DNA of 64,000 nt from Streptomyces rubradiris (GTDB lineage Bacteria; Actinomycetota; Actinomycetes; Streptomycetales; Streptomycetaceae). Position 1 is the first letter of the stretch, and each line of letters starts with the position of its first letter. A program made the translations under genes and the position numbers. Positions 1-64,000 of the stretch are shown piece after piece. Under the pieces are notes generated by a model, which ran no database searches, had not been told where the DNA came from, and was given only the letters and a program-made list of their open reading frames with translations. The DNA is taken from contig NZ_BNEA01000015.1 of the NCBI RefSeq assembly GCF_016860525.1, positions 4,030,001 to 4,094,000 on the forward strand, written 5' to 3'.

Positions 1-847
1 CGCCATCGAGCGCCGGCACCGGGCCACCCAGCGCCTGGCCGACCTCGGTGTCCCGGTCGCCCCGCCGCTCGCGCACCGCGAGGGCCGCACGGTCGCGGTC
101 GTCGGCGGCCACGCCTACGCCCTGCACCCCTGGATCGACGGCGGACACCGCCACGGCGGTCAGCTCACCCGCGCGGAGAGCGCCCGCCTCGGCGCGCTCC
201 TGGGCGCCGTACACGCCTGTCTGGAGCGGGTGATGCCGCCCAAGGGCCGTACCCGCCCGGCGACGAGCCCGCACCCCGTGGAGAGCGCCGACCCGGCCGA
301 CACCTTCGCCCTCATCGACGACCTGCTGGCGCACGTGCGCCGGCACCGGCCCGCCGACGCCTTCGACGAACTCGCCCGGCACCGGCTGCTGGAGCGCCGC
401 GCCCTGCTGGAGCAGCACGCGGGCCGGCGCCCGCCGCGCGGCGGCTCGGTGGGCTGGGTGCACGGCGACTTCCACCCGTTCAACCTGCTCTACAAGGACG
501 ACGCCCCGGCCGCCATCGTGGACTGGGACCGGCTCGGGGTACAGCCGCGCGCGGAGGAGGCCGTACGCGCCGCCGCCATCTTCTTCGTGCGGCCCTCCGG
601 ACGGCTGCACCTGCCGAAAGTACGGGCCTACGCGCGCGCGTACCGGCGCGCGGCCGGTGCCACGCCCTCGGAGCTGGCGGCGGCCGTGCACCGGGTGTGG
701 TGGGAGCGGCTGAACGACTTCTGGATGCTGCGCTGGCACTACGAACGCGGCGACACCCGCGCGGACTGCCAGTTCCCGGCCGCGTCGGCGCTCGCGGTGT
801 GGTGGACGCGCGAGTACGACGCGGTGTGCGACGCGTTCGTACGATGA
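1..847 (+). CDS. Aminoglycoside phosphotransferase-family kinase, 5' end outside window
   Basis: The reading frame is open from the first bases (codons begin at position 2) to a TGA at 845-847, so about 281 C-terminal residues are visible and the start lies upstream. It shows the APH/choline-kinase fold signature: VHGDFHPFN (HGDxxxxN catalytic loop, Asp as base) followed about 20 residues later by IVDWDR, where the Asp binds magnesium. The segment before it (ALHPWIDGG) is typical of the hinge region of this family. The substrate cannot be told from sequence; such proteins phosphorylate antibiotics, homoserine, choline or sugars. It is followed by degenerate 31-bp repeats and a convergent kinase gene. 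Family assignment is firm; function is open. Confidence 0.85.
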   Translation, partial: AIERRHRATQRLADLGVPVAPPLAHREGRTVAVVGGHAYALHPWIDGGHRHGGQLTRAESARLGALLGAVHACLERVMPPKGRTRPATSPHPVESADPADTFALIDDLLAHVRRHRPADAFDELARHRLLERRALLEQHAGRRPPRGGSVGWVHGDFHPFNLLYKDDAPAAIVDWDRLGVQPRAEEAVRAAAIFFVRPSGRLHLPKVRAYARAYRRAAGATPSELAAAVHRVWWERLNDFWMLRWHYERGDTRADCQFPAASALAVWWTREYDAVCDAFVR

Positions 848-963
848 ACGGCCGACGCCGCCCCCGCGCGGTGAACGGCCGGCGTCGCCTCAATCCGCGC
901 GGTGAACAGGCGGCGTCACCTCAATGCGCGCGGTGAGCGGCCGGCGTCACCTCAGGGTGTCGC
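844..963. repeat. Degenerate 31-bp tandem repeat
   Basis: Four imperfect copies of a unit containing GTGAACGGCCGGCGTC begin near 844, 871, 902 and 933 (spacings 27, 31, 31). They fill the gap between the stop of the phosphotransferase gene and the end of the convergent kinase gene, and overlap the phosphotransferase stop codon. No clear hairpin terminator was seen besides them. Confidence 0.7.
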
Positions 964-987
964 CGGCCCGGTCGTCGCCGGTGCGCT

Positions 988-2628
988 TCAACCGGCGGAG
1001 TCGCCGGTGGTGGTGCCGACGGTCGTGGTCCCCTCGGTGCTGTCGCCCTCGGTGGTGCCCTCGTCGGTGTTGCCCTCGCTGGTGCCCTCGTCCGTGCCGC
1101 CGTCACCGGTGCCGGCGTCGGTGCCGCCGTTCACCGTGCCCGTCGGCTGCGACGGCGTGGTCTGCGGGCTCGACGGCTGCTTGCTCGGGGGCGGGGAGGC
1201 CGACTGCGACTGGGTGTACGACGGCGTGGTCGCCGGCACCCCGCCGGAGCCGCCGCCGCTCGTGTTCCACTCACCGGTGCCCGCCGAGGTGTCCGACGGC
1301 TCGCCGGTGTCCTCGTCGGTCGGGGTCGCGGAGGGCGACTCTTTCTCGGTGTTCTTGGAGTGCGTCGCGGACGGCTTGGTGTCGGACCCGCCCTTGCCTC
1401 CGTCGTCGTTCGCGCTGTTCAACGCCAGCGCCACGCCCGCGGAGATCGCGATGACCGCGAGGACGGCGAGGATCCACAGCTTGCCGCGTCCGCTGCCCCG
1501 GTTGCCGTGCCCCTCGAAGGCGCCGTCGTCACCGCTGCCGTAGCCCGTGGGCAGGATCGGCTGCGGGATCTGCGCGGTGCCGCCCGCGTCCACCGGGTGC
1601 GGCATGACGGTCGTGCCCGCGAAGCCGGCCGACGGGGTGTGCCGGGCGTCGGGCGCCTCCACCAGGCCGGTGTTCCAGGTGCCGGTGTGGCCGCCCTGCT
1701 CGTAGAGCATCTGCAGGCCGTACTGGACCAGGCCGCGCATCTCCTCGGCCGTCTGGAACCGGTCGTCGGGGTCCTTGGCGAGGGAGCGCATCACCAGGCC
1801 GTCCAGCTCGGGCGGGCAGGTGCCGTCGACGACCTGCGACGGCGGCACCGGCATGTCCTGGACGTGCTGGTAGACCACGGACAGCGGCGTCTCGCCGGTG
1901 AACGGGGGCCTGAGCGCGAGCAGTTCGTACAGCAGGCAGCCGGTCGCGTACAGGTCGGAACGGTGGTCGACGGCCTTGCCGAGCGCCTGCTCCGGGGAGA
2001 GGTACTGCGGGGTGCCCATGACCATGCCGGTCTGCGTCATCGTCGTGGACGCGCCGTGCAGGGCGCGGGCGATGCCGAAGTCCATCACCTTGACGGCACC
2101 GCTGTGGGTGATGATGACATTCGCCGGCTTGATGTCACGGTGCACGATGCCATGCTGGTGCGAGTAGGCGAGCGCCTCCAGCACCCCCGAGACGATGATC
2201 AGGGCCTGCTCGGGGCCCGGCGCCTCGGCGTTCATCAGCAGGTCGCGGATGGTGCGGCCCTCGACCAGCTCCATGACGATGTACGGCACGGACTGGCCGC
2301 CCACCATGTCCTCGCCGGAGTCGTACACGGCGACGATCGCGTGGTGGTTCAGCCCCGCGACCGACTGCGCCTCACGGGTGAACCGCGCCTTGGAGACCGG
2401 GTCTTCGGCCAGGTCCGCGCGGAGCAGCTTGACCGCGACCGTGCGGCCCAGGCGGACGTCCTCGGCGGCGAACACCTCGGCCATGCCGCCCCGGCCGAGC
2501 CGGTGCGTGAGCCGGTACCGCCCGTCGCCGACGAGCCCGCCGTTGCCCCACAGCTCCGGCGCGTCCGACATGCCGCCGCCAGTCGCCTCGGGGTCGGACG
2601 GGCCCTGAGAGCGCTGCGTCTGTGCCAT
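988..2628 (-). CDS. Transmembrane Ser/Thr protein kinase with Ser/Thr/Gly-rich extracellular tail
   Basis: A 546-residue Hanks-type kinase. The kinase domain spans about residues 37-300: glycine loop LGRGGMAEVF, VAVK lysine, catalytic loop HRDIKPANV, DFGIA magnesium loop and activation segment GTPQYLSPEQ. A proline/glycine linker leads to one membrane helix near residues 384-404. The remaining 140 residues outside the cell are low-complexity, rich in Thr, Ser, Gly, Asp and Glu, with no PASTA repeat. The ATG start has an extra Met at residue 20 as an alternative. It is divergent from a second kinase gene across 343 bases. Such kinases autophosphorylate on the activation-loop threonine and signal from envelope to cytoplasm; the ligand and targets of this one are unknown. 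Confidence 0.93.
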   Translation of the reverse strand: MAQTQRSQGPSDPEATGGGMSDAPELWGNGGLVGDGRYRLTHRLGRGGMAEVFAAEDVRLGRTVAVKLLRADLAEDPVSKARFTREAQSVAGLNHHAIVAVYDSGEDMVGGQSVPYIVMELVEGRTIRDLLMNAEAPGPEQALIIVSGVLEALAYSHQHGIVHRDIKPANVIITHSGAVKVMDFGIARALHGASTTMTQTGMVMGTPQYLSPEQALGKAVDHRSDLYATGCLLYELLALRPPFTGETPLSVVYQHVQDMPVPPSQVVDGTCPPELDGLVMRSLAKDPDDRFQTAEEMRGLVQYGLQMLYEQGGHTGTWNTGLVEAPDARHTPSAGFAGTTVMPHPVDAGGTAQIPQPILPTGYGSGDDGAFEGHGNRGSGRGKLWILAVLAVIAISAGVALALNSANDDGGKGGSDTKPSATHSKNTEKESPSATPTDEDTGEPSDTSAGTGEWNTSGGGSGGVPATTPSYTQSQSASPPPSKQPSSPQTTPSQPTGTVNGGTDAGTGDGGTDEGTSEGNTDEGTTEGDSTEGTTTVGTTTGDSAG

Positions 2629-2971
2629 CAGTCCTCGCCGTCGTTTCTGCCCGCGGTGCGCGCGGTGTTGTTACGGTCTCCGTCGGCCACGCTACAGCCT
2701 TCGTGGGGGCCGCCGGTCCGGAACCGCAACCGGGACGGACCCGAGACGGACCGGTCATGAAACCTCCAGCAGGCGCTGTCGTGCAAATTCTGTGCGCCGG
2801 TCGTACGTCCCCTGTAACGCTTGCGCGACGCTTCCTGCGCGTACGGTCACGGAACGGGCACCGAGCTTGACGTGTCGGTGCCCTCCGGCAGACTTGGCCG
2901 GGAATGAGACATTCGATCAAGGCCTGTTCGCTGGATCACGGCGCCGGACGGCCAGTGGGGGACGCGGAGAG
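2629..2971. promoter_or_regulatory. Divergent intergenic region between two kinase genes
   Basis: This 343-base region must hold the promoters for both divergent kinase genes. No gene is supported in it. I see no strong inverted repeat or consensus promoter that could be assigned with confidence. The sequence is less GC-rich than flanking coding DNA around 2780-2930, which fits a promoter region. Confidence 0.5.
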
Positions 2972-4621
2972 ATGAGCCAGCACGGCGCACCGGGCCGGTA
3001 CGCGGGGCAGGCCCTGGCCCAGGGCCGCTACCAGCTGCGCGACCTGCTCGGCGAGGGCGGCATGGCCTCGGTGCACCTGGCGCACGACACGGTGCTGGAC
3101 CGTCCGGTCGCGATCAAGACCCTGCACACCGAACTCGGCCGGGAACAGGCGTTCCGCGAGCGCTTCCGCCGCGAGGCGCAGGCCGTGGCCAAGCTCACGC
3201 ACACCAACATCGTCTCCGTCTTCGACACCGGCGAGGACGAGCTGAACGGCATGGCCACGCCGTACATCGTCATGGAGTACGTCGAGGGCCGGCCGCTGGG
3301 CTCGGTCCTGGAGGAGGACGTCCGGCAGTACGGCGCGATGCCCGCCGACAAGGCGCTGAAGGTCACCGCCGACGTGCTCGCCGCCCTGGAGATCAGCCAC
3401 GAGATGGGGCTGGTCCACCGCGACATCAAGCCGGGCAACGTGATGACGACCAAGCGCGGTGTGGTCAAGGTCATGGACTTCGGCATCGCCCGCGCCATGC
3501 AGTCCGGCGTCACCTCGATGACGCAGACCGGCATGGTCGTGGGCACCCCGCAGTACCTCTCGCCCGAGCAGGCCCTCGGCCGTGGCGTGGACGCCCGCTC
3601 CGACCTGTACTCGGTCGGCATCATGCTGTTCCAACTGGTCACCGGCCGGCTGCCGTTCGACGCGGACTCGCCGCTGGCGATCGCGTACGCGCATGTGCAG
3701 GAGGAGCCGGTGGCGCCCTCCTCGGTCAACCGCGCGCTGCCGCCCGCCGTGGACGCGCTGGTCGCCCGCGCGCTGAAGAAGAACCCGAACGAACGGTTCC
3801 CGAGCGCCGAGGCCATGCGCGCCGAGTGCCTGCGCGTCGCGGCCTCCCTCCAGGCGGCGACGCCGAGCATCGTGCCGGACGCCGGGCCGCGGCAGAGCGG
3901 TTCGGGCGTCGGTGCCGCGGTGTTCCCGCCGGTCGACCGGGCGAACCCGGCGCCGCAGGGGCAGCCGTTGACGCCGTACCAGCCGGCGCCCGCACCGGCA
4001 CCGCACCCGTACGGCTCGCCGACACCGCCCGCCCCGGCCTACGGCTACCCGCCGCGGACCGGTTACCCGGCCCCGCCCGCCGCCTACGGCCCGCAGGGCG
4101 CCGCCGCCCAGACCCCGCCGCCGTACACGATGGCGCCCCGGCCGGCCCAGCCGTCCCGGCCGGCCGGCGGCTCCGGGCGCGGCAGGCGGCCGGTGATCAT
4201 CGCCTCGGTCGCGGTGGCGGCCATCGTGGTCGCCGGGGTGACCGCCGCGCTGACGCTGAAGGACGACGGAACGGACGCCGAGGGCGGCGAGGCCGTCCCC
4301 TCGGCGTCCGCGCCCCACCGGGCGGGCTACCGCGGGCCGGACCACACCCGGCGGATCGACGAGAGCGAGTGCACCGACCCGCAGGAGTCATGGCAGGACT
4401 CGTCCAAGATCGAGCTGCCCGACTTCCGGTACAAGGACATCGACTCCGTGAAGGAGTGCCTCCAGGCCGCGGGCTGGAAGTGGAAGATCAACCAAGAGGA
4501 CGACAACACCTGGGGAGACGGCACCGTCCTGAAGCAGTTCCCCGCCCAGGGCACCGATGTCGACCCGGACGACGTGGGCACCATCGAGCTGGGCGTGTCG
4601 ACGGGCAATCCCCCGCAGTAG
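2972..4621 (+). CDS. Transmembrane Ser/Thr protein kinase with single PASTA-like C-terminal domain
   Basis: Starting at ATG 2972 (GCGGAGAG just upstream) the protein has 549 residues; the frame is open further upstream but that part has no kinase-like sequence. Kinase domain about residues 17-290: LGEGGMASVH glycine loop, VAIKTL lysine, HRDIKPGNV catalytic loop, DFGIA, GTPQYLSPEQ. Then follow a long Pro/Ala/Tyr linker, one membrane helix near residues 408-430, and an extracellular domain. The last 65 residues (DSVKECLQAAGW, ending VGTIELGVSTG) look like one PASTA repeat, suggesting peptidoglycan or beta-lactam binding. The pairing with the divergent kinase suggests a duplicated regulatory pair. 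Confidence 0.93.
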   Translation: MSQHGAPGRYAGQALAQGRYQLRDLLGEGGMASVHLAHDTVLDRPVAIKTLHTELGREQAFRERFRREAQAVAKLTHTNIVSVFDTGEDELNGMATPYIVMEYVEGRPLGSVLEEDVRQYGAMPADKALKVTADVLAALEISHEMGLVHRDIKPGNVMTTKRGVVKVMDFGIARAMQSGVTSMTQTGMVVGTPQYLSPEQALGRGVDARSDLYSVGIMLFQLVTGRLPFDADSPLAIAYAHVQEEPVAPSSVNRALPPAVDALVARALKKNPNERFPSAEAMRAECLRVAASLQAATPSIVPDAGPRQSGSGVGAAVFPPVDRANPAPQGQPLTPYQPAPAPAPHPYGSPTPPAPAYGYPPRTGYPAPPAAYGPQGAAAQTPPPYTMAPRPAQPSRPAGGSGRGRRPVIIASVAVAAIVVAGVTAALTLKDDGTDAEGGEAVPSASAPHRAGYRGPDHTRRIDESECTDPQESWQDSSKIELPDFRYKDIDSVKECLQAAGWKWKINQEDDNTWGDGTVLKQFPAQGTDVDPDDVGTIELGVSTGNPPQ

Positions 4622-4756
4622 CCGTCGGCCGGGCCCCGGCCGCTCCCGACGGCCCGGACCGTCCCCCGCCGGGCCGGCAGCACCGCCCGCCCCCGCGGTG
4701 ACGGGCAGGCAGCGCGCGGCTCTCGCGCGCACACGCGCCCGCGGTCACGGAACATG

Positions 4757-4791
4757 AAAAGGGCCCGGCGGTCGTCCGCCGGGCCCTTCCG
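4757..4791. terminator. Bidirectional hairpin terminator between kinase and bpa
   Basis: A near-perfect stem AAGGGCCCGGCGG / CCGCCGGGCCCTT with a 4-base TCGT loop lies between convergent genes, with AAAA on one side and TTCC on the other. It is a typical Streptomyces shared terminator. Confidence 0.9.
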
Positions 4792-4848
4792 TTGTCGGAT
4801 CGGATCGCGTGGGCCGCTCCGGGCGCGGATCACGCGGGGTACGACGGG

Positions 4849-5406
4849 TTACAGGTAGGGCCCGCCCGAACGGCCGCCCGCGTGGGGCTCGTCGCCGCCC
4901 TCGTGACCGGTCACACCCGGCGGGAGCGCGCGGCGCATCTGCTCCAGCTGGGCCCGCGCGGCCATCTGCTGGGCGAACAGCGTCGTCTGGATCCCGTGGA
5001 AGAGGCCCTCCAGCCAGCCCACCAACTGTGCCTGAGCGATCCGCAGTTCCGCGTCGCTCGGAGTGGCGTCGTCGGTGAACGGCAGGGAGAGCCGCTCCAG
5101 TTCCTCGACCAGCTCGGGGGCCAGTCCGTCCTCCAGCTCCTTCACGGAGCTGGCGTGGATCTCCTTCAGCCGCACCCGGCTGGCCTCGTCGAGGGGAGCC
5201 GCCCGCACCTCCTCCAGCAGCTGCTTGATCATGCTGCCGATCCGCATGACCTTGGCCGGCTGCTCCACCTGCTCGGTCACCGGGGTCTCACGGGAGTCCT
5301 CGTCCCCGCCGCCGAGTGCCATCCCGTCCTGACCCACGACGAGGATCTGGGGATTCTCCGGCGACCGTTCGTTCCTCGGCATCTCCATGCCGTCATTCTC
5401 TCGCAC
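4849..5406 (-). CDS. bpa: Bacterial proteasome activator Bpa (PafE family)
   Basis: A 185-residue protein matching the Bpa/PafE family (DUF2587), an ATP-independent ring that opens the 20S proteasome gate for unfolded proteins in actinobacteria. Visible features are an acidic disordered N-terminus, then a helical core about residues 45-165 (KVMRIGSMIKQLLEEVR; LHGI/LFHGIQTTLFAQQ) and a flexible tail ending GGPYL. Mycobacterial Bpa ends in GQYL, the HbYX-like motif that docks into proteasome alpha pockets, so the terminal Tyr-Leu pair is kept. I chose GTG 5406 because GAGG lies 7 bases upstream; ATG 5388 is an alternative start. No proteasome genes are in the window. Confidence 0.9.
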   Translation of the reverse strand: MRENDGMEMPRNERSPENPQILVVGQDGMALGGGDEDSRETPVTEQVEQPAKVMRIGSMIKQLLEEVRAAPLDEASRVRLKEIHASSVKELEDGLAPELVEELERLSLPFTDDATPSDAELRIAQAQLVGWLEGLFHGIQTTLFAQQMAARAQLEQMRRALPPGVTGHEGGDEPHAGGRSGGPYL

Positions 5407-5562
5407 GCCACCACCTCACCACCGTGGTGCCCCCGCGTGGCGCGGATCCGCCGTTTCGTCCCGACGGACCAATCCGGAATGCCCTCTTCGGGAGGGGATG
5501 TGAGGCTGGTTCCCGTCGGTTATCCATCGGTCACGACACCTGGGCTCCGGGAGGTCACCGAC

Positions 5563-6492
5563 GTGACTCCACGCCTGCGACTCACGTCGCGCTGTCTGCG
5601 GCTGCCGGCCGTCCTCACGGCCGCGACGCTGCCGTGGTGCGGCATCGCCGTCGTACACGGCGGTCCGCCCGCGCACGCCGCCGAACCGGGCCCGGCCACC
5701 GCGTCCGCCCCGAGCCACGGCGAGAGGCGGGAGGGACCCGCCCGGGACGCGCCACCGGTGCGGGCGGTGCCGGAGCACCCGTCCCCGGGCCACTCCGCCG
5801 GGGCCCGTTCCACCGGCGCCCAGCCCGCCGGGGCGCCCCCGCACGACCGGCCTCCGGACGCGGACCACAACACCCCGGCGCAGGAGCGCCCGGACCGGGA
5901 CCACACGGGACGGGACGACGCGGACCGGAACCACACGGAACGGCACGACGGGGAGCGGGACGACGCGGAACCCGACCAGCCCGGCCGGCACCACCAAGGC
6001 CAGGACCACCCGGGCCATGACCGGCCCGGCCGGGGGCCCTCCGCCTCCGCCGGCCCCGCGCAGAAGGACTCCGCCACCCCCGTGCCCATGCCGTCCGACT
6101 CCGCCTCGGCCTCGGTCCACCCCTATCGCTCCCTGGCCTGGACCGAACCCACCCGGGCGGGCAGCCGGGCCGGCGAGGGGCGGATGCGCCCGGGCCGGCC
6201 GGACCCGCCCGACGCGGAGACGGAGGACGAGGACGACTCCGCCGCCACCCCGGCCGTCCAGCCGGCGGAACCGGAGACGATGGACGTGCCCGCCGCCTCG
6301 GAGGAGCCGGTCCAGGAGGCCGGCCCGGGCTCCACCCCGCCCGCGCCGCGGCCCGGCACCCGGCAGGCGAGCCGGCAGAGCGAGGCCGTGACGGAGCCGG
6401 TCCTGCGGATTCTGCCGCTGGGCAGCGGCCTGGTGCTCATCGGCCTGGGTCTCGGCCTGGCCCTGCTGGGTCTGAGGCTGCGCAGGAGCTGA
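5563..6492 (+). CDS. Secreted, Pro/His/Asp-rich protein with C-terminal membrane anchor
   Basis: A 309-residue protein from GTG 5563, preceded by GGGAGG at a good distance. The N-terminus looks like a signal peptide (basic RLRLTSRCLRLP, then a hydrophobic run to HAA around residue 40). Residues 45-270 are low-complexity, rich in Pro, His, Asp, Arg and Glu, with repeated short D-x-x-H-T-x-R-D blocks. The C-terminus is a hydrophobic helix LVLIGLGLGLALLG followed by Arg residues. That is a sortable-looking or simple anchor, but I see no LPXTG or LAXTG motif ahead of it. It is probably a surface-exposed stalk. No family was recognised; codon positions support coding on this strand. Confidence 0.65.
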   Translation: MTPRLRLTSRCLRLPAVLTAATLPWCGIAVVHGGPPAHAAEPGPATASAPSHGERREGPARDAPPVRAVPEHPSPGHSAGARSTGAQPAGAPPHDRPPDADHNTPAQERPDRDHTGRDDADRNHTERHDGERDDAEPDQPGRHHQGQDHPGHDRPGRGPSASAGPAQKDSATPVPMPSDSASASVHPYRSLAWTEPTRAGSRAGEGRMRPGRPDPPDAETEDEDDSAATPAVQPAEPETMDVPAASEEPVQEAGPGSTPPAPRPGTRQASRQSEAVTEPVLRILPLGSGLVLIGLGLGLALLGLRLRRS

Positions 6493-6498
6493 CCGGTC

Positions 6499-6520
6499 GG
6501 GCCCCGCCGTGGCGGGGTCC
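6499..6520. terminator. Hairpin terminator
   Basis: Arms GGGCCCCGCC and GGCGGGGTCC with a 2-base loop (one G-T pair) lie between the convergent secreted-protein and quinone oxidoreductase genes. Confidence 0.75.
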
Positions 6521-6532
6521 GTCCGGCTCTCG

Positions 6533-7513
6533 CTACGGCGCCACCAGCAGCACCTTGCCGATGTGACCGCTCGCCTCCACCAGCCGGTGCGCCTCGGCCG
6601 CCTCCGGCATCGGCAGCTCGCGGTCCACGATCGGCCGGACGTCCCCGGCGGCGAGCAGCGGCCACACGTGCTCGCGGACGGCGGCGACGATGGCCGCCTT
6701 CTCGCCCAGCGGCCGGCCGCGCAGCGAGGTCGCGCTGATCGCGCCCCGCTTGCCGAGCAGCGCGCCGATGTTCAGCTCGCCCTTCACCCCTCCCTGCATA
6801 CCGATGATCGCCAGGCGCCCGTTGACGGCGAGGGCCTGGACGTTGCGGTCCAGGTACTTGGCCCCCATGTTGTCGAGGATGACGTCGGCGCCCGCGCCGT
6901 CGGTGGCCTGCTTGATCTCGGCGACGAAGTCCTGCTCGCGGTAGTTGATGAGCACGTCCGCGCCCAGCTCGGCGCAGCGCTCCAGCTTCTCCTTCGTTCC
7001 GGCGGTCACCGCGACCCTGGCGCCGAGGGCCTTGGCCAGCTGGATCGCCATGGTGCCGATGCCGCTGGAGCCGCCGTGCACCAGCAGCGTCTCGCCCGGC
7101 CGCAGATGGGCGATCATGAACACGTTGGACCAGACCGTGCAGACCACCTCGGGCAGCGCCGCCGCCTGCCGGAGGGACAGTCCCTCGGGCACGGGCAGCA
7201 GTTGCCCGGCCGGTACGGCGACCTTCTCGGCGTAGCCACCGCCCGCGAGCAGCGCGCACACCTCGTCGCCGACGGCCCAGCCCGAGACGCCGGGGCCGAG
7301 CGCGGCGACCCTGCCGGAGCACTCCAGGCCGGGGTAGGGGGAGGCGCCGGGCGGAGGGGAGTAGGCGCCCTGGCGCTGGAGGATGTCGGCACGGTTGACG
7401 GCGCTGGCCGCCACCTCGACCAGCACCTCGCCCTCGCCGGGCACCGGATCGGGGACGTCCGTCCACACCAGGGCCTCGGGACCACCGGGTTGGGGAATCG
7501 TGATCGCATGCAT
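6533..7513 (-). CDS. NADPH:quinone oxidoreductase (zinc-free MDR family)
   Basis: 326 residues, standard length for the quinone oxidoreductase branch of the medium-chain dehydrogenases. The N-terminal GroES-like half includes GVNRADILQRQG-like residues (AVNRADILQRQGAY) typical of crotonase-like quinone reductases such as PIG3. The Rossmann half has the pyridine nucleotide motif VHGGSSGIGTMAIQLAK near residue 148. No zinc-ligand cysteines are evident. It probably reduces quinones or enones with NADPH. It starts at ATG 7513, 30 bases downstream of the channel gene stop (7543), and is probably co-transcribed with it. Confidence 0.9.
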   Translation of the reverse strand: MHAITIPQPGGPEALVWTDVPDPVPGEGEVLVEVAASAVNRADILQRQGAYSPPPGASPYPGLECSGRVAALGPGVSGWAVGDEVCALLAGGGYAEKVAVPAGQLLPVPEGLSLRQAAALPEVVCTVWSNVFMIAHLRPGETLLVHGGSSGIGTMAIQLAKALGARVAVTAGTKEKLERCAELGADVLINYREQDFVAEIKQATDGAGADVILDNMGAKYLDRNVQALAVNGRLAIIGMQGGVKGELNIGALLGKRGAISATSLRGRPLGEKAAIVAAVREHVWPLLAAGDVRPIVDRELPMPEAAEAHRLVEASGHIGKVLLVAP

Positions 7514-7542
7514 GCCGGTGACGCTACTCCCCGCCGGCCCGG

Positions 7543-8640
7543 TCAGCCGTGTGGCAGGGGGCGGGTGTCCGGAGTGACCTGGTTGCCCGGGGTGGCCCGG
7601 ACGATGGTGATCAGCCGGTCGGTCAGCTCAAGGGTGCCGACGGACGGGTCGTCGTAGCCCAGCACCCGGTGCCCGCGTACGACGCTCACCACCAGGTCGT
7701 CCGTCTCGCGGGGCGTCTTGCCCACCTCGCCGCGCACCACCGGCCGTTCGATGAGGTCCAGGCCGCTGCCCTGCTGGATGAGGTCCTCCATCACCATGCC
7801 GGCGGCCGGGCTCAGCACGGACAGGCCGAGCAGCCGGCCGGCCGCGCCGGAGCTGGTGATGACGGCATCGGCGCCGGACTGCCGCAGCAGCGGGGCGTTC
7901 TCCTCCTCGCGGACGGCGGCCACGATCTTGGCGCCGCGGTTGAGCTGGCGGGCGGTCAGGGTGACGAGGACCGCGGTGTCGTCGCGCTGTGGGGCGACGA
8001 TGATCTGCCTCGCCTTGTGCACCTCGGCCCGCTTGAGCACATCACTGCGGGTGGCGTCGCCTATCACCCCGGCGAACCCCTCGGCGGTCGCCGCGTCGAT
8101 CGCCTTGGAGCTGGGGTCGACCACGACGACCTGCTCCTTCTTCAGCCCGGTCGCGCAGACGGTCTGGATGGCCGACCGCCCCTTCGTGCCGAAGCCGACG
8201 ACAACGGTGTGATCGCGCAAGACGGACCTCCAGCGGTTCAGGCGCCATTCCTCACGGGTGCGTTCGGTGAGGACTTCCAGCGTGGTGCCGACCAGGATGA
8301 TCAGGAACAGCACGCGCAGGGGCGTGATGAGGAAGATGTTGGTGAGCCGGGCGCCGTCGCTGACCGGCGTGATGTCGCCGTATCCCGTGGTGGAGAGGGT
8401 CACGGTCGCGTAGTAGAACGCGTCGAGCAGGTCCACGGAGCCGTCGGCGTTGTCGTTGTAGCCCTCGTGGTCGGCGTAGACGATGAACGCGGTGGCCACC
8501 AGCACCGCCAACGCCATGAGCAGTCGCCTGACAACCTGGCGGATCGGGCGCTCCACCACTTTTCTCGGGAGTTTCACCCGATGGGTCACGAGATGCTCGT
8601 CCGCTTGGCGGGCGATGGCGTCATGGCCCGGAAGTTTCAC
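7543..8640 (-). CDS. Two-TM potassium channel with cytosolic RCK/TrkA-N domain
   Basis: 365 residues from GTG 8640, which overlaps the moeA stop by 4 bases (GTGA); a longer ATG reading from 8673 exists but would overlap moeA by 37 bases. TM1 (LLMALAVLVATAFIVY, about 37-55), pore helix and selectivity filter TTGYGD (about 85), TM2 (about 100-125), then a Rossmann RCK domain with GFGTKG nucleotide motif (about 148) and a TrkA-C-like end. This is the MthK/KCNQ-free prokaryotic K+ channel plan: four subunits form the pore and the RCK ring gates it by ligand or NAD(H). The pairing with molybdenum-cofactor genes is positional; no functional link is shown. Confidence 0.92.
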   Translation of the reverse strand: MKLPGHDAIARQADEHLVTHRVKLPRKVVERPIRQVVRRLLMALAVLVATAFIVYADHEGYNDNADGSVDLLDAFYYATVTLSTTGYGDITPVSDGARLTNIFLITPLRVLFLIILVGTTLEVLTERTREEWRLNRWRSVLRDHTVVVGFGTKGRSAIQTVCATGLKKEQVVVVDPSSKAIDAATAEGFAGVIGDATRSDVLKRAEVHKARQIIVAPQRDDTAVLVTLTARQLNRGAKIVAAVREEENAPLLRQSGADAVITSSGAAGRLLGLSVLSPAAGMVMEDLIQQGSGLDLIERPVVRGEVGKTPRETDDLVVSVVRGHRVLGYDDPSVGTLELTDRLITIVRATPGNQVTPDTRPLPHG

Positions 8641-10055
8641 GTGAAACACACCCCGATTCCGGCGGTCGCCCATGGCAGGTCCAGCAGCTCCGCCTCCTCG
8701 CCCTGCCGGGCCCCGCCCGGCGGTACGACGGCCAGCGCGTCGGCGGCGGCGATGCCGCGCAGCATCGCCGGGCCGTTGTAGTGCAGCGGCACGGCGTGGT
8801 CGCCGCGCAGCACCACGGGGATGAGACGGGTGTCGTACGGGTGCCCCTGTACCGCCTCCTTCAGGGGCAGGGTGTACGGCTCGGGGGCGGGGCGGGCGGC
8901 GAGGGTCCGCAGCAGCGGTTCGGCGAGCGTGAGCAGGCCGGAGACGGCCGCGAGGGGGTTGCCGGGCAGGCCGACGAGGTGCTGGTGCTCCTTGGTGCGG
9001 GCCAGCAGCATGGGGTGGCCCGGCCGCACCTTGACGCCGTCCACGAGGAGTTCGGCGCCGAGGCGCTCCAGAACCGGGTGGACGTGGTCGACGGGTCCGG
9101 CGGCGGTGCCGCCCGTGGTGATGACGAGGTCGGCCCGGGAGGCGGTGACCGCCTTGCGCAGCGCCCGGGCGTCGTCGCCGATCCGGCGCACGGCCACGAC
9201 GTCGGCGCCGAGCGCGCGCAGCCAGGGCGGCAGCATGGGACCGAGCGCGTCCCTGATCAGCCCGTCGTGCGGCAGGCCCTCCGTCAGCAACTCGTCGCCG
9301 AGGATCAGGACTTCGGCGCTGGGGCGGGGAACGACGGTGACCGAGTCGTAGCCGGCCGCCGCGGCGAGGCCGAGGACGGCGGGGGTGACGAGGGTGCCGA
9401 CGGGCAGCAACTGGTCGCCGGTACGGCACTCCTGGCCCCGGGGCCGGATGTCCTGGCCGTGGAACATCTCGCGGGTGGGGTGCAGCCGGCCCTGGGCGTC
9501 GGTCCGGCCGTGCTCGGTGCGCAGCACGGCGGTGGTGTCGGCGGGAACGCGGGCGCCGGTGGCGATGCGGACCGCCGTGCCGTCGGTGAGCGGCTCGGGC
9601 TGGGCGTGCCCGGCGAGCACTCCTTCCTCCCGTACCTGCCAGGGCCCGGGCCCGGCGACCGCCCAGCCGTCCATCGCGGAGGTGTCGAAGGAGGGCAGGT
9701 CGGTGAGCGCGTCCAGGGGGGCGGCCAGCACCAGTCCGAGGGCGTCGCCGAGGGGCACGGAGACGGGGGCGCGCCGGTCCCCGGCGGGGCTGTCCGCCGT
9801 GCTCTGCCGGCCGTGGGCGCGCACGGACCGGGCTGCGCGGGCGGCGATCTCGCGGGCGTGGGGCCAAGGGATGGCCGAGTGGTGCCCGGCGGGCCGCTCA
9901 CCGGGCTGCCGGGCGGCCGGACCACCGGGCGATCGGGCGGCGCCGTCGTCCTGGGGCTCCCGGTGGGGTTCCCGCACCAGCGCCAGGGCCTCCTCGACGT
10001 CGAGGTCGTCGGTGTCGGCGGCGGGCGCCCCGGCCGGGGTGCCGGAGGCGGTCAT
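8637..10055 (-). CDS. moeA: Molybdopterin molybdenumtransferase MoeA
   Basis: 472 residues, longer than the usual about 410 because of an unrelated N-terminal extension of some 60 residues rich in Gly, Pro and Arg. MoeA hallmarks: FDTSAMDGWAV (about residue 115), the MoCF-binding loop TTGGTAAGPVDH, and VRPGHPMLLART followed by LVGLPGNPLAAV. MoeA inserts molybdate into adenylated molybdopterin in the last common step of molybdenum-cofactor synthesis. The loop reads GGTAAGP instead of the GGVSVGD seen in E. coli, a variant I associate with actinobacterial MoeA. It overlaps the mobA-like gene upstream by 4 bases and the channel gene downstream by 4 bases, so all three are translationally coupled. 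Confidence 0.93.
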   Translation of the reverse strand: MTASGTPAGAPAADTDDLDVEEALALVREPHREPQDDGAARSPGGPAARQPGERPAGHHSAIPWPHAREIAARAARSVRAHGRQSTADSPAGDRRAPVSVPLGDALGLVLAAPLDALTDLPSFDTSAMDGWAVAGPGPWQVREEGVLAGHAQPEPLTDGTAVRIATGARVPADTTAVLRTEHGRTDAQGRLHPTREMFHGQDIRPRGQECRTGDQLLPVGTLVTPAVLGLAAAAGYDSVTVVPRPSAEVLILGDELLTEGLPHDGLIRDALGPMLPPWLRALGADVVAVRRIGDDARALRKAVTASRADLVITTGGTAAGPVDHVHPVLERLGAELLVDGVKVRPGHPMLLARTKEHQHLVGLPGNPLAAVSGLLTLAEPLLRTLAARPAPEPYTLPLKEAVQGHPYDTRLIPVVLRGDHAVPLHYNGPAMLRGIAAADALAVVPPGGARQGEEAELLDLPWATAGIGVCFT

Positions 10056-10963
10056 CCGGCGTCCGGGGCGCTCGGGCCCCCGCCGCTCGCGCTCTTCCCG
10101 GCCGCGTCGTCCTCCTCTTGCCAGCGCAGGGCCAGCGCGGCGGCCTTGCGGGCGGCCTCGGCGACGGCCTCGGGGCCGCCCGCGCCCCGGGCCGCCGCGT
10201 AGCCGACGAGGAAGGTGGTCAGCGGGGCGGCGGGACGGGCCACGCCGTGGGCGGCGTCACGGGCCAGGTCGAGCAGGACGCCGGTGTCGACGTCCAGGTC
10301 GATGCCCAACTCGTCCTTGACTGCGGAGATCCATTCATCCAACACGTGCCCATGCTCCCTGATGCGTGCCCTGGCGTCGGCGATGTCGTCCCAGGTGTCG
10401 CAGTCGAACGACGCGAGCGGGTCCGGGACACGGGTGAGGCGGAGGGTTCCGGTCAGCCGGCGCAGGGGGAGCCCGGTGAGGGGACCGTCGGCGGCGAGAG
10501 CGGCCAGCTCGCGGCGCAGGGCGGCGGAGCGGTAGGCGGCCACGAGCGGCTGGTCGCGGCCGTCCGCGTCGGTGAGCAGCGCACCGTCGGCACCGGTGTC
10601 CCGCAGGGCGGACAGCAGCCGCCGGAGCGTACCGGGCCGGAGGAAGGGCAGGTCGGCGGAGAGGACGACGGTGTGCCCGGCGGTGGTGTGCCGCAGTCCG
10701 GCCGCCAGCGCGGCGAGCGGCCCGCCGCCGGGCGGCTCCTCGCGGGCCCAGCGCACCGGGCGGGCGGTGGGCCGGGGCGCGGCCACGACGACGGTCGTCC
10801 GGGCGTCCGCGCAGGCCGCGAGCACCCGGTCGAGCAGCGCCCGGCCGCCGACCCGCACACCTGGTTTGTCGGCCCCGCCGAGCCGCCTGGCGGCACCGCC
10901 GGCCAGTACGACGGCGTCGTACGGGGCGGCGGTCCCGGGGGCGGCGGGTGCGGCATCGGTCAC
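10052..10963 (-). CDS. MobA-like NTP transferase fused to DUF6457
   Basis: 303 residues in two parts. Residues 15-200 form a MobA-type nucleotidyltransferase: VVLAGGAARRLGGADK (L-A-G-G-x-x-x-R-x-G-x-x-K signature), VVLSADLPFLRPG, and DGRDQPLVAAYR. Residues 205-290 (HVLDEWISAVKDELGID, then LARDAAHGVARPAAPLTTFLVG) match DUF6457, which occurs as a separate small protein near molybdenum-cofactor genes in other actinobacteria. MobA attaches GMP (or CMP in MocA) to molybdopterin. The fusion supports a role for DUF6457 in that step, though its activity is unknown. It is first gene of the mobA-moeA-channel run. Confidence 0.88.
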   Translation of the reverse strand: MTDAAPAAPGTAAPYDAVVLAGGAARRLGGADKPGVRVGGRALLDRVLAACADARTTVVVAAPRPTARPVRWAREEPPGGGPLAALAAGLRHTTAGHTVVLSADLPFLRPGTLRRLLSALRDTGADGALLTDADGRDQPLVAAYRSAALRRELAALAADGPLTGLPLRRLTGTLRLTRVPDPLASFDCDTWDDIADARARIREHGHVLDEWISAVKDELGIDLDVDTGVLLDLARDAAHGVARPAAPLTTFLVGYAAARGAGGPEAVAEAARKAAALALRWQEEDDAAGKSASGGGPSAPDAG

Positions 10964-11033
10964 CCCACGAGTATGTCCCGCTGGCCCCTGCTTCCGGACC
11001 GGGTGTGGGTCACAGGACGCGCACGCCCCTCTC

Positions 11034-12389
11034 TCACAAGGTGCGCAGCAGCACCGCCGGCTGTTCCACGCAGTCCGCCACGTAGCGCAGGAAGCCGCCC
11101 GCCGTGCCGCCGTCGCACACCCGGTGGTCGAATGTGAGCGAGAGCTGCACGACCTGCCGGACTGCCAGCTCCCCCTCGTGCACCCACGGCTTGGGCACGA
11201 TGCGGCCGACGCCGAGCATGGCCGCCTCGGGGTGGTTGACGATCGGCGTGGAGCCGTCGACGCCGAAGACCCCGTAGTTGTTCAGCGTGAAGGTGCCGCC
11301 GGTGAGCTCCCCGGGGGTCAGCGTCCCGGTGCGGGCGGCCTCGGTGAGCCGGGCGAACTCGGCGGTCAGGGACTCGGCGTCGCGCGTGTGGGCGTCCCGG
11401 ACGACCGGCACGACCAGCCCCCGGTCGGTCTGGGCGGCGAACCCGAGGTGGACGCGGTCGAGCCGGACGATCTCGCGGGCCTCGGTGTCGACGGTGGAGT
11501 TCAGCTCGGGGAACCGGGCCAGCGCGGCGGTGCAGATCCGGGCGAGCAGCGCGAGGAGGGAGATCTTCGCGCCCGGGGTGGCGTTCATCGCGGTCCGGGC
11601 ACGCATGAGTTCGGTCGCGTCGGCGTCGACCCAGCAGGTGGCGTCCGGGATCTCCCGGCGGCTGCGGGAGAGCTTGTCGGCGACGGCGCCGCGGACACCC
11701 TTGAGGGGGATGCGTTCCCCGTCCTCGGCGCGGGGTGCCGCCGCGGCTTGCTCGCCCGCCGTACCGGCGGGAGTCGGTACGGCGGGGCCTGCGGCCGTAC
11801 CCGCGCGCGCGGTCCGGGTGCGCAGGGCGTTCTCGACGTCCGCGCGCAGGATGAGGCCGTCCGGGCCGGAACCGGTCAGCTGCCTGAGGTCGACGTCGTT
11901 GTCCCGGGCGAGCTTGCGCACGAGCGGGGAGATCACGGGGACCGGCCCCCCGACGGGTGCGGGGGCGGCCGCCGGGGTCGGCGCGGCCACGCGCACGTGC
12001 GGGGCGTGTTCGGCGGTTCCCTGCTTCCGGGCCTGTCCGTCGGCGGCGGCCGTGCCCGCCCGGACCCGGCGCCGACGGGCCGCCGGTGCCTGGGTGCCGT
12101 AGCCCACCAGGACGTTGCCCGAGCCCTCGGGGCCGTCCTCCGGTGCGCCGACGGCGACCGTCAGAAGTGGTGCGCCGACGGGCAGTTCGGTGCCCTCCTC
12201 GCCGAAGCGGGCGGTGACCACGCCGCCGTAGGGGCAGGGCACCTCGACCATCGCCTTGGCCGTCTCCACCTCGACCACCGGCTGGTCGACGGCGACCACG
12301 TCGCCGACCTGGACCAGCCAGCGGACGATCTCCGCCTCGGTGAGCCCCTCGCCGAGGTCGGGCAGCTTGAACTCCAGCACCTGAGCCAT
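11034..12389 (-). CDS. bkdC: Branched-chain 2-oxoacid dehydrogenase E2 (dihydrolipoyl acyltransferase)
   Basis: 451 residues. Lipoyl domain at 1-78 with lipoylated lysine in VETAKAMVE (about residue 44). Subunit-binding domain about 165-205 (ISPLVRKLARDNDVDL). Catalytic acyltransferase domain from about 225 to the end with HRVCDGG near residue 420, the HxxxDG active site. E2 transfers the branched acyl group from E1 to CoA, giving isobutyryl-, isovaleryl- or 2-methylbutyryl-CoA, primers for branched fatty acids and polyketides. Its ATG shares one base with the bkdB stop. No E3 gene is present, so the complex must use a lipoamide dehydrogenase encoded elsewhere. Confidence 0.93.
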   Translation of the reverse strand: MAQVLEFKLPDLGEGLTEAEIVRWLVQVGDVVAVDQPVVEVETAKAMVEVPCPYGGVVTARFGEEGTELPVGAPLLTVAVGAPEDGPEGSGNVLVGYGTQAPAARRRRVRAGTAAADGQARKQGTAEHAPHVRVAAPTPAAAPAPVGGPVPVISPLVRKLARDNDVDLRQLTGSGPDGLILRADVENALRTRTARAGTAAGPAVPTPAGTAGEQAAAAPRAEDGERIPLKGVRGAVADKLSRSRREIPDATCWVDADATELMRARTAMNATPGAKISLLALLARICTAALARFPELNSTVDTEAREIVRLDRVHLGFAAQTDRGLVVPVVRDAHTRDAESLTAEFARLTEAARTGTLTPGELTGGTFTLNNYGVFGVDGSTPIVNHPEAAMLGVGRIVPKPWVHEGELAVRQVVQLSLTFDHRVCDGGTAGGFLRYVADCVEQPAVLLRTL

Positions 12390-13393
12390 CAGCCCTCGGC
12401 CTCCCACTGCAGCCGGGCCACGGCGTCCAGGATGCGGTCGACGCCGGGCAGGTGGTGCCGCTCCAGCATGGGCGGCGGGTAGGGGATGTCGAAGCCGGCC
12501 ACGCGCAGCACCGGTGCCTCCAGGTGGTGGAAGCAGCGCTCGGTGATCCGGGCCGCGATCTCGCCGCCCGGGCCGCCGAATCCGGTGGACTCGTGGACGA
12601 CGACCGCGCGGCCGGTGCGCCGGACGGCCGCGCAGACCGTCTCGTCGTCGAAGGGCACCAGGGAGCGCAGGTCGATCACCTCCAGGTCCCAGCCCTCGGC
12701 CTGCGCGGCCTCGGCCGCCTCCAGGCAGACCGGCAGGGAGGGGCCGTAGGTGATCAGTGTGGCGCCGCTGCCGGGGCGGCGCACCACCGCGCGTCCGATG
12801 GGCGCCACGTCCGTGGGCCGCTCGGGGTCCCAGGTGTCCTTCGACCAGTACAGCCGCTTGGGTTCGAGGAAGACCACCGGGTCGTCGGAGGCGATGGCCC
12901 GGCGCAGCAGTCCGTAGGCGTCGGCGACGGTGGCCGGGGTGACGACGTGCAGGCCCGGGGTGGCCATGTAGTAAACCTCGGACGAGTCGCTGTGGTGCTC
13001 GACGCCGCCGATGCCGCCGCCGTAGGGGACGCGGACGGTGATCGGCAGGGGCATCCGGCCGCGCGTGCGGTTGCGCATCCGGGCGACATGGCTGACCAGT
13101 TGCTCGAACGCCGGGTAGGCGAAGGCGTCGAACTGCATCTCCACGACCGGGCGCAGGCCGTACATGGCCATGCCGACGGCGGTGCCGAGGATGCCGGCCT
13201 CGGCGAGCGGGGTGTCGGTGCAGCGGTCCTCGCCGAACTCCTTGGCGAGCCCGTCGGTGACGCGGAAGACCCCGCCGAGGGTGCCGACGTCCTCGCCCAG
13301 GACGTGCACGGCGGGATCGGCGGCCATGGCGTCGCGCATGGCGCGGTTGAGCGCCTGGGCCAGGGTGGCGGGCTTGACGGCGACGGTGGTCAT
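12389..13393 (-). CDS. bkdB: Branched-chain 2-oxoacid dehydrogenase E1 beta subunit
   Basis: 334 residues, normal E1-beta length. N-terminal ALNRAMRDAMAADPAVHVLGEDVG, then EMQFDAFAYPAFEQLVSH and PYGGGIGGVEHHSDS, are classic E1-beta signatures; the C-terminal part has the transketolase-C fold (VVVHESTGFGGPGGE). Together with the alpha subunit it decarboxylates branched-chain 2-oxo acids using thiamine diphosphate. The ATG at 13393 lies in an ATGA overlap with the bkdA stop. The apparent longer frame upstream is out-of-frame reading through bkdA. Confidence 0.93.
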   Translation of the reverse strand: MTTVAVKPATLAQALNRAMRDAMAADPAVHVLGEDVGTLGGVFRVTDGLAKEFGEDRCTDTPLAEAGILGTAVGMAMYGLRPVVEMQFDAFAYPAFEQLVSHVARMRNRTRGRMPLPITVRVPYGGGIGGVEHHSDSSEVYYMATPGLHVVTPATVADAYGLLRRAIASDDPVVFLEPKRLYWSKDTWDPERPTDVAPIGRAVVRRPGSGATLITYGPSLPVCLEAAEAAQAEGWDLEVIDLRSLVPFDDETVCAAVRRTGRAVVVHESTGFGGPGGEIAARITERCFHHLEAPVLRVAGFDIPYPPPMLERHHLPGVDRILDAVARLQWEAEG

Positions 13394-14562
13394 CGGGTGC
13401 CGCCTTCCCGCGCCCCGGGCCGCTCGCCGGCGCCGGACTGCTCCTGCTCGGCCTCCAGCTCGGCCCGCAACAGGGCACGCTGTTCGCGCAGCTGGGCGGT
13501 GGTGTCCGCGTAGACGTGGTCGAAGAGGTCCATGGGGTCGGGTTCGGGGTCCCGGTTCATGTGTTCGCGCAAGGCGGCGGCCATGGTCTCGGCGTCCTGC
13601 CGGGCGGCCTCGATGCCGGCCTCGTCCAGCAGTCCGCGGGCGGTCAGTTCGCGTTCCAGCAGTTCGACCGGGTCGTGCGCGCGCCAGGCCGCGACCTCGG
13701 CGTCCTGTCGGTAGCGGGTGGCGTCGTCGGCGTTGGTGTGGGCGTCCAGGCGGTACGTCACCGCTTCCACCAGGGTCGGGCCGCCGCCCGCGCGCGCGTG
13801 CCGTACGGCCTCGGCGAGGACTTCGTGCACGGCGGCGGCGTCGTTGCCGTCGACCAGCCGGCCCGGCATGCCGTACCCGACGGCCTTGTGGGCCAGGGAG
13901 GGAGCGGCGGTCTGCTTGGCGAGCGGGACGGAGATGGCGAAGCCGTTGTTCTGGACCAGGAAGACGACCGGGGCCTGCCACACGGCGGCGAAGTTCAGCG
14001 CCTCGTGGAAGTCGCCCTCGCTGGTACCGCCGTCGCCGACCATGGCCAGCGCCACCACGTCGTCGCCCTTGAGGCGAGCGGCGTGGGCGAGGCCGACGGC
14101 GTGCGGCAGCTGGGTGGCCAGCGGGGTGCTGAGGGGGGCCACCCGGTGGGCGTAGGGGTCGTAGCCGTTGTGCCAGTCGCCGCGCAGCAGGGTGAGCGCC
14201 TGGACCGGGTCCACGCCCCGGGCGACGACGGCGAGCGTGTCTCGGTAGCTGGGGAAGAGCCAGTCGCGTTCCTCGAGGGCCAGGGCGGCGCCGATCTGGC
14301 AGGCCTCCTGGCCGGTGCTGGACGGGTAGACGGCGAGCCGGCCCTGCTTGGTCAGCGCGGTGGCCTGCGCGTTGTAGCGGCGTCCGCGCACCAGCTGGGC
14401 GTAGAGCCGCAGCAGCAGGCCGGGATCGGCCTTGGCGGCCGACTCGGTGCCGAGGACGCGGTAGGGCTCGGCGTCGGGCAGCAGCGGCGCGGGGTCCGTA
14501 CGGGGCTGCCAGGCGGGCGGCGGCGACGGCCGGTACGCGCCCCGCTGCTCCAGAACCGTCAT
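13390..14562 (-). CDS. bkdA: Branched-chain 2-oxoacid dehydrogenase E1 alpha subunit
   Basis: 390 residues from ATG 14562, chosen because GAGGAGG lies 7 bases upstream; an in-frame ATG at 14619 has no such site. The thiamine diphosphate motif runs from GDGGTSEGDFHEALNFA to QNNGF (about residues 175-210). The conserved phosphorylatable-loop region YRLDAHTNADDATRYR is also present. It is first gene of bkdABC on the minus strand and is divergent from an Lrp gene. The 174-base space between them contains a one-mismatch copy of the PaaR-type operator and two DnaA-box-like elements. Confidence 0.93.
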   Translation of the reverse strand: MTVLEQRGAYRPSPPPAWQPRTDPAPLLPDAEPYRVLGTESAAKADPGLLLRLYAQLVRGRRYNAQATALTKQGRLAVYPSSTGQEACQIGAALALEERDWLFPSYRDTLAVVARGVDPVQALTLLRGDWHNGYDPYAHRVAPLSTPLATQLPHAVGLAHAARLKGDDVVALAMVGDGGTSEGDFHEALNFAAVWQAPVVFLVQNNGFAISVPLAKQTAAPSLAHKAVGYGMPGRLVDGNDAAAVHEVLAEAVRHARAGGGPTLVEAVTYRLDAHTNADDATRYRQDAEVAAWRAHDPVELLERELTARGLLDEAGIEAARQDAETMAAALREHMNRDPEPDPMDLFDHVYADTTAQLREQRALLRAELEAEQEQSGAGERPGAREGGTR

Positions 14563-14621
14563 GACGGCACCTCCTCGTGGGAGTGGCTGAGGAGACGGGG
14601 CGGCTGTGACCCGTCTCACCT

Positions 14622-14635
14622 ACCGATTGTTCGGT
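14622..14635. promoter_or_regulatory. Imperfect PaaR-type operator upstream of bkdA
   Basis: ACCGATTGTTCGGT fits ACCGNNCGNNCGGT except for T in place of the first base of the central CG. It lies 60 bases upstream of the bkdA ATG and about 100 bases upstream of the Lrp gene. The same element, without the mismatch, is found at 17395-17408 and 22980-22993. Confidence 0.6.
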
Positions 14636-14667
14636 TGACGGCGCATTTTGGCTACAGGCGGCCCAGG

Positions 14668-14693
14668 GCTGTGGACAAACGGTTTTCCACAGC
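14668..14693. promoter_or_regulatory. Inverted pair of DnaA-box-like elements
   Basis: GCTGTGGA and TCCACAGC form a perfect 8-bp inverted repeat around a 10-base spacer. Read as DnaA boxes, 14670-14678 is TTGTCCACA on the minus strand (exact Streptomyces consensus) and 14683-14691 is TTTTCCACA on the plus strand (one mismatch). It sits between bkdA and the Lrp gene. Confidence 0.6.
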
Positions 14694-14736
14694 CTGGAAT
14701 GAGCGCAGGACGTCCACGGCGAGGAAGCGGGGGGAC

Positions 14737-15237
14737 ATGGCGCCTGAACAAATGGCCTACGGACCGCAGGGTGGCGGCGCGCCGCCGCCCCCGCGCCCGC
14801 TGGACGCCATCGACCAGGACATCCTGAGGATCCTCCAGGGCGACGGCCGCGCCTCGATACGGTCCGTCGCCGAACGCGTACACGTCTCGCGCGCCAATGC
14901 CTACGCGCGGATCAACCGGCTCGTCGAGGACGGGGTGATCCGGGGTTTCAGCGCCCGCGTGGATCACGAACGGGCAGGCCACAGCACGTCCGCGTACATC
15001 ACATTGAAGATCGTGCAGAACACCTGGCGCACGGTCCGCGAACAGCTCCGGCAGCTACCCGGCGCCTCCCACATCGCCCTGGTGGGCGGCGACTTCGACG
15101 TGCTGCTGCTGGTGCACACGCCCGACAACCGGGCGCTGCGCGAGCTGGTGCTGACGCGGCTCCAGGCGATCCCCGAGGTGCTCAGCACCCGCACGCTGCT
15201 GGTGTTCGAGGAGGAGGACCTGGAGCCGGAGGGCTGA
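14737..15237 (+). CDS. Lrp/AsnC-family transcriptional regulator (BkdR-like)
   Basis: 166 residues from ATG 14737 (an ATG five codons later is an alternative). After a Gly/Pro-rich 20-residue tail comes the AsnC helix-turn-helix (IDQDILRILQGDGRASIRSVAERVHVS split by the turn, about residues 28-75), then an RAM/ActR ligand-binding domain (about 90-160). Lrp proteins bind amino acids and form octamers. Divergent placement next to bkdABC is the arrangement of BkdR, which activates bkd genes in response to branched-chain amino acids in Pseudomonas; the same role is inferred here. It ends two bases before the convergent TetR gene stop. Confidence 0.9.
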   Translation: MAPEQMAYGPQGGGAPPPPRPLDAIDQDILRILQGDGRASIRSVAERVHVSRANAYARINRLVEDGVIRGFSARVDHERAGHSTSAYITLKIVQNTWRTVREQLRQLPGASHIALVGGDFDVLLLVHTPDNRALRELVLTRLQAIPEVLSTRTLLVFEEEDLEPEG

Positions 15238-15239
15238 GG

Positions 15240-15827
15240 TCAGCCCCGGCGCAGTCCCGAGAAGACCAGCCGGACGACGGCGTCGGCCATCTCCGGGCCG
15301 TTCGCGCCGCGCGCCTCCGGCCGGTACCACTCCACGATGGAGTTGATCATCCCGAAGACCAGCCGGGTGGCCAGCCGCACCTCCACGTCGCCGCGTATGT
15401 CCCCGTCGGCCGCCGCGGCCTTCATCAGCTCGGCCACCCGGTGGTCGAAGTCGCGGCGCCGCTCCAGCGCCCACCGCTCGGTCTCGGTGTTGCCGCGCAC
15501 GCGCAGCAGCAGCGTCACATAGGGCAGTTCGGCGGTGAGCACCTCGACCATGCGGCGCACGACGTGCTCCAGCCGGTCGGCGGCGCGCCCCACGCGCGCG
15601 TGCTCCTCGTCCAGGATGGCGAACAGCCCGTCCAGGGCGCGGCTGACGGCCCGGCGCAGCAGCTCCTCCTTGCCGCTGACGTGGTGGTAGATCGACGACT
15701 TGGAGATGCCGGCCGCCTTGGACAGGTGCTCCATGGAGGTGCCGTCGTAGCCGCGCTCGTTGAAGACCCGCACGGCGACGGAGAGCAGCGTTTCGGGGGT
15801 GTAGGTGTCGCGTCTGCCCGTGGTCAT
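15240..15827 (-). CDS. TetR-family regulator, probable PaaR-like repressor
   Basis: 195 residues. N-terminal helix-turn-helix about residues 10-56 (ERGYDGTSMEHLSKAAGIS, then SSIYHHVSGKEELL), with a variable ligand-binding C-terminal domain. It overlaps by 4 bases the end of the 3-hydroxyacyl-CoA dehydrogenase gene and so is read from the divergent paaN/dehydrogenase promoter, which carries a PaaR-type operator. In Corynebacterium glutamicum PaaR is a TetR protein controlled by phenylacetyl-CoA. From operon position and operator I infer the same role here, controlling itself, paaN, paaABCDE and possibly bkdABC. The link of this protein to the motif is not proven by sequence. Confidence 0.85.
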   Translation of the reverse strand: MTTGRRDTYTPETLLSVAVRVFNERGYDGTSMEHLSKAAGISKSSIYHHVSGKEELLRRAVSRALDGLFAILDEEHARVGRAADRLEHVVRRMVEVLTAELPYVTLLLRVRGNTETERWALERRRDFDHRVAELMKAAAADGDIRGDVEVRLATRLVFGMINSIVEWYRPEARGANGPEMADAVVRLVFSGLRRG

Positions 15828-17338
15828 GAGGTGCTCTCCCGCCGGTCGTTGGCATAGGCGTGACGGTAGAGCGCGAGGGAGGGCGCGTAGCGTCCGGAAG
15901 GGTCGCGCTCGTGCATCTCGTCCAGGATGTCGAAGGCGAAGTCGCGGCCGAGCCTGCGGCCCCACTCGAAGGGCCCGAGCGGGTAGTTGACGCCCAGGCG
16001 CATCGCGGTGTCGATGTCCTCCTCGGTGGCCACGCCCTTGGCGACGGCGTCGTGGGCGAGGTCGATGATCCGGGCGACGGTGCGCGCGACGATCATGCCG
16101 GGGACGTCGCCGATGACGCTGACGTCCTTGCCGAGCGCCTGGAACAGCCCGGTGGCCTCGGCAAGGGTCCGCGGCGAGGTGTCCGGGGACGCGGACAGGG
16201 CGACGCGGGTGGCCGCGCGGTAGTCCAGGGCGAGGTCGAAGTAGACGACGTCCCGGAACTCGGCGGAGGTCTGGCCGTCGGCCAGGACCAGGTCGCCGCC
16301 GCCGGGCAGCACCAGGCGGGTGCCCTCGTTCTCGTCCTCCTCGCGGACCTCGATGCCCGCCTCGCGGATCAGCGTGAGCAGCTCGGCCGCCGGGCCCAGG
16401 CCGCCCTCGGCGACGACGTGGGCGGGCGGGCGCTCCTTGTCGGCGGTGTGCGGCTCGGGCCGCTCCGCGCCCTCGGTGTAGTCGTACCAGCCGCGCCCGC
16501 TCTTGCGGCCGAGCCGGCCGGACTCCACCAGCCGGCGCTGGGCCAGGGAAGGAGTGAAGCGCACGTCCTGGAAGAAGGACTGCCACACCGAGTGGGTGAC
16601 GGACTCGTTGACGTCCTGGCCGATCAGGTCGGTCAGTTCGAAGGCGCCCATCTTGAAACCGCCCGACTCGCGCAGGACCGCGTCGATGGTCGCGGGGTCG
16701 GCGGCCTGGGCCTCGTAGACGGCGAACGCCTCGGCGTAGAAGGGCCGGGCGATGCGGTTGACGATGAAGCCGGGGGTGTCGGCGCAGGCCACGGGGGTCT
16801 TGCCCCAGGCGCGGGCGGTCTCGTACGCGCGCGTGGCCGACGTGAAGTCGGTGGCGAACCCGGAGACCACCTCCACCAGCGGCAGCAGCGGCGCCGGGTT
16901 GAAGAAGTGCAGGCCGACGAAGCGGCCCGGGTGGCGCAGGGCGCCGCCGATGGCCGTCACCGACAGCGAGGAGGTGTTGGTGGCCAGCAGGCAGTCCTCG
17001 GCGACGATCTCCTCCAGCTCGCCGAAGAGCCGCTGCTTGACGTCCAGCCGTTCCAGGACGGCCTCCACCACCAGGGCGCAGTCGGCCAGCTCCGCGAGGC
17101 CGTCCGCGGGCGTGACGCGGGCGCGGGCCGCGTCCCGGGCGCCGGCGGAGAGCCGGCCCTTCTCCACGAGCCGGTCGAGCCGGGCGCCGATCGCTTCGGC
17201 CGCGTCCCGGGCCCGCCCGGGTACGGCGTCGTAGAGCCGTACGGGATGGCCGGCGACCAGCGCGACCTGGGCGATGCCCTGGCCCATGGTGCCGGTGCCG
17301 ACGACGGCCACGGGGCTGCTGAGGTCGAGTGCTGTCAT
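15824..17338 (-). CDS. paaH: 3-hydroxyacyl-CoA dehydrogenase, probable 3-hydroxyadipyl-CoA dehydrogenase (PaaH/PaaC type)
   Basis: 504 residues, the two-C-domain length of PaaH rather than the about 280 of short FadB2. NAD motif GTGTMGQGIA at residues 14-23, followed by catalytic region ATNTSSLSVTAIGGALRHPGR broken here as NTSSLSV and HFFNP (His of the catalytic pair). A second 3HCDH C-terminal domain occupies about 400-490 (ARIIDLAHDAVAKG, MRLGVNYPLGPFEW). It oxidises 3-hydroxyadipyl-CoA in the lower phenylacetyl-CoA pathway. It is divergent from paaN and co-transcribed with the TetR gene. Confidence 0.88.
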   Translation of the reverse strand: MTALDLSSPVAVVGTGTMGQGIAQVALVAGHPVRLYDAVPGRARDAAEAIGARLDRLVEKGRLSAGARDAARARVTPADGLAELADCALVVEAVLERLDVKQRLFGELEEIVAEDCLLATNTSSLSVTAIGGALRHPGRFVGLHFFNPAPLLPLVEVVSGFATDFTSATRAYETARAWGKTPVACADTPGFIVNRIARPFYAEAFAVYEAQAADPATIDAVLRESGGFKMGAFELTDLIGQDVNESVTHSVWQSFFQDVRFTPSLAQRRLVESGRLGRKSGRGWYDYTEGAERPEPHTADKERPPAHVVAEGGLGPAAELLTLIREAGIEVREEDENEGTRLVLPGGGDLVLADGQTSAEFRDVVYFDLALDYRAATRVALSASPDTSPRTLAEATGLFQALGKDVSVIGDVPGMIVARTVARIIDLAHDAVAKGVATEEDIDTAMRLGVNYPLGPFEWGRRLGRDFAFDILDEMHERDPSGRYAPSLALYRHAYANDRRESTS

Positions 17339-17361
17339 GTGCGCGATCCTCCCGCACGACG

Positions 17362-17414
17362 TTTTCCACAGATGCGGCGGACCCCCTTGTCCCGACCGAT
17401 CGTTCGGTTACTCT
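17362..17414. promoter_or_regulatory. Divergent paaH/paaN control region: DnaA-like box, PaaR-type operator, paaN promoter
   Basis: TTTTCCACA (17362-17370) is one mismatch from a DnaA box. TTGTCC (17387-17392) and TACTCT (17409-17414) make a -35/-10 pair with 16-base spacing facing paaN. The operator ACCGATCGTTCGGT (17395-17408) fills that spacer, so a bound repressor would block RNA polymerase directly. The element fits the PaaR consensus ACCGNNCGNNCGGT exactly. Confidence 0.7.
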
Positions 17415-17487
17415 AGCTCTGACGGGCAGTCCCTGCCCAGGTCACGGACTCGACGAAGAGGCTCTCCAGACGAGGAGTTGGTCCCGC

Positions 17488-19182
17488 ATGGCCGCCGAAC
17501 CGACCGCCCACGAGCTGCTCCGGAAGCACCGGCCCACGCTCGACCAGGCGCTGGAAGCGATCCGCACGCGCGCGTACTGGTCCCCGCACCCCGAGCACCC
17601 GAAGGCGTACGGCGAGGACGGCAGCCTGGACGCGGCGGCGGGCAAGGCCGCCTTCGACGCCCTGCTGGGCAACCGCCTCGACCTCACCGACCAGCCGGGC
17701 ACCGACGACTGGGTGGGCGGGGAGGTCTCCCCGTACGGCATCGAGCTGGGCGTGACCTACCCGCATCCGGACATCGACGTGCTGCTGCCCGCCATGCGGG
17801 CCGGGCAGCGCGCCTGGCGGGACGCGGGCCCCGAGCTGCGGGCCGTGGTCTGCCTGGAGATCCTGAAGCGGATCAGCGACCGCACGCACCAGTTCGCGCA
17901 CGCGGTCATGCACACCTCCGGCCAGGCGTTCATGATGGCGTTCCAGGCGGGCGGTCCGCACGCCCAGGACCGCGGCCTGGAGGCGGTGGCGTACGCGTAC
18001 GCGGAGCAGATCCGCACCCCGGAGCAGGCGGAGTGGACCAAGCCGCAGGGCAAGCGCGACCCGCTGGTCCTCACCAAGCGGTTCACCGCGGTCCCGCGCG
18101 GCATCGGCCTGGTCATCGGCTGCAACACCTTCCCGACCTGGAACGGCTTCCCCGGCCTGTTCGCCTCCCTGGCCACCGGCAACGCGGTCCTGGTCAAGCC
18201 GCACCCGCGCGCGGTGCTGCCGCTCGCGCTGACCGTCCGGATCGCCCGGGACGTGCTCGCCGAGGCCGGCTTCGACCCGAACCTGGTCGCCCTGGCCGCC
18301 GAGCGACCCGGCGAGGGCATTGCCAAGACCCTCGCGCTGCGCCCCGAAATCAAGATCATCGACTACACGGGGTCGACGGCGTTCGGCGACTGGCTGGAGA
18401 CCAACGCCCACCAGGCGCAGGTCTACACGGAGAAGGCCGGCGTCAACACGGTGATCGTGCACTCCACGGACGACTACCAGGGCATGCTGTCCAACCTGGC
18501 GTTCTCGCTGTCCCTGTACAGCGGCCAGATGTGCACCACCCCGCAGAACCTGATCATCCCCCGCGACGGCATCGCCACCGACCAGGGCCACAAGTCCTTC
18601 GACGAGGTCACCGCCGACCTCGCGCGCGCGGTCGACGGCCTGCTCGGTGACGACGCCCGGGCGAACGCGCTGCTGGGCGCGATCGTCAACCCGGACGTCA
18701 AGGCCCGCCTGGAGGCAGCGGCCGGTCTCGGCGAAGTCGCCCTCGCCTCCCGCGAGATCACCAACCCTGAGTTCCCGGACGCGGTGGTGCGCACCCCCGT
18801 CATCGTCAAGCTGGACGGCGCCAAGCCGGACGACGAGGCCGCGTACATGAGCGAGTGCTTCGGCCCGGTCTCCTTCGCGGTAGCCGTCGACTCGGCGGCC
18901 GACGCCGTGGAGCTGCTGCGCCGCACCGTCCGGGAGAAGGGCGCGATGACGGTCGGCGCGTACACCACGGACGCCGTGACCGAGCAGGCCGTCGAGGAGG
19001 CCTGCCTGGAGGAGGCGGCCCAGCTCTCGCTGAACCTGACCGGCGGGGTCTACGTCAACCAGACGGCCGCCTTCTCCGACTTCCACGGCTCCGGCGGCAA
19101 CCCGGCGGCCAACGCGGCCCTGACCGACAGCGCCTTCGTGGCCGGCCGCTTCCGGATGGTGGAGGTGCGGCGGGAGGCCTGA
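17488..19182 (+). CDS. paaN: Phenylacetate degradation protein PaaN (aldehyde dehydrogenase superfamily)
   Basis: 564 residues from ATG 17488 with GAGGAG upstream. The aldehyde dehydrogenase fold is clear: PRGIGLVIGCNTFPTWN (cofactor region), IDYTGSTAFGDWLE, and catalytic cysteine in SGQMCTTPQN. This matches the PaaN type that lacks the MaoC-like hydratase domain of E. coli PaaZ. By analogy it should oxidise the semialdehyde formed after oxepin-CoA ring opening to the dicarboxylate, with the hydratase supplied separately; no hydratase gene is in this window. It is controlled from the PaaR-type operator 80 bases upstream. Confidence 0.9.
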   Translation: MAAEPTAHELLRKHRPTLDQALEAIRTRAYWSPHPEHPKAYGEDGSLDAAAGKAAFDALLGNRLDLTDQPGTDDWVGGEVSPYGIELGVTYPHPDIDVLLPAMRAGQRAWRDAGPELRAVVCLEILKRISDRTHQFAHAVMHTSGQAFMMAFQAGGPHAQDRGLEAVAYAYAEQIRTPEQAEWTKPQGKRDPLVLTKRFTAVPRGIGLVIGCNTFPTWNGFPGLFASLATGNAVLVKPHPRAVLPLALTVRIARDVLAEAGFDPNLVALAAERPGEGIAKTLALRPEIKIIDYTGSTAFGDWLETNAHQAQVYTEKAGVNTVIVHSTDDYQGMLSNLAFSLSLYSGQMCTTPQNLIIPRDGIATDQGHKSFDEVTADLARAVDGLLGDDARANALLGAIVNPDVKARLEAAAGLGEVALASREITNPEFPDAVVRTPVIVKLDGAKPDDEAAYMSECFGPVSFAVAVDSAADAVELLRRTVREKGAMTVGAYTTDAVTEQAVEEACLEEAAQLSLNLTGGVYVNQTAAFSDFHGSGGNPAANAALTDSAFVAGRFRMVEVRREA

Positions 19183-19189
19183 GCCCGGC

Positions 19190-19942
19190 CTAAACCAGTG
19201 GCACGCCCCCGGTCGCGCTCCAGTGGTACAGCGTCATCGCCACGCTGGTGGCGAGGTTGTAGCTGGAGACCTGGGGGCGCATCGGCAGGCGCAGCAGGTG
19301 GTCGGCGCGGGCGCGCAGCGGAGCCGACAGGCCGGTGCGTTCCGAGCCGAAGACCAGGACGGCGTCGTCCGGCAGCCGGGTGCCACGGATGTCCTCGCCC
19401 TCCGGGTCGAGCGCGAACAGCGGCCCGGCGGGCAGGTCGTCGAGGTCCAGCCGCTCCACGGCGGTCGCGAAGTGCAGACCCGCGCCGCCGCGCACCACAG
19501 TGGGGTGCCAGGGGTCGAGCGTGCCCGTGGTGACCACCCCGGTCGCCCCGAACCCGGCGGCGAGCCGGATCACGGCACCGGCGTTGCCCAGGTTGCGCGG
19601 GTTGTCCAGGACCACGACGGGGGCGGTGCGGGGCGTACGGGCGAGCGCGCGCAGCTGCGCCGCGCGGGACGGCCGTACGGCCAGGGCCGCCACACCGGTC
19701 GGATGCGGGCGCGGGACGAGGCCGGCGTACTCCGGCCCGGACACCTCCGTCAGCAGGCCGTCCAGGGTGTCGCGGACGTCCCCGGCCAGCTCCTCGGCGA
19801 GGGCGAGCGCGGCCCGCCGGTCGGTGGTGACCGCGACCGGCACCTCGGCGCCGAAGCGCAGCGCGTGCTTGAGGGCGTGGAAACCGTCGAGCAGGACGGC
19901 GCCCTGAGCGTGCGCGCGCCAGCGGCTCAGCGGGTCGGTCAT
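19190..19942 (-). CDS. TrmH/SpoU-family RNA 2'-O-methyltransferase
   Basis: 250 residues. The C-terminal SpoU domain has the three family motifs: NPRNLGNAGAVIR (about residue 112), LVFGSERTGLS (about 205), and LPMRPQVSSYNLATSVAM near the end. These form the deep trefoil knot that binds S-adenosylmethionine. The N-terminal part is short and unlike the ribosomal-L30e-like substrate domain of classic RlmB. The RNA target cannot be deduced. Its ATG overlaps the HTTM gene stop by 4 bases, so it closes a DUF5819-HTTM-TrmH operon; it converges on paaN with only 7 bases between them. Confidence 0.88.
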   Translation of the reverse strand: MTDPLSRWRAHAQGAVLLDGFHALKHALRFGAEVPVAVTTDRRAALALAEELAGDVRDTLDGLLTEVSGPEYAGLVPRPHPTGVAALAVRPSRAAQLRALARTPRTAPVVVLDNPRNLGNAGAVIRLAAGFGATGVVTTGTLDPWHPTVVRGGAGLHFATAVERLDLDDLPAGPLFALDPEGEDIRGTRLPDDAVLVFGSERTGLSAPLRARADHLLRLPMRPQVSSYNLATSVAMTLYHWSATGGVPLV

Positions 19943-21153
19943 GCGGTGAACCCTACGTGGTCGGCCGTGCTCTCTTCCGTGGGACGCGGTGCGGGGACCG
20001 CGCGGCCGGCACCCCGGACGAGCCGCCCCCGCGCGCGTGCCGCCAGGCCGCCGATCCGGCACAGGAAGGACGTCGGCAGGAACACCGCGTCGGCGGCGAT
20101 CATCGCCAGCGAGAAGAACGGCAGTCCGAGGACGACCGCGATCACCGCGTGCTCGGCCATCATCACCACCAGCAGGACGTTCTTCACGCGCCGGTTGAAC
20201 AGGGTGAACGGGAAGGCGACCTGCGCCATGACCGTCCCGTAGGCCACGATCATCATGATCGTGCCGCTGGAGGACATCAGGTCCGCCAGCGCGGGCCAGG
20301 GCGAGAAGTAGTCCAGGTGGAGCGGGTAGTAGACGGCGGTGCCGTCCTGCCAGCGCGAGCCCTGGACCTTGTACCAGCCGGCCGTGGCGTAGATCAGGCA
20401 CGCCTCGGCCATGATCACGACCAGGGCGGCGTTGTGCAGGACGTTGGCGATGACGTCCAGCAGGAGCCGGGGGTCATGCCGGGCCGACCACCGTTCGACG
20501 GCCCACCGCAGAGCGTGCCCCGCCCACACCGTCCACAGCAGCACCGGCATCTGCCAGCCGTTGTTGTCGAACCGCCCGGTCAGCGTCGCCGTACCGAGCG
20601 CCAGGCCGAGCACCGCCCACAGCACCGGCCCCACCAGGTCGGCGGGCACCCGCTCGCCCCGCGCGCGTGCCGCGTCCGCCTGGGCCGCGCGGCGGGCATC
20701 CAGGGACCACACCTGTCCGCAGCGCGTGAACACCAGGTAGATCGACATCAGGTGCAGGACGTTGTCACCGCCGTCGCCGACGAAGACACTGCGGTTCTGC
20801 AGCGACAGCACGCCCATCATGAACAGCACGGACGCGGTCCGGGTACGCCAGCCGAGCACCAGGGCCGCGGAAGCGAGGACGGCCAGCGCGTAGCAGATCT
20901 CGAACCAGAGCCGCCCGTCGGACCACAGCAGCGCCGAGAAGGCGTGGTTGTCGGCGGTCAGCTGCTTGGCGAGGTTCCAGCCCCACGGTCCGGAGGGACC
21001 GTACAGCTCCTGGCGGTGGGGGAACTCGCGCAGCAGGAACAGCAGCCAGGTCCCGGCGAACCCGATCCGGATCACGGCGCTCTGGTACGGCCCGAGGGCC
21101 GCGCCGGTGACCTGGGCGACACCGCGCGACAGCGTCAGGGACAGACGGTTCAC
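19939..21153 (-). CDS. HTTM-domain polytopic membrane protein (gamma-carboxylase-like)
   Basis: 404 residues from GTG 21153, which overlaps the upstream stop (GTGA). Several hydrophobic segments (for example WLLFLLREF, LAVLASAALVLGW, AALVVIMAEACLIY, VFLPTSFLCR region) and the HTTM signature GDGGDNVLHLMSIYL and ATAGWYKVQGSRW. The HTTM domain resembles the membrane part of vitamin-K-dependent gamma-glutamyl carboxylase, but bacterial members have no proven activity in most cases. It is always close to a DUF5819 gene in Streptomyces in my recollection, as here, so the two probably form one membrane complex. Confidence 0.85.
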   Translation of the reverse strand: MNRLSLTLSRGVAQVTGAALGPYQSAVIRIGFAGTWLLFLLREFPHRQELYGPSGPWGWNLAKQLTADNHAFSALLWSDGRLWFEICYALAVLASAALVLGWRTRTASVLFMMGVLSLQNRSVFVGDGGDNVLHLMSIYLVFTRCGQVWSLDARRAAQADAARARGERVPADLVGPVLWAVLGLALGTATLTGRFDNNGWQMPVLLWTVWAGHALRWAVERWSARHDPRLLLDVIANVLHNAALVVIMAEACLIYATAGWYKVQGSRWQDGTAVYYPLHLDYFSPWPALADLMSSSGTIMMIVAYGTVMAQVAFPFTLFNRRVKNVLLVVMMAEHAVIAVVLGLPFFSLAMIAADAVFLPTSFLCRIGGLAARARGRLVRGAGRAVPAPRPTEESTADHVGFTA

Positions 21154-22205
21154 CGCACGCCTCCCGCGGCCTCGTCGGACGTCACGGACCACCAGGGCAG
21201 CAGGCGGTAGACGGGTTTGTCGGACACGCGCTCACGGCTCCAGGGCGGCGGCTGCACATTGGTGGTCCTGGAACGGACCTGCACGCGCTGGATCACGCCT
21301 TCCCTGCTCGCCGGATCGCTCCGGTACAGGCGCATCACCACGATCCGGCGCAGGTACTGCTCGGACAGCGAGCCGCGCATACCGATGGCGCGATTGTCGG
21401 CGCCGTGCGTGCCGGCGAAGAAGTCCCAGGCCCGGCGCAGCTCGTTCTGCTGGGTGTGGCTCGGCGCCGGATTGCCGTCGATGGCGGCGCCGTCCTGGGC
21501 GGACAGGTCGGTCCATCCGGTGGTGAGCAGCCCGCCGTCGGGCATCCGGACCTCGGCGCGCACCTGTACGGCGATGTTCTGCTGGAGCGGGTTCGGGGCG
21601 AACAGCTTCCAGTTCTGCTCGAACTCGGGGTAGACCCAGTCCTCTATCGCCTCGCCGTGCCGCTTCGTCACGGTGTTGGAGGGCGTGAGGGTGAGGAACA
21701 CCATCAGCAGATGCACACAGGCGCCCACTGCGACCACGGCGAGGGCGAGCGCGGCGACGACCTGGTAGCAAGGGGAAAGAGCGGCTACGCCGGTACGGGG
21801 ACCGGGCACGGTCCTACCGGTACGCGGGTCGGCCTCGGCCGCGGCGACACCGGCGCGGGCCTCGGACGCGGGCACTGCGGTACGGGGGCCGGTCCCGGCG
21901 ACGCCCACGCGGGACTCGGACGCGGGGAGACCGGCACGGGCATCAGGCCAGGTGACATCAGCGCGGGGCGCGGCGGTCGGCCCGTCGGCGCGGGAACCGG
22001 TGCCGGCGGCGCGGGCGCCGGACTCGGGCGTACGGGGCTCGGGCGTGGACGCGGGCGTACGGGGCTCGGGCGTGGACGCGGGGGGACGGGGCTCGGGCGT
22101 GGCGGCCGGTGGCGGGGCCGGTCGTGGTGGCTGTTCCGGGAGACGCGTCCCGGCCGGCCCGTCGGGAGCCTGTGGTTCCCGCGAGTCCTCGTCGTACGCG
22201 TCCAT
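21150..22205 (-). CDS. DUF5819 family membrane-anchored protein
   Basis: 351 residues from ATG 22205 (GGGGAC upstream); an ATG at 22232 adds nine residues and cannot be excluded. Residues 1-150 are low-complexity, with Pro/Glu/Thr repeats (TPEPRTPAS repeated three times). One membrane helix (VVAALALAVVAVGACVHLLMVFL, here about 156-178) precedes a conserved extracellular domain with EFEQNWKLFAPNPLQQN, characteristic of DUF5819. The domain probably faces outward and partners the HTTM protein encoded next. Function unknown. The reading frame stays open far upstream through the 45-bp repeat, but that is a consequence of the repeat length, not evidence of coding. Confidence 0.8.
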   Translation of the reverse strand: MDAYDEDSREPQAPDGPAGTRLPEQPPRPAPPPAATPEPRPPASTPEPRTPASTPEPRTPESGARAAGTGSRADGPTAAPRADVTWPDARAGLPASESRVGVAGTGPRTAVPASEARAGVAAAEADPRTGRTVPGPRTGVAALSPCYQVVAALALAVVAVGACVHLLMVFLTLTPSNTVTKRHGEAIEDWVYPEFEQNWKLFAPNPLQQNIAVQVRAEVRMPDGGLLTTGWTDLSAQDGAAIDGNPAPSHTQQNELRRAWDFFAGTHGADNRAIGMRGSLSEQYLRRIVVMRLYRSDPASREGVIQRVQVRSRTTNVQPPPWSRERVSDKPVYRLLPWWSVTSDEAAGGVR

Positions 22206-22448
22206 TGGGTCCCGTCCCCCGTTTCGGCTCATCGTCGTTCGGCCCGGTCGTTCCGCTCGGTCTCGTCCGCCCGGCGTCGGCCGGGCGGGGGCGGCCGTCG
22301 ACGCCGGGTTCGTCACAGGCGCCGCATGCCGCACGAGCGCCGCCTCTCGGCGCCCGCACGGAACGGTACTCAGCCGGGGGCACCGGGCGCAGCCCCGGGT
22401 ACGAACCGGGGACGTGGCCCACCCCACGGGCGCCCCGCGGGAACAGGA

Positions 22449-22718
22449 CGGACACGGCTCCGGCGCTTCGGCCGACGCGGTGACCGGGCACGGCGGACAC
22501 TGCTCCGGCGCTTCGGCCGACGCGGTGACCGAGCACGGCGGACACGGCTCCGGCGCTTCGGCCGACGCGGTGACCGAGCACGGCGGACACGGCTCCGGCG
22601 CTTCGGCCGACGCGGTGACCGAGCACGGCGGACACTGCTCCGGCGCTTCGGCCGACGCGGTGACCGAGCACGGCGGACACTGCTCCGGCGCTTCGGCCCG
22701 ACGCGGTGACCGGGCACG
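22449..22718. repeat. Six-copy 45-bp tandem repeat (minisatellite)
   Basis: The unit contains GCTTCGGCCGACGCGGTGAC; copies are phased exactly 45 bases apart (GCTTCGGC at 22465, 22510, 22555, 22600, 22645, 22690). Copies differ at only a few positions (GGCTCC or TGCTCC; GAGCAC or GGGCAC). The last copy has one inserted C, which breaks any reading frame through it. Confidence 0.95.
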
Positions 22719-22910
22719 GCCTGCCGCCGTCACCGCTGTTGCCCACCCAGCCCTCGCTCCCGCCATCCCCGCCGAGGCACGCCCCTCTGCCGGCTCTGGC
22801 TCCCGCCATCCCCCGCCGAGGCACGCCCGCACCTCTCTCCCAGCCCTCGCGACGTCTCCCGCCACCGCTCGGACCGGCCCGCACACCGCCTCACCGCACG
22901 TTGTCCACAG

Positions 22911-22993
22911 GTCGCGGCGGGAGTTTTCCACAGCGGTTGACACCCCGCGGCGGCCCGGCACACCATGGATTGCGCACGGACCGAACGATCGGT
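22911..22993 (+). promoter_or_regulatory. paaA control region: two DnaA-box-like sites, -35 element and PaaR-type operator
   Basis: TTGTCCACA at 22911-22919 is an exact Streptomyces DnaA box, and TTTTCCACA follows at 22924-22932, 13 bases on. TTGACA at 22937-22942 is a perfect -35; the best -10 is CACCAT near 22961. The operator ACCGAACGATCGGT (22980-22993) is the reverse complement of the paaN copy and lies just past that -10, 55 bases before the paaA ATG. Confidence 0.7.
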
Positions 22994-23047
22994 CGGGCCG
23001 GGCGGGAAGGACAGTGTTCACCGCAAAGCCGAGGTCAGGGGGACCGC

Positions 23048-24064
23048 ATGGCCACAGCAGCCGCGCAGCGCACGGCCCGTACCGGGGCGGACGGCGCGCC
23101 TGACACCGCCGACACGACGGCCTACCAGCGCGCCTTCGACGCGGCCGTGGCCGCCGACGAGCGCGTCGAACCGCGCGACTGGATGCCGGACGCCTACCGC
23201 GCGACCCTGGTCCGGCAGATCGCCCAGCACGCGCACTCCGAGATCATCGGCATGCAGCCGGAGGCCAACTGGATCACCCGCGCGCCCTCCCTGCGCCGCA
23301 AGGCGATCCTGATGGCCAAGGTCCAGGACGAGGCCGGCCACGGCCTGTACCTGTACAGCGCGGCCGAGACGCTAGGCACCAGCCGTGACGAGTTGCTGGA
23401 CAAACTGCACGCCGGCCGCCAGAAGTACTCCTCGATCTTCAACTACCCGACCCTGACCTGGGCCGACGTGGGAGCGATCGGTTGGCTGGTGGACGGCGCC
23501 GCGATCACCAACCAGGTCCCCCTGTGCCGCTGCTCCTACGGCCCGTACGCCCGCGCGATGGTCCGGATCTGCAAGGAGGAGTCCTTCCACCAGCGCCAGG
23601 GCTACGAACTGCTGCTGGCGCTCAGCAAGGGCACACCGGAGCAGCACGCCATGGCCCAGGACGCGGTGGACCGCTGGTGGTGGCCGTCGCTGATGATGTT
23701 CGGCCCGCCCGACGACGAGTCCCAGCACTCCGCGCAGTCGATGGAGTGGAAGATCAAGCGCCACTCCAACGACGAGTTGCGCCAGCGCTTCGTGGACATC
23801 TGCGTCCCCCAGGCCGAGTCCCTGGGCCTCACCCTCCCCGACCCGGAACTGCGGTGGAACGAGGAGCGGGGGCACTACGACTTCGGCCCGATCGACTGGA
23901 CGGAATTCTGGGAGGTTCTCAAGGGCAACGGCCCCTGCAACGAACAGCGCCTCACCCAGCGCAGGCGCGCCCATGACGAGGGCGCGTGGGTACGGGAAGC
24001 CGCCGCGGCCTACGCGGCCAAGCACACCGGCGACACCGGTGGGACGGGAGCGACGCGAGCATGA
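23048..24064 (+). CDS. paaA: 1,2-phenylacetyl-CoA epoxidase catalytic subunit PaaA
   Basis: 338 residues, typical of PaaA. Diiron-site helices are visible: [24 protein letters not shown] (carboxylate plus His), and [14 protein letters not shown] (ExxH). The DWMPDAYR and [16 protein letters not shown] blocks are highly conserved in this family. With PaaB, PaaC and PaaE it makes the oxygenase that epoxidises the ring of phenylacetyl-CoA. ATG 23048 follows an AGGTCAGGGGGA sequence. It is first gene of paaABCDE, with overlapping stops and starts down the operon. Confidence 0.96.
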
Positions 24065-24348
24065 GCACCACCGACTGGCCCCTGTGGGAGGTCTTCGTAC
24101 GCTCCCGGCGCGGCCTGTCCCACACCCACGCCGGCAGCCTGCACGCACCCGACGCCGAGCTCGCCCTGCGCAACGCCCGCGATCTGTACACCCGGCGCGG
24201 CGAGGGCGTCTCCATCTGGGTCGTCCCGGCCGCCGCCATCACCGCCTCCTCGCCGGACGAGAAGGACCCCTTCTTCGAGCCGGCCGCCGACAAGCCCTAC
24301 CGGCACCCGACCTTCTACGAGATCCCGGAAGGGGTGAAACACCTGTGA
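24061..24348 (+). CDS. paaB: 1,2-phenylacetyl-CoA epoxidase subunit PaaB
   Basis: 95 residues, the normal PaaB length. Conserved sequence [24 protein letters not shown] is present in part as PLWEVFVR and [16 protein letters not shown]; the middle contains [13 protein letters not shown]. PaaB bridges catalytic heterodimers in the epoxidase complex. Its ATG overlaps the paaA TGA by 4 bases and its stop overlaps the paaC GTG start. Confidence 0.95.
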
Positions 24349-25076
24349 CCGCCACCGGCCCCGCCACCGTCCCGGTGACCGCCGCGCTCGCCCTCGGCGA
24401 CGACGCCCTGGTGCTCTCCCACCGCCTCGGTGAATGGGCGGGGCACGCCCCCGTCCTGGAGGAGGAGGTCGCCCTCGCCAACATCGCCCTGGACCTGCTC
24501 GGCCAGGCCCGGGTGCTGCTGTCGCTGGCCGGCGACGAGGACGAACTGGCCTACCTGCGCGAGGAACGGGCCTTCCGCAACCTCCAGCTGGTCGAGCAGC
24601 CGAACGGCGACTTCGCGCACACCATCGCCCGCCAGCTGTACTTCTCCACGTACCAGCACCTGCTCTACGCCGACCTGGCCGCAGGCGACGGCCCGTTCGC
24701 GCCGCTGGCCGCGAAGGCGGTGAAGGAGGTCGCCTACCACCGCGACCACGCCGAGCAGTGGACGCTCCGGCTGGGCGACGGCACGGAGACCAGCCACGAG
24801 CGGATGACCCGGGCATGCGCCGCGCTGTGGCGGTACACCGGGGAGATGTTCCAGCCGGTGGAGGGCCTGGCCGCCGACTGGGCGCGGCTGGAGGAGCGGT
24901 GGCTGGAGTCCATCACCGACGTGCTGACCCGTGCCACCCTCGCCCTGCCCGAGGGGTCGCGCACCGGTGCCTGGTCGGCGGGGGCCGGCCGGCAGGGCCT
25001 GCACACCGAGCCGTTCGGCCGGATGCTCGCCGAGATGCAGCACCTGCACCGCAGCCACCCGGGGGCGACATGGTGA
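24345..25076 (+). CDS. paaC: 1,2-phenylacetyl-CoA epoxidase structural subunit PaaC
   Basis: 243 residues from GTG 24345. Ferritin-like helices with LGDDALVLSHRLGEW, EEEVALANIALDLLGQAR and VAYHRDHAEQW are the PaaC signatures. PaaC resembles PaaA but lacks its full metal site and supports the catalytic subunit. Overlaps paaB by 4 bases (GTGA) and paaD by 4-7 bases. Confidence 0.95.
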   Translation: MTATGPATVPVTAALALGDDALVLSHRLGEWAGHAPVLEEEVALANIALDLLGQARVLLSLAGDEDELAYLREERAFRNLQLVEQPNGDFAHTIARQLYFSTYQHLLYADLAAGDGPFAPLAAKAVKEVAYHRDHAEQWTLRLGDGTETSHERMTRACAALWRYTGEMFQPVEGLAADWARLEERWLESITDVLTRATLALPEGSRTGAWSAGAGRQGLHTEPFGRMLAEMQHLHRSHPGATW

Positions 25077-25669
25077 CCGGCACCGCCCTGGAGGCGGAAC
25101 TGCTGGAGCTGGCCGGGGCGGTGCCCGACCCCGAGCTGCCCGTGCTCACGCTGCGGGAGCTGGGCGTGCTCCGCGCGGTGCACGTCCACGGCACGGACGC
25201 GGTGGAGGTCGATCTCACTCCCACCTACACCGGCTGCCCCGCCATCGAGGCGATGAGTGTCGACATAGAGCGGGTACTGCGCGCCCACGGCATGCGCGAG
25301 GTCACCGTCCGCACGGTGCTCAGCCCCGCCTGGTCGACCGACGACATCACCCCCGAAGGGCGCGAGAAGCTCCGGGAGTTCGGCATCGCACCGCCCCGCA
25401 CCCGGCGGGCCACCGGCCCGGTCCCGCTGCCCCTGGGCCCGACCCGCACACGGGCCACGGCCACGAACGCCCGCACGGCCACGGATACAACTACAAACTC
25501 GGCCACGAGCGCGGCCCCGTCCCCGGAGACCGGCACCGAACCGGTCCGCTGCCCGCGCTGCGGTTCGGCCGACACCGAGCTGCTGAGCCGGTTCTCCTCG
25601 ACCGCGTGCAAGGCACTGCGCCGGTGCCTGAGCTGCCGCGAACCGTTCGACCACTTCAAGGAGTTGTGA
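25070..25669 (+). CDS. paaD: PaaD, MIP18-family maturation factor for the epoxidase
   Basis: 199 residues from ATG 25070 (GTG 25073 is equally possible and gives the usual 4-base overlap). Residues 1-110 form a MIP18/SufT domain: DPELPVLTLRELG and TYTGCPAIEAM with its conserved Cys. The C-terminal 40 residues carry a four-Cys zinc motif (CPRCGS ... CLSCREPF). Between them lies a 30-residue Ala/Thr linker (about 120-155) that makes the protein longer than the usual 160-170. PaaD is thought to help insert iron-sulfur or iron centres into the Paa complex. Confidence 0.92.
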   Translation: MVTGTALEAELLELAGAVPDPELPVLTLRELGVLRAVHVHGTDAVEVDLTPTYTGCPAIEAMSVDIERVLRAHGMREVTVRTVLSPAWSTDDITPEGREKLREFGIAPPRTRRATGPVPLPLGPTRTRATATNARTATDTTTNSATSAAPSPETGTEPVRCPRCGSADTELLSRFSSTACKALRRCLSCREPFDHFKEL

Positions 25670-26733
25670 TGGCGCGCTTCCACCCGCTCCCGGTGGCCGC
25701 GGTCGACCGAATCACGGACGACTCCGTCGCCCTCACCCTGTCCGTCCCGCCGGAACTGCGCGATCAGTACCGGCACGCGCCCGGCCAGCACCTCACGCTG
25801 CGCCGCCGGGTGGACGGCACGGAGCTCCGCCGCACCTACTCGATCTGCTCCCCCGCCCCCGATCCGGCGGGCGAGGGGCCGGCCACCCTGCGGGTGGGGG
25901 TCCGGCTCGTGGAGGGAGGGGCCTTCTCCACGTACGCGCTGAAGGAGATCAACGTCGGGGACGAGCTGGACGTGATGACCCCGGCGGGCCGCTTCACGCT
26001 TGATCCGGCACCGGGGTGGTACGCGGCGGTGGCCGGTGGAAGCGGCATCACCCCGGTGCTGTCCATAGTCGCCACGCTGCTGGCCCGCGAACCAAGGGCC
26101 CGGTTCTGTCTGATACGCAGCGACCGGACGGCCGCCTCGACGATGTTCCTGGAGGAGGTCGCCGACCTGAAGGACCGCTATCCCGAGCGGCTTCAGCTGG
26201 TGACCGTGCTCTCCCGGGAGGAACAGCAGGCGGGCCTGCCGTCGGGCCGGCTCGACCGGGCACGGCTGGCGGGGCTGCTGCCCGCGCTGCTGCCGGTGGA
26301 GGAGGTGGCGGGCTGGTTCCTGTGCGGGCCGTACGGGCTGGTGGCGGGCGCCGAGCGGGCGCTGCGCGACCTGGGCGTGGCACGTGACCGGATCCACCAG
26401 GAGATCTTCCACGTGGACGCGGGCTCGGCCCCCGCGGCGACGGTGTCGGCTCCCGCGCACAGCACCGTCACCGCGCGGCTGGACGGGCGCGGCGGCACCT
26501 GGCCGGTGCGGGAGGGCGAGTCGCTGCTGGAGACGGTGCTGCGCAACCGGCCCGACGCGCCCTACGCCTGCAAGGGCGGGGTGTGCGGGACCTGCCGGGC
26601 CTTCCTGGTCGCGGGCGAGGTGCGCATGGACCGCAACTTCGCGCTGGAGACGGAGGAGACGGAGGCCGGATATGTGCTGGCCTGCCAGTCGCATCCGCTG
26701 ACGGAAAGAGTGGAGCTGGACTTCGACCGCTGA
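25669..26733 (+). CDS. paaE: 1,2-phenylacetyl-CoA epoxidase reductase subunit PaaE
   Basis: 354 residues. The N-terminal FAD-binding barrel has RRTYSICS (FAD motif) and the NAD(P) domain has AGGSGITPVLSI and FLCGPYG. The C-terminal plant-type 2Fe-2S ferredoxin has YACKGGVCGTC and ACQ (four Cys ligands). It passes electrons from NADPH to the PaaAC diiron centre. Its ATG shares one base with the paaD stop. It closes the operon. Confidence 0.95.
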   Translation: MARFHPLPVAAVDRITDDSVALTLSVPPELRDQYRHAPGQHLTLRRRVDGTELRRTYSICSPAPDPAGEGPATLRVGVRLVEGGAFSTYALKEINVGDELDVMTPAGRFTLDPAPGWYAAVAGGSGITPVLSIVATLLAREPRARFCLIRSDRTAASTMFLEEVADLKDRYPERLQLVTVLSREEQQAGLPSGRLDRARLAGLLPALLPVEEVAGWFLCGPYGLVAGAERALRDLGVARDRIHQEIFHVDAGSAPAATVSAPAHSTVTARLDGRGGTWPVREGESLLETVLRNRPDAPYACKGGVCGTCRAFLVAGEVRMDRNFALETEETEAGYVLACQSHPLTERVELDFDR

Positions 26734-26776
26734 CCCGCCGGCTCCGGCCGCCGCCGTACCGCCCGTTCCCTTCTCC

Positions 26777-26790
26777 TAGAACCTGTTCTA
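26777..26790. promoter_or_regulatory. KstR-type palindrome upstream of acyl-CoA dehydrogenase
   Basis: TAGAACCTGTTCTA fits TNNAACNNGTTNNA, the operator of the TetR regulator KstR of sterol catabolism in mycobacteria and rhodococci, with all arm bases symmetrical. It lies 46 bases before the GTG start of the acyl-CoA dehydrogenase gene and directly precedes a TTGACG hexamer at 26793-26798. Confidence 0.7.
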
Positions 26791-26835
26791 TCTTGACGGA
26801 CCGTCAGACGACGGTACCCGCCGGGAGGACAGGCC

Positions 26836-27978
26836 GTGGACTTCACCTTCACCGAGGAGCAGCAGGCGGCGGCCGAGGCGGCGCGGGGGGTGTTCGCCGG
26901 GGTGGCGCCGGACGAGGTGCCCAGCCCCGCACTCACCACCGGTGCCGTGGCCGAGGGACTGGACCGTGCGCTGTGGTCCCGGCTCGCCGAGGCGGATCTG
27001 CTGGGTCTGCTGTCGGCCGAGGCGCACGGCGGGGCGGGGCTCGACGCCATCGCGCTGTGCCTGGTGCTGCGCGAGGCCGGCAAGGTGCTGGCCCGGGTGC
27101 CGCTGCTGGAGCACAGCGCCGCCATGGCGGCCGTGCAGCGCCACGGCGGTCCGGAGCAGGCGGAGCGGCTGCTGGCCCGGGCGGGGCGGGGCGAGCTGGT
27201 GCTGACCGTCGCGGCGAACGGGCGTACCGGCCACGACCCGGCCGAGCCGGCCGTCGTCGCGCGGCGGGACGGGCGGGCGTGGCTGCTGGACGGCGTGCAG
27301 ACGGCGGTGCCGTGGGCGTTCGACGCGGACCTGATCGTCGTACCGGCGCACCTCGGGAGTGCGGGTGGCGAGCGGACCGTGCTGGCGCTGGTACCGCGCG
27401 GGGCGGACGGGCTGGAGGCGGCCGAGCAGGTCTCCACCAGCGGTGAGCGGCTGGCCGAGCTGCGACTGCGGTCGGTCCGGGTCGGACCGGAGGAGGTGAT
27501 CGAGGCCGAGGGCGCCTGGGAGTGGCTGCACGCGCTGCTGGTGACCGGGACGTGCGCGCTGGCGCTCGGGCTGGGCGAGCGGGTGTTGCGGATGACCGGC
27601 GAGTACACCGGCAGGCGGGAGCAGTTCGGGTACCCGATCGCGACGTTCCAGGCGGTGGCCGTACAGGCCGCGGACCGGTACATCGACCTGCGGGCCATGG
27701 AGGCCACCCTCTGGCAGGCTGCCTGGCGGATCGCCTCCGGTGCGCCGGGGACGCTGCCCGCCGCCGGGGACGTCGCCGTGGCCAAGATCTGGGCGGCGGA
27801 GGGGGTGCGGCGGGTGGTGCAGACGGCACAGCATCTGCACGGCGGCTTCGGCGCGGACACCGACTACCCGCTGCACCGCTACCACGCCTGGGCCAAGCAC
27901 CTGGAACTGGCGCTCGGTCCCGCGGCGGCGTACGAGGAGCGGCTCGGGGACCTGCTGGCCACCCATCCGCTCGGCTGA
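26836..27978 (+). CDS. Acyl-CoA dehydrogenase family protein
   Basis: 380 residues from GTG 26836 (GGGAGGA upstream). The middle and C-terminal ACAD domains are recognisable: REQFGYPIATFQAV, IWAAEGVRRVVQTAQHLHGGFGAD. The usual catalytic Glu region near the C-terminus reads RYHAWAKHLELALG with no obvious catalytic Glu at its usual place. This resembles the partner subunits of the heteromeric FadE enzymes of steroid side-chain breakdown, but the assignment of the missing residue needs an alignment. The KstR-type palindrome upstream points to sterol or unusual acyl-CoA substrates. It follows paaE by 102 bases and probably has its own promoter. Confidence 0.88.
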   Translation: MDFTFTEEQQAAAEAARGVFAGVAPDEVPSPALTTGAVAEGLDRALWSRLAEADLLGLLSAEAHGGAGLDAIALCLVLREAGKVLARVPLLEHSAAMAAVQRHGGPEQAERLLARAGRGELVLTVAANGRTGHDPAEPAVVARRDGRAWLLDGVQTAVPWAFDADLIVVPAHLGSAGGERTVLALVPRGADGLEAAEQVSTSGERLAELRLRSVRVGPEEVIEAEGAWEWLHALLVTGTCALALGLGERVLRMTGEYTGRREQFGYPIATFQAVAVQAADRYIDLRAMEATLWQAAWRIASGAPGTLPAAGDVAVAKIWAAEGVRRVVQTAQHLHGGFGADTDYPLHRYHAWAKHLELALGPAAAYEERLGDLLATHPLG

Positions 27979-28019
27979 CGGACAGCTCCCGCCGGGGAAC
28001 GGCTGAACCCGGGGGACGG

Positions 28020-28367
28020 CTAGGCGACGAATCCCGGGGTGCCGTCGTCGGTGACGACCGGGCGGCCGGCCCGCTGCCAGTCCTGCATGCCGCCGTCGAC
28101 GTTCACCGCGTCGACGCCCTGCTGGACCAGGTACATGGTGACCTGTGCCGAGCGGCCGCCCGAGCGGCAGATGACGTGGACGCGGCCGTCCTGCGGGGCG
28201 GCCTCGGTCAGCTCGCCGTAGCGGGCCACGAACTCGCTGAGAGGGATGTGCAGCGCCCCCTCGGCGTGGCCCGCCTGCCACTCGTCGTCCTCGCGGACAT
28301 CCAGCAGAAAGGCACCGTCCTTGACGTCCGTCACCTGGACCGTGGGCACACCAGCTCCGAAATTCAT
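28020..28367 (-). CDS. Rhodanese-like domain protein
   Basis: 115 residues, a single rhodanese domain. LLDVREDDEWQAGH (CH2A-like) and the active-site loop VICRSGGRS with catalytic Cys near residue 69 are present. Single-domain proteins of this size transfer sulfane sulfur (GlpE/PspE type); the acceptor is unknown. It lies 26 bases downstream of the J-domain gene on the same strand and may be co-transcribed. Confidence 0.88.
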   Translation of the reverse strand: MNFGAGVPTVQVTDVKDGAFLLDVREDDEWQAGHAEGALHIPLSEFVARYGELTEAAPQDGRVHVICRSGGRSAQVTMYLVQQGVDAVNVDGGMQDWQRAGRPVVTDDGTPGFVA

Positions 28368-28393
28368 GGCTCCGACGCTACCCGAAGCCCGGC

Positions 28394-29206
28394 TCAGCCC
28401 TGTCCCAGCAGCCCGGCCAGTTCCGCCTCCCGCTGGGCGATGTCGGCACGCAGCCGGCCGGCGATCTCCTCGAGCAGCGCGTCGGGGTCGTCCGGGGCGA
28501 GCCGGAGCAGCCCGGCGATCGCGCCCTCCTCCAGCTCGCGGGCGACGAGGGTGATCAGTTCCTTGCGCTGGGCGAGCCATTCGAGGCGGGCGTACAGCTC
28601 CTCGGCGGGGCTCGGCCGGCGTTCGGGCGGCACCGGACCGGCGGCCCACTCGGCGGCCAGCTCGGTGAGCAGGGCCTCGTCGCCACGGGCGTAGGCGGCG
28701 TTGACCCGGCTGAGGAACTCCTCGCGCCGCTTGCGCTCCGCTTCCTCCTGGGCCAGGTCGGGGTGGGCCTTGCGGGCGAGGTCGCGGTAGAGCTTGCGGG
28801 CCTGCTCACTGGGGCGCACCCGCTGCGGGGGCCGTACCGCCTGGCCGGTGAGCATGGCGGTGGCCTCCGGGAACAGGCCGTCACCGTCCATCCAGCCGTG
28901 CATCAGCTCCTCCACGTCCGGGAGCGGCAGCACCCGGGCGCGGGCCTCGGCGGCGCGGCGGACGTCCTCGGGATCGCCGGTGCGGGCGGCCCGCGCCTCG
29001 GCGATCTGCGCGTCCAGTTCCTCGATCCGGGAGTACAGCGGGCCGAGCCGCTGGTCGTGCAGGCGGGAGAAGTTCTCCACCTCGACGCGGAACGTCTCCA
29101 CGGCGATCTCGTACTCGATCAGCGCCTGCTCGGCGGCCCGGACGGCCTGTTCCAGCCGCTCTTCGGGGCGCGGCGCCTGGAACTGGCCGGCTTCGGGGGT
29201 GGTCAC
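28394..29206 (-). CDS. J-domain-like protein with N-terminal coiled coil
   Basis: 270 residues. Residues 15-75 form a charged coiled coil (QAVRAAEQALIEYEIAVE, then SRIEELDAQIAEAR). Around residues 130-180 is a DnaJ-like segment: ARKLYRDLARKAHPDLAQEEAERKRRE here broken at the HPD motif, which is the Hsp70-stimulating tripeptide. The C-terminal part is helical and ends AELAGLLG. No Gly/Phe or zinc region is present, so it would be a type-III J protein. Partner DnaK and client are unknown; the upstream rhodanese may share its operon. Confidence 0.72.
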   Translation of the reverse strand: MTTPEAGQFQAPRPEERLEQAVRAAEQALIEYEIAVETFRVEVENFSRLHDQRLGPLYSRIEELDAQIAEARAARTGDPEDVRRAAEARARVLPLPDVEELMHGWMDGDGLFPEATAMLTGQAVRPPQRVRPSEQARKLYRDLARKAHPDLAQEEAERKRREEFLSRVNAAYARGDEALLTELAAEWAAGPVPPERRPSPAEELYARLEWLAQRKELITLVARELEEGAIAGLLRLAPDDPDALLEEIAGRLRADIAQREAELAGLLGQG

Positions 29207-29395
29207 GCGTTCAGCGTATCGCTCCGCCGGACCCGGCCGAGGCTTGCCGCCCGGCTCTCGGCAGCCCGGCCCGGACGGAGGTGGGCGGGGTCTCTCGCCG
29301 GAGGAGTGCGGGTGTACTGCCGAGTGCGGGTGCGTAGGGGCTGGGCGCGCAGTCCCCCGCGCCCCCGGGAATTCCCCGTGCGTGCGGAACGAGGC

Positions 29396-30991
29396 TCATA
29401 CACCCGTCTCCGCCTCGATGCGGCCTGCTCGGATGGCGGTCAGGAGGGTGGCGTGGTCGGACTCGGTGCGGTCGGCGTAGGCGACGGCGAACGTGGCGAT
29501 GGCCTCGTCCAGTTCCTCGTTCTTGCCGCAGTAGCCGGCGATCAGCCACGGGTCGGCGCTGTGGGAGTGGGCGCGGGCCAGCAGGGCGCCGGTCATCCGG
29601 CCGTAGTCGTCGAGCTGGTCGGCGGGGAGGGCCGCCGGGTCGACGCTGCCCTTGCGGTTGCGGAACTGCCGCACCTGGTACGGGCGCCCCTCGACGGTGG
29701 TCCAGCCCAGCAGGATGTCGCTGACCACCTGCATCCGCTGCTGGCCGAGGACCACCCGGCGGCCCTCGTGCGCCACCGGCCGCACCGGGAAACCGGCCGT
29801 GGCCAGATGTGGGACGAGCGCGGAGGGACGGGCCTCCTTCACCTGGAGGATCAGCGGCTCCCCGCGGTGGTCCAGCAGCAGGACGACGTAGGACCGGGTG
29901 CCGACGCTGCCGGTGCCGACCACCCGGAAGGCCACGTCGTGCACGGCGTGCCGGGCGAGCAGCGGACGGCGGTCCTCGCCGATCGTGCCGACGTACTCCT
30001 CCAGGGCCAGGGCGACCGCCGCGGCCTCGGCGTCCGGTATGTCACGCAGCACCGGCGGGGCGGGCACGAACCGGCGCCCGCCGCCCGCGACGGGCTCCGT
30101 CGACTTCGCCGCGAACCGGCCGCTGGTGTTGGACCGGGCCTTCTCCGAGACCCGCCGCAGGGTGCCGAGCAGGTCGTGGGCGTCGGTGTGGGAGACCAGT
30201 TCCTCGTCGGCGATGGCGTTCCAGGCGTCGAGCGCGGGCATCCTGGCGAGCAGCCGCATGGTGCGGCGGTAGGAGCCGGCCGCGTCGCGGGCCGCCGCGC
30301 GGCAGGTGTCCTCGTCGGCGCCCGTCTCCCGCCCCGCCAGCACCAGGGAGGCCGCGAGCCGCTTCAGGTCCCACTCCCAGGGACCGTGCGCGGTCTCGTC
30401 GAAGTCGTTGAGGTCGATGACGAGGTCGCCCCGGGCGTCGCCGTACAGGCCGAAGTTGGCCGCGTGCGCGTCGCCGCATATCTGGGTGGCGATCCCGGTC
30501 ATGGGGGTGCGGGCGAGGTCGTACGCCATGAGACCGGCCGAGCCGCGCAGGAAGGCGAACGGTCCGGCCGCCATCCGGCCCACACGCAGCGGGATCAGCT
30601 CGGGGATGCGCCCGGCGCCGGACTCCCGGACCGCGGTCACCGCGTCGGGGCGGCCGGGGTCCGGGTCGAACGCGCGGTGGGCGGAACGCGGCACACTCCG
30701 CCGCAAAGCCTTGCCCTCTTTTTTCGGCGAACCCGGCGAACCCGGCGAACCCGGCGAACCCGGCGAACCACACATACCCGCGGAATCCGCCGTACCTGCC
30801 GCACCCTCCGCACCCGGCCCCGCCGCCTCGCCCGGCTCCCCCCGCGGCGGCCAGGAAGCGAACCCCCGCACCGGGGGCAGTCGGCGCGCGCCCCGGCCCG
30901 CCGTGCCCGCCACAGGCTCACCGCTCCCGGTCACCGCGACCGCCTCCCCGCACTGCCCCGCACGCCCTCGAACGGACGTAGGTACGAACAT
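29396..30991 (-). CDS. DUF2252 family protein (kinase-like fold)
   Basis: The conserved part covers about 440 residues: RMAAGPFAFLRGSAGLM, GDAHAANFGLYG, and LNDFDET (GDxHxxN and DFD as in APH-type kinases), LKRLAASL, and YCGKNEELDEAIA near the end. DUF2252 proteins are widespread in actinobacteria and have no firm function. The start is uncertain: ATG 30991 gives 531 residues with a low-complexity leader that includes five Gly-Ser-Pro repeats, while ATG 30775 gives 459 residues beginning just before them. Neither has a strong ribosome site. It is divergent from a TetR gene. Confidence 0.82.
   Translation of the reverse strand: MFVPTSVRGRAGQCGEAVAVTGSGEPVAGTAGRGARRLPPVRGFASWPPRGEPGEAAGPGAEGAAGTADSAGMCGSPGSPGSPGSPGSPKKEGKALRRSVPRSAHRAFDPDPGRPDAVTAVRESGAGRIPELIPLRVGRMAAGPFAFLRGSAGLMAYDLARTPMTGIATQICGDAHAANFGLYGDARGDLVIDLNDFDETAHGPWEWDLKRLAASLVLAGRETGADEDTCRAAARDAAGSYRRTMRLLARMPALDAWNAIADEELVSHTDAHDLLGTLRRVSEKARSNTSGRFAAKSTEPVAGGGRRFVPAPPVLRDIPDAEAAAVALALEEYVGTIGEDRRPLLARHAVHDVAFRVVGTGSVGTRSYVVLLLDHRGEPLILQVKEARPSALVPHLATAGFPVRPVAHEGRRVVLGQQRMQVVSDILLGWTTVEGRPYQVRQFRNRKGSVDPAALPADQLDDYGRMTGALLARAHSHSADPWLIAGYCGKNEELDEAIATFAVAYADRTESDHATLLTAIRAGRIEAETGV
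30725..30769. repeat. Five copies of a 9-bp repeat
   Basis: CGGCGAACC is repeated five times without change. Read on the minus strand it gives Gly-Ser-Pro triplets near the N-terminus of the DUF2252 protein. Confidence 0.9.
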
Positions 30992-31163
30992 CAACTCGGG
31001 GAGACGGTACAACCGGTGGCCCCGAGGACGGCTTGGGCCGACCGGACGTCGACGCCGTCGACCAGGCCCCGCCGACCGCTGACCGGCCGCTGACCGGCCC
31101 CGATCGCCGCGACGCCGGTGGGACAATGGGCGGCGGCCGCATGCGTCAGGAAGGTACAGGCCC

Positions 31164-31760
31164 ATGACCACCCGACCCGGCCTGCGGGAGCGGAAGAAGG
31201 CCAAGACCCGCCGCCTTCTCCAGCAGGAAGCCCTCCGTCTCTTCGTGGCGCAGGGGTACGACCACACCACCGTCGAACAGATCTGTGACGCGGCCGACGT
31301 CTCGCCGAGCACGTTCTTCCGTTACTTCCCGGCCAAGGAAGACGTGGTCCTCATGGACGACCCCGGCCCGTACCCCGAGGAGCCGGAGCCGGCCGACGCG
31401 GGCGATCCTGCGGAGCCGCCGATGACCGACGCGGTGCGGGCCACGCTCCACGACCTGCTCGCCCGGCGCGTCGGCCCGGACCCGGACACCACGCTGGCGC
31501 GGCTCAGGCTGGCCGCGCGGGTGCGGTCGCTGCGCGCACGCCTGTGGCAGCACCAGGAAGCGCAGGTGGCGCACACGGCGGCACTGCTCGCCCGCCGCGC
31601 GGGCAGGGACGCGGACGCGTACGAGGTCCGGCTGGGCGCCGCCGTCCTCGTCGCGGTGACCACCGAGACGCTCATGTACTGGGCGGAGCACGACGGCGAA
31701 CCGGGCCTCACGGCCCTGTTCGCCCGGGCACTGGACCGCCTCGGCGGACTCCGCCTCTGA
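31164..31760 (+). CDS. TetR-family transcriptional regulator
   Basis: 198 residues from ATG 31164 (GGAAGGT upstream). Helix-turn-helix about residues 12-58, with VAQGYDHTTVEQICDAADVS and FFRYFPAKEDVVL, the aromatic pattern of the MftR/SACE-type subgroup. The C-terminal ligand domain is divergent. It lies 172 bases from the divergent DUF2252 gene, which is the obvious candidate target. No inverted repeat strong enough to name as operator was found in the gap. Confidence 0.9.
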   Translation: MTTRPGLRERKKAKTRRLLQQEALRLFVAQGYDHTTVEQICDAADVSPSTFFRYFPAKEDVVLMDDPGPYPEEPEPADAGDPAEPPMTDAVRATLHDLLARRVGPDPDTTLARLRLAARVRSLRARLWQHQEAQVAHTAALLARRAGRDADAYEVRLGAAVLVAVTTETLMYWAEHDGEPGLTALFARALDRLGGLRL

Positions 31761-32224
31761 CCGGCCGGCTGCCCGGCCGGGTCGCGGCGCCGTGCGAGCG
31801 GTCCCAGGACGAGCCCAGGACGAGCCCAGAACGGGCCCAGAACGAGCTCAGGACGGGCCCAGGGCGGGCCCGATAGGCGATGACGCTGGCCGCTGGGCCC
31901 GCGCACGCCGGCAGTCGCCGTTCTTCCGCGGGCGGACAGCCCTCGCTGCCGGAGGCGCGCGTTCGCGGCCGTGTGCCGTGCGGCGACGGGTGCCGCGGCG
32001 CCGCCCGCATCGGCCGCCCGAGCCCTGCCGACGAGCCCTGTGACCTCCTTCATCATGTGGGCTTGCGTCGCCGACACCGATGAAGCCCGTACGGGCCGGC
32101 ACGGCGAAGGTCGGCATTAAAGACGCGTAAAGATTGCCGGAACCAGGAAATGAAAGGCCGCGCCGCACCGTGTGAGTATCCGTCCAGCCGGAGACGAGCG
32201 ACGGGTGAGAGGGGGACGGCACGC
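31761..32224. other. 464-base intergenic stretch with 11-bp repeats
   Basis: Six degenerate copies of an 11-bp unit (CCCAGGACGAG) fill 31803-31868. The rest shows no supported gene. The segment 32095-32160 is richer in A and T (ATTAAAGACGCGTAAAGATTG), as expected for the promoter of the NfeD gene that follows. Confidence 0.6.
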
Positions 32225-32734
32225 ATGGCCTGGTTCCTGGGACTCGGCATCACGGGGGTCGTGCTGCTCGCCCTGTCGCTCGTCTTCGACGGGCTGCTGG
32301 ACGGCGCGTTCGACGGTGCGCTGGGCGGCAGCCTCGACGGGTGGCTGTCGCTGCCGGTGATCGCCGGGTTCCTGGCGATGACCGGGTTCGGCGGGGTCAT
32401 CGCCCAGGCGGCCCTGGGTGTTCCCTTCGCGGGTGCCGCCGGCGTCGGCGCGCTGACGGGGGTGGGCACGGCGTGGCTGACGTACCGCTTCGGCCGTGCC
32501 CTCATGCGCGCCCAGACGGCCCTGGCGCCCACCGGGGACGACCTGATCGGCGCTTCCGGCAAGGTGGTGACCGCGATCCCGGCCGGCGGGTTCGGCGAGG
32601 TCATCGTGCACCTCGCGGGCCAGCCCGCGAAGTTCGCCGCGCGGGCTGCCGCGCCGGTGGCCCGGGGCGCCGAGGTGTGGGTGGAGGCCGTACAGTCCGC
32701 GAGCTGCGTACTGGTACGTCCCGTAAACCACTGA
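32225..32734 (+). CDS. NfeD-like membrane protein, flotillin partner
   Basis: 169 residues. Two or three hydrophobic segments in residues 1-100 (LGLGITGVVLLALSLVF; LPVIAGFLAMTGFGGVIAQ; GVGALTGVGTAWLTY) precede a C-terminal OB-fold domain of about 65 residues (LIGASGKVVTAIPAGGFGEV) as in NfeD/YuaF. It is encoded 151 bases before a flotillin gene, the usual pairing; NfeD proteins are thought to anchor flotillin-rich membrane patches. A 20-bp tandem repeat begins within its last codons and runs through its stop. Confidence 0.85.
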   Translation: MAWFLGLGITGVVLLALSLVFDGLLDGAFDGALGGSLDGWLSLPVIAGFLAMTGFGGVIAQAALGVPFAGAAGVGALTGVGTAWLTYRFGRALMRAQTALAPTGDDLIGASGKVVTAIPAGGFGEVIVHLAGQPAKFAARAAAPVARGAEVWVEAVQSASCVLVRPVNH

Positions 32735-32790
32735 TACGAACCGTAGACCGCTGATACGTCCCATGGACCGCTGATACGTCCCGTCGACCG
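32711..32790. repeat. Four-copy 20-bp tandem repeat spanning the NfeD stop codon
   Basis: Units start at 32711, 32731, 32751 and 32771 and resemble CTGATACGTCCCGTAGACCG. The stop TGA of the NfeD gene (32732-32734) falls in the second unit. The repeat then fills about half of the gap to the flotillin gene. Confidence 0.9.
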
Positions 32791-32885
32791 CTGAGCGGTC
32801 ACCCCGCTCCGGCCGCCCGTCTGCCCGCCGCCCCGTCCGGGGCTCCTTCCTACCCTCCGGGGTGCAACGTGTCTGGGGGCATGTC

Positions 32886-34415
32886 ATGAATCCTGTCGTC
32901 TTCGCCGTCGTCGGAGTCGTCGTCCTTCTCGTCCTGCTGGCGCTGGTCGTCGCCAGCCGCTACAAAGTGGCCGGTCCGAGCGAGGCGTTCATCGTCACCG
33001 GCCGGCGCGGCAAGAAAGCCACCGATCCCGAGACCGGCCGGATCTTCACCGACAACAGCGGGCAGAAGGTGGTCGTGGGCGGCGGCGTGTTCGTCGTGCC
33101 GTTCGTGCAGCAGAAGTTCACCCTCGACCTGTCCTCGCGGCACATCCCGGTCGCGGTGCGCGGCGCGGTCACCCTGCGGGGCGTGAAGGCCAACCTGGAC
33201 GGTGTCGCGATCGTCAAGGTCGGCGGGACCGAGGACGCCATCCGCGCGGCGGCCCAGCGGTTCCTGATGCAGCAGGACGGCATCGTGGGCTTCACCCAGG
33301 AGGTGCTCTCCGGAGCGCTGCGGGCGATCGTGGGCCGGATGTCGGTGGAGGACGTCATACGCGACCGTGCCGCGTTCGCCGGGCAGGTGGCCGAGGAGGC
33401 CGAGGCCAGCCTTTCCGGGCAGGGCCTGGTGCTGGACGCCTTCCAGATCCAGGACATCACCACGGAAGGCTCCTATCTGGAGGACCTCGGCCGCCCGGAG
33501 GCCGCGCGGGCCAAGCAGGAGGCCGACATCGCCGAGGCCGAGGCGCGGCGGGCCGCCGAGCAGGCCAGGCTGAAGGCGGAGGAGGAGATCGCGGTCGCGC
33601 AGCGCACGCTCTACCTCCGGCAGGCCGAGATCAAGGCCGAGACCGACCAGGCCGCCGCCCGCGCCAACGCCGCCGGGCCGCTCGCCGAGGCGGCGCGGCA
33701 GCAGGAGATCCTCACCGAGCAGGAGAAGGTCGCCGAGCGGCAGGCGGCCCTGACCGACCGCCAGCTCGACACCCAGGTCCGCAAGCCCGCCGACGCCCAG
33801 CGCTACGCCGCGGAGCAGGAGGCGGAGGCCCAGCGGGTCGCCCGGGTCAAGCAGGCCGAGGCCGAGCGGGCGGCCGGGATCGCCGCCGCGCAGGCGGAGG
33901 CCGAGCGGTCCCGGCTGACCGGTGAGGGCGAGAAGCAGCGCCGGTCGGCGCTGGCCGAGGCGGAAGCCATCGAGGGCATCAAGCAGGGCGAGGCCGAGCG
34001 GTCCCGGCGTGCGGCGATCGCGGAGGCCGTCCGGCTGGAGGGCGAGGCCGAGGCGGCGGCGATCGCGGCGAAGGGCGGTGCGCAGGCCGACGCGATGCGG
34101 AAGAAGGCCGACGCCTACGGGCAGTACGGCGAGGCCGCGATCCTCCAGATGCTCGTCGAGGTGCTGCCCCAGGTCGTGGCCAAGGCGTCCGAGCCGCTCA
34201 GCGCCGTGGACAAGATGACGGTGATCTCCACCGACGGCGCGGGCCGGCTGCCGCGGGCGGTCGCCGACAACGTCGCCCAGGGCCTGGAGCTGCTCGGCTC
34301 CACCACCGGTGTCGACCTGACCGAGCTGCTGAAGGGCCTGACCCGGCAGACCTCCGGCAGCGAGCCCGCCGCGCCGACGACCCGGCCCAACGGCAAGATC
34401 GAGATCACCACCTGA
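32886..34415 (+). CDS. Flotillin (SPFH-domain membrane scaffold)
   Basis: 509 residues from ATG 32886. N-terminal membrane helix (VVFAVVGVVVLLVLLALVV, residues 4-22), SPFH/band-7 domain about 30-200 (ARYKVAGPSEAFIVTGR-like SRYKVAGPSEAFIV; LRAIVGRMSVEDVI), then a long Glu/Ala coiled coil to about 410 with many AEAER and QAEAE repeats. Bacterial flotillins (FloT/YuaG) organise membrane microdomains and affect fluidity and cell-wall synthesis. It forms a pair with the NfeD gene. Confidence 0.92.
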   Translation: MNPVVFAVVGVVVLLVLLALVVASRYKVAGPSEAFIVTGRRGKKATDPETGRIFTDNSGQKVVVGGGVFVVPFVQQKFTLDLSSRHIPVAVRGAVTLRGVKANLDGVAIVKVGGTEDAIRAAAQRFLMQQDGIVGFTQEVLSGALRAIVGRMSVEDVIRDRAAFAGQVAEEAEASLSGQGLVLDAFQIQDITTEGSYLEDLGRPEAARAKQEADIAEAEARRAAEQARLKAEEEIAVAQRTLYLRQAEIKAETDQAAARANAAGPLAEAARQQEILTEQEKVAERQAALTDRQLDTQVRKPADAQRYAAEQEAEAQRVARVKQAEAERAAGIAAAQAEAERSRLTGEGEKQRRSALAEAEAIEGIKQGEAERSRRAAIAEAVRLEGEAEAAAIAAKGGAQADAMRKKADAYGQYGEAAILQMLVEVLPQVVAKASEPLSAVDKMTVISTDGAGRLPRAVADNVAQGLELLGSTTGVDLTELLKGLTRQTSGSEPAAPTTRPNGKIEITT

Positions 34416-34425
34416 GCACCCGGCC

Positions 34426-34467
34426 GCCGTGCGGGACCGCCCCCCGAGGTGGCGGGACCCGCACGGC
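34426..34467. terminator. Bidirectional terminator between flotillin and PucR genes
   Basis: GCCGTGCGGG (34426-34435) and CCCGCACGGC (34458-34467) are perfect arms; the loop contains a second inner stem CCGCC/GGCGG. It lies between convergent genes. Confidence 0.85.
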
Positions 34468-34485
34468 ACGCCGTCGCGTGCGGGC

Positions 34486-35562
34486 TCAGATCTCCTGCGC
34501 CGGCCACCCCAGCAACCGGGCCCCGATGACCGCGGTCTGCAGGCTGTAGCGGTGCGGGGGATCGGCGGGATTGCTCCCGGTCAGCTGGTGGATGCGCTCC
34601 AGCCGGTAGGTGAGGGCGCGCACGCTCAGCGACAGCCGGCGTGCCGCCTCGGCCGCGACGCACCCCGTGTCGAAGTACACCTCCAGCGTCCTGAGCAGCG
34701 GCTCGGCCCCGCCGCGGGCGCCCCGCAGCGGTCCCAGGGCGCTGAGCACGAGGTCGGCCATGGCCTGGCGGTCACGGGTCAGCACGGGGTAGACGAGCAG
34801 ATCGGCCGCGCGCACCAGCGGTTCGTCCAGGTCCAGCCGGTCGGCGAGTTCCAGGGTGCCCAGCGCCTCCTCGTAGGAGTGCACCACGCCGCCCGCGCCG
34901 GGCTGGGGCCGGCCGATGGCCACCCGGTTGCCGTCCGTCACCGCGTGCGCCTGCTTGGCGAAGTACGTCAGGACCTCCTCCTGATCGCCGGGGGCGATGC
35001 AGATCAGCTGACCGTTCTTCGTGGCCAGCAGGACGCGCCGGTCACCGAACCGGGCGTTGACCGCCGTCTCCACCCGGCGGGTGACCGGGGAGGTGTCCTC
35101 GTAGGCCTCGGGCCCGGCGGCCACCGCGACCGCGTGCGCGCGGGAGAGGACGAGACCGAAGCGCTCCGCCCGCTCGGCGAGCCGGCCCAGGTCGCTCCGC
35201 CCGTACAGCAGATCGTCGATGAACTCCCGGCGCGCGCCCTCCTCCTGCCGCACCGCCAGCCGCTGCGCCCGTTCGTACCCTTCGGCGAAGGCGTCGACGG
35301 CCTGCTCGACGGCGGCCAGCACACCCTCCACCGCGTCCGGTGCCGTCCGGCCGGGCCAGGACACCCGGGTCTCGGCCAGGTGCAGCCGCACGAGGCCGCG
35401 CAGGCTGAGCCCGGCTTCGGCGGCCCGCTCGCCCAGGGCGCGGCGCTCGTCCAGTTCCGCCCGGGTGAGCCGGCGCCCGGTGGCACAGACCTCGGCCAGG
35501 AGCCCCGCGTACCCGCGCAGGTACTCGGCCGGGTCCGACTCCGCCACCACTTCCTCCCCCAC
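34486..35562 (-). CDS. PucR-family transcriptional regulator
   Basis: 358 residues from GTG 35562. The C-terminal PucR helix-turn-helix is clear (LRTLEVYFDTGCVAAEAARRL, then RALTYRLERI). A central GGDEF-like/CdaR domain spans about 160-280 (GQLICIAPGD, VAIGRPQPGAGGVVHSYEEA). The N-terminus is helical. PucR/CdaR proteins usually activate catabolic genes for purines, sugar acids or amino compounds. Nothing next to it is an obvious target: the neighbour upstream is a decayed DUF4396 gene. Confidence 0.88.
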   Translation of the reverse strand: MGEEVVAESDPAEYLRGYAGLLAEVCATGRRLTRAELDERRALGERAAEAGLSLRGLVRLHLAETRVSWPGRTAPDAVEGVLAAVEQAVDAFAEGYERAQRLAVRQEEGARREFIDDLLYGRSDLGRLAERAERFGLVLSRAHAVAVAAGPEAYEDTSPVTRRVETAVNARFGDRRVLLATKNGQLICIAPGDQEEVLTYFAKQAHAVTDGNRVAIGRPQPGAGGVVHSYEEALGTLELADRLDLDEPLVRAADLLVYPVLTRDRQAMADLVLSALGPLRGARGGAEPLLRTLEVYFDTGCVAAEAARRLSLSVRALTYRLERIHQLTGSNPADPPHRYSLQTAVIGARLLGWPAQEI

Positions 35563-35671
35563 TCCTGGGCCGCACCCGTTGACGCGTCCTTGACGGTGTG
35601 CGGCCCCGGGAGGTTAGCCAATCCGGCCGGTGACCGGCAACGCGCTCCGGCCCGACCGACTGGAGCACCTG

Positions 35672-35997
35672 GCTCCGCCAAGGAACGATGGTGAAGTACT
35701 GGAAGACGACGCCCAGAATCCAGGCGAAGGCGAGGTCCAGGGCGAAGTCCGCGAAGAGGGCCTTGCCGGCCAGGGTGAGCGAGGTCGCGAAGACCAGCCG
35801 TTCGGCGGCGATGTCGCCGAGGGCGCAGCCGGCTCCGCAGTGGCTGACCGCCTTGGACTGGACGTTCCAGTCCGGCGGCTTGTCCGGGTCCGGCATGCCG
35901 CGCTCCTCGACCGCCGGTGCGCGCGGGCGAAGGCCACGCTCAGGCTGAACCAGCCCACCGCTTCGATCCAGCCCGCCGGCTCCGCGTGCTCTTCCAT
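35672..35997 (-). pseudogene. Decayed DUF4396 membrane protein gene
   Basis: Two pieces of one family lie in different frames. From ATG 35997 the frame reads PAGWIEAVGWFSLSVAFARA, matching the first helix of DUF4396 proteins. About 40 bases on, a different frame picks up AVSHCGAGCALGDIAAERLVFA and LAFAWILGVVFQYFTIVPWR, the strongly conserved middle and final helices. The intervening loop and helix (about 40-50 residues in intact relatives) are missing, and the C-terminal third is absent. A deletion plus frameshift explains this. The conserved SHCGAGC motif survives, so decay is probably recent. Confidence 0.7.
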
Positions 35998-36180
35998 GCT
36001 CTTCGTCCGTTCGGGTTCCGTCGGTGGCGTGACCGGGCCCTCGGGTCCCCGGGCGATCACTGCCTGGGGGCGCACCAGCGCTCGGCACCTGGACCCCCAA
36101 GGGCCTCGCCACCCCGACCTGAGACCTTCGTCACAACCTCGCTCGTCCCGACCACCGCCCAGTCAAGATCCACCACGCGA

Positions 36181-36221
36181 AAGCGGACCATCGACGACCC
36201 ACAGCCGCCGATGGTCCGCTT
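36181..36221. terminator. Perfect 13-bp inverted repeat, probable terminator
   Basis: Perfect 13-bp arms with a 15-base loop. Neither flank has a long T tract. It could end transcription from the tRNA side or be left from the decayed locus. Confidence 0.5.
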
Positions 36222-36262
36222 CGCCCTTACCCGAGACGGGCATCACATCCGAGGGAAACAGA

Positions 36263-36296
36263 AATGAGCGGCACCGTAATCACGATGCCGCTCATT
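36263..36296 (-). terminator. Terminator of the tRNA-Leu gene
   Basis: Perfect 11-bp arms AATGAGCGGCA and TGCCGCTCATT with a 12-base loop lie 6 bases past the tRNA 3' end. On the minus strand the stem is followed by TTCTGTTTCCC. Confidence 0.75.
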
Positions 36297-36301
36297 CGTT
36301 G

Positions 36302-36385
36302 TGCGCGAGGGGGGAGTTGAACCCCCACGCCCTTGCGGGCACTGGAACCTGAATCCAGCGCGTCTGCCTATTCCGCCACCCGCGC
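36302..36385 (-). tRNA. tRNA-Leu (anticodon CAG)
   Basis: Read on the minus strand, GCGCGGG pairs with CTCGCGC as acceptor stem (one G-T pair), followed by discriminator A. The D-arm contains GGCGGAATAGGCAGACGC. The anticodon stem is CTGGA/TCCAG with loop TTCAGGT, giving anticodon CAG. The long variable arm (TGCCCGCAAGGGCGT) is the class-II mark of tRNA-Leu, and the T-arm reads GGGGGTTCAACTCCCCC. CCA is not encoded. It reads CUG, the commonest leucine codon here; it is not bldA (UAA anticodon). Confidence 0.95.
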
Positions 36386-36843
36386 ATTGGGTGTGTCTTC
36401 CGGTCCCTTCCCTTTCGGGCTGGCCCCTTCCGACATCGAGAACATTAGCACGCCGTCCGGGGTGGATTCACATCCCTTCCCGGGCGCCCCCCGCGGCCGC
36501 CGCCGGCGCGCCCCCGCGGCGGCCGGTGCCCGCGCCCTCACGCGTCCCGCCCGTGCCCGTCCGTCTCAGGGAGACGCGGTTCACGTATCAACCTCGTACC
36601 GGTCCCGGCCGTCTCCCCCGAAGGCGGGCCGGGCGCACAGCCCGGTGCGGGACACTGGTCTTCGCCCGCCTCTACGATCCAGGGGCAGCAGGACACGCAC
36701 CCGGAGTTCGAAGGGGAGCCGCTGGGGGAACCGGCTGATTGGCGGGCGCGTAGATACGATCAGTAAGCAGTACCCAGCAGTACCCCGGCAAGGCAGCGGC
36801 ACAGAGCAAGGCAAGACGACGGCAGGGACGGAGGAGGTGCCCC
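36386..36843. other. 458-base upstream region of the fha-pkn operon
   Basis: No gene is supported. The region near 36735-36775 (GATTGGCGGGCGCGTAGATACGATCAG, a TACGAT hexamer at 36755) is the likeliest fhaA promoter. The tRNA-Leu promoter must lie just after 36385 on the minus strand. Confidence 0.5.
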
Positions 36844-37710
36844 ATGGGAGTCCTGAAGAAGTTCGAGCAGCGTCTCGAAGGTCTGGTGAACGGCACCTTC
36901 GCCAAGGTCTTCAAGTCCGAGGTCCAGCCCGTGGAGATCGCCGGAGCGCTCCAGCGGGAGTGCGACAACAACGCCACGATCTGGAACCGCGACCGCACCG
37001 TCGTACCCAACGACTTCATCGTGGAGCTGAGCGCGCCGGACTACGAGCGCCTCAGCCCCTACTCCGGGCAGCTCGGCGACGAGCTGGCCGGCATGGTGCG
37101 CGACTACGCCAAGCAGCAGCGCTACACCTTCATGGGACCGATCAAGGTCAATCTGGAGAAGGCCGACGACCTGGACACCGGCCTGTACCGGGTGCGCTCG
37201 CGCACCCTGGCCTCCTCCAGCAGCCAGCAGGGCCAGCAGGCGCCGCCCGCCCCGGCCCCCGGCCGCCCCGCGGCCAGTGCCCCCGGTGGCTACGGCTACC
37301 CGCCGGCCGCCCCGCCCGCCGGCGCGCCCCCGATGCCGTCGACGCCGCCGCCCGGCGCCCGGCCCGGCGGCTACGGCTATCCGCAGCCCGCCACCCAGCG
37401 GCCCGCCGCGGCACCGATGAGCGGCGCGCGCACCCGCTACTGGATCGAGATCAACGGCACCCGCCACCAGATCTCCCGCCCGACGCTGGTGCTGGGCCGC
37501 AGCACCGACGCCGACGTGCGGATCGACGACCCCGGCGTCTCCCGCCGGCACTGCGAGATCCGGACCGGAACGCCCTCGACGATCCAGGATCTCGGCTCCA
37601 CCAACGGCATCGTGGTGGACGGGCAGCACACCACCCGCGCTACGCTCCGCGACGGCTCGCGGATCGTCGTGGGCAGCACCACCGTTATCTATAGGCAAGC
37701 CGAAGGGTGA
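36844..37710 (+). CDS. fhaA: FhaA: DUF3662 plus FHA-domain protein
   Basis: 288 residues, ATG preceded by GGAGGAGG. Residues 1-115 are DUF3662 (VLKKFEQRLEGLVNGTFAKVF; LQRECDNNA), residues 125-200 are a Pro/Gly/Tyr linker, and residues 205-287 an FHA domain with LGRSTDADVRIDD, SRRHCEI and LGSTNG. FHA domains bind phosphothreonine; in mycobacteria FhaA links PknB-phosphorylated MviN to cell-wall control. It is first gene of the fhaA-fhaB-ppp-rodA-pbpA-pknB cluster. Confidence 0.95.
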   Translation: MGVLKKFEQRLEGLVNGTFAKVFKSEVQPVEIAGALQRECDNNATIWNRDRTVVPNDFIVELSAPDYERLSPYSGQLGDELAGMVRDYAKQQRYTFMGPIKVNLEKADDLDTGLYRVRSRTLASSSSQQGQQAPPAPAPGRPAASAPGGYGYPPAAPPAGAPPMPSTPPPGARPGGYGYPQPATQRPAAAPMSGARTRYWIEINGTRHQISRPTLVLGRSTDADVRIDDPGVSRRHCEIRTGTPSTIQDLGSTNGIVVDGQHTTRATLRDGSRIVVGSTTVIYRQAEG

Positions 37711-37720
37711 AGCGGGGGCA

Positions 37721-38260
37721 ATGTCAGAGCTGACCCTCACGGTCATGCGGCTGGGTTTCCTGGCCGTACTGTGGCTGTTCGTGATCGTGGCCGTGCAGGT
37801 CATCCGGAGCGACCTGTTCGGTACGCGCGTCACCCAGCGCGGATCGCGTAGGGAGGCGGCCCGGCCGCAGCAGTCCGGGCGCCAGCAGACCCGGCAGCAG
37901 GCCCGGCAGCAGGCCGCCCCGCCGCCGCAGCGCGGCCAGCAGGGCGGCGGCCGGCGCGGCCGCAACGCCCCCACCAAGCTGGTCGTGACCGAGGGCACAC
38001 TGACCGGCACCACCGTCGCGCTCCAGGGACAGACCATCACCCTGGGCCGGGCGCACGACTCCACGATCGTGCTGGACGACGACTACGCCTCCAGCCGCCA
38101 TGCCAGGATCTACCCGGACCAGAGCGGCCAGTGGATCATCGAGGACCTCGGTTCCACCAACGGCACCTACCTGGACCGGTCCCGGCTGACGTCCCCCACA
38201 CCGATCCCGCTGGACAAGCCGATCCGCATCGGCAAGACCGCGATCGAGCTGCGGAAGTAG
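37721..38260 (+). CDS. fhaB: FhaB: membrane-anchored FHA-domain protein
   Basis: 179 residues. N-terminal membrane helix (LGFLAVLWLFVIVAVQVI, about 11-28), Gln/Arg-rich linker (QQTRQQARQQ), then an FHA domain about 85-178 with LGRAHDSTIVLDD, SSRHARI and LGSTNGTYLD. In mycobacteria FhaB (FipA) recruits phosphorylated division proteins. It starts 10 bases after fhaA. Confidence 0.95.
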   Translation: MSELTLTVMRLGFLAVLWLFVIVAVQVIRSDLFGTRVTQRGSRREAARPQQSGRQQTRQQARQQAAPPPQRGQQGGGRRGRNAPTKLVVTEGTLTGTTVALQGQTITLGRAHDSTIVLDDDYASSRHARIYPDQSGQWIIEDLGSTNGTYLDRSRLTSPTPIPLDKPIRIGKTAIELRK

Positions 38261-38400
38261 TGCCACGTCATGAATAAGCGCGAGCGGAGCGAGCACGCCG
38301 CGGCAGGCCGCCACCCGGTCTCCGGCGCGCTCCCGACCGGAGGGTGGGCAGTGTGGCTCGACACGACCGGCTGCATTCGGAGCCGACGGGCGAGGTGCGC

Positions 38401-40095
38401 ATGAGTCTGTCACTGCGTTTCGCCGCCGGATCGCACGAGGGCATGATCCGCGGGCACAACGAGGACTCCGGCTACGCCGGCCCGCGCCTGCTGGCCATCG
38501 CCGACGGCATGGGCGGCCAGGCGGCCGGCGAGGTCGCCTCCTCCGAGGTGATCTCCACCATCGTCCCGCTCGACGACGACGTGCCCGGCTCCGACCTCCT
38601 CACCTCCCTCGGCACCGCCGTGCAGCGCGCCAACGACCAGCTGCGCGCCATGGTCCAGGAGGACCCGCAGCTGGAGGGCATGGGCACCACCCTGACCGCC
38701 CTGCTGTGGACCGGGCAGCGGCTCGGCCTGGTCCACGTCGGCGACTCGCGCGCCTATCTGCTGCGCGACGGCGTCCTCACCCAGATCACCCAGGACCACA
38801 CCTGGGTGCAGAGGCTGGTCGACGAGGGCCGGATCACCGAGGAAGAGGCCACCACCCACCCGCAGCGCTCCCTGCTGATGCGCGCCCTCGGCAGCAGCGA
38901 GCACGTCGAGCCCGACCTCTCCATCCGCGAGGTCCGCGCCGGCGACCGCTATCTGATCTGCTCGGACGGCCTGTCCGGGGTGGTCTCCCACCAGACGATG
39001 GAGGAGACCCTCGCCAGCTACCAGGGCCCGCAGGAGACCGTGCAGGAGCTGATCCAGCTCGCGCTGCGCGGCGGCGGCCCCGACAACATCACGGTCATCG
39101 TCGCCGACGTGCTGGACCTGGACCAGGGCGACACCCTCGCCGGTCAGCTGTCCGACCAGCCGGTGGTGGTCGGCGCGGTCGCCGAGAACCAGCACCACCC
39201 GCAGGACAACGGGATCATGCAGACCCCGGCCGGCCGCGCCGCCCACCTGGGCCGGCGGGGACAGGGCGGCGGCGAGTTCGGGCCGCCCGGCTCGGGTGAC
39301 ACCGGTTACCTCCCGGCCGGCGGTTTCGGCGAGTACGGCGACGAGGACTTCACCAAGGGGCGCAAGCCGCGCAGGTGGCTGAAGACCTCCCTGTACGGCG
39401 CCCTCGCCCTGGCCGTCGTGGGCGGCGGTCTGTACGGCGGCTACCGCTGGACGCAGACGCAGTACTACGTCGGCGTCAAGGACGAGCACGTGGCGCTGTA
39501 CCGCGGGATCAGCCAGGACCTGGCCTGGGTGTCGCTGTCGGAGGTGGAGAAGGACCACCCCGAGATCGAACTCAAGTACCTGCCGCCGTACCAGCAGAAG
39601 CAGGTGAAGGCCACGATCGCGGAGGGCGGTCTGGAGGCGGCCCGGACGAAGGTCCAAGAGCTGGCCGTGCAGGCCTCCGCATGCCGGAAGCAGGCCGAGC
39701 GCAAGGCCGCGGACGAGGCCGCGCGCGACGCGAAGAACGACAAGGGCGGGACCGCCGGCACCGACGCCGACAAGGGCACCGCCGGAACCGGCGGCACCGG
39801 CAACGGCGGCACCACGGGAACCGGCGGCACCACGGGTACCGGCACCGGTACCGGCACCACCGCGGGTACGGGCACGCGCGCCGCGTTCGCCGGGGACCCC
39901 GCCGCGCCGGTCGTCACCCTCGACCGGGTCTCCCTCGTCACGAAGGCCACCCCGGCCCCGAACCCGTCGGCCTCGAAGACGGCCCCGGCGGTCCCTTCGA
40001 AGTCTCCGTCCACGACCCCGTCCGCGACCCCCAGCCCCGGCCCCACTCTCTCGGAGGATGAGCAGAAGGTCGTCTCGCTGTGCGGTAAGCAGTAG
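38401..40095 (+). CDS. pstP: PP2C-family Ser/Thr protein phosphatase (PstP type)
   Basis: 564 residues from ATG 38401 with GAGGTGCGC upstream; a GTG at 38353 would add 16 residues. PP2C domain residues 1-240: RGHNEDSGY, ADGMGG, VGDSRAYLLRDG, ICSDGLSG and GGGPDNITV hold the metal-binding aspartates. A membrane helix sits near 328-346 (LYGALALAVVGGGLYGGY), and the outside part ends in Ala/Lys helices and a Thr/Gly repeat (GGTTGTGG). It reverses the action of PknB and relatives on FHA partners and wall enzymes. Confidence 0.95.
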   Translation: MSLSLRFAAGSHEGMIRGHNEDSGYAGPRLLAIADGMGGQAAGEVASSEVISTIVPLDDDVPGSDLLTSLGTAVQRANDQLRAMVQEDPQLEGMGTTLTALLWTGQRLGLVHVGDSRAYLLRDGVLTQITQDHTWVQRLVDEGRITEEEATTHPQRSLLMRALGSSEHVEPDLSIREVRAGDRYLICSDGLSGVVSHQTMEETLASYQGPQETVQELIQLALRGGGPDNITVIVADVLDLDQGDTLAGQLSDQPVVVGAVAENQHHPQDNGIMQTPAGRAAHLGRRGQGGGEFGPPGSGDTGYLPAGGFGEYGDEDFTKGRKPRRWLKTSLYGALALAVVGGGLYGGYRWTQTQYYVGVKDEHVALYRGISQDLAWVSLSEVEKDHPEIELKYLPPYQQKQVKATIAEGGLEAARTKVQELAVQASACRKQAERKAADEAARDAKNDKGGTAGTDADKGTAGTGGTGNGGTTGTGGTTGTGTGTGTTAGTGTRAAFAGDPAAPVVTLDRVSLVTKATPAPNPSASKTAPAVPSKSPSTTPSATPSPGPTLSEDEQKVVSLCGKQ

Positions 40096-40122
40096 GCAAG
40101 CCGTGAGAGGCCCCGTCACACG

Positions 40123-41565
40123 ATGAGCAGTTCTACGAATTCGCCGACGCATCACACGTCCACGATCGGCGCCATCGGCGCGCCGAGCCGCCGCAACACC
40201 GAGCTGGCCCTGCTGGTCTTCGCCGTGGCCATCCCGGTGTTCGCCTACGCCAACGTGGGCCTGGCCATCAGCGACCAGGTCCCGTCCGGGCTGCTCAGCT
40301 ACGGCCTGGGCCTCGGGCTGCTGGCCGGCGTCGCCCATCTCGCCGTACGGAAGTTCGCGCCGTACGCCGACCCGCTGCTGCTGCCGCTGGCCACGTTGCT
40401 CAACGGGCTGGGGCTGGTCGCGATCTGGCGGCTGGACCAGTCCAAGCTGCTCCAGTCACTGCCGAACTTCGTCACGGCCGCGCCCCGCCAGCTGCTGTAC
40501 ACCGCGCTCGGCATCGCGCTGTTCGTCGTGGTGCTGATCTTCCTGAAGGACCACCGCGTCCTCCAGCGCTACACCTACATCTCCATGTTCAGCGCCCTGG
40601 TGCTGCTCATCCTGCCGCTGGTGCCGGGCCTCGGGGCCAACATCTACGGCGCGAAGATCTGGATCAACATCCCCGGTCTCGGCTCCCTCCAGCCCGGTGA
40701 GTTCGCCAAGATCGTCCTCGCCGTCTTCTTCGCCGGCTACCTGATGGTCAAGCGCGACGCCCTGGCCCTCGCCAGCCGCCGCTTCATGGGCCTGTACCTG
40801 CCGCGCGGCCGCGACCTGGGCCCGATCCTGGTCGTCTGGGCGGTCTCGATCCTCATCCTGGTCCTGGAGACGGACCTCGGCACCTCGCTGCTGTTCTTCG
40901 GGATGTTCGTCATCATGCTGTACGTCGCCACCGAGCGGACCAGCTGGATCGTCTTCGGTCTGCTGATGTCCGCGGTCGGCGCGGTCGGTGTGGCGAGCGT
41001 CGAGACGCACGTGAAGAGCCGCGTCCAGGCCTGGCTCGACCCGATGAGGGAGTACACCCTCAGCCGTCAGGGCCAAACCGGACACTCCGACCAGCTCCAG
41101 CAGGCCCTGTGGGCCTTCGGCTCCGGCGGGACCCTCGGGTCCGGCTGGGGTCAGGGGCACTCGGACCTGATCCGGTTCGCCGCCAACTCCGACTTCGTGC
41201 TCGCCACCTTCGGCGAGGAGCTGGGCCTGGCCGGGATCATGGCGATCCTGCTGATCTACGGCCTGATCGTGGAGCGCGGTGTGCGCACCGCCCTCGCCGC
41301 CCGCGACCCGTTCGGCAAGCTGCTCGCCATCGGCCTGTCCGGCGCCTTCGCCCTCCAGGTCTTCGTGGTGGCCGGCGGTGTCATGGGGCTCATCCCGCTG
41401 ACCGGTATGACCATGCCGTTCCTCGCGTACGGTGGTTCGTCCGTGCTGGCCAACTGGGCACTGATCGGCATCCTGATCCGGATCAGCGACACCGCCCGCC
41501 GCCCGGCGCCCGCCCCCGCGAGCAGCCCCGACGCCGAGATGACCCAGGTGGTCCGCCCGTCATGA
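40123..41565 (+). CDS. rodA: FtsW/RodA/SpoVE-family peptidoglycan glycosyltransferase
   Basis: 480 residues with about ten to twelve membrane helices. SEDS signatures: FAKIVLAVFFAGYL, PRGRDLGPILV, LETDLGTSLLFFGMF, HSDLIRFAANSDFVLATFGEELG and GMTMPFLAYGGSS near the C-terminus. SEDS proteins polymerise lipid II together with a class B PBP. Its stop overlaps the pbpA ATG by 4 bases, making that PBP its partner. Confidence 0.95.
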   Translation: MSSSTNSPTHHTSTIGAIGAPSRRNTELALLVFAVAIPVFAYANVGLAISDQVPSGLLSYGLGLGLLAGVAHLAVRKFAPYADPLLLPLATLLNGLGLVAIWRLDQSKLLQSLPNFVTAAPRQLLYTALGIALFVVVLIFLKDHRVLQRYTYISMFSALVLLILPLVPGLGANIYGAKIWINIPGLGSLQPGEFAKIVLAVFFAGYLMVKRDALALASRRFMGLYLPRGRDLGPILVVWAVSILILVLETDLGTSLLFFGMFVIMLYVATERTSWIVFGLLMSAVGAVGVASVETHVKSRVQAWLDPMREYTLSRQGQTGHSDQLQQALWAFGSGGTLGSGWGQGHSDLIRFAANSDFVLATFGEELGLAGIMAILLIYGLIVERGVRTALAARDPFGKLLAIGLSGAFALQVFVVAGGVMGLIPLTGMTMPFLAYGGSSVLANWALIGILIRISDTARRPAPAPASSPDAEMTQVVRPS

Positions 41566-43046
41566 ACAAGCCCCTGCGCCGCATCGCGATCTTCTGCGGC
41601 CTGCTCGTGCTGACCCTGCTGCTGCGGGACAACTACCTCCAGTACGTCAGGGCCGACAGTCTCAAGGACGACCCGAAGAACCGTCGTGTGACGATCGCCC
41701 GCTACGCCAACCCGCGCGGCGACATCATCGTCGGCGGCGATCCGATCACCGGGTCCACCGAGACCAGCAAGAGCGGTCTGAACGACCTGAAGTACAAGCG
41801 GACGTACAAGAACGGCCCCATGTGGGCGCCGGTCACCGGTTACGCCTCGCAGGCCTTCGGCGCCACCCAGCTGGAGGCCCTCGAGGACGGCATCCTCACC
41901 GGGAACGACGACCGGCTGTTCTTCCGCAAGACCCTGGACATGATCACCGGCAAGGAGCAGCAGGGCGGCAACGTCGTCACCACGCTCAACGCCGCCGCGC
42001 AGAAGGCCGCGTTCGACGGCCTGAAGAAGCAGGGCGGCAAGGGCGCGGTGGTCGCGCTGGAGCCCTCCACGGGCAAGATCCTGGCGCTGGCCTCCTACCC
42101 GTCGTACGACCCCTCGTCCTTCGCGGGCAACACCGACGACGACGCGGCGGCCTGGAAGAAGCTCCAGAAGAAATACGACCCCAACGACCCGATGCTGAAC
42201 CGGGCGCTGCGCGAGACCTACCCGCCGGGCTCGACCTTCAAGGTGGTCACGGCCGCCGCCGCGCTGGAGAACGGCAAGTACACCTCGGCCGACGAGCGGA
42301 CCGACACGCCGCTGCCCTGGGTCATGCCGGGCACCAGGACCGAGCTGAAGAACGAGGGCAACATCCCGTGCGAGAACGCGACCATGCGGGTCGCGCTCCA
42401 GTTCTCCTGCAACACCGTCTTCGGCAAGATCGGCTCCGACCTCGGCAACGACAAGATGCTGGAGGAGGCGAAGAAGTTCGGCTTCGACTCCGAGCAGTTC
42501 ACCCCGGTCCGCGCCACCGCCTCGGTGTTCTCCGACGACATGAACCAGTCGCAGACCGCGCTGTCCTCCATCGGCCAGTACAACACCGCCGCCACCCCGC
42601 TGCAGATGGCGATGGTGGCCTCGGCGGTCGCCAACGACGGCAAGCTGATGAAGCCGTACATGGTCGACACGCTCCAGTCCTCCAACCTGGACGAGGTCGC
42701 CAAGACCGAGCCGGAGGAGCTGAGCCGGCCGCTGTCGCCGAAGAACGCGCAGATCCTGCAGGACATGATGCAGACGGTGGTCGAGAAGGGCACCGGCACG
42801 AACGCGCGGATCAACGGCGTCAAGGTCGGCGGCAAGACGGGTACCGCCCAGCACGGCGTGGAGAACAGCGAGAACCCGTACGCGTGGTTCATCTCCTACG
42901 CCAAGCTGTCCGACGGAAGTTCGCCGGTGGCGGTGGCCGTGGTGATCGAGGACGAGAGCGCCAACCGCGACGACATCTCCGGTGGCGGCCTGGCCGCGCC
43001 GATCGCGAGGAACGTCATGGAGGCGGTCGTCAACGCCAAGAAGTGA
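41562..43046 (+). CDS. pbpA: Class B penicillin-binding protein PbpA
   Basis: 494 residues. One N-terminal membrane helix (IAIFCGLLVLTLLL, about 8-21), a dimerisation part, then a transpeptidase domain with STFK (catalytic Ser about 224), SCN (about 282) and KTGTA (about 425). It cross-links peptides of new peptidoglycan next to the SEDS polymerase encoded upstream. The SxN motif carries Cys in the middle (SCN). Confidence 0.95.
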   Translation: MNKPLRRIAIFCGLLVLTLLLRDNYLQYVRADSLKDDPKNRRVTIARYANPRGDIIVGGDPITGSTETSKSGLNDLKYKRTYKNGPMWAPVTGYASQAFGATQLEALEDGILTGNDDRLFFRKTLDMITGKEQQGGNVVTTLNAAAQKAAFDGLKKQGGKGAVVALEPSTGKILALASYPSYDPSSFAGNTDDDAAAWKKLQKKYDPNDPMLNRALRETYPPGSTFKVVTAAAALENGKYTSADERTDTPLPWVMPGTRTELKNEGNIPCENATMRVALQFSCNTVFGKIGSDLGNDKMLEEAKKFGFDSEQFTPVRATASVFSDDMNQSQTALSSIGQYNTAATPLQMAMVASAVANDGKLMKPYMVDTLQSSNLDEVAKTEPEELSRPLSPKNAQILQDMMQTVVEKGTGTNARINGVKVGGKTGTAQHGVENSENPYAWFISYAKLSDGSSPVAVAVVIEDESANRDDISGGGLAAPIARNVMEAVVNAKK

Positions 43047-43250
43047 CCGGCCCCGGCGGTGAGCGGCCCCTCAAGTGACGCCGCTCACACGTCTTTCACA
43101 TAGTCGCACGTTGCGATACCGGTCCTGTATCGGGTTACGGGCTTGGCCAGGTCACACGGAGCGAGCCGGGTACGGTAGGCCCGGACGGCAGCGCCTCCGG
43201 CCGCGCACAGGGGCGCGGCCGAGACCGACGGAGAGGGCTGGTAGGTAGCT

Positions 43251-45266
43251 ATGGAAGAGCCGCGTCGCCTCGGCGGCCGGTATGAGCTGGGCCAGGTGCT
43301 CGGCCGCGGTGGCATGGCCGAGGTCTACCTCGCGCACGACACCCGGCTCGGCCGCACCGTGGCGGTGAAGACGCTGCGCGCGGACCTCGCGCGCGACCCG
43401 TCCTTCCAGGCCCGGTTCCGCCGGGAGGCCCAGTCGGCCGCCTCGCTCAACCATCCCGCGATCGTGGCGGTCTACGACACGGGCGAGGACTACATCGACG
43501 GGGTCTCCATCCCGTACATCGTGATGGAGTACGTCGACGGTTCCACGCTGCGCGAGCTGCTGCACTCCGGCCGCAAGCTGCTGCCCGAGCGGGCGATGGA
43601 GATGACCATCGGCATCCTCCAGGGCCTGGAGTACGCGCACCGCAGCGGCATCGTCCACCGGGACATCAAGCCGGCCAACGTCATGCTGACCCGCAACGGC
43701 CAGGTCAAGGTGATGGACTTCGGCATCGCCCGCGCCATGGGCGACGCCGGCATGACCATGACCCAGACCGCCGCGGTCATCGGCACCGCCCAGTACCTCT
43801 CCCCGGAGCAGGCCAAGGGCGAGCAGGTCGACGCCCGCTCGGACCTGTACTCGACCGGCTGCCTCCTGTACGAACTGCTGACGGTACGGCCGCCCTTCGT
43901 GGGCGACTCCCCGGTGGCCGTGGCCTACCAGCACGTGCGCGAGGAGCCCCAGCCGCCGTCGGTCTTCGACCCCGAGATCACGCCCGAGATGGACGCGATC
44001 GTCCTCAAGGCGCTGGTCAAGGACCCGAACTACCGTTACCAGTCGGCCGACGAGATGCGCGCCGACATCGAGGCGTGCCTGGACGGCCAGCCGGTCGCGG
44101 CCACGGCCGCGCTGGGCGCGGTGGGTTACGGCGGCTACCCCGAGGAACAGGCGACGACCGCGCTGCGCGCGGACGCGGGCGCGACCACCGTGCTGCCGCC
44201 GATGAACCCCGACGACGGCGGTTACGGCTACGACGACCGCCCGGACCGCCGCCGCCAGCAGAAGAAGAAGTCCAGCACCGGCACGGTCCTGCTGGTGATC
44301 GCGGGCCTGCTGGTGCTGGTCGGCGCGATCCTGATCGGCATGTACGCGTTCGGCGGCAAGAACACGGGCGACGGCAAGGTGCCCGTGCCGGCGTTCGTGG
44401 GCAAGCCGCAGCAGACGGCCGAGAAGATGGCCGCCAACGTCGACCTCAAGGTGTCGATCAGCAAGAAGGAGTGCGAGGACCAGGCCACCGGCAATGTGTG
44501 CTCGCAGACCCCGCAGCAGGGTGAGAAGGTCGACAAGAACAGCACGGTCGACCTGGTGATCTCCACGGGCGCGCCCAAGGTCCAGGTGCCGGACGTGCGC
44601 GGGGCCCAGTTCGACCAGGCGGAGACCCAGCTCAAGGAGAAGGGCTTCGAGGTCGAGAAGAAGCTGGAGGTGTCGGACCGCACGCCGGGCGTCGTCATCA
44701 CCCAGGACCCGGAGCCCGGTGTCAGCAAGGAGAAGGGCACCACGATCACCCTCACGGTCGCCAAGCCGGAGGAGAAGATCGCGGTTCCCGATGTCACCGG
44801 CAAGTCCTGTGACGAGGCGAAGGCCACGCTCCAGGCCCAGGGTCTGGTGCCGAGCTGCACCGAGACCCCGGTCACCGACCCCGCCCAGGACGGCAAGGCG
44901 CAGAACACGAACCCGGCGGCGGGCCAGCAGGTCGTCAAGAACACCAATGTGGTGATCAACGTCGGCAAGGCCCAGCAGCAGCAGTCGTCGGTGCCGGGTG
45001 TCGTCGGCCGACGGGTGAACGAGGCCCGGCAGATGCTTCAGCAGGCCGGCTTCAACAACATCCAGTTCGCGCCCGGCAGCTCCGGTGACGACAACGCGAT
45101 CGTCACCCAGCAGGACCCGTCGCCGAACAGCCAGGCCGACCCGAACGGCACCACGGTCACGCTGACCACGGTCGGGTTCGGCCGCGGCCGCGACAACGGC
45201 AACGGCAACGGCAACAACGACGACGGCGACAACGGGACGGACTTCTTCGGCGGCTGGGGCAACTGA
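43251..45266 (+). CDS. pknB: Ser/Thr protein kinase PknB with four PASTA domains
   Basis: 671 residues. Kinase domain 12-275: LGRGGMAEVY, VAVKTLRADLA, HRDIKPANVML, DFGIARAM, GTAQYLSPEQ. The membrane helix is about 344-366 (VLLVIAGLLVLVGAILIG), then four PASTA repeats (each starting near VPAFVG, VPDVRG, VPDVTG and VPGVVG) that sense muropeptides or lipid II, and a Gly/Asn/Asp tail. In mycobacteria PknB controls growth and division. A 204-base gap follows pbpA, so it may have an extra promoter. Confidence 0.96.
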   Translation: MEEPRRLGGRYELGQVLGRGGMAEVYLAHDTRLGRTVAVKTLRADLARDPSFQARFRREAQSAASLNHPAIVAVYDTGEDYIDGVSIPYIVMEYVDGSTLRELLHSGRKLLPERAMEMTIGILQGLEYAHRSGIVHRDIKPANVMLTRNGQVKVMDFGIARAMGDAGMTMTQTAAVIGTAQYLSPEQAKGEQVDARSDLYSTGCLLYELLTVRPPFVGDSPVAVAYQHVREEPQPPSVFDPEITPEMDAIVLKALVKDPNYRYQSADEMRADIEACLDGQPVAATAALGAVGYGGYPEEQATTALRADAGATTVLPPMNPDDGGYGYDDRPDRRRQQKKKSSTGTVLLVIAGLLVLVGAILIGMYAFGGKNTGDGKVPVPAFVGKPQQTAEKMAANVDLKVSISKKECEDQATGNVCSQTPQQGEKVDKNSTVDLVISTGAPKVQVPDVRGAQFDQAETQLKEKGFEVEKKLEVSDRTPGVVITQDPEPGVSKEKGTTITLTVAKPEEKIAVPDVTGKSCDEAKATLQAQGLVPSCTETPVTDPAQDGKAQNTNPAAGQQVVKNTNVVINVGKAQQQQSSVPGVVGRRVNEARQMLQQAGFNNIQFAPGSSGDDNAIVTQQDPSPNSQADPNGTTVTLTTVGFGRGRDNGNGNGNNDDGDNGTDFFGGWGN

Positions 45267-45286
45267 CGCCCCCCCCCCGCCTCCGT

Positions 45287-45316
45287 GTGGCCCCGCCGGC
45301 ATCCCTGCGGGGCCAC
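45287..45316. terminator. Bidirectional terminator after pknB
   Basis: Perfect 10-bp arms GTGGCCCCGC and GCGGGGCCAC around a 10-base loop lie between pknB and the convergent sortase gene. Confidence 0.9.
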
Positions 45317-45336
45317 GCGCCGTTCCGGGGCCGGTG

Positions 45337-46089
45337 TCAGCGCAGTTCCGCCGGCGGGGTGCGCTCGCTGTCGACCTTCTGCACCCGGACCAGTTCGCCC
45401 CAGACCACGTAGCGGTGGCGGGAGGTGTAGACGGGGGTGCAGGTCGTCAGGGTGATGTAGTGGCCGGGCTGCTTCCGGCCGGACCCGCCGGGGACCGGGG
45501 AGAGGACCCCGACGTTGTACTTCGAGGTCTCGGGGAGGATCGAGTAAACCTTGTAGACGTACCACTCGTCCCGGGTCTCGAAGACGATCGGGTCGCCCTT
45601 CTCCAGCTTGTCGATGTTGTGGAACTTCGCGCCGTGGCCGTCCCGGTGCGCGGCGAGGGTGAAGTTGCCGTTCTTGCCGGAGGTGGGCAGCGTCGCCTTG
45701 ACCGGCTTCGTGTAGTAGCCGGCCACGCCGTCGTTGAGGACGTCCGTGTCCGTGCCCTTCTCGACCAGCACCTCGCCGTTGCGCATCGCCGGGACGTGCA
45801 GGAAGCCGATGCCGTCACCGGTGTCGAGCGCGCCCGGGCCCGTGTCCCGCTGCCGCGCCCAGTGCTCGCGCACCTTGTCGGCCTTCTGGTCCGCCTTGCG
45901 GTCCGCTATCACGTTCGTCCACCACAGCGAGTAGGCGACGAACAGGCCGAGCAGCACACCCGCCGTGATGAGGAGTTCGCCGAAGACGCTGACCGCCAGG
46001 GCGATCCGGCCGGGGCGTCGGCGTCGCGGGGCCGGGCCGGGTCCGGGCGCGTCCGTGGTCTCTTCGGTCTCGTCGGCGGTCGCTGCCAC
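45337..46089 (-). CDS. Class E sortase
   Basis: 250 residues. Charged N-terminus, one membrane helix (ELLITAGVLLGLFVAYSLWW, about 37-56), then the sortase barrel with AAHRDGHG (catalytic His), TLTTCTPVYTSRHR (Cys, and Arg seven residues on). Class E sortases attach LAXTG proteins such as the long chaplins of Streptomyces to peptidoglycan. It is 27 bases downstream of the second sortase gene on the same strand, and is in my recollection the position of SrtE2. Confidence 0.93.
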   Translation of the reverse strand: MAATADETEETTDAPGPGPAPRRRRPGRIALAVSVFGELLITAGVLLGLFVAYSLWWTNVIADRKADQKADKVREHWARQRDTGPGALDTGDGIGFLHVPAMRNGEVLVEKGTDTDVLNDGVAGYYTKPVKATLPTSGKNGNFTLAAHRDGHGAKFHNIDKLEKGDPIVFETRDEWYVYKVYSILPETSKYNVGVLSPVPGGSGRKQPGHYITLTTCTPVYTSRHRYVVWGELVRVQKVDSERTPPAELR

Positions 46090-46116
46090 AGTTCCTCTGC
46101 CCCTACTCGGTGAGCC

Positions 46117-47400
46117 CTACTCGATGAGCGCGTCCGGCTTGCCCTTGGCGCGCGGGCGTTCCTGGACCATCTTGCCCCAGACGATCAGCCGGTACTTGCT
46201 GGTGAACTCGGGTGTGCACGTGGTGAGGGTGATGTAGCGGCCGGGGCGGGTGAAGCCGGAGCCCGGCGGGACGGGGTCCAGCACGCTGATGTTGGACGGC
46301 GAGGTCACCGGGAGCGAGGAGGTGACCTCGTACACGAAGTAGGTGTCCTGGGTCTCGACCACGAGCGCGTCACCGGGTGTGAGCCGGTTGACGTACCGGA
46401 AGGGCTCGCCGTGCGTGTTGCGGTGCGCCGCGAGACCGAAGTTGCCGGTCTTGTCCTGGGGCATCGCCGTCTTCAGCGGGGCCTCGCCGTAGTGCCCGAC
46501 CATGCCCTTGTCGAGCACCCGCTTGTTGCTGATCCCCTCCGCGATGGGGGCGACCACGTCCAGCTTGGGGATGTGCAGGATGGCGAAGCCCTGGCCCGGC
46601 TCGAAGACGCCCGGGCTGCGCTTGCCGCTGGCCCAGTCGTCCTGGAGCCGGTGCGTGGCGCTGCCGGCCTGCGCGTGCGCGCGGACGTTGGTCCACCACA
46701 GCTGGTAGGTGACGAACAGCAGCATCAGCACGCCGGTGGTGATGAACAGCTCGCCGATGGCCCGGCTCGCCAGGGTCGCCGGGCTGGGCTTGCGCAGCCG
46801 GGCCTGGCGCCGGGCCTCCACCCGGGTCAGGGGGCGCTGCGGGTCCCGTTCGGCGGGGGGCGCCGACGCCGTCCGGGCCCCGGCACCGGTCCGGCGCCCG
46901 CCACGCCGCTTGGCGGCCTTTCTGCGGGCCGCACGGCCGCCCGGTGTGACGGGAGCGGCCGCCGGGGCGGAGGAGGCCGCAGAGGCACCCACGGACTCGC
47001 CCGCCCGCCCCGGCACCACTCGCAGCGCCATCGTCTCGTCGTCGACGGCCGGAAACGGGGCCGCCGGCGGCTCGTCCGTGACCCGGGGCATCGGTGCGGT
47101 CGCGGGGTCTTCGGCCGCCCTGGCACCCGGCGCGCTCCCACGGCCGGCGGTCGCCGGGCGCCGCGGCGCCGTCCGGGGCTCCCCGGCCGCCCGGGGCGGA
47201 CGGGCGGGCGTGGGCTCCCCGGTCACCCGGGGGAGCGGAGCCGTCCGGGCGTCGTCCGTCAGTGGGGGCAAGGGGGCTGTCGGCGGGTCGGCGGGCCGCC
47301 CGGTGGGGCGGACGGGCGGGTGCGGTCGCGCACCGGCGGAGGGCTCGTACGGGCTCCCGCCGCCGTACACGTCCTCGCGCTCGGGGCGCAGCGCGGTCAC
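46117..47400 (-). CDS. Class E sortase with long low-complexity cytoplasmic leader
   Basis: 427 residues from GTG 47400 (GTGA overlap with pabA stop). The first 195 residues are Pro/Arg/Ala-rich with several repeats of TAPLPRVT type, predicted to be cytoplasmic and disordered. Membrane helix about 211-230 (GELFITTGVLMLLFVTYQLWW), then the barrel with AAHRNTHGEPF, TLTTCTPEFTSKYR and IVWG. It is at the place of SrtE1 in S. coelicolor by recollection. SrtE1 and SrtE2 are partly redundant in aerial hyphae formation. Confidence 0.93.
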   Translation of the reverse strand: MTALRPEREDVYGGGSPYEPSAGARPHPPVRPTGRPADPPTAPLPPLTDDARTAPLPRVTGEPTPARPPRAAGEPRTAPRRPATAGRGSAPGARAAEDPATAPMPRVTDEPPAAPFPAVDDETMALRVVPGRAGESVGASAASSAPAAAPVTPGGRAARRKAAKRRGGRRTGAGARTASAPPAERDPQRPLTRVEARRQARLRKPSPATLASRAIGELFITTGVLMLLFVTYQLWWTNVRAHAQAGSATHRLQDDWASGKRSPGVFEPGQGFAILHIPKLDVVAPIAEGISNKRVLDKGMVGHYGEAPLKTAMPQDKTGNFGLAAHRNTHGEPFRYVNRLTPGDALVVETQDTYFVYEVTSSLPVTSPSNISVLDPVPPGSGFTRPGRYITLTTCTPEFTSKYRLIVWGKMVQERPRAKGKPDALIE

Positions 47401-48035
47401 GCCGTGGCCCTGCCCACCACCGGGGCGAGCCCCACCGACCGTGCCACGGCCTCGTGGTCACCGCACTCCGCCAGCCAGTTGGCCAGCATCCGGTGACCGT
47501 GCTCGGTCAGCACCGACTCGGGGTGGAACTGCACGCCCTCGACGCGGTGCTCCCGGTGCCGCAGGCCCATGATGATGCCGTCCTGGGTGCGGGCGGTCAC
47601 CTCCAGCTCGGCCGGGACCGTGGCCGGTTCGGCGGCCAGGGAGTGGTAGCGGGTCGCCGTGAAGGGGCTGGGCAGCCCGGCGAAGACGCCCTTGCCCTCG
47701 TGCTCGACCAGCGAGGTCTTGCCGTGCAGCAGCTCGGGCGCCCGGTCGACCACGCCGCCGTACGCCACCTGCATCGACTGCATGCCGAGGCACACGCCGA
47801 AGACCGGCACACCGGTGGCCGCGCAGTGCCGGACCATGTCCACGCACACGCCCGCCTCCTCGGGCGTCCCGGGCCCGGGGGAGAGCAGGACGCCGTCGAA
47901 GCCCTCCTGGGCGTGGGAGGTCGTCGCCTCGTCGTTGCGCAGGACCTCGCACTCGGCGCCCAGCTGGTACAGGTACTGCACGAGGTTGAAGACGAAGCTG
48001 TCGTAGTTGTCGACGACGAGAATCCGCGCACTCAC
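47397..48035 (-). CDS. pabA: Aminodeoxychorismate/anthranilate synthase glutaminase subunit
   Basis: 212 residues from GTG 48035. Class I glutamine amidotransferase: ILVVDNYDSFVFNLVQYL, LLSPGPGTPEEAG, catalytic Cys in GVCLGMQSM (about 80), and His-Glu pair in VQFHPESV. It supplies ammonia for 4-amino-4-deoxychorismate (folate) or anthranilate (tryptophan). It is sandwiched between sortase genes with 4-base overlaps on both sides, so this folate-type enzyme is translated in a chain with membrane enzymes. The same odd arrangement is typical of actinobacteria. Confidence 0.93.
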   Translation of the reverse strand: MSARILVVDNYDSFVFNLVQYLYQLGAECEVLRNDEATTSHAQEGFDGVLLSPGPGTPEEAGVCVDMVRHCAATGVPVFGVCLGMQSMQVAYGGVVDRAPELLHGKTSLVEHEGKGVFAGLPSPFTATRYHSLAAEPATVPAELEVTARTQDGIIMGLRHREHRVEGVQFHPESVLTEHGHRMLANWLAECGDHEAVARSVGLAPVVGRATA

Positions 48036-48193
48036 TGGTTGTCCACCGTCACATCGTTGAAGGGCAGCAGTGGCTCGGCCCACGGGAAGACGTACTGGAA
48101 GAGGACGTAGACCACGGCCAGGATCAGTACGAGCGAGATGAGTGCCTTCACCCACGCGTTCCCCGGCAGATGCCGCCAGATCCAGCCGTACAT
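48032..48193 (-). CDS. 53-residue single-helix membrane protein
   Basis: From ATG 48193 to TGA 48032 the codons read MYGWIWRHLPGNAWVK, then a hydrophobic stretch LISLVLILAVVYVLFQYVF, then WAEPLLPFNDVTVDNQ. It is too short for common length filters, but its stop overlaps the pabA start (GTGA) and it carries one clear membrane helix (about 18-36). It lies 54 bases past the third sortase. It is probably conserved in Streptomyces (recollection) and may assist sortases or their substrates; function unknown. Confidence 0.8.
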   Translation of the reverse strand: MYGWIWRHLPGNAWVKALISLVLILAVVYVLFQYVFPWAEPLLPFNDVTVDNQ

Positions 48194-48246
48194 GCCGTCC
48201 CTTCCGTATCCCCTACGGCACCAGACCCACGCCGTACGTCACCAGA

Positions 48247-48918
48247 CTAGCGGCGCAGGGCCTCCGGTTGGCCGGTGTCCACAGGCTGGGTGGCATCGAG
48301 ATGCGCCCACACGATCAGCCGGTGGCTGTGGCCCCACTCCGGGTCGCACGTCGTCAGGGTCAGATAGCGGCCGGGGCGGGCGTACCCCGGCACGCGCGGC
48401 ACGGGATCGATCACCGCGACGTCCGTCGGCACGGTGCGGTACGGCCCTTTGTCGATCCGGTACGTGTACCAGGTGGTCCCGTCGGTCAGCACCACGGCGT
48501 CGCCGGGGCGCAGTAGCGGGAAGTCCTTGAAGGGGTCGCCGTGGGTGCGCCGGTGGCCGGCGACCGCGAAGTTGCCGGTCTCCCCGAGCCGGGCGGTGCC
48601 CGCGTAGTGGCCGAGGCCCTTCTTCAGGGTGCCGGTGCCGGTGCCCTGAAGGACCGGCTTGTGCCAGGCGGCGCCGAGGCGCGGGACGTACATGATGGCG
48701 AAGGGCTCGCCGGGTTCGTAGGGCTTCGGCGCCGCCTCCGCCACGGGACGGGCCCGGCCGCTTTCCCCCGACCACTCGGCGTGCAGTCGGTCCATCTGGT
48801 CGTTCATCGCGCCCTCGGCCCTGACGCCGGTCCAGAACAGGACGTAGCCGACGAAGAGCACGATCAGGGTGCCGGCGGTGATGCACAGTTCGCTGAGGCT
48901 TCTGACGATCACGCGCAC
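48247..48918 (-). CDS. Class E sortase (third copy)
   Basis: 223 residues from GTG 48918 (GTG 48912 also possible). Membrane helix 9-28 (ELCITAGTLIVLFVGYVLFW), barrel with AGHRRTHGDPF (catalytic His) and TLTTCDPEWGHSHR, IVWAH (Cys and Arg). It has no cytoplasmic leader and differs from the other two in the residues after Cys (DPEW against TPVY/TPEF), which hints at a different sorting signal. It is between the small membrane protein and the DUF881 gene on the minus strand. Confidence 0.92.
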   Translation of the reverse strand: MRVIVRSLSELCITAGTLIVLFVGYVLFWTGVRAEGAMNDQMDRLHAEWSGESGRARPVAEAAPKPYEPGEPFAIMYVPRLGAAWHKPVLQGTGTGTLKKGLGHYAGTARLGETGNFAVAGHRRTHGDPFKDFPLLRPGDAVVLTDGTTWYTYRIDKGPYRTVPTDVAVIDPVPRVPGYARPGRYLTLTTCDPEWGHSHRLIVWAHLDATQPVDTGQPEALRR

Positions 48919-48939
48919 CGGCGGCTCCCGGACGGACGG

Positions 48940-49728
48940 CTACCCCACTGGCTTCGCGTAGTGCAGGTCCACTGTGCCGGAGTAGCCGGGAAGAGTCACC
49001 GTGCCGTCGTCGGTGACTTTCCAGCCGAGGCCGTAGACGTTGACGTAGACCATGTAGGTCTGGATCGCCTTGCTGTCCGCGAGGGCCTGCTTGAGCCGGT
49101 CCGGGTCGCCGACCGCCGTGATCTTGTACGGGGGCGAGTAGACGCGGCCCTGGAGGATCAGGGTGTTGCCGACGCAGCGCACCGCGCTGGTGGAGATCAG
49201 CCGCTGGTCCATGACCTTGATGCCCTTGGCGCCGCCCTGCCACAGCGCGTTGACGACGGCCTGGAGGTCCTGCTGGTGGATGACCAGGTAGTCGGGCTGC
49301 GGCTCCGGGTAGCCGGGGAGCTTGGCGGTGGCGTCGGGCGGGGCGTCGTTCAGGGTGACGGTGACGGCCTTGCCGGTCAGCTCGTGGGTGCCCGCGCTCT
49401 TCTCCAGCCCGCTGAGCTTCTCGTCCTCGGCCTTGGTGCTGCCGTCGTCGCTCTCGGCCAGCGACTCCACGCTGTCGCGCAGGGTGGCGTTGGACTCGTC
49501 CAGGCCCTTGTTCTTGCGGCTGCGCTCCTGGATCAGGTCGGACAGCTTCAGCAGGGAGGCGTCCTGGCGGATGTCGGTGCCCTTGGCCGTGTCGAAGCTG
49601 GTGAAGAAGATCAGTCCGGCGAGGGCGAAGACGGCCGCCGTGAGGATCCGCACCGGACGGAGGCGCGGCCTGCGGGCGGGGCCGGAGCCCGTTGCTCCCG
49701 TCCCGGGGGAGTCGGCAGAATTGCTCAA
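48940..49728 (-). CDS. DUF881 family protein
   Basis: 262 residues from TTG 49728, with AAGGAG 11 bases upstream. One membrane helix ([18 protein letters not shown], about 28-45), a coiled coil of about 60 residues ([22 protein letters not shown]), then the DUF881 domain with [27 protein letters not shown]881 proteins are common beside division or sortase genes in Gram-positives; no biochemical role is known. It is divergent from crgA. Confidence 0.88.
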
Positions 49729-49880
49729 CGTACCCTTATCTCCTTCGGCGCCACGGAAGCACTACGCTAACGGACGTCCGGGGGAGCACACAGAGTCGTC
49801 ATGTTGGCCCCTTGTACGCTGCCCCGAGCCCGACCCAGTTCCCTGCGCGGCCACGCAGCGCATCGACAGGAGAGACCCTC

Positions 49881-50135
49881 GTGCCGAAGTCACGTATCCG
49901 CAAGAAGGCCGACTTCACGCCGCCGCCGGCGAAGCAGGCGCAGGCCATCAGGCTGACCAACCGGGCCTGGGTCGCACCGGTCATGCTGGCCATGTTCCTG
50001 ATCGGCCTGGCCTGGATCGTCGTCTTCTATGTGACGGACGGCTCGCTGCCCGTCGACAGCCTGGACAACTGGAACATCGTGGTCGGCTTCGGCTTCATCG
50101 CCGCCGGGTTCGGTGTCTCCACGCAGTGGAAGTAG
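49881..50135 (+). CDS. crgA: Cell division protein CrgA
   Basis: 84 residues from GTG 49881 with AGGAGAG upstream; this is the known CrgA length. Two membrane helices ([18 protein letters not shown] and [15 protein letters not shown]) follow a basic N-terminus ([11 protein letters not shown]). CrgA influences FtsZ ring timing in sporulating aerial hyphae and binds FtsI and FtsQ. It is divergent from DUF881 and is followed by the DnaA-box cluster. Confidence 0.95.
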
Positions 50136-50159
50136 CCCCGCCCACAGCTCTGCCCAGGG

Positions 50160-50373
50160 TTATCCACTGAGTTATCCACAGCCGTTGTCCACAGTGGGGA
50201 AAAAGAACGACGATCTGTGGATAACCTGCCGGATGTTGACGCCGGTGTGACTGGTACAACACCGTTCAGACATCCGTTCGCCCCCTGTCCTACCTGCGGA
50301 AACACATCCGAGCGACAGGGGGCACAGCTGTGCCCGCACGGTGTGCACAAGATCGGGCACAAGCTGTGGACAA
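50160..50373. promoter_or_regulatory. Cluster of five DnaA boxes between crgA and rhomboid gene
   Basis: Boxes on the plus strand: TTATCCACT (50160-50168), TTATCCACA (50172-50180), TTGTCCACA (50185-50193). On the minus strand: 50216-50224 (TTATCCACA) and 50365-50373 (TTGTCCACA). Four fit TTRTCCACA exactly and one differs at the last base. The consensus is that of actinobacterial DnaA. A cluster outside oriC has been described in S. coelicolor as a DnaA-box trap; whether it is this one needs checking. Confidence 0.85.
50281..50335. terminator. Hairpin and palindrome after crgA
   Basis: CCCCCTGTC (50281-50289) and GACAGGGGG (50314-50322) are perfect 9-bp arms. Overlapping their end is a perfect 16-bp palindrome GGGCACAGCTGTGCCC (50320-50335). 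They lie within the DnaA-box region between convergent genes and probably act as terminator, though the palindrome could bind a dimeric protein. Confidence 0.55.
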
Positions 50374-50404
50374 CGGTTCGGGGAGAGCGTGTTCCCCAGC
50401 CCGG

Positions 50405-51292
50405 TCAGGTGAGCTGGGCGGTCCTGATCAACGCGAGCGCCAGGGCCAGCGCCAGGACCACGGCACAGGTGCCGTACTGCACCAGCGCCCGCCGCTCGCG
50501 CGGGGCGTGCACCATGGCGTACCCGGTGACGACACCGGCGACGAGCCCGCCGATGTGCGCCTGCCAGGAGATGTTCAGGGACCCGTTGAAGGTGAAGATC
50601 AGGTTGATCACCAGCAGCGCGACGACCGGCCGCATGTCGTAGTTGAGCCGGCGCATCAGCACGGCGGTGGCGCCGAAGAGGCCGTACAGCGCGCCCGAGG
50701 CGCCGAGCACGGCCGCATCGGGCGGCGTGAGCAGATAGGCGAGCGCACCGCCGGCCAGCCCGGAGACGAAGTACACCGCAAGGTAGCGGGCCCGGCCCAG
50801 GGCCGCCTCCAGCGGGCCGCCGACCCACCACAGGCTGAGCATGTTGAAGCCGATGTGCCAGTACGCCTCGTGCGCGAACATCGACGACAGGAAGCGGTAC
50901 CACTCGCCGCCCGCGACTCCCGATGCCGGTCTGAACGGCGCCTTCGGCCAGCCGCCGTAGAGCCAGACGTCGTTCAGGAACGAGGGATCGGCCTTGATCG
51001 CGACGAACACCGCGAGGTTGATCCCGATCAGGATCTTGGTGAGCAGCCGGGGGTCCGCCGTGACCGTGCCGCCGGCGAGCGTACGGGGCCGGGACGCCTG
51101 CGGGGCGGGGCCCTCGCCGGTGCCGCCGCGGACGCAGTCCGGGCACTGGAAGCCGACCGAGGCGCTGACCATGCAGTCGGGGCAGATGGGCCGTTCACAG
51201 CGGGTGCAGCGCACGCCGGTCTCGCGGTCCGGGTGCCGGTAGCACCCGGGCGCGCTGTGGGCGTCCTGCGCGCTCCCTGCGGGCTGCTCCAT
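50405..51292 (-). CDS. Rhomboid-family intramembrane protease with N-terminal zinc finger
   Basis: 295 residues. A zinc-binding segment (CYRHPDRETGVRCTRC, then CPDCMV and CPDCV) occupies residues 17-55. Six helices follow, with rhomboid motifs HIGFNMLSLWWVGG, GASGALYGLFG (catalytic Ser) and AHIGG (catalytic His) in the last helices. Rhomboids cut membrane proteins within the bilayer. It faces crgA across the DnaA-box cluster and follows the cyclophilin gene by 139 bases on the same strand. Confidence 0.93.
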   Translation of the reverse strand: MEQPAGSAQDAHSAPGCYRHPDRETGVRCTRCERPICPDCMVSASVGFQCPDCVRGGTGEGPAPQASRPRTLAGGTVTADPRLLTKILIGINLAVFVAIKADPSFLNDVWLYGGWPKAPFRPASGVAGGEWYRFLSSMFAHEAYWHIGFNMLSLWWVGGPLEAALGRARYLAVYFVSGLAGGALAYLLTPPDAAVLGASGALYGLFGATAVLMRRLNYDMRPVVALLVINLIFTFNGSLNISWQAHIGGLVAGVVTGYAMVHAPRERRALVQYGTCAVVLALALALALIRTAQLT

Positions 51293-51431
51293 CAGATCCC
51301 CTTGCTCGTCGTGTCCGTGGTCGTGTCCGTGCCTGACGGCACTATCCTGCCCCCTTCATCCTTACGGACGAGCGCGGTGTCCGGTTCCCCGCGCGAGCGG
51401 TCCGGGGCGGGCGGTCCGGGGCGGGCGGCGT

Positions 51432-51962
51432 TCACTCCGCGCGGGTCTCGATCAGCACCGTGCGGAGCACCACGTCGGACAGCGGCCGGTCGTTGCGCCC
51501 GGTCGGCACGCGCGCGATGGCGTCCACGACCTTGCGGCCGGCCGGGGTGCTGACCTCGCCGAAGATGGTGCGCTTGCCGTTCAGCCAGGTGCTCGGGGTG
51601 ACGGTGATGAAGAACTGCGAGCCGTTGGTGCCCGGGCCGGCGCTGGCCATCGCCATCAGGTACGGCCTGTCGAAGGCCAGGTCGGGATGGCACTCGTCCT
51701 CGAAGCCGTAGCCGGGGCCGCCGAGGCCGTTGCCCAGGGGATCGCCGCCCTGGATCATGAAGCCGCCCATCACCGCGTGGAAGACCGTGCCGTCGTAGAG
51801 CCGGTCACTGCTGCGCACGCCGGTACCGGGATGCGTCCACTCGCGCTCGCCGCGCGCCAGTTCCACGAAGTTTCTGACCGTGACGGGCGCGTACGACGGA
51901 AAGAGCCGGATCTCGATGTCACCGAAAGTGGTCTTCAGGGTGGCGTAGAGCTGCTCGGCCAC
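51432..51962 (-). CDS. Cyclophilin-type peptidyl-prolyl isomerase
   Basis: 176 residues from GTG 51962 (GGAAGGCGG upstream). Cyclophilin core: FPSYAPVTVRNFVELARG, FHAVMGGFMIQGGDP (Arg/Phe/Gln active set, with His in place of the common Arg), FEDECHP, MANAGPGTNGSQFF here AMASAGPGTNGSQFFIT, and FGEV. No signal peptide, so cytoplasmic (PpiA type). It speeds cis-trans prolyl isomerisation in folding. Much longer apparent frames through this gene are not coding. Confidence 0.93.
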   Translation of the reverse strand: MAEQLYATLKTTFGDIEIRLFPSYAPVTVRNFVELARGEREWTHPGTGVRSSDRLYDGTVFHAVMGGFMIQGGDPLGNGLGGPGYGFEDECHPDLAFDRPYLMAMASAGPGTNGSQFFITVTPSTWLNGKRTIFGEVSTPAGRKVVDAIARVPTGRNDRPLSDVVLRTVLIETRAE

Positions 51963-52172
51963 GGTCCGCCTTCCGTCGTCGTTCCGCCGCGGTGCTCCGA
52001 TCCTTCCACGCTGCCGCCCGCCCGACGCCCGGCCGCCACCGCCCGGATACCGCCGGGAAAGGCGACCGGCACCCATATGCCCGCCCGCGCGTGCCGCACC
52101 GGCCTCCTGAAGGCATGATCCGTAAAAGGGTGGAAAGTCGAAATACCGTACGCCACCGAGGAGGAGGAACCC

Positions 52173-52877
52173 GTGACCCGCATTGACAGCGTGCGCGCCG
52201 CGACCGGCTCGGCGAAGGACAGCGTGCTGCACGCCGCGGAAGTGGTGGCGCCTTACGCCGACACGGCCAAGGAGCGTGCCGCGTACTACGCGCAGGAGGC
52301 ACGCGTACGGCTGGCGCCCGTGGTGTCGCAGGCCGCGGAGCAGGCCCGCGTGCAGTACGACGCCCGGCTCGCCCCCCGCCTGGAGCAGGCGCTCACCCAT
52401 GTGCCGCCGAAGGTCGACCTCGCCGCCCAGGAGGCCGCCCTGCGTGCCCGGAAGGCGGCCCGGCAGGCCGCCCTGTACTCGCGTCCGAAGATCGAGCAGG
52501 CGGTGGCCGCGACCGCGCCCGTGCGTGACGAGGCCGCCGCGCGCGGTGCCGCCGCGATGGCCGCGCTGCGCGGACAGGTCTCGGCCGAGGACATCCAGAA
52601 GCTGGTCCGGCGCCAGGAGCGGCGGTCCCGGACCGGCCGGACCGTGAAGATCTGCGCGGTGCTGACCGTCCTGGCGGGCGGCGCCTTCGCGGCCTGGAAG
52701 TGGTGGGACAAGCAGGCCAACCCCGACTGGCTGGTCGAGCCGCCCGCCCCGACCGAGGTACCCGCCGACTCGCCCCGGCTCGCCTCCGTGGACGGCACCG
52801 AGCCCGGCGAGCTCGACCCCGAGGTGCGGGCCAAGCAGGCCGACCAGGACGCGACCGACCAGGACGACGAGTCCTGA
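52173..52877 (+). CDS. DUF5324 family membrane protein
   Basis: 234 residues from GTG 52173 with GAGGAGGA upstream. Residues 1-150 are an Ala/Arg-rich helix with repeated AAEQAR/KAARQAA elements, followed by one membrane helix (ICAVLTVLAGGAFAAWKWW, about 162-180) and an acidic tail. This matches DUF5324, known only in Streptomyces and relatives. The amphipathic repeats resemble apolipoprotein-type helices. Function unknown. Confidence 0.85.
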   Translation: MTRIDSVRAATGSAKDSVLHAAEVVAPYADTAKERAAYYAQEARVRLAPVVSQAAEQARVQYDARLAPRLEQALTHVPPKVDLAAQEAALRARKAARQAALYSRPKIEQAVAATAPVRDEAAARGAAAMAALRGQVSAEDIQKLVRRQERRSRTGRTVKICAVLTVLAGGAFAAWKWWDKQANPDWLVEPPAPTEVPADSPRLASVDGTEPGELDPEVRAKQADQDATDQDDES

Positions 52878-52885
52878 GCCCCAAA

Positions 52886-52914
52886 GGAGCCCCCACCCCT
52901 TGGGCGGGGGCTCC
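52886..52914 (+). terminator. Hairpin terminator after DUF5324
   Basis: GGAGCCCCC (52886-52894) and GGGGGCTCC (52906-52914) are perfect 9-bp arms around 11 bases, 8 bases past the stop codon, followed by TCCGTGT. Confidence 0.88.
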
Positions 52915-53266
52915 TCCGTGTCACCGCTCGGCGTACGCCGCGATGCCGGCTCGGCGCGCGCGTGGCGCCCTACGGCAAGGACGATCCGGGTGGCCGTCGG
53001 CGTGCTCTTCGTCGGCACCTTCTTCTCCCGGGCGCCCGGGGGTGTCCCGGCGGGCCGCCTCCCGGGCCGCCGGGCCGCCTCCCGGGCCGCCGGAGCGCCT
53101 CCCGGGCCGCCGGAGCGCCTCCCGGGCCGCCGGAGCGCCTCCCGGGCTGCCGGGGCGCCGATGAGCAGCACCACCGGGACGATCGCCGGCGCCGGGTGGG
53201 CTCCGCGCCGACGGCTGTGCCGGTGGCCGCGGTCGTCCGCTCAGGGGTTGCCGGGGTCGTGTGCGC
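52915..53266. other. 352-base stretch with a 20-bp repeat and no supported gene
   Basis: Between two converging genes. The first 130 bases show no gene; short frames read TIRVAVGVLFVGTFFSRAPG, weakly hydrophobic but not convincing. The rest is the repeat at 53045-53160 and spacer. Confidence 0.5.
53045..53160. repeat. 20-bp GC-rich tandem repeat
   Basis: About six copies of CCCGGGCCGCCGGAGCGCCT at 20-base spacing; three (53081, 53101, 53121) are identical and the outer ones diverge. Each contains the hexamer CCCGGG. Confidence 0.92.
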
Positions 53267-54487
53267 TCACCGGCCGGTTCCGCTCGGCCGCGCGTAGCGG
53301 CTTCCGGGGCGCGGCAGGCGCAGGTGGCCCCGCAGGGTCGTCGCGTCGTACGCCGTGCGGAACACCCCGCGCCGCTGGAGCTCCGGCACCAGACCGCGGG
53401 TGATCCCCAGCAGGTCGTGCGGCAGCGCGCCGGGGCGCAGCCGGAAGCCGTCCAGCCCGGCCTCGCGCCAGTCCAGCAGCAGGTCGGCCAGTTCTCCGGG
53501 GGTGCCGGTGAACACCTCGGCGTCGGAGCCGAGTTCCGCGCCGTCCAGGTCGTCCAGGCGGGCCTTGCGGCGGGCGGCGGCGCCCCGCTCGGCGTCCAGG
53601 AAGACCAGGACCTCCGCGAACCGCAGCAGCGGCCGGGCGCGGGTGTCCCGGCCGGTGCGCCGCACGGCCGCGTCCACCCGGGCGAGGATCGCCGCCGCTC
53701 CGGCCCGGTCGTGCGGGGTGACCCACACGGCGTCGACGGCGCGCGCCGCGAACTCGTACGGCACGTCGGCGTGCGCCAGGCTCATCACCGGTGGCCGTCC
53801 CCGCGGCGGGCGCGGGGTGATCGCGGGGCCGCGGACGCTGAAGTGCTCGCCCTCGAAGTCGATGTGGTGGACCTTGTCGCGGTCGATGAAGCGGCCGGTG
53901 GCGGCGTCGATCCCCGCGTCGTCCTCCCGGCTGTCCCACAGCCGCCGGGCGGCCTCCACCGCGTCGGCGGCCTCGACGAACAGCGGGCTCAGCCGCCGGC
54001 CGATCCGCTCCGGGTCGCGCACGTCCTCGTCGGTCAGTTGCGGGGTCGTACGGCGGCCGAAGTGGGCGGCGTCGGCGGCGCGCGAGGCGATCTGCGGACG
54101 CAGGCCGGCCCGGCCGGTGCTCGCGTGATCGAGGCCGGCGATGCGGGTGGCGACGTGGAACGGCTCGGTATGGGTGACGTTCGCGGTCGGGACCAGCCCG
54201 ATACGCGTGGTCAGCGGCGCCACCCGGGCCGCCAGCAGCACCGCGTCCAGTCTGCCGCGGACCTGGTCGACGCGGTCGTCGGGCCGGTGGAAGGCGGCCG
54301 ACTGCATCCCGAGCGCGTCCTCGAAGGTGACGAAGTCCAGCAGGCCGCGCTCGGCCTCGGTGACCAGGTCCGCCCAGTAGTCCGCGCGGAACAGCTCGGC
54401 GGGGCGGGCGTCGTCGGCGCGCCAGGCCGCCGGGTGCCAGCCGGCGGCATCCAGGGCGACGGCGAGGTGCAGCGGGGGCGCGGTCAC
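53267..54487 (-). CDS. LLM-class flavin-dependent monooxygenase
   Basis: 406 residues from GTG 54487. Luciferase-like signatures: LDFVTFEDALGM, RIGLVPTANVTHTEPFHVATRIAGLDHASTGRAG (here the FMN/F420 barrel core), FEGEHFSVRGP and PRPPRGRPPVMSLAHAD. The NtaA/SnaA/DszA branch has this pattern. Substrate unknown. It follows the MFS gene by 194 bases on the same strand; together they may form a detoxification or catabolic unit. Confidence 0.88.
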   Translation of the reverse strand: MTAPPLHLAVALDAAGWHPAAWRADDARPAELFRADYWADLVTEAERGLLDFVTFEDALGMQSAAFHRPDDRVDQVRGRLDAVLLAARVAPLTTRIGLVPTANVTHTEPFHVATRIAGLDHASTGRAGLRPQIASRAADAAHFGRRTTPQLTDEDVRDPERIGRRLSPLFVEAADAVEAARRLWDSREDDAGIDAATGRFIDRDKVHHIDFEGEHFSVRGPAITPRPPRGRPPVMSLAHADVPYEFAARAVDAVWVTPHDRAGAAAILARVDAAVRRTGRDTRARPLLRFAEVLVFLDAERGAAARRKARLDDLDGAELGSDAEVFTGTPGELADLLLDWREAGLDGFRLRPGALPHDLLGITRGLVPELQRRGVFRTAYDATTLRGHLRLPRPGSRYARPSGTGR

Positions 54488-54681
54488 GGGGTCTCCTCAG
54501 ATAGGGGGTGCGCTCCGGAGGTATGGGGTGCGCTCCGGGCCGGGCGGCGGGCCCAGGTGGTCGCGCGGGGCCGGGCCGGTGCGGTCGCGCCGGTGGACGC
54601 CCTTCTCAAGGGCGGTGGCGGCGGGGCGGTGACGACGGTACGGCGGGGAGAGCCGGCCGTCCCCGCCGCCGTACGCCGCGC

Positions 54682-55926
54682 CTACGCCACCGGGCGCTTG
54701 GCGGGAAAGCCGTGGCCGCGGGCCAGCACGACGACGGCGATCACCGGCAGCATCAACAGCAGCACGCTCCACGGCAGCGAGTCGCTGCCGTTCAGGTCGA
54801 GCAGCACACCGCCGATGACACCGCCGCCCGCCATGGCGACGTTCCACAGCGTCACCAGCATGGCCTGGGCCGCGTCGGCCGCCTTCTCGCCGCCCGCGTC
54901 ACCGGCCGCGGTCTGCAGCAGGGTCGGCACCCCGCCCCAGCCCAGGCCCCACAGCACGGCCGCGAGGTAGACGAACGCCGTCTGGTCCGCCAGCACCGCC
55001 AGCACCGCGGCGGACACCGCCACCAGCAGCGAGCTGGCGATCGTCAGCACGCGCAGCCGGTGGTGGATCTGCGCGCCGACGATCCAGATGCTCGCCAGCG
55101 AGGCGGCGCCGAAGACCAGCAGCACCAGGTCGGTGTTGCCGCCCATGCCGAGGTCGTCGAGGAAGGTGGCGATGTACGCGTAGATGATGGTGTGCGCCAG
55201 GACGAAGACCAGCGTCACGAACAGCACCGGCACGACGCCGGGCACCCGCAGGGCGTGCAGCATCTTCGGCCGCTCGCCGCGCTCCTGGCCCGGGTGGTCC
55301 GGTACGGCGGCGGCGATCCACGCCAGCAGGACGACGGTCAGCGCGGTCATCGCGAGGAACGCCACGCGCCAGTCGGTCACCTTGCCCAGAAAGGTGCCGG
55401 CGGGCACACCGAGGGAGAGCGCGACGGGGATGCCCGCCATCGCGACCGCGATCGCCCGGCCCTGCAACGGCACCGGGGCCAGCCGGCGCGCGTACCCGGC
55501 GAGCAGCGCCCAGGCCAGGCCCGCCGCGACACCGGCGACGAAGCGCGCCACCATGGTCAGCCCGTAGACGGACGACAGCGCGGTGACGGTGTTGGCGACG
55601 GCGAAGCCGGCCATGGAGGTCAGCAGCAGCCGCTTGCGCCGCCAGCCGGCCGTCGCCGCGGTCAGCGGGATCGCGGTCAGCGCGGTGCCGAGGGCGTAGA
55701 TCGTGACGGTCTGCCCGGTCGCGGACTCGCTCACGTGCAGGTCGTCGCTCATCGCCGGGAGCAGACCGGCGGGCAGGGTCTCGGTGAGGCTCGTGATGAA
55801 CACGGCGGTCGCGAGGGCCAGCAGGGCGAACATGGGCAGCTTCTGCCGCTCACCGGCGCCCGCCGGGGTCGCCTCGGTGCCGGTCCGCACGGGCGAACCG
55901 GCCGCGGTATCGGGTGTGGTGCTCAT
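54682..55926 (-). CDS. MFS transporter, DHA-type drug or arabinose exporter
   Basis: 414 residues with about 12 helices. Motif A-like AWRRKRLLLTSM region (GWRRKRLL) after helix 2 and motif C-like VAGVAAGLAWALLAGYARRL in helix 5 identify a 12-TM proton antiporter. It resembles the AraJ/YdhP group of efflux pumps. Substrate unknown. Its neighbours on the same strand are a degenerate SDR upstream and an LLM monooxygenase downstream. Confidence 0.9.
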   Translation of the reverse strand: MSTTPDTAAGSPVRTGTEATPAGAGERQKLPMFALLALATAVFITSLTETLPAGLLPAMSDDLHVSESATGQTVTIYALGTALTAIPLTAATAGWRRKRLLLTSMAGFAVANTVTALSSVYGLTMVARFVAGVAAGLAWALLAGYARRLAPVPLQGRAIAVAMAGIPVALSLGVPAGTFLGKVTDWRVAFLAMTALTVVLLAWIAAAVPDHPGQERGERPKMLHALRVPGVVPVLFVTLVFVLAHTIIYAYIATFLDDLGMGGNTDLVLLVFGAASLASIWIVGAQIHHRLRVLTIASSLLVAVSAAVLAVLADQTAFVYLAAVLWGLGWGGVPTLLQTAAGDAGGEKAADAAQAMLVTLWNVAMAGGGVIGGVLLDLNGSDSLPWSVLLLMLPVIAVVVLARGHGFPAKRPVA

Positions 55927-56086
55927 GAAATGTGCTCCAGGGGGTCGGGGACGGAGTGGGTGAACGCTCGGGGTGGGGCCGGGGAGCCGGGTGCACCGGA
56001 TGCTCTGGGAGGCCGGGGGCTCGTCGGCCGGGACCGCTGGTACGCCGGCCGTCGCCTCCGGTCCGTCGGCCGGGTCCGGTACGCCG

Positions 56087-56629
56087 TCATGGCCGGGTCA
56101 GGCCCCCGTCGACCGGCAGGCGGGCCCCGGTGGTGAACGTGGCGTCGGTGGCGAGGAACAGCGCGGCCCGGGCCACTTCCTCGGCGGCGCCGAGGCGGCC
56201 CAGGGGCGGCAGGGGCACCCCGTCGCCGCCCGGCGCCTCGATACAGCCCGGCGCCACGGCGTTGACGCGGATACCCCGGGAGACCAGCTCGTCGGCCAGC
56301 GCGTGCACGGCGGCGGGCGAGGGCGCCGGGGTCATCAGCACGACCGCGCCACCGTCCCTGAGCCGCGGCAGCAGCGGCCGGGCCGTGGTCACGACATCCG
56401 CGAACAGCAGGTCTACATCGCCGCCGGGCCCCAGGCAGGCGGTCACGTCGGAGGGCGCGACGACCCGGGCCGCCGAGCCCAGTTCCCCGCCCAGGCGGTC
56501 CCGCTCCGTCGCGGTCCGGGCGGTCAGCACGACGTGGGCGCCGCCCTCCACCAGACGCTTGGCCACGGCCAGTCCGATGGCGGTGGCCTCTGAGACGACT
56601 ACGGCCGTCCGGCCCGCGTACTTGGTCAT
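56087..56629 (-). CDS. Degenerate short-chain dehydrogenase/reductase
   Basis: 180 residues from ATG 56629 (GGAAGAGGAAG upstream), against about 250 in usual SDRs. The C-terminal part VSRGIRVNAVAPG, GRLGAAEEVARAALFLATDATFTTGA and VDGG is classic SDR. However, the cofactor motif TGxxxGxG reads VSEATAIG, and the catalytic YxxxK stretch reads APSPAAVHAL with neither Tyr nor Lys. The central NNAG region is also lost. It is therefore probably inactive, or a regulator, or on the way to a pseudogene. Confidence 0.8.
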   Translation of the reverse strand: MTKYAGRTAVVVSEATAIGLAVAKRLVEGGAHVVLTARTATERDRLGGELGSAARVVAPSDVTACLGPGGDVDLLFADVVTTARPLLPRLRDGGAVVLMTPAPSPAAVHALADELVSRGIRVNAVAPGCIEAPGGDGVPLPPLGRLGAAEEVARAALFLATDATFTTGARLPVDGGLTRP

Positions 56630-56922
56630 GCTGCTTCCTCTTCCTGCGCCGCACCTGCCACAACGGCTCGGTGGGAACGACCTTGCGCCCGGGCGCTTCG
56701 GAAAACCTTCGGGACGGCTCACGGCCGGCTCACGAGCGGTCCGGACCGGCTGACGTGCGGCTCACGGGTGGCTCACGGGCACCCGGGACCGGCCGGCCTA
56801 CGGCTCACGGCCGGTGGGCGACCGGTGGGCGGAACACCCGGCGATAGGCGAGACCGCTGGTGGCCGCCGCACGCCCGAACGGTCCCCCCAACGGATCGGC
56901 ACCGTGACGTACAGTGACGCGC

Positions 56923-59900
56923 ATGCGGTTTGGGGTGCTCGGCCCACTGACGGTGTGGGACGACGAGGGGGTGGCCGTCAGGGTTCCCGAGGCGAAGGTC
57001 CGGGCGCTGCTCGCCGACCTGCTCGCCCACGACGGCGGCCCGGTCTCCGCGGACCGGCTGATCGACGACCTGTGGGGCGACCGCCCGCCGGGCCGGCCCG
57101 CCGGCGCCCTCCAGGCCAAGGTCTCCCAGCTGCGCCGGGTGCTGGGCCGGGACCGGGTACAGCTCCAGCCGGCCGGCTACCGGCTGCGGCTGGACGACAC
57201 CGACGAGGTGGACGCCGTACGGTTCCGCGACCTGGTGGACCGGGCTCGCGCCGTCGATGCCCCGGGCGACCGGGTCGCGCTGCTCACCGAGGCCCTCGGA
57301 CTGTGGCGCGGACCGGCCTACGCCGACTTCGCCGACCAGGACTTCGCGCGCGCGGCGGCACGGCGCCTGACCGACCAGCGGCTGTCAGTGCTGGAGGAGC
57401 AGGCCGAGGCCCGCCTGGCGGCCGGCGAACACGTGCTGCTCGCCGGGGAGCTGGCCGACCTGGTGGCCCGGCACCCGCTGCGGGAACGGCTGCGCGCGCT
57501 CCTCATACGGGCGCTGTACGCGGCGGGCCGGCAGAGCGAGGCCCTCGCGGCCTACGAGGACCTGCGCGCCCGGCTCGTGGCCGAGCTGGGTGTCGAACCG
57601 AGCCCCGAACTCGCCGCGCTGCACCAGGCGGTGCTCCGCCAGGACCCCGCGCTCTCGGTCGCACCGCGCACCGCCGAAGCCGCACCCGGGGAGGCCGAGG
57701 CGCCCGCCGCGCCCCCGACGCCCGCCCCCTCCAACCTGCCCGCGTCCCTCACCCCCCTCATCGGCCGCCGCGACGCGCTCGACCGGGTGACCGGACTCCT
57801 CGGCGCCGCCCGCCTGGTGACCCTCACCGGCCCCGGCGGCGTGGGCAAGACCCGGCTGGCGGTGGCGGCGGCCGACGCCCTCCTCGGAGCCGCCTCCGCG
57901 CCTGAACTCCCCGACGGTGCTTGGTTCGTGGAGTTCGCCGGCGTCCGCGGCGGGGCCGTCGCCGACCTCGCCCAGGTCGTCGCCGCGTCCCTCGGCATCA
58001 GCGACCACGCGCCCTCCGCGGTACCGGTCTCCGGCACCGGCACCCGGTCCCCCGCGCACCATCTCGCCGCCGTCCTGCGCGACCGCCGCACGCTGCTCGT
58101 CCTGGACAACTGCGAGCATGTCGTGGACGCCGCCGCCGAACTCACCACCCTCCTGCTGCGCACCGCGCCCGGTCTGCGCGTGCTGGCCACCAGCCAGGAA
58201 CCGCTGGGCCTGCCGGGCGAGGAGGTGTTCCTGGTCGAGCCGCTGCCCCCCGACGACGCGGTACGGCTGTTCACCCAGCGCGCCGCCGCCGCGGCCCCCG
58301 GCTTCTCGCTCGCCCCCGACGCCGGCGACGACTCCGAGCGCGCCGCCGTCACCGAGATCTGCCGCCGCCTGGACGGCATCCCGCTCGCCCTGGAACTGGC
58401 GGCGACCCGGGTCCGCGCGCTCGGTGTACGCGAGCTGGCGGCCCGGCTCGGCGACCGCTTCCAGCTGCTGGCCTCGGGGCGGCGCGGCGCGCCCGAGCGC
58501 CAGCAGACCCTGCGCGCGGTGATCGACTGGAGCTGGGAGCTGCTCAGCGCGCCGGAGCGCATCGTGCTGCGCCGGCTGGCAGCGTTCAGCGACGGCTGCG
58601 ACCTGAGGGCGGCCGAGGCGGTGTGCGCGGGCGACGGGGTCGCCTCCGCCGAGGTGCCCGACCTGGTGACGCGGCTGGTCGACCGTTCCCTGGTGGTCGT
58701 GGTGGCCGGGCCCACCGGCCCGCGCTACCGCCTCCTGGAGTCGGTCGCCGCGTACGCCACCGAGCGGCTGCACGAGATGGAGGACCTCGCCGCCGTACGC
58801 GACCGGCATCTGCGCCACTACCTCGCGCTCGCCGAACGCGCCGAACCCGAGCTGCGCGGCCCCGGGCAGCGGTCCTGGCTGGCCCGGCTCGACGCCGAGT
58901 CCGGCAATCTGCGCTCGGCCCTGGACGAGGCCGTGCGCCGGGCCGCCGCCGGGGACCCGGACCAGGCGGCACGGCTGGCCACCGCGCTGGCCTGGTGGTG
59001 GCTGCTGCGCGGCCGGCTCGCCCAGGCCCGCCGCAGCCTGCGCGCGGTGCTGGACACCACGACGGCCGCCGACCGCCGCGAACTCACCCTGCTCCACGCC
59101 GCGTTCGCCCTGCTCACCGGCGACCGCGACCCGGCCACCGCCCTGCCCGACGACACCGCCGTCACCCACGGCACCGCGCTCGCCGACGACACCGCCGGGC
59201 CTGGCCCGAAACGACGGGCCCGGTCGCTGTGGCTGTGCGCGTACGGCCTGTTCAGCGCGGGTGCGGTGGCCGACAGCGGGGAGCTGAACGACCGGGCGTT
59301 GACGCTGTTCACCGCCGCGGACGACCAGTGGGGCACGGCAGCCGCGCTCGGCCTGCGGGCCACGCTCGCGCTGGTCCGCGGCGACCTCGCCGGGCTGGGC
59401 CGCGACGGCCGGCGCAGTGCCGCGCTCTTCCGCGAACTCGGCGACCGCTGGGGAGAACTCCAGACGGTGTCACCGCTGGCGGCGCTCGCGGAGATCAAGG
59501 GCGAGTACGAGGAGGCCGTCAACCGCCAGTACGAGGGCTTGCGGATCGCCCGTGAACTGGGCCTCGCGGCCGAGGTGTCGGCCCGGCTGTCCGGGCTGGG
59601 CCGTCTGGCGCTGCTGGCCCACGACTGGGACCGCGCCCGCGACCTGCACGAACAGGCCCGGCGCAGCGCCGCCGAACAGGGCTACAAATACGGCGAGATC
59701 CATGCCGAGATGGGCCTCGCGCTCGGCGCCCGCCGCTCCGGCGACCTCGACGCCGCCGAGGCGCACCTGCGGCACCTGCGCGAGGGGTACGCCGATGTGT
59801 CCTCGCAGGCGGGCGATCATCTGCTGCTGGCCGAGCTGGGTTTCGTCGCCGAACTGCGCGGCGACGCCGGCACGGCCGCGGCGCACCATCTGCGCGGCCT

Positions 59901-60219
59901 GGACGTGGCCCGTGCGATAGACGAGCCGCGGGCGCTCGCGCTGTCCCTGGAGGGCCTGGCGGGCGCGGCGGCCCTGCGGGGCACCCGGGCCGCGGCGGCC
60001 GGCGCGGCCCTGTTGCTCGGCGCGGCCGACGCGGCCCGGCGCAGCGTGGGCGCGCCGCTGCCGCCGGCCGAGCGCACCGACGTGGACCGCGTCGAGCGGG
60101 CGGCCCGTGCCGCGCTGGGCGACGCGGCCTTCACCCGGTCCTTCGCCGACGGCACCCGTCTGACCCCCGAGGAGGCCCTGCGCGAGGCGGCCCCGGCGCT
60201 GGAGGGCGTCCGCCGGTAG
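56923..60219 (+). CDS. AfsR/SARP-type large transcriptional regulator (BTAD, NB-ARC, TPR)
   Basis: 1,098 residues from ATG 56923 (GTG 56914 adds three). OmpR-like DNA-binding domain 1-90 (RFGVLGPLTVWDDEG), BTAD domain about 95-245 (YRQSEALAAYEDLRARLVAELG-type GRQSEALAAYEDLR), NB-ARC ATPase from about 275 with P-loop GPGGVGKTR (about 303) and Walker B LLVLDNCEHVVD (about 389), then TPR-like repeats to the end. Such proteins activate secondary-metabolite clusters; candidate targets are the genes after 60.9 kb or the MFS/LLM pair. There is no strong ribosome site, possibly a leaderless message. Confidence 0.92.
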   Translation: MRFGVLGPLTVWDDEGVAVRVPEAKVRALLADLLAHDGGPVSADRLIDDLWGDRPPGRPAGALQAKVSQLRRVLGRDRVQLQPAGYRLRLDDTDEVDAVRFRDLVDRARAVDAPGDRVALLTEALGLWRGPAYADFADQDFARAAARRLTDQRLSVLEEQAEARLAAGEHVLLAGELADLVARHPLRERLRALLIRALYAAGRQSEALAAYEDLRARLVAELGVEPSPELAALHQAVLRQDPALSVAPRTAEAAPGEAEAPAAPPTPAPSNLPASLTPLIGRRDALDRVTGLLGAARLVTLTGPGGVGKTRLAVAAADALLGAASAPELPDGAWFVEFAGVRGGAVADLAQVVAASLGISDHAPSAVPVSGTGTRSPAHHLAAVLRDRRTLLVLDNCEHVVDAAAELTTLLLRTAPGLRVLATSQEPLGLPGEEVFLVEPLPPDDAVRLFTQRAAAAAPGFSLAPDAGDDSERAAVTEICRRLDGIPLALELAATRVRALGVRELAARLGDRFQLLASGRRGAPERQQTLRAVIDWSWELLSAPERIVLRRLAAFSDGCDLRAAEAVCAGDGVASAEVPDLVTRLVDRSLVVVVAGPTGPRYRLLESVAAYATERLHEMEDLAAVRDRHLRHYLALAERAEPELRGPGQRSWLARLDAESGNLRSALDEAVRRAAAGDPDQAARLATALAWWWLLRGRLAQARRSLRAVLDTTTAADRRELTLLHAAFALLTGDRDPATALPDDTAVTHGTALADDTAGPGPKRRARSLWLCAYGLFSAGAVADSGELNDRALTLFTAADDQWGTAAALGLRATLALVRGDLAGLGRDGRRSAALFRELGDRWGELQTVSPLAALAEIKGEYEEAVNRQYEGLRIARELGLAAEVSARLSGLGRLALLAHDWDRARDLHEQARRSAAEQGYKYGEIHAEMGLALGARRSGDLDAAEAHLRHLREGYADVSSQAGDHLLLAELGFVAELRGDAGTAAAHHLRGLDVARAIDEPRALALSLEGLAGAAALRGTRAAAAGAALLLGAADAARRSVGAPLPPAERTDVDRVERAARAALGDAAFTRSFADGTRLTPEEALREAAPALEGVRR

Positions 60220-60305
60220 CCCCGGACCGCTCGGACGGTGGCGACGAGGTCGCGCGCGTACTCCTCGCTGGTGGTGGCGAGCAGGATGAGCATCGGGACC
60301 GTCAT
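60210..60305 (-). pseudogene. N-terminal remnant of a gene coupled to the cupin gene
   Basis: ATG 60305 overlaps the cupin stop (ATGA). It opens a frame reading MTVPMLILLATTSEEY, then ARDLVATVRAVRGYRR, which looks like a real protein start. The frame then runs antisense into the AfsR-type gene, where it turns into Ser/Ala/Arg shadow sequence. The body of the gene has been lost and replaced. No family recognised. Confidence 0.45.
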
Positions 60306-60613
60306 CGGGCCGTCTCGGGGACCTCCACGATCAAAAGGCTGCCGTGGCTGCCCGGACCCACGGCGTGCGCCGTCCCGGCCGGGACCCGGTACATCTCCCC
60401 CGGCCCGACCGACACCGGGTCGCCCTGGACGACCAGTTCCATCCGGCCGTCGAGCACGATCAGGATCTCGGCCGTGCCGTGCGCCTCCTCCCGCACCGGC
60501 GTCCCGTCCATGCGCAGCAGCTTCACCGCAGCGGTCCCGATCTCCCCGAGCAGCCGCGAGCTCCATGCCCCGGGCAGCGCCGAGGCCGCGTCGAACAGGT
60601 TGACCAAGCTCAT
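60302..60613 (-). CDS. Small cupin-domain protein
   Basis: 103 residues, one cupin barrel. Motif 1 reads EEAHGTAEILIVLDGRMELVV and motif 2 VGPGEMYRVPAGTAHAV; of the usual metal ligands, one His in each motif and one Glu can be seen. It could be an isomerase, a dioxygenase subunit or a regulator. It lies 30 bases past a broken gene fragment and its stop overlaps the remnant described at 60305. Confidence 0.82.
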   Translation of the reverse strand: MSLVNLFDAASALPGAWSSRLLGEIGTAAVKLLRMDGTPVREEAHGTAEILIVLDGRMELVVQGDPVSVGPGEMYRVPAGTAHAVGPGSHGSLLIVEVPETAR

Positions 60614-60643
60614 GGCATGCCTCCGGAAGGCCCGCGCGGGACG

Positions 60644-60880
60644 TTATCGCCCACCGCCCGCCGGTTGGTCGACCGGAGAGTAAAGGGTGCCGAGGACCGT
60701 ACGCCTCGGTGGGCCGGCTGCCGCCCCGCTGCCCGGCGCGGTGAAGGAGCCGTCGAAAGCGGGGCCCGGGAGCAGGCCCAGGTCCCGCCACAGCGGAGTG
60801 CCGTCGAACCAGTGATCACTGGTCAGCATCTCCAGTCCGTGGACGGAGCGGCTGTCGTCCGCCAGCAGTGACCGGGCTCC
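60644..60880 (-). pseudogene. C-terminal fragment of a gene cut at the island boundary
   Basis: On the minus strand a frame ending in TAA (60644-60646) reads ARSLLADDSRSVHGLEMLTS, then DHWFDGTPLWRDLGLLPGPAF and VLGTLYSPVDQPAGG, with Streptomyces codon bias. Upstream of about 60880 the frame runs into AT-richer sequence with no bias, so the gene is truncated there. No family was recognised. Confidence 0.5.
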
Positions 60881-60954
60881 GGCTCGCTTCGGACTACGAG
60901 AAGGCGCGTTCTCTCAAGGAGAGCGTGTACTACGTCGAGAAATTGTTACCTTCC

Positions 60955-60972
60955 GTGCTGACATGTCAGCAC
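60955..60972. promoter_or_regulatory. Perfect 18-bp palindrome, candidate operator
   Basis: GTGCTGACATGTCAGCAC reads the same on both strands. It lies 146 bases before the TTG start of the dehydrogenase gene, in the AT-richer junction region. Confidence 0.6.
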
Positions 60973-61117
60973 GCATGGGTAAGCCGTTGCCGGAATGAAC
61001 GATCCGTGACAGAAGCAGGCGGCCGAAGCAATACGAAACCTACCCTGGCCCTACGCCGCGCCCAGTCACACAGCGGTCGGCGGATGCTCTCTTTCCCAAC
61101 TCCAGAGAAGGTGACCA

Positions 61118-62143
61118 TTGGATTCCATCACCGTCATCCCTGGCGACGGTATCGGTCCTGAGGTGGTCGAGTGTGCGTTAGAGGTGCTGGATGCCCTTGA
61201 TGCCGGCCTGTCGATCGATGTCCTCGACCACGTGCATGCCGATCGTTACCGCCGTGAAGGACAGGCACTGAGCGAGGCGGATCTCTCCCGCATATCCGCG
61301 AGTTCCGCTGTCCTGCTAGGGGCCGTCGGACGGCCCGATGTGGAAGAGACCGGCTACGTACGCGATGTTCTGCTGCGCCTACGAATCAGCTTCGACCTGT
61401 ATGCGAACTACCGGCCTGTCCGGCTGATGCATGACCGGCTCAGCCCGCTGCGGGATCCCGCGCGTCGTATGCTCGACTGTGCGATTGTTCGCGAGAACAC
61501 GGAGGGCTTGTACAGCGGCATCGGTGGCAACCTTCGTGCGTCGTCGCCCCAGGAGGTGGCCATCGACGCGGACGTCAACACCTGGCACGGCGTCTCCCGC
61601 ATCCTGGACTTCGCGTTCTCGACGGCGCGCCGCGAGGTCTGTCTCGTGGACAAGGCCAATGCGGTACGGGCCGGCGGACGCTTGTGGCAGGAGTGCTGGC
61701 GGCACGCCGCGGAGCGGCATCCCGGCACGGCCACCAGGCACCTCTACATCGACGCTGCCGCGATGAAGCTCGTCACCGAACCGGACCGCTTCGACGTGAT
61801 CGTCGCGAGCAATTCCTACGGCGACATTCTCAGCGACTTGGCGGCGGCGCTGGCCGGCGGAATCGGTGTGGCGCCGTCGGCAAGTCTCAATCCCCAGACC
61901 GGGTTCGGCCTGTTCGAGCCGGTCCATGGGTCAGCTCCGGACATCGCAGGAAAGGGCGTGGCGAACCCCTTCGCGTGTCTGCTCACCACGGCTCTACTGA
62001 TCCGGCATCTGGGGCACGAGGCCGAGGCGGCCGCGATCGACGCCGCAGTCGCCGGATCGATCGCGGCCGGGCGAGTCACTCCTGACTTGGGGGGTTCACT
62101 GAGTACCCGGCAAGTGACCCAGGCGGTGCTTGCCTCCCTCTGA
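61118..62143 (+). CDS. Isocitrate/homoisocitrate/isopropylmalate-type dehydrogenase
   Basis: 341 residues from TTG 61118 with GAGAAGGTG upstream. Beta-decarboxylating dehydrogenase fold: VIPGDGIGPEVV, RENTEGLYSGIG, DKANAVR, and SNSYGDILSDLAAAL, then FEPVHGSAPDIAGKG. RENTEGLY is the substrate loop of isocitrate and homoisocitrate enzymes rather than isopropylmalate dehydrogenase. Codon 21 is TTA (61178-61180), the rare leucine codon read by bldA tRNA, so translation would depend on development. Third positions are less GC-rich than in the core genes. It is probably a biosynthetic-cluster enzyme making an unusual keto-acid precursor. Confidence 0.88.
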   Translation: MDSITVIPGDGIGPEVVECALEVLDALDAGLSIDVLDHVHADRYRREGQALSEADLSRISASSAVLLGAVGRPDVEETGYVRDVLLRLRISFDLYANYRPVRLMHDRLSPLRDPARRMLDCAIVRENTEGLYSGIGGNLRASSPQEVAIDADVNTWHGVSRILDFAFSTARREVCLVDKANAVRAGGRLWQECWRHAAERHPGTATRHLYIDAAAMKLVTEPDRFDVIVASNSYGDILSDLAAALAGGIGVAPSASLNPQTGFGLFEPVHGSAPDIAGKGVANPFACLLTTALLIRHLGHEAEAAAIDAAVAGSIAAGRVTPDLGGSLSTRQVTQAVLASL

Positions 62144-62159
62144 CGGGCGGTCCCCGCCC

Positions 62160-62486
62160 TCAGGGTGCCGGGTACTCTTCGGGGTCCTTGCTGGAGCTGG
62201 TGCGAACGACCTCGGCGACGCTGAGCTCGAAGAACTCATACCATTTGTCCCGGCCGAGCTGCTGGGCATCCTGGTGCTCGGGGTCGTTGCGCCACTTCTC
62301 CAGCGTCTCGGGGTTCCGCCACCACACCAGAGCCAGCCGTTCGCCGTCCTCGGCCACGTAGTTCTTCAGATGGACCAGGTCGTCCCCTGCCATTTCCCTT
62401 ACCTTCTTCGCCAGATGCTCTTCAGTCGTTCCGTACGCGTCATCGACCTGTTCGGAGAAACGCGACCTGAAGACGACGAGAATCAC
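62160..62486 (-). CDS. Antibiotic biosynthesis monooxygenase (ABM) domain protein
   Basis: 108 residues from GTG 62486. The dimeric alpha-beta barrel pattern (ILVVFRSRFSEQVDDAY; LALVWWRNPETLEKWRNDPEHQDAQQLG) is that of the ABM superfamily. Enzymes such as ActVA-Orf6 and SnoaB are cofactor-free oxygenases for aromatic anthrones, but many relatives have other roles. It lies 53 bases after the FAD monooxygenase gene on the same strand; short inverted GGGCGG/CCGCCC arms separate it from the convergent dehydrogenase. Confidence 0.8.
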   Translation of the reverse strand: MILVVFRSRFSEQVDDAYGTTEEHLAKKVREMAGDDLVHLKNYVAEDGERLALVWWRNPETLEKWRNDPEHQDAQQLGRDKWYEFFELSVAEVVRTSSSKDPEEYPAP

Positions 62487-62539
62487 TGTGCCCTCCCGGC
62501 AATTTCTGACGTTGAATACATGTGACGCGCGGCACCGGC

Positions 62540-63883
62540 TCAGTGGGCCGCGACGGATGCGCGTAGCATCGGATCCGGCAGGTCGACAGCGGTGGAACCG
62601 TACTGACTGATGATCCGGCGAGCCAGGCTGCGCAGTTGTTGCTCCTCGGCGAGCGCGGAGCTGTAGCTCTCCTCGCTGAAGGCGCAGCGCTCGTAGAGCG
62701 GCACGAACCGGTCGGGCATCAGGGCCACCAGCCGTCGGGCCACGGCTTCTTCGGCCTCCTGCCGCGGATCTGGCAGCCGTGACATGGTGCGGTAGTGCTG
62801 GTAGGAGATGTCGGCTATCGCGTCGCCGTCGTTCTTCCGGGACCGCTCGTAGGCCGTGAGCGCACGCTGCCAGTCCCCTTCCCGGTCCAGACAGCGCACG
62901 AGCGTGCGGACGTCCTCGAAGGCACAGTTCATGCCCTGCCCCATGAACGGAGCCATGGCATGGCAGGAATCGCCGACAAGCACGGCCCGACCACCCGAGG
63001 TCCAGGTGTCACAGCGGGTGAGCCTCACCGTGGACACCGGTTTGGTCGCCAGTTGCTGCTCCAGATCCGGAATGCCGGCGGCCAGGGCCGGAAAGACGTC
63101 GGTGAACTGCCGGGCCAGCGCCCGAGCGCCGGTCACGGCGGCGTACGAAGGCCACGGGCCGTCCTTGCGGAAGAACACCGAACCCGCGAACAGCGGGGAG
63201 GACACCAGGGGGAACGCTCCGAAGAGGGCGTCACCGGCCGGCCAGTAGTGCATGAGCCCACGATCACAGGAGGGCAGGTCGAGAACGATCTCCTGGTAAG
63301 CCAGTTCCAGGGTGCTCACCTGCTCGTGTGCGCCCTGCTCGACCAGGGCTGCGCGGACTACCGAGTGGACGCCGTCGCAACCGATGACGTGCCCGCAGGG
63401 GATCCACCGCTCGGCGGTGCCGGCCCGGACCAGCAACGCCGGAGTGTCCAGGTCGACGGCGAGGACGGGGCGCTCGAAGTGGAGGTCCACTCCTGGCTCG
63501 GCCTCGGCCGCATCCAGCAGCAGGCGGTGCAGCCGGTTCCGTTCCACCGCCCAGATGGGTGCTCCGTCTCGGCTGTACGGAGTCACCACGGTGCTGCCGT
63601 CCGGCAGATGACCGCAGCGGGCGGTGAGCGGGACACAGATCCGGCGTACGGCCTCCTCCAGACCGAGTTCGCGCAGCACGCGCCACCCTCGGTGCGAAAG
63701 GATCACCATGAGTGACCGGCCCTGCCCGGCCGGGGTGTGACGGGTGTCGGCGTGCCGTTCCAGCACGGTGACCCGGCCGAACCGCCGGGCCAGGTAGATC
63801 GCGGCGACCGGACCGGCCAGTCCCGCCCCGAGCACTACGATGCCGTTCCTTCTCTGGGGCGCGGCGGTGCGCGGGTCGTGCAT
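62540..63883 (-). CDS. FAD-dependent monooxygenase, kynurenine-3-monooxygenase-like
   Basis: 447 residues from ATG 63883 with AGGAGG upstream; a longer frame exists but without such a site. FAD fingerprint VVLGAGLAGPVAAIYLARR near residue 18, DG motif CDGVHSVVRAAL, and GDSCHAMAPFMGQGMNCAFED (here split by the known KMO variation) near residue 305. DAIADISYQHYRTM in the C-terminal part also fits kynurenine 3-monooxygenase better than phenol or polyketide hydroxylases. It probably hydroxylates an aromatic amine or kynurenine-like intermediate in a cluster. Confidence 0.87.
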   Translation of the reverse strand: MHDPRTAAPQRRNGIVVLGAGLAGPVAAIYLARRFGRVTVLERHADTRHTPAGQGRSLMVILSHRGWRVLRELGLEEAVRRICVPLTARCGHLPDGSTVVTPYSRDGAPIWAVERNRLHRLLLDAAEAEPGVDLHFERPVLAVDLDTPALLVRAGTAERWIPCGHVIGCDGVHSVVRAALVEQGAHEQVSTLELAYQEIVLDLPSCDRGLMHYWPAGDALFGAFPLVSSPLFAGSVFFRKDGPWPSYAAVTGARALARQFTDVFPALAAGIPDLEQQLATKPVSTVRLTRCDTWTSGGRAVLVGDSCHAMAPFMGQGMNCAFEDVRTLVRCLDREGDWQRALTAYERSRKNDGDAIADISYQHYRTMSRLPDPRQEAEEAVARRLVALMPDRFVPLYERCAFSEESYSSALAEEQQLRSLARRIISQYGSTAVDLPDPMLRASVAAH

Positions 63884-63921
63884 GTTGGGCTCCTCCTGAG
63901 ACAGGACGGACACAGGTCCGG

Positions 63922-64000
63922 CTACCAGGCCACCGGAAGCTCACGGACGCCATAGGCCACACCGTCGTACTTGAACGCGACGTCGGCGAAATCGATGGCG
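63922..64000 (-). CDS. C-terminal end of a probable cytochrome P450
   Basis: Only the last 25 residues are in the window: AIDFADVAFKYDGVAYG, then VRELPVAW and TAG at 63922-63924. The ending (a Val/Leu beta strand and LPVxW) is what bacterial P450s, including the NovI/CYP163 type, have. Without the heme Cys this is an informed guess. It is 38 bases upstream of the FAD monooxygenase gene on the same strand. Confidence 0.4.
   Translation of the reverse strand, partial: AIDFADVAFKYDGVAYGVRELPVAW

Follow-up and report, generated by a model that had tools for sequence, protein, structure and literature searches.

A candidate PaaR-type operator shared by phenylacetate genes and a 2-oxo-acid dehydrogenase operon in Streptomyces rubradiris and its family

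Introduction

In a window of the Streptomyces rubradiris genome (the whole stretch of 64,000 nucleotides analysed here), genes for phenylacetate catabolism (paa) lie beside an operon for a 2-oxo-acid dehydrogenase (bkd). Does one repressor control both, and if so, which protein is it and what signal does it answer to? The original prediction placed a single operator motif before both sets of genes and named a local TetR-family protein as its reader.

That PaaR controls paa in Streptomyces is already known. PaaR of Streptomyces pristinaespiralis (SSDG_03033), from the same genus and, like the candidate here, a TetR protein, represses paa from putative AACGA-N4-TCGGT sites, and the excerpted text names no bkd target (PMC10933834). 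The PaaR proteins of Burkholderia cenocepacia and Thermus thermophilus use palindromic operators (ACCGACCGGTCGGTT; CNAACGNNCGTTNG), the kind of site described below, and are released by phenylacetyl-CoA; the excerpted review, which also describes PaaR of Corynebacterium glutamicum as a TetR-type regulator, names no dehydrogenase operon as their target (PMC9493321). The dehydrogenase operon has a described regulator in BkdR (SCO3832), an Lrp-family protein whose gene sits at the same place as bkdR here; the excerpted text of that study mentions no TetR protein at the S. albus and S. coelicolor operon, and the strings 'paa' and 'phenylacet' are absent from it (PMC8176718). Literature searches covering titles and the starts of abstracts, a coverage outside which the key regulon papers fall, returned no report of bkd under PaaR. 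A 2012 Corynebacterium paper reportedly reconstructed PaaR regulons in 57 species, and bkd may be listed there.

Results

The dehydrogenase genes run on the minus strand: bkdA (13390-14562, E1 alpha, PF00676), bkdB (12389-13393, E1 beta, PF02779 and PF02780) and bkdC (11034-12401, E2, with lipoyl, E3-binding and 2-oxoacid_dh domains; its start is putative, since 12401 is not a start codon). NCBIfam, by an above-cutoff match to TIGR03181, classes bkdA as the E1 alpha of pyruvate dehydrogenase, and we call the operon bkd on account of its neighbor bkdR (14737-15237, plus strand, Lrp/AsnC family); E1 alpha, E1 beta and E2 genes together in one operon are a trait of branched-chain dehydrogenase complexes. 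At a distance of about 15 kb, just beyond the window, there is a second bkd-like set (44, 56 and 40% identity). Next to bkdR, on the minus strand, is the gene for the TetR-family regulator (15240-15827, 195 aa), which, as predicted, belongs to the paaH operon, overlapping by 4 bases the paaH-like 3-hydroxyacyl-CoA dehydrogenase gene (15824-17338, minus strand; PRK08268 above cutoff, PaaH equivalog TIGR02279 at 588.1 bits, below its cutoff of 669.4). On the plus strand follow paaN (17488-19182; TIGR02288, 985.7 bits, cutoff 578.75) and paaA (23048-24064; TIGR02156, 530.5 bits, cutoff 280), after which come paaB (24061-24348, PaaB match) and ORFs with PaaD and PaaE domains, extending to 26733.

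Motif matches lie where they had been reported, in three control regions: exact at 17395-17408 (ACCGATCGTTCGGT) in the paaH-tetR/paaN gap and at 22980-22993 (ACCGAACGATCGGT) in the paaA leader, and with one mismatch at 14622-14635 (ACCGATTGTTCGGT) in the bkdA/bkdR gap, all without an assigned strand. The original prediction was to fall if the motif proved common across the genome, and in its loose form it is common: it occurs at 122 places, against 27 for its reversed control, with further exact matches in the window at 10755, 12603, 25304 and 60226 that had gone unreported. We therefore dropped it as a regulon marker. What the three sites do share is a stricter palindrome, ACCGAWYRWTCGGT, found at only 4 places in 9,051,737 bases (reversed control: 0 in the same genome). 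Three of these fall within one 8.4-kb block and the fourth precedes paaK, outside the window, so that every place in the S. rubradiris genome precedes bkd or paa genes. The stricter form was picked after the three sites had been seen, and its independent test is therefore the paaK place together with other genomes. Place C15:4283536, which differs by one mismatch and lies next to a SigB/F/G-type sigma factor, was not accepted as a regulon member.

Each site would stand where a bound protein could obstruct transcription. Upstream of bkdA, a predicted -35 (TAGCCA, 14649-14654, minus strand) lies 17 nt before AACAAT at 14631-14626, a predicted -10 that the site covers. A consensus promoter scan of this gap returned no promoter, so these hexamers are our own reading; their spacing is identical in 81/81 loci. 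At paaN the site had been placed between -35 and -10, which agrees with the hexamers that we predict, TTGTCC at 17387-17392 and TACTCT at 17409-17414. The paaA site lies downstream of a predicted -10 (CACCAT, 22961-22966) that is paired with a -35 at 22937-22942 (TTGACA).

The sites are strongly conserved. Scored from bkdR, the bkd site is exact in 81/81 loci (including one, L133, with a misplaced bkdA start), and all 14 positions are invariant, so that identity is 100% in the site vs 82.5% in the rest of the gap. The paaA site is exact in the 44/44 loci that hold paaA and enough upstream sequence (100% vs 57.1%), and the paaH/paaN site in 79 of 80 evaluable loci, the remaining one having a single mismatch (99.8% vs 85.8%). 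The paaH score of L091, where the contig ends inside paaH, is void and was left out of these counts; two further scores, for trmH in L130 and for httm in L101, are also void.

Motif and TetR also co-occur across genomes and loci. Among 101 Streptomyces genomes, 99 encode the TetR and 100 hold the motif; G001, which is 79% complete, gave no TetR hit and holds a single strict place. The bkd-gap site was seen in 13 genera of the host's family, and the family genomes tested that have it all encode the TetR (11/11, 72-80%). In four genomes (G056, G057, G073 and G086) a strict site lies at most about 160 bp before tetR itself, and in a second cluster, in G033, this motif is surrounded by paaN, a thioesterase gene, paaK and a TetR at 64%. 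The strict places listed and opened in other genomes include single cases inside a GntR/aminotransferase gene (L200) and near an enoyl-CoA hydratase-like gene (L206). In family genomes lacking the site, site and TetR may have gone together with the whole locus; the family genomes without this TetR are G393, G398, G403, G406, G416, G418 and G420.

Outside the host's family the picture is narrower. The 40 loci with TetR homologues hold paaA in 25 cases, paaK in 21 and paaN in 6, some holding none of these, and 21 of their 23 near-exact places lie before paaA, paaK, paaN or tetR (0.7 expected). The motif precedes 12/25 paaA, 2/6 paaN, 1/21 paaK and 3/40 tetR genes there. In 25 of the 40 loci no near-exact place precedes any of the four genes, and among bkdA upstream regions from outside the family 0/49 have a site at up to one mismatch. 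On these counts, bkd membership in the regulon appears limited to this family.

Unexpectedly, the bkdA, paaN and paaA promoters have something further in common: each holds a DnaA-box sequence whose distance upstream of the -35 is nearly fixed. Before bkdA, TTGTCCACAG (14669-14678, minus strand) lies 15 nt from the predicted -35 in 81/81 loci, all with TTGTCCACA, a listed high-affinity DnaA box of S. coelicolor in the excerpted source (PMC4285127); the same gap holds TTTTCCACAG in the bkdR orientation (14683-14692, plus strand). At paaN, TTTTCCACAG (17362-17371, plus strand) lies 16 nt before the predicted -35, with a box in 76/80 loci. The paaA gene has TTGTCCACAG upstream (22901-22910, plus strand) and, 4 nt before its predicted -35, TTTTCCACAG (22924-22933, plus strand), present in 43/44 loci and at 4 nt in 37. 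The paaN and paaA boxes take TTT, TTG or TTA forms. Distances of 15-17 nt (bkdA, paaN) vs 4 nt (paaA) are about one helical turn apart. As a regulon marker on its own, TTKTCCACAG was dropped, occurring at 40 places, many of them by unrelated genes. The same literature coverage yielded no report of DnaA boxes at paa promoters.

Discussion

We consider it probable that a PaaR-type TetR protein, the one encoded at 15240-15827, has the palindrome as its operator. A dimer would bind ACCGAWYRWTCGGT at bkdA(BC), at paaH-tetR with paaN, at paaABCDE and at paaK, the site in the paaH-tetR/paaN gap serving autoregulation of tetR. RNA polymerase would be blocked by a repressor covering the bkdA -10, the paaN spacer or the stretch just downstream of the paaA -10, until it was released by an acyl-CoA of the pathway; phenylacetyl-CoA, the ligand of studied PaaR proteins, is the most likely one. 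The common signal before the paa genes and the keto-acid dehydrogenase operon suggests that the pathways are switched on together.

This TetR is the likely reader of the motif and, by gene context, likely a PaaR. It has the TetR_N DNA-binding and TetR C-terminal (TetR_C_24) domains (PF00440 and PF17932, above cutoff), its gene lies beside paa across lineages, and a shared palindrome precedes paa operons. Likened by description, it and SSDG_03033 are very probably orthologues. The one-repressor reading of the original prediction is supported, by comparison, in its shared operator, its local reader, the PaaR kind of that reader and the inclusion of bkd; the loose motif is the part that had to be given up. 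The motif had been recognized as the operator core of C. glutamicum PaaR, a TetR repressor of paa; we take that core to be ACCGNNCGNNCGGT. Of the 22-bp C. glutamicum operator, ACTNACCGNNCGNNCGGTNAGT, the ACTN/NAGT flanks are not seen at the three sites, and the central CG is absent at bkd and paaK. Because operators differ between studied PaaR proteins, we do not treat the exact Corynebacterium operator as defining.

Why a dehydrogenase should join this regulon is a separate matter. We tentatively propose, below even chances, that the bkdABC complex converts phenylpyruvate, from phenylalanine, to phenylacetyl-CoA, feeding paa without PaaK. The proposal stems from bkdABC lying near paa in other lineages too: bkdA is within 30 kb of paaA in 5/48 genomes outside Streptomyces, from five families, and there are bkdRABC-paa islands in G302, G355 and G408 and bkdABC-paaA in G037. 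Against it, the bkd gaps of these islands hold no site, 19 f18 genomes, each with a homologue of bkdA (61-71% for the best), show no paaA among the matches listed, and a HisC-like aminotransferase gene turned up in just two of the islands, with none in the window. A precedent, likened to bkdAB by description, is PglB/PglC of pristinamycin biosynthesis in Streptomyces, a dehydrogenase-like pair proposed to make phenylacetyl-CoA from phenylpyruvate; it differs in belonging to an antibiotic cluster under PapR2 (PMC7089894).

The same regulon could serve another purpose if the TetR were a broader sensor of branched-chain acyl-CoA and phenylacetyl-CoA, coupling branched-chain oxo-acid and phenylacetate catabolism, as first proposed. 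We find this rather unlikely, though it draws on the neighboring bkdR, a published regulator of the branched-chain dehydrogenase complex, on the TetR protein PccD, said to control a branched-chain dehydrogenase operon in Saccharopolyspora erythraea (PMC8176718), and on the f18 genomes that keep bkdA without paaA. PccD differs in its operator, T/ATGACGG/CTGT/CTGT/A, and is tied to propionyl-CoA (PMC10933834). TetR homologues outside the family are found mainly with paa genes while bkdA there has no site, and studied PaaR proteins answer to phenylacetyl-CoA (PMC9493321). Phenylacetyl-CoA alone would explain the co-control equally well, provided that this dehydrogenase makes it.

Other readers or roles fare worse. 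Many TetR proteins use similar palindromes, and an initial look turned up 132 genomic candidates for this protein, yet sites track this TetR across genomes and loci, even directly before tetR, which makes a TetR encoded elsewhere improbable. That the bkd site is kept purely as a core promoter element, its -10 AACAAT lying inside an asymmetric form retained in 81/81 loci, is very improbable given that 14/14 positions are invariant and that the palindrome's other three genome places are all at paa promoters. BkdR as reader at all four promoters is scarcely credible: bkdR adjoins the bkd site, which is invariant, and shares its conservation, but in other families the gaps read where bkdR stands beside bkdA lack the motif, which outside the host's family stands at paa promoters near TetR homologues and which, as a 14-bp palindrome, resembles published PaaR operators (PMC9493321).

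More speculatively, the bkdA, paaN and paaA promoters might carry a two-part code in which the PaaR-type operator is joined by a helically phased DnaA box. DnaA would then act as a transcription factor tying phenylacetyl- and acyl-CoA supply to replication, with the repressor sensing phenylacetyl-CoA made by bkdABC from phenylpyruvate; we regard this as doubtful. Should the box prove functional, it would offer a case, open to testing, in which a replication initiator acts on the promoters of catabolic genes.

The nearest solved relative of our TetR is its orthologue SCO3833 (2iai, E 4.7e-97). The structure is titled a putative regulator, and our paper search found no literature on the protein, for which an operator, a regulon and a class of ligand can now be predicted. 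The PaaR regulon would gain a dehydrogenase operon in most of a bacterial family. Such enzymes supply starter units in antibiotic makers, so a hidden repressor on one would be useful to know of, and phenylacetyl- and acyl-CoA supply is a feedstock for fatty acids and antibiotics. The regulon also offers a direct hypothesis for how Streptomyces may convert phenylalanine to phenylacetyl-CoA, which is a pristinamycin I precursor.

Strict operator sites in the genome

The original prediction placed one 14-bp operator motif at the bkdA/bkdR gap (14622-14635), the paaH-tetR/paaN gap (17395-17408) and the paaA leader (22980-22993), and all three matches were found again in the window sequence. In that form the motif lacks specificity: a genome scan returned 122 places, and four extra exact matches lie within the window. 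Using a strict palindrome derived from the three sites together, ACCGAWYRWTCGGT, we found four places in 9.05 Mb: the three predicted sites and C1:360019-360032. The latter lies about 40 bp upstream of the start of an ORF whose product scores 691.7 bits against the PaaK model TIGR02155, above the cutoff of 646.3. Under the strict definition, the sites of this genome thus belong to bkdA/bkdR, paaH-tetR/paaN, paaA and paaK.

The block comprises bkdABC (minus strand), bkdR (plus strand, Lrp/AsnC family), tetR (15240-15827) and paaH, which overlap by 4 bases on the minus strand, and paaN (plus strand). Genes for three proteins of other types (SpoU methylase, HTTM and DUF5819) come next, and then paaA and the genes after it; a 45-bp tandem repeat (22449-22720; six copies, 97% matches) lies between the DUF5819 gene and paaA. 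Two names are to be used with care: the block's paaH scores under the PaaH equivalog cutoff, and the NCBIfam name of the E1 alpha is pyruvate dehydrogenase. The TetR carries TetR_N and TetR_C_24 domains, and its nearest solved structure is SCO3833 (2iai, E 4.7e-97), on which a full-text literature search found no publications. The tetR operon of the window begins at the second operator. In four other genomes (G056, G057, G073, G086) tetR itself is preceded by a strict site at a distance of at most about 160 bp, and a second cluster in G033 groups paaN, a thioesterase gene, paaK and a TetR of 64% identity around the same motif.

Conservation and promoter context

We compared the window with 80 Streptomyces loci, chosen as best TetR matches and hence close relatives. 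The exact 14-mer was present in the bkd gap of 81/81 loci when scored from bkdR. The paaH/paaN gap carried it in 79/80 evaluable loci and a copy with one mismatch in the last, and all 44 loci with a scorable paaA carried it in the leader of that gene. Identity to the window was 100% in the site and 82.5% in the rest of the bkd gap, 99.8% and 85.8% for paaH/paaN, and 100% and 57.1% for paaA. The bkd site has a single asymmetric form, ACCGAACAATCGGT (bkdA sense), and TAGCCA stands 17 nt upstream of AACAAT in 81/81 loci; this form may be kept because AACAAT can serve as a -10. Scanning the bkd gap with a promoter consensus gave no hit, and the hexamers given here for all three promoters are therefore our own reading. 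The paaN operator lies between the predicted promoter hexamers TTGNNC and TACTCT, and that of paaA downstream of TTGACA and CACCAT.

A second element, TT[G/T/A]TCCACA, occurs upstream of the -35 at all three promoters. In the window, the DnaA-box-like TTKTCCACAG (14669-14692, 17362-17371 and 22901-22933) is conserved at a near-fixed distance before the predicted -35. The bkdA box, TTGTCCACA, which is listed as the high-affinity DnaA box of S. coelicolor (PMC4285127), was found with a gap of 15 nt in 81/81 loci and in 27/28 loci of the two genera with opened bkd-gap loci, but in only four of the eight loci with a matchable promoter (of 11) from other genera. The paaN box (gap 15-17) was found in 76/80 loci and 5/9 from other genera, and the paaA box, which varies mostly at its third base, in 43/44, with a 4-nt gap in 37. 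Across the 80 loci, 228/249 boxes are found no more than 130 bp from a strict operator, against an expectation of 8.8, although these loci are related and thus not independent. The 150 bp upstream of the operator in seven paaK loci contained no box, and nor did the bkd gaps read from the islands (clusters of bkd and paa genes divergent from the main locus). Genome-wide, TTKTCCACAG has 40 places, five of them in the three gaps; many others lie beside unrelated genes, and the box at these promoters may therefore simply reflect how DnaA boxes are distributed in general. Two more TTGTCCACAG places (50185-50194 and 50364-50373) share one intergenic gap in opposite orientation.

Distribution of the bkd site

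The strict motif occurs in 100/101 Streptomyces genomes, and the TetR (E 1e-30 or better) in 99/101. The complete genome G037 has neither, yet bkdABC and paaA are adjacent (bkdA 61%, paaA 75%). Across Streptomycetaceae, the bkd 14-mer was found in 113/121 genomes and 14/17 genera. Of 30 places opened, 28 lie in the bkdA/bkdR gap (27 in one genus, one in another) and two, in G393 and G418, outside it. A further 10 genera contributed 11 TetR loci, each of which has the site between bkdA and bkdR, so that it was directly seen in 13 genera, the window's included. Among 23 genomes chosen for a TetR search, all 11 with a bkd-gap site encode the TetR (72-80%); G390, G408 and G424 have only a 56-62% homologue; and none was found at E 1e-20 in G393, G418, G398, G403, G406, G416, G420, G037 or G001, the last being 79% complete with one strict place. 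Site-less genomes of the family may have lost site and TetR together with the entire locus. Two loci (L400 and L403, from G400 and G392) retain the bkd site together with tetR and bkdR; paaH, paaN and paaA are absent from the 20 kb read.

Outside the family, we read the bkdA upstream regions of 49 genomes, taken from the 69 non-Streptomyces genomes that encode a bkdA homologue; 20 of the 49 lack a TetR homologue and 29 have one. No region contains a place with at most one mismatch. Of the 64 non-Streptomyces genomes encoding a TetR homologue, 40 were read (723 kb in all). There, 21/23 near-exact places, a count in which two overlapping pairs enter twice, fall around the paaA, paaK, paaN or tetR starts, zones that make up 3.1% of the sequence (0.7 expected); 15/40 loci have such a place and 25/40 do not. 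This presence at paa genes but not at bkdA suggests that the paa genes are old targets, which bkd joined in this family. One of the two exceptions (L261:2408-2421) and L329:12306-12319, from two genomes of family f36, are strict operators ahead of an MFS gene resembling metabolite/H+ symporters (the L329 match is below the model cutoff), possibly a phenylacetate transporter under PaaR.

A proposed link between bkd and phenylacetate catabolism

bkdA lies less than 30 kb from paaA in 21/28 Streptomyces (in G355 only via a second bkdA) and in 5/48 genomes outside Streptomyces that encode both; the five represent as many families, and our arithmetic puts the chance expectation at about 0.5/48. The islands of G302, G355 and G408 (L312, L313, L394) encode bkdRABC with paaN, paaH and paaA and have diverged from the main locus (38-76% identity to the window proteins); the genes surrounding the TetR of the G408 island are arranged almost as in the window. 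Two islands (G302 and G355) encode a second PaaN-like aldehyde dehydrogenase and a HisC-like aminotransferase; no relative of the latter was found in the window or the other clusters searched. Together, aminotransferase, dehydrogenase and paa enzymes would convert phenylalanine to phenylpyruvate, then to phenylacetyl-CoA for ring opening; PglB/C have been proposed for the phenylpyruvate to phenylacetyl-CoA step (PMC7089894). Family f18 counts against an exclusive bkd role in this route: 19 of its genomes encode a bkdA homologue (61-71% in the best match) and gave no paaA match. A second bkd-like E1 alpha/E1 beta/E2 set just left of the window (L330:10676-14066, contig C15; 44, 56 and 40% identity), at a distance of about 15 kb from bkdABC, has no strict site.

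PaaR control of paa is already known in Streptomyces (PMC10933834), PaaR proteins elsewhere have similar operators and phenylacetyl-CoA as ligand (PMC9493321), and a 2026 survey describes PaaR as dominant in actinomycetes (PMC13186573); 'bkd' and 'branched-chain' do not occur in the main text of that survey. Our literature searches, beyond whose reach two key papers lay, found no publication placing bkd under PaaR. The evidence supports bkd well as a predicted extension of the known PaaR regulon across most of the family, accompanied by an unexplained second element.
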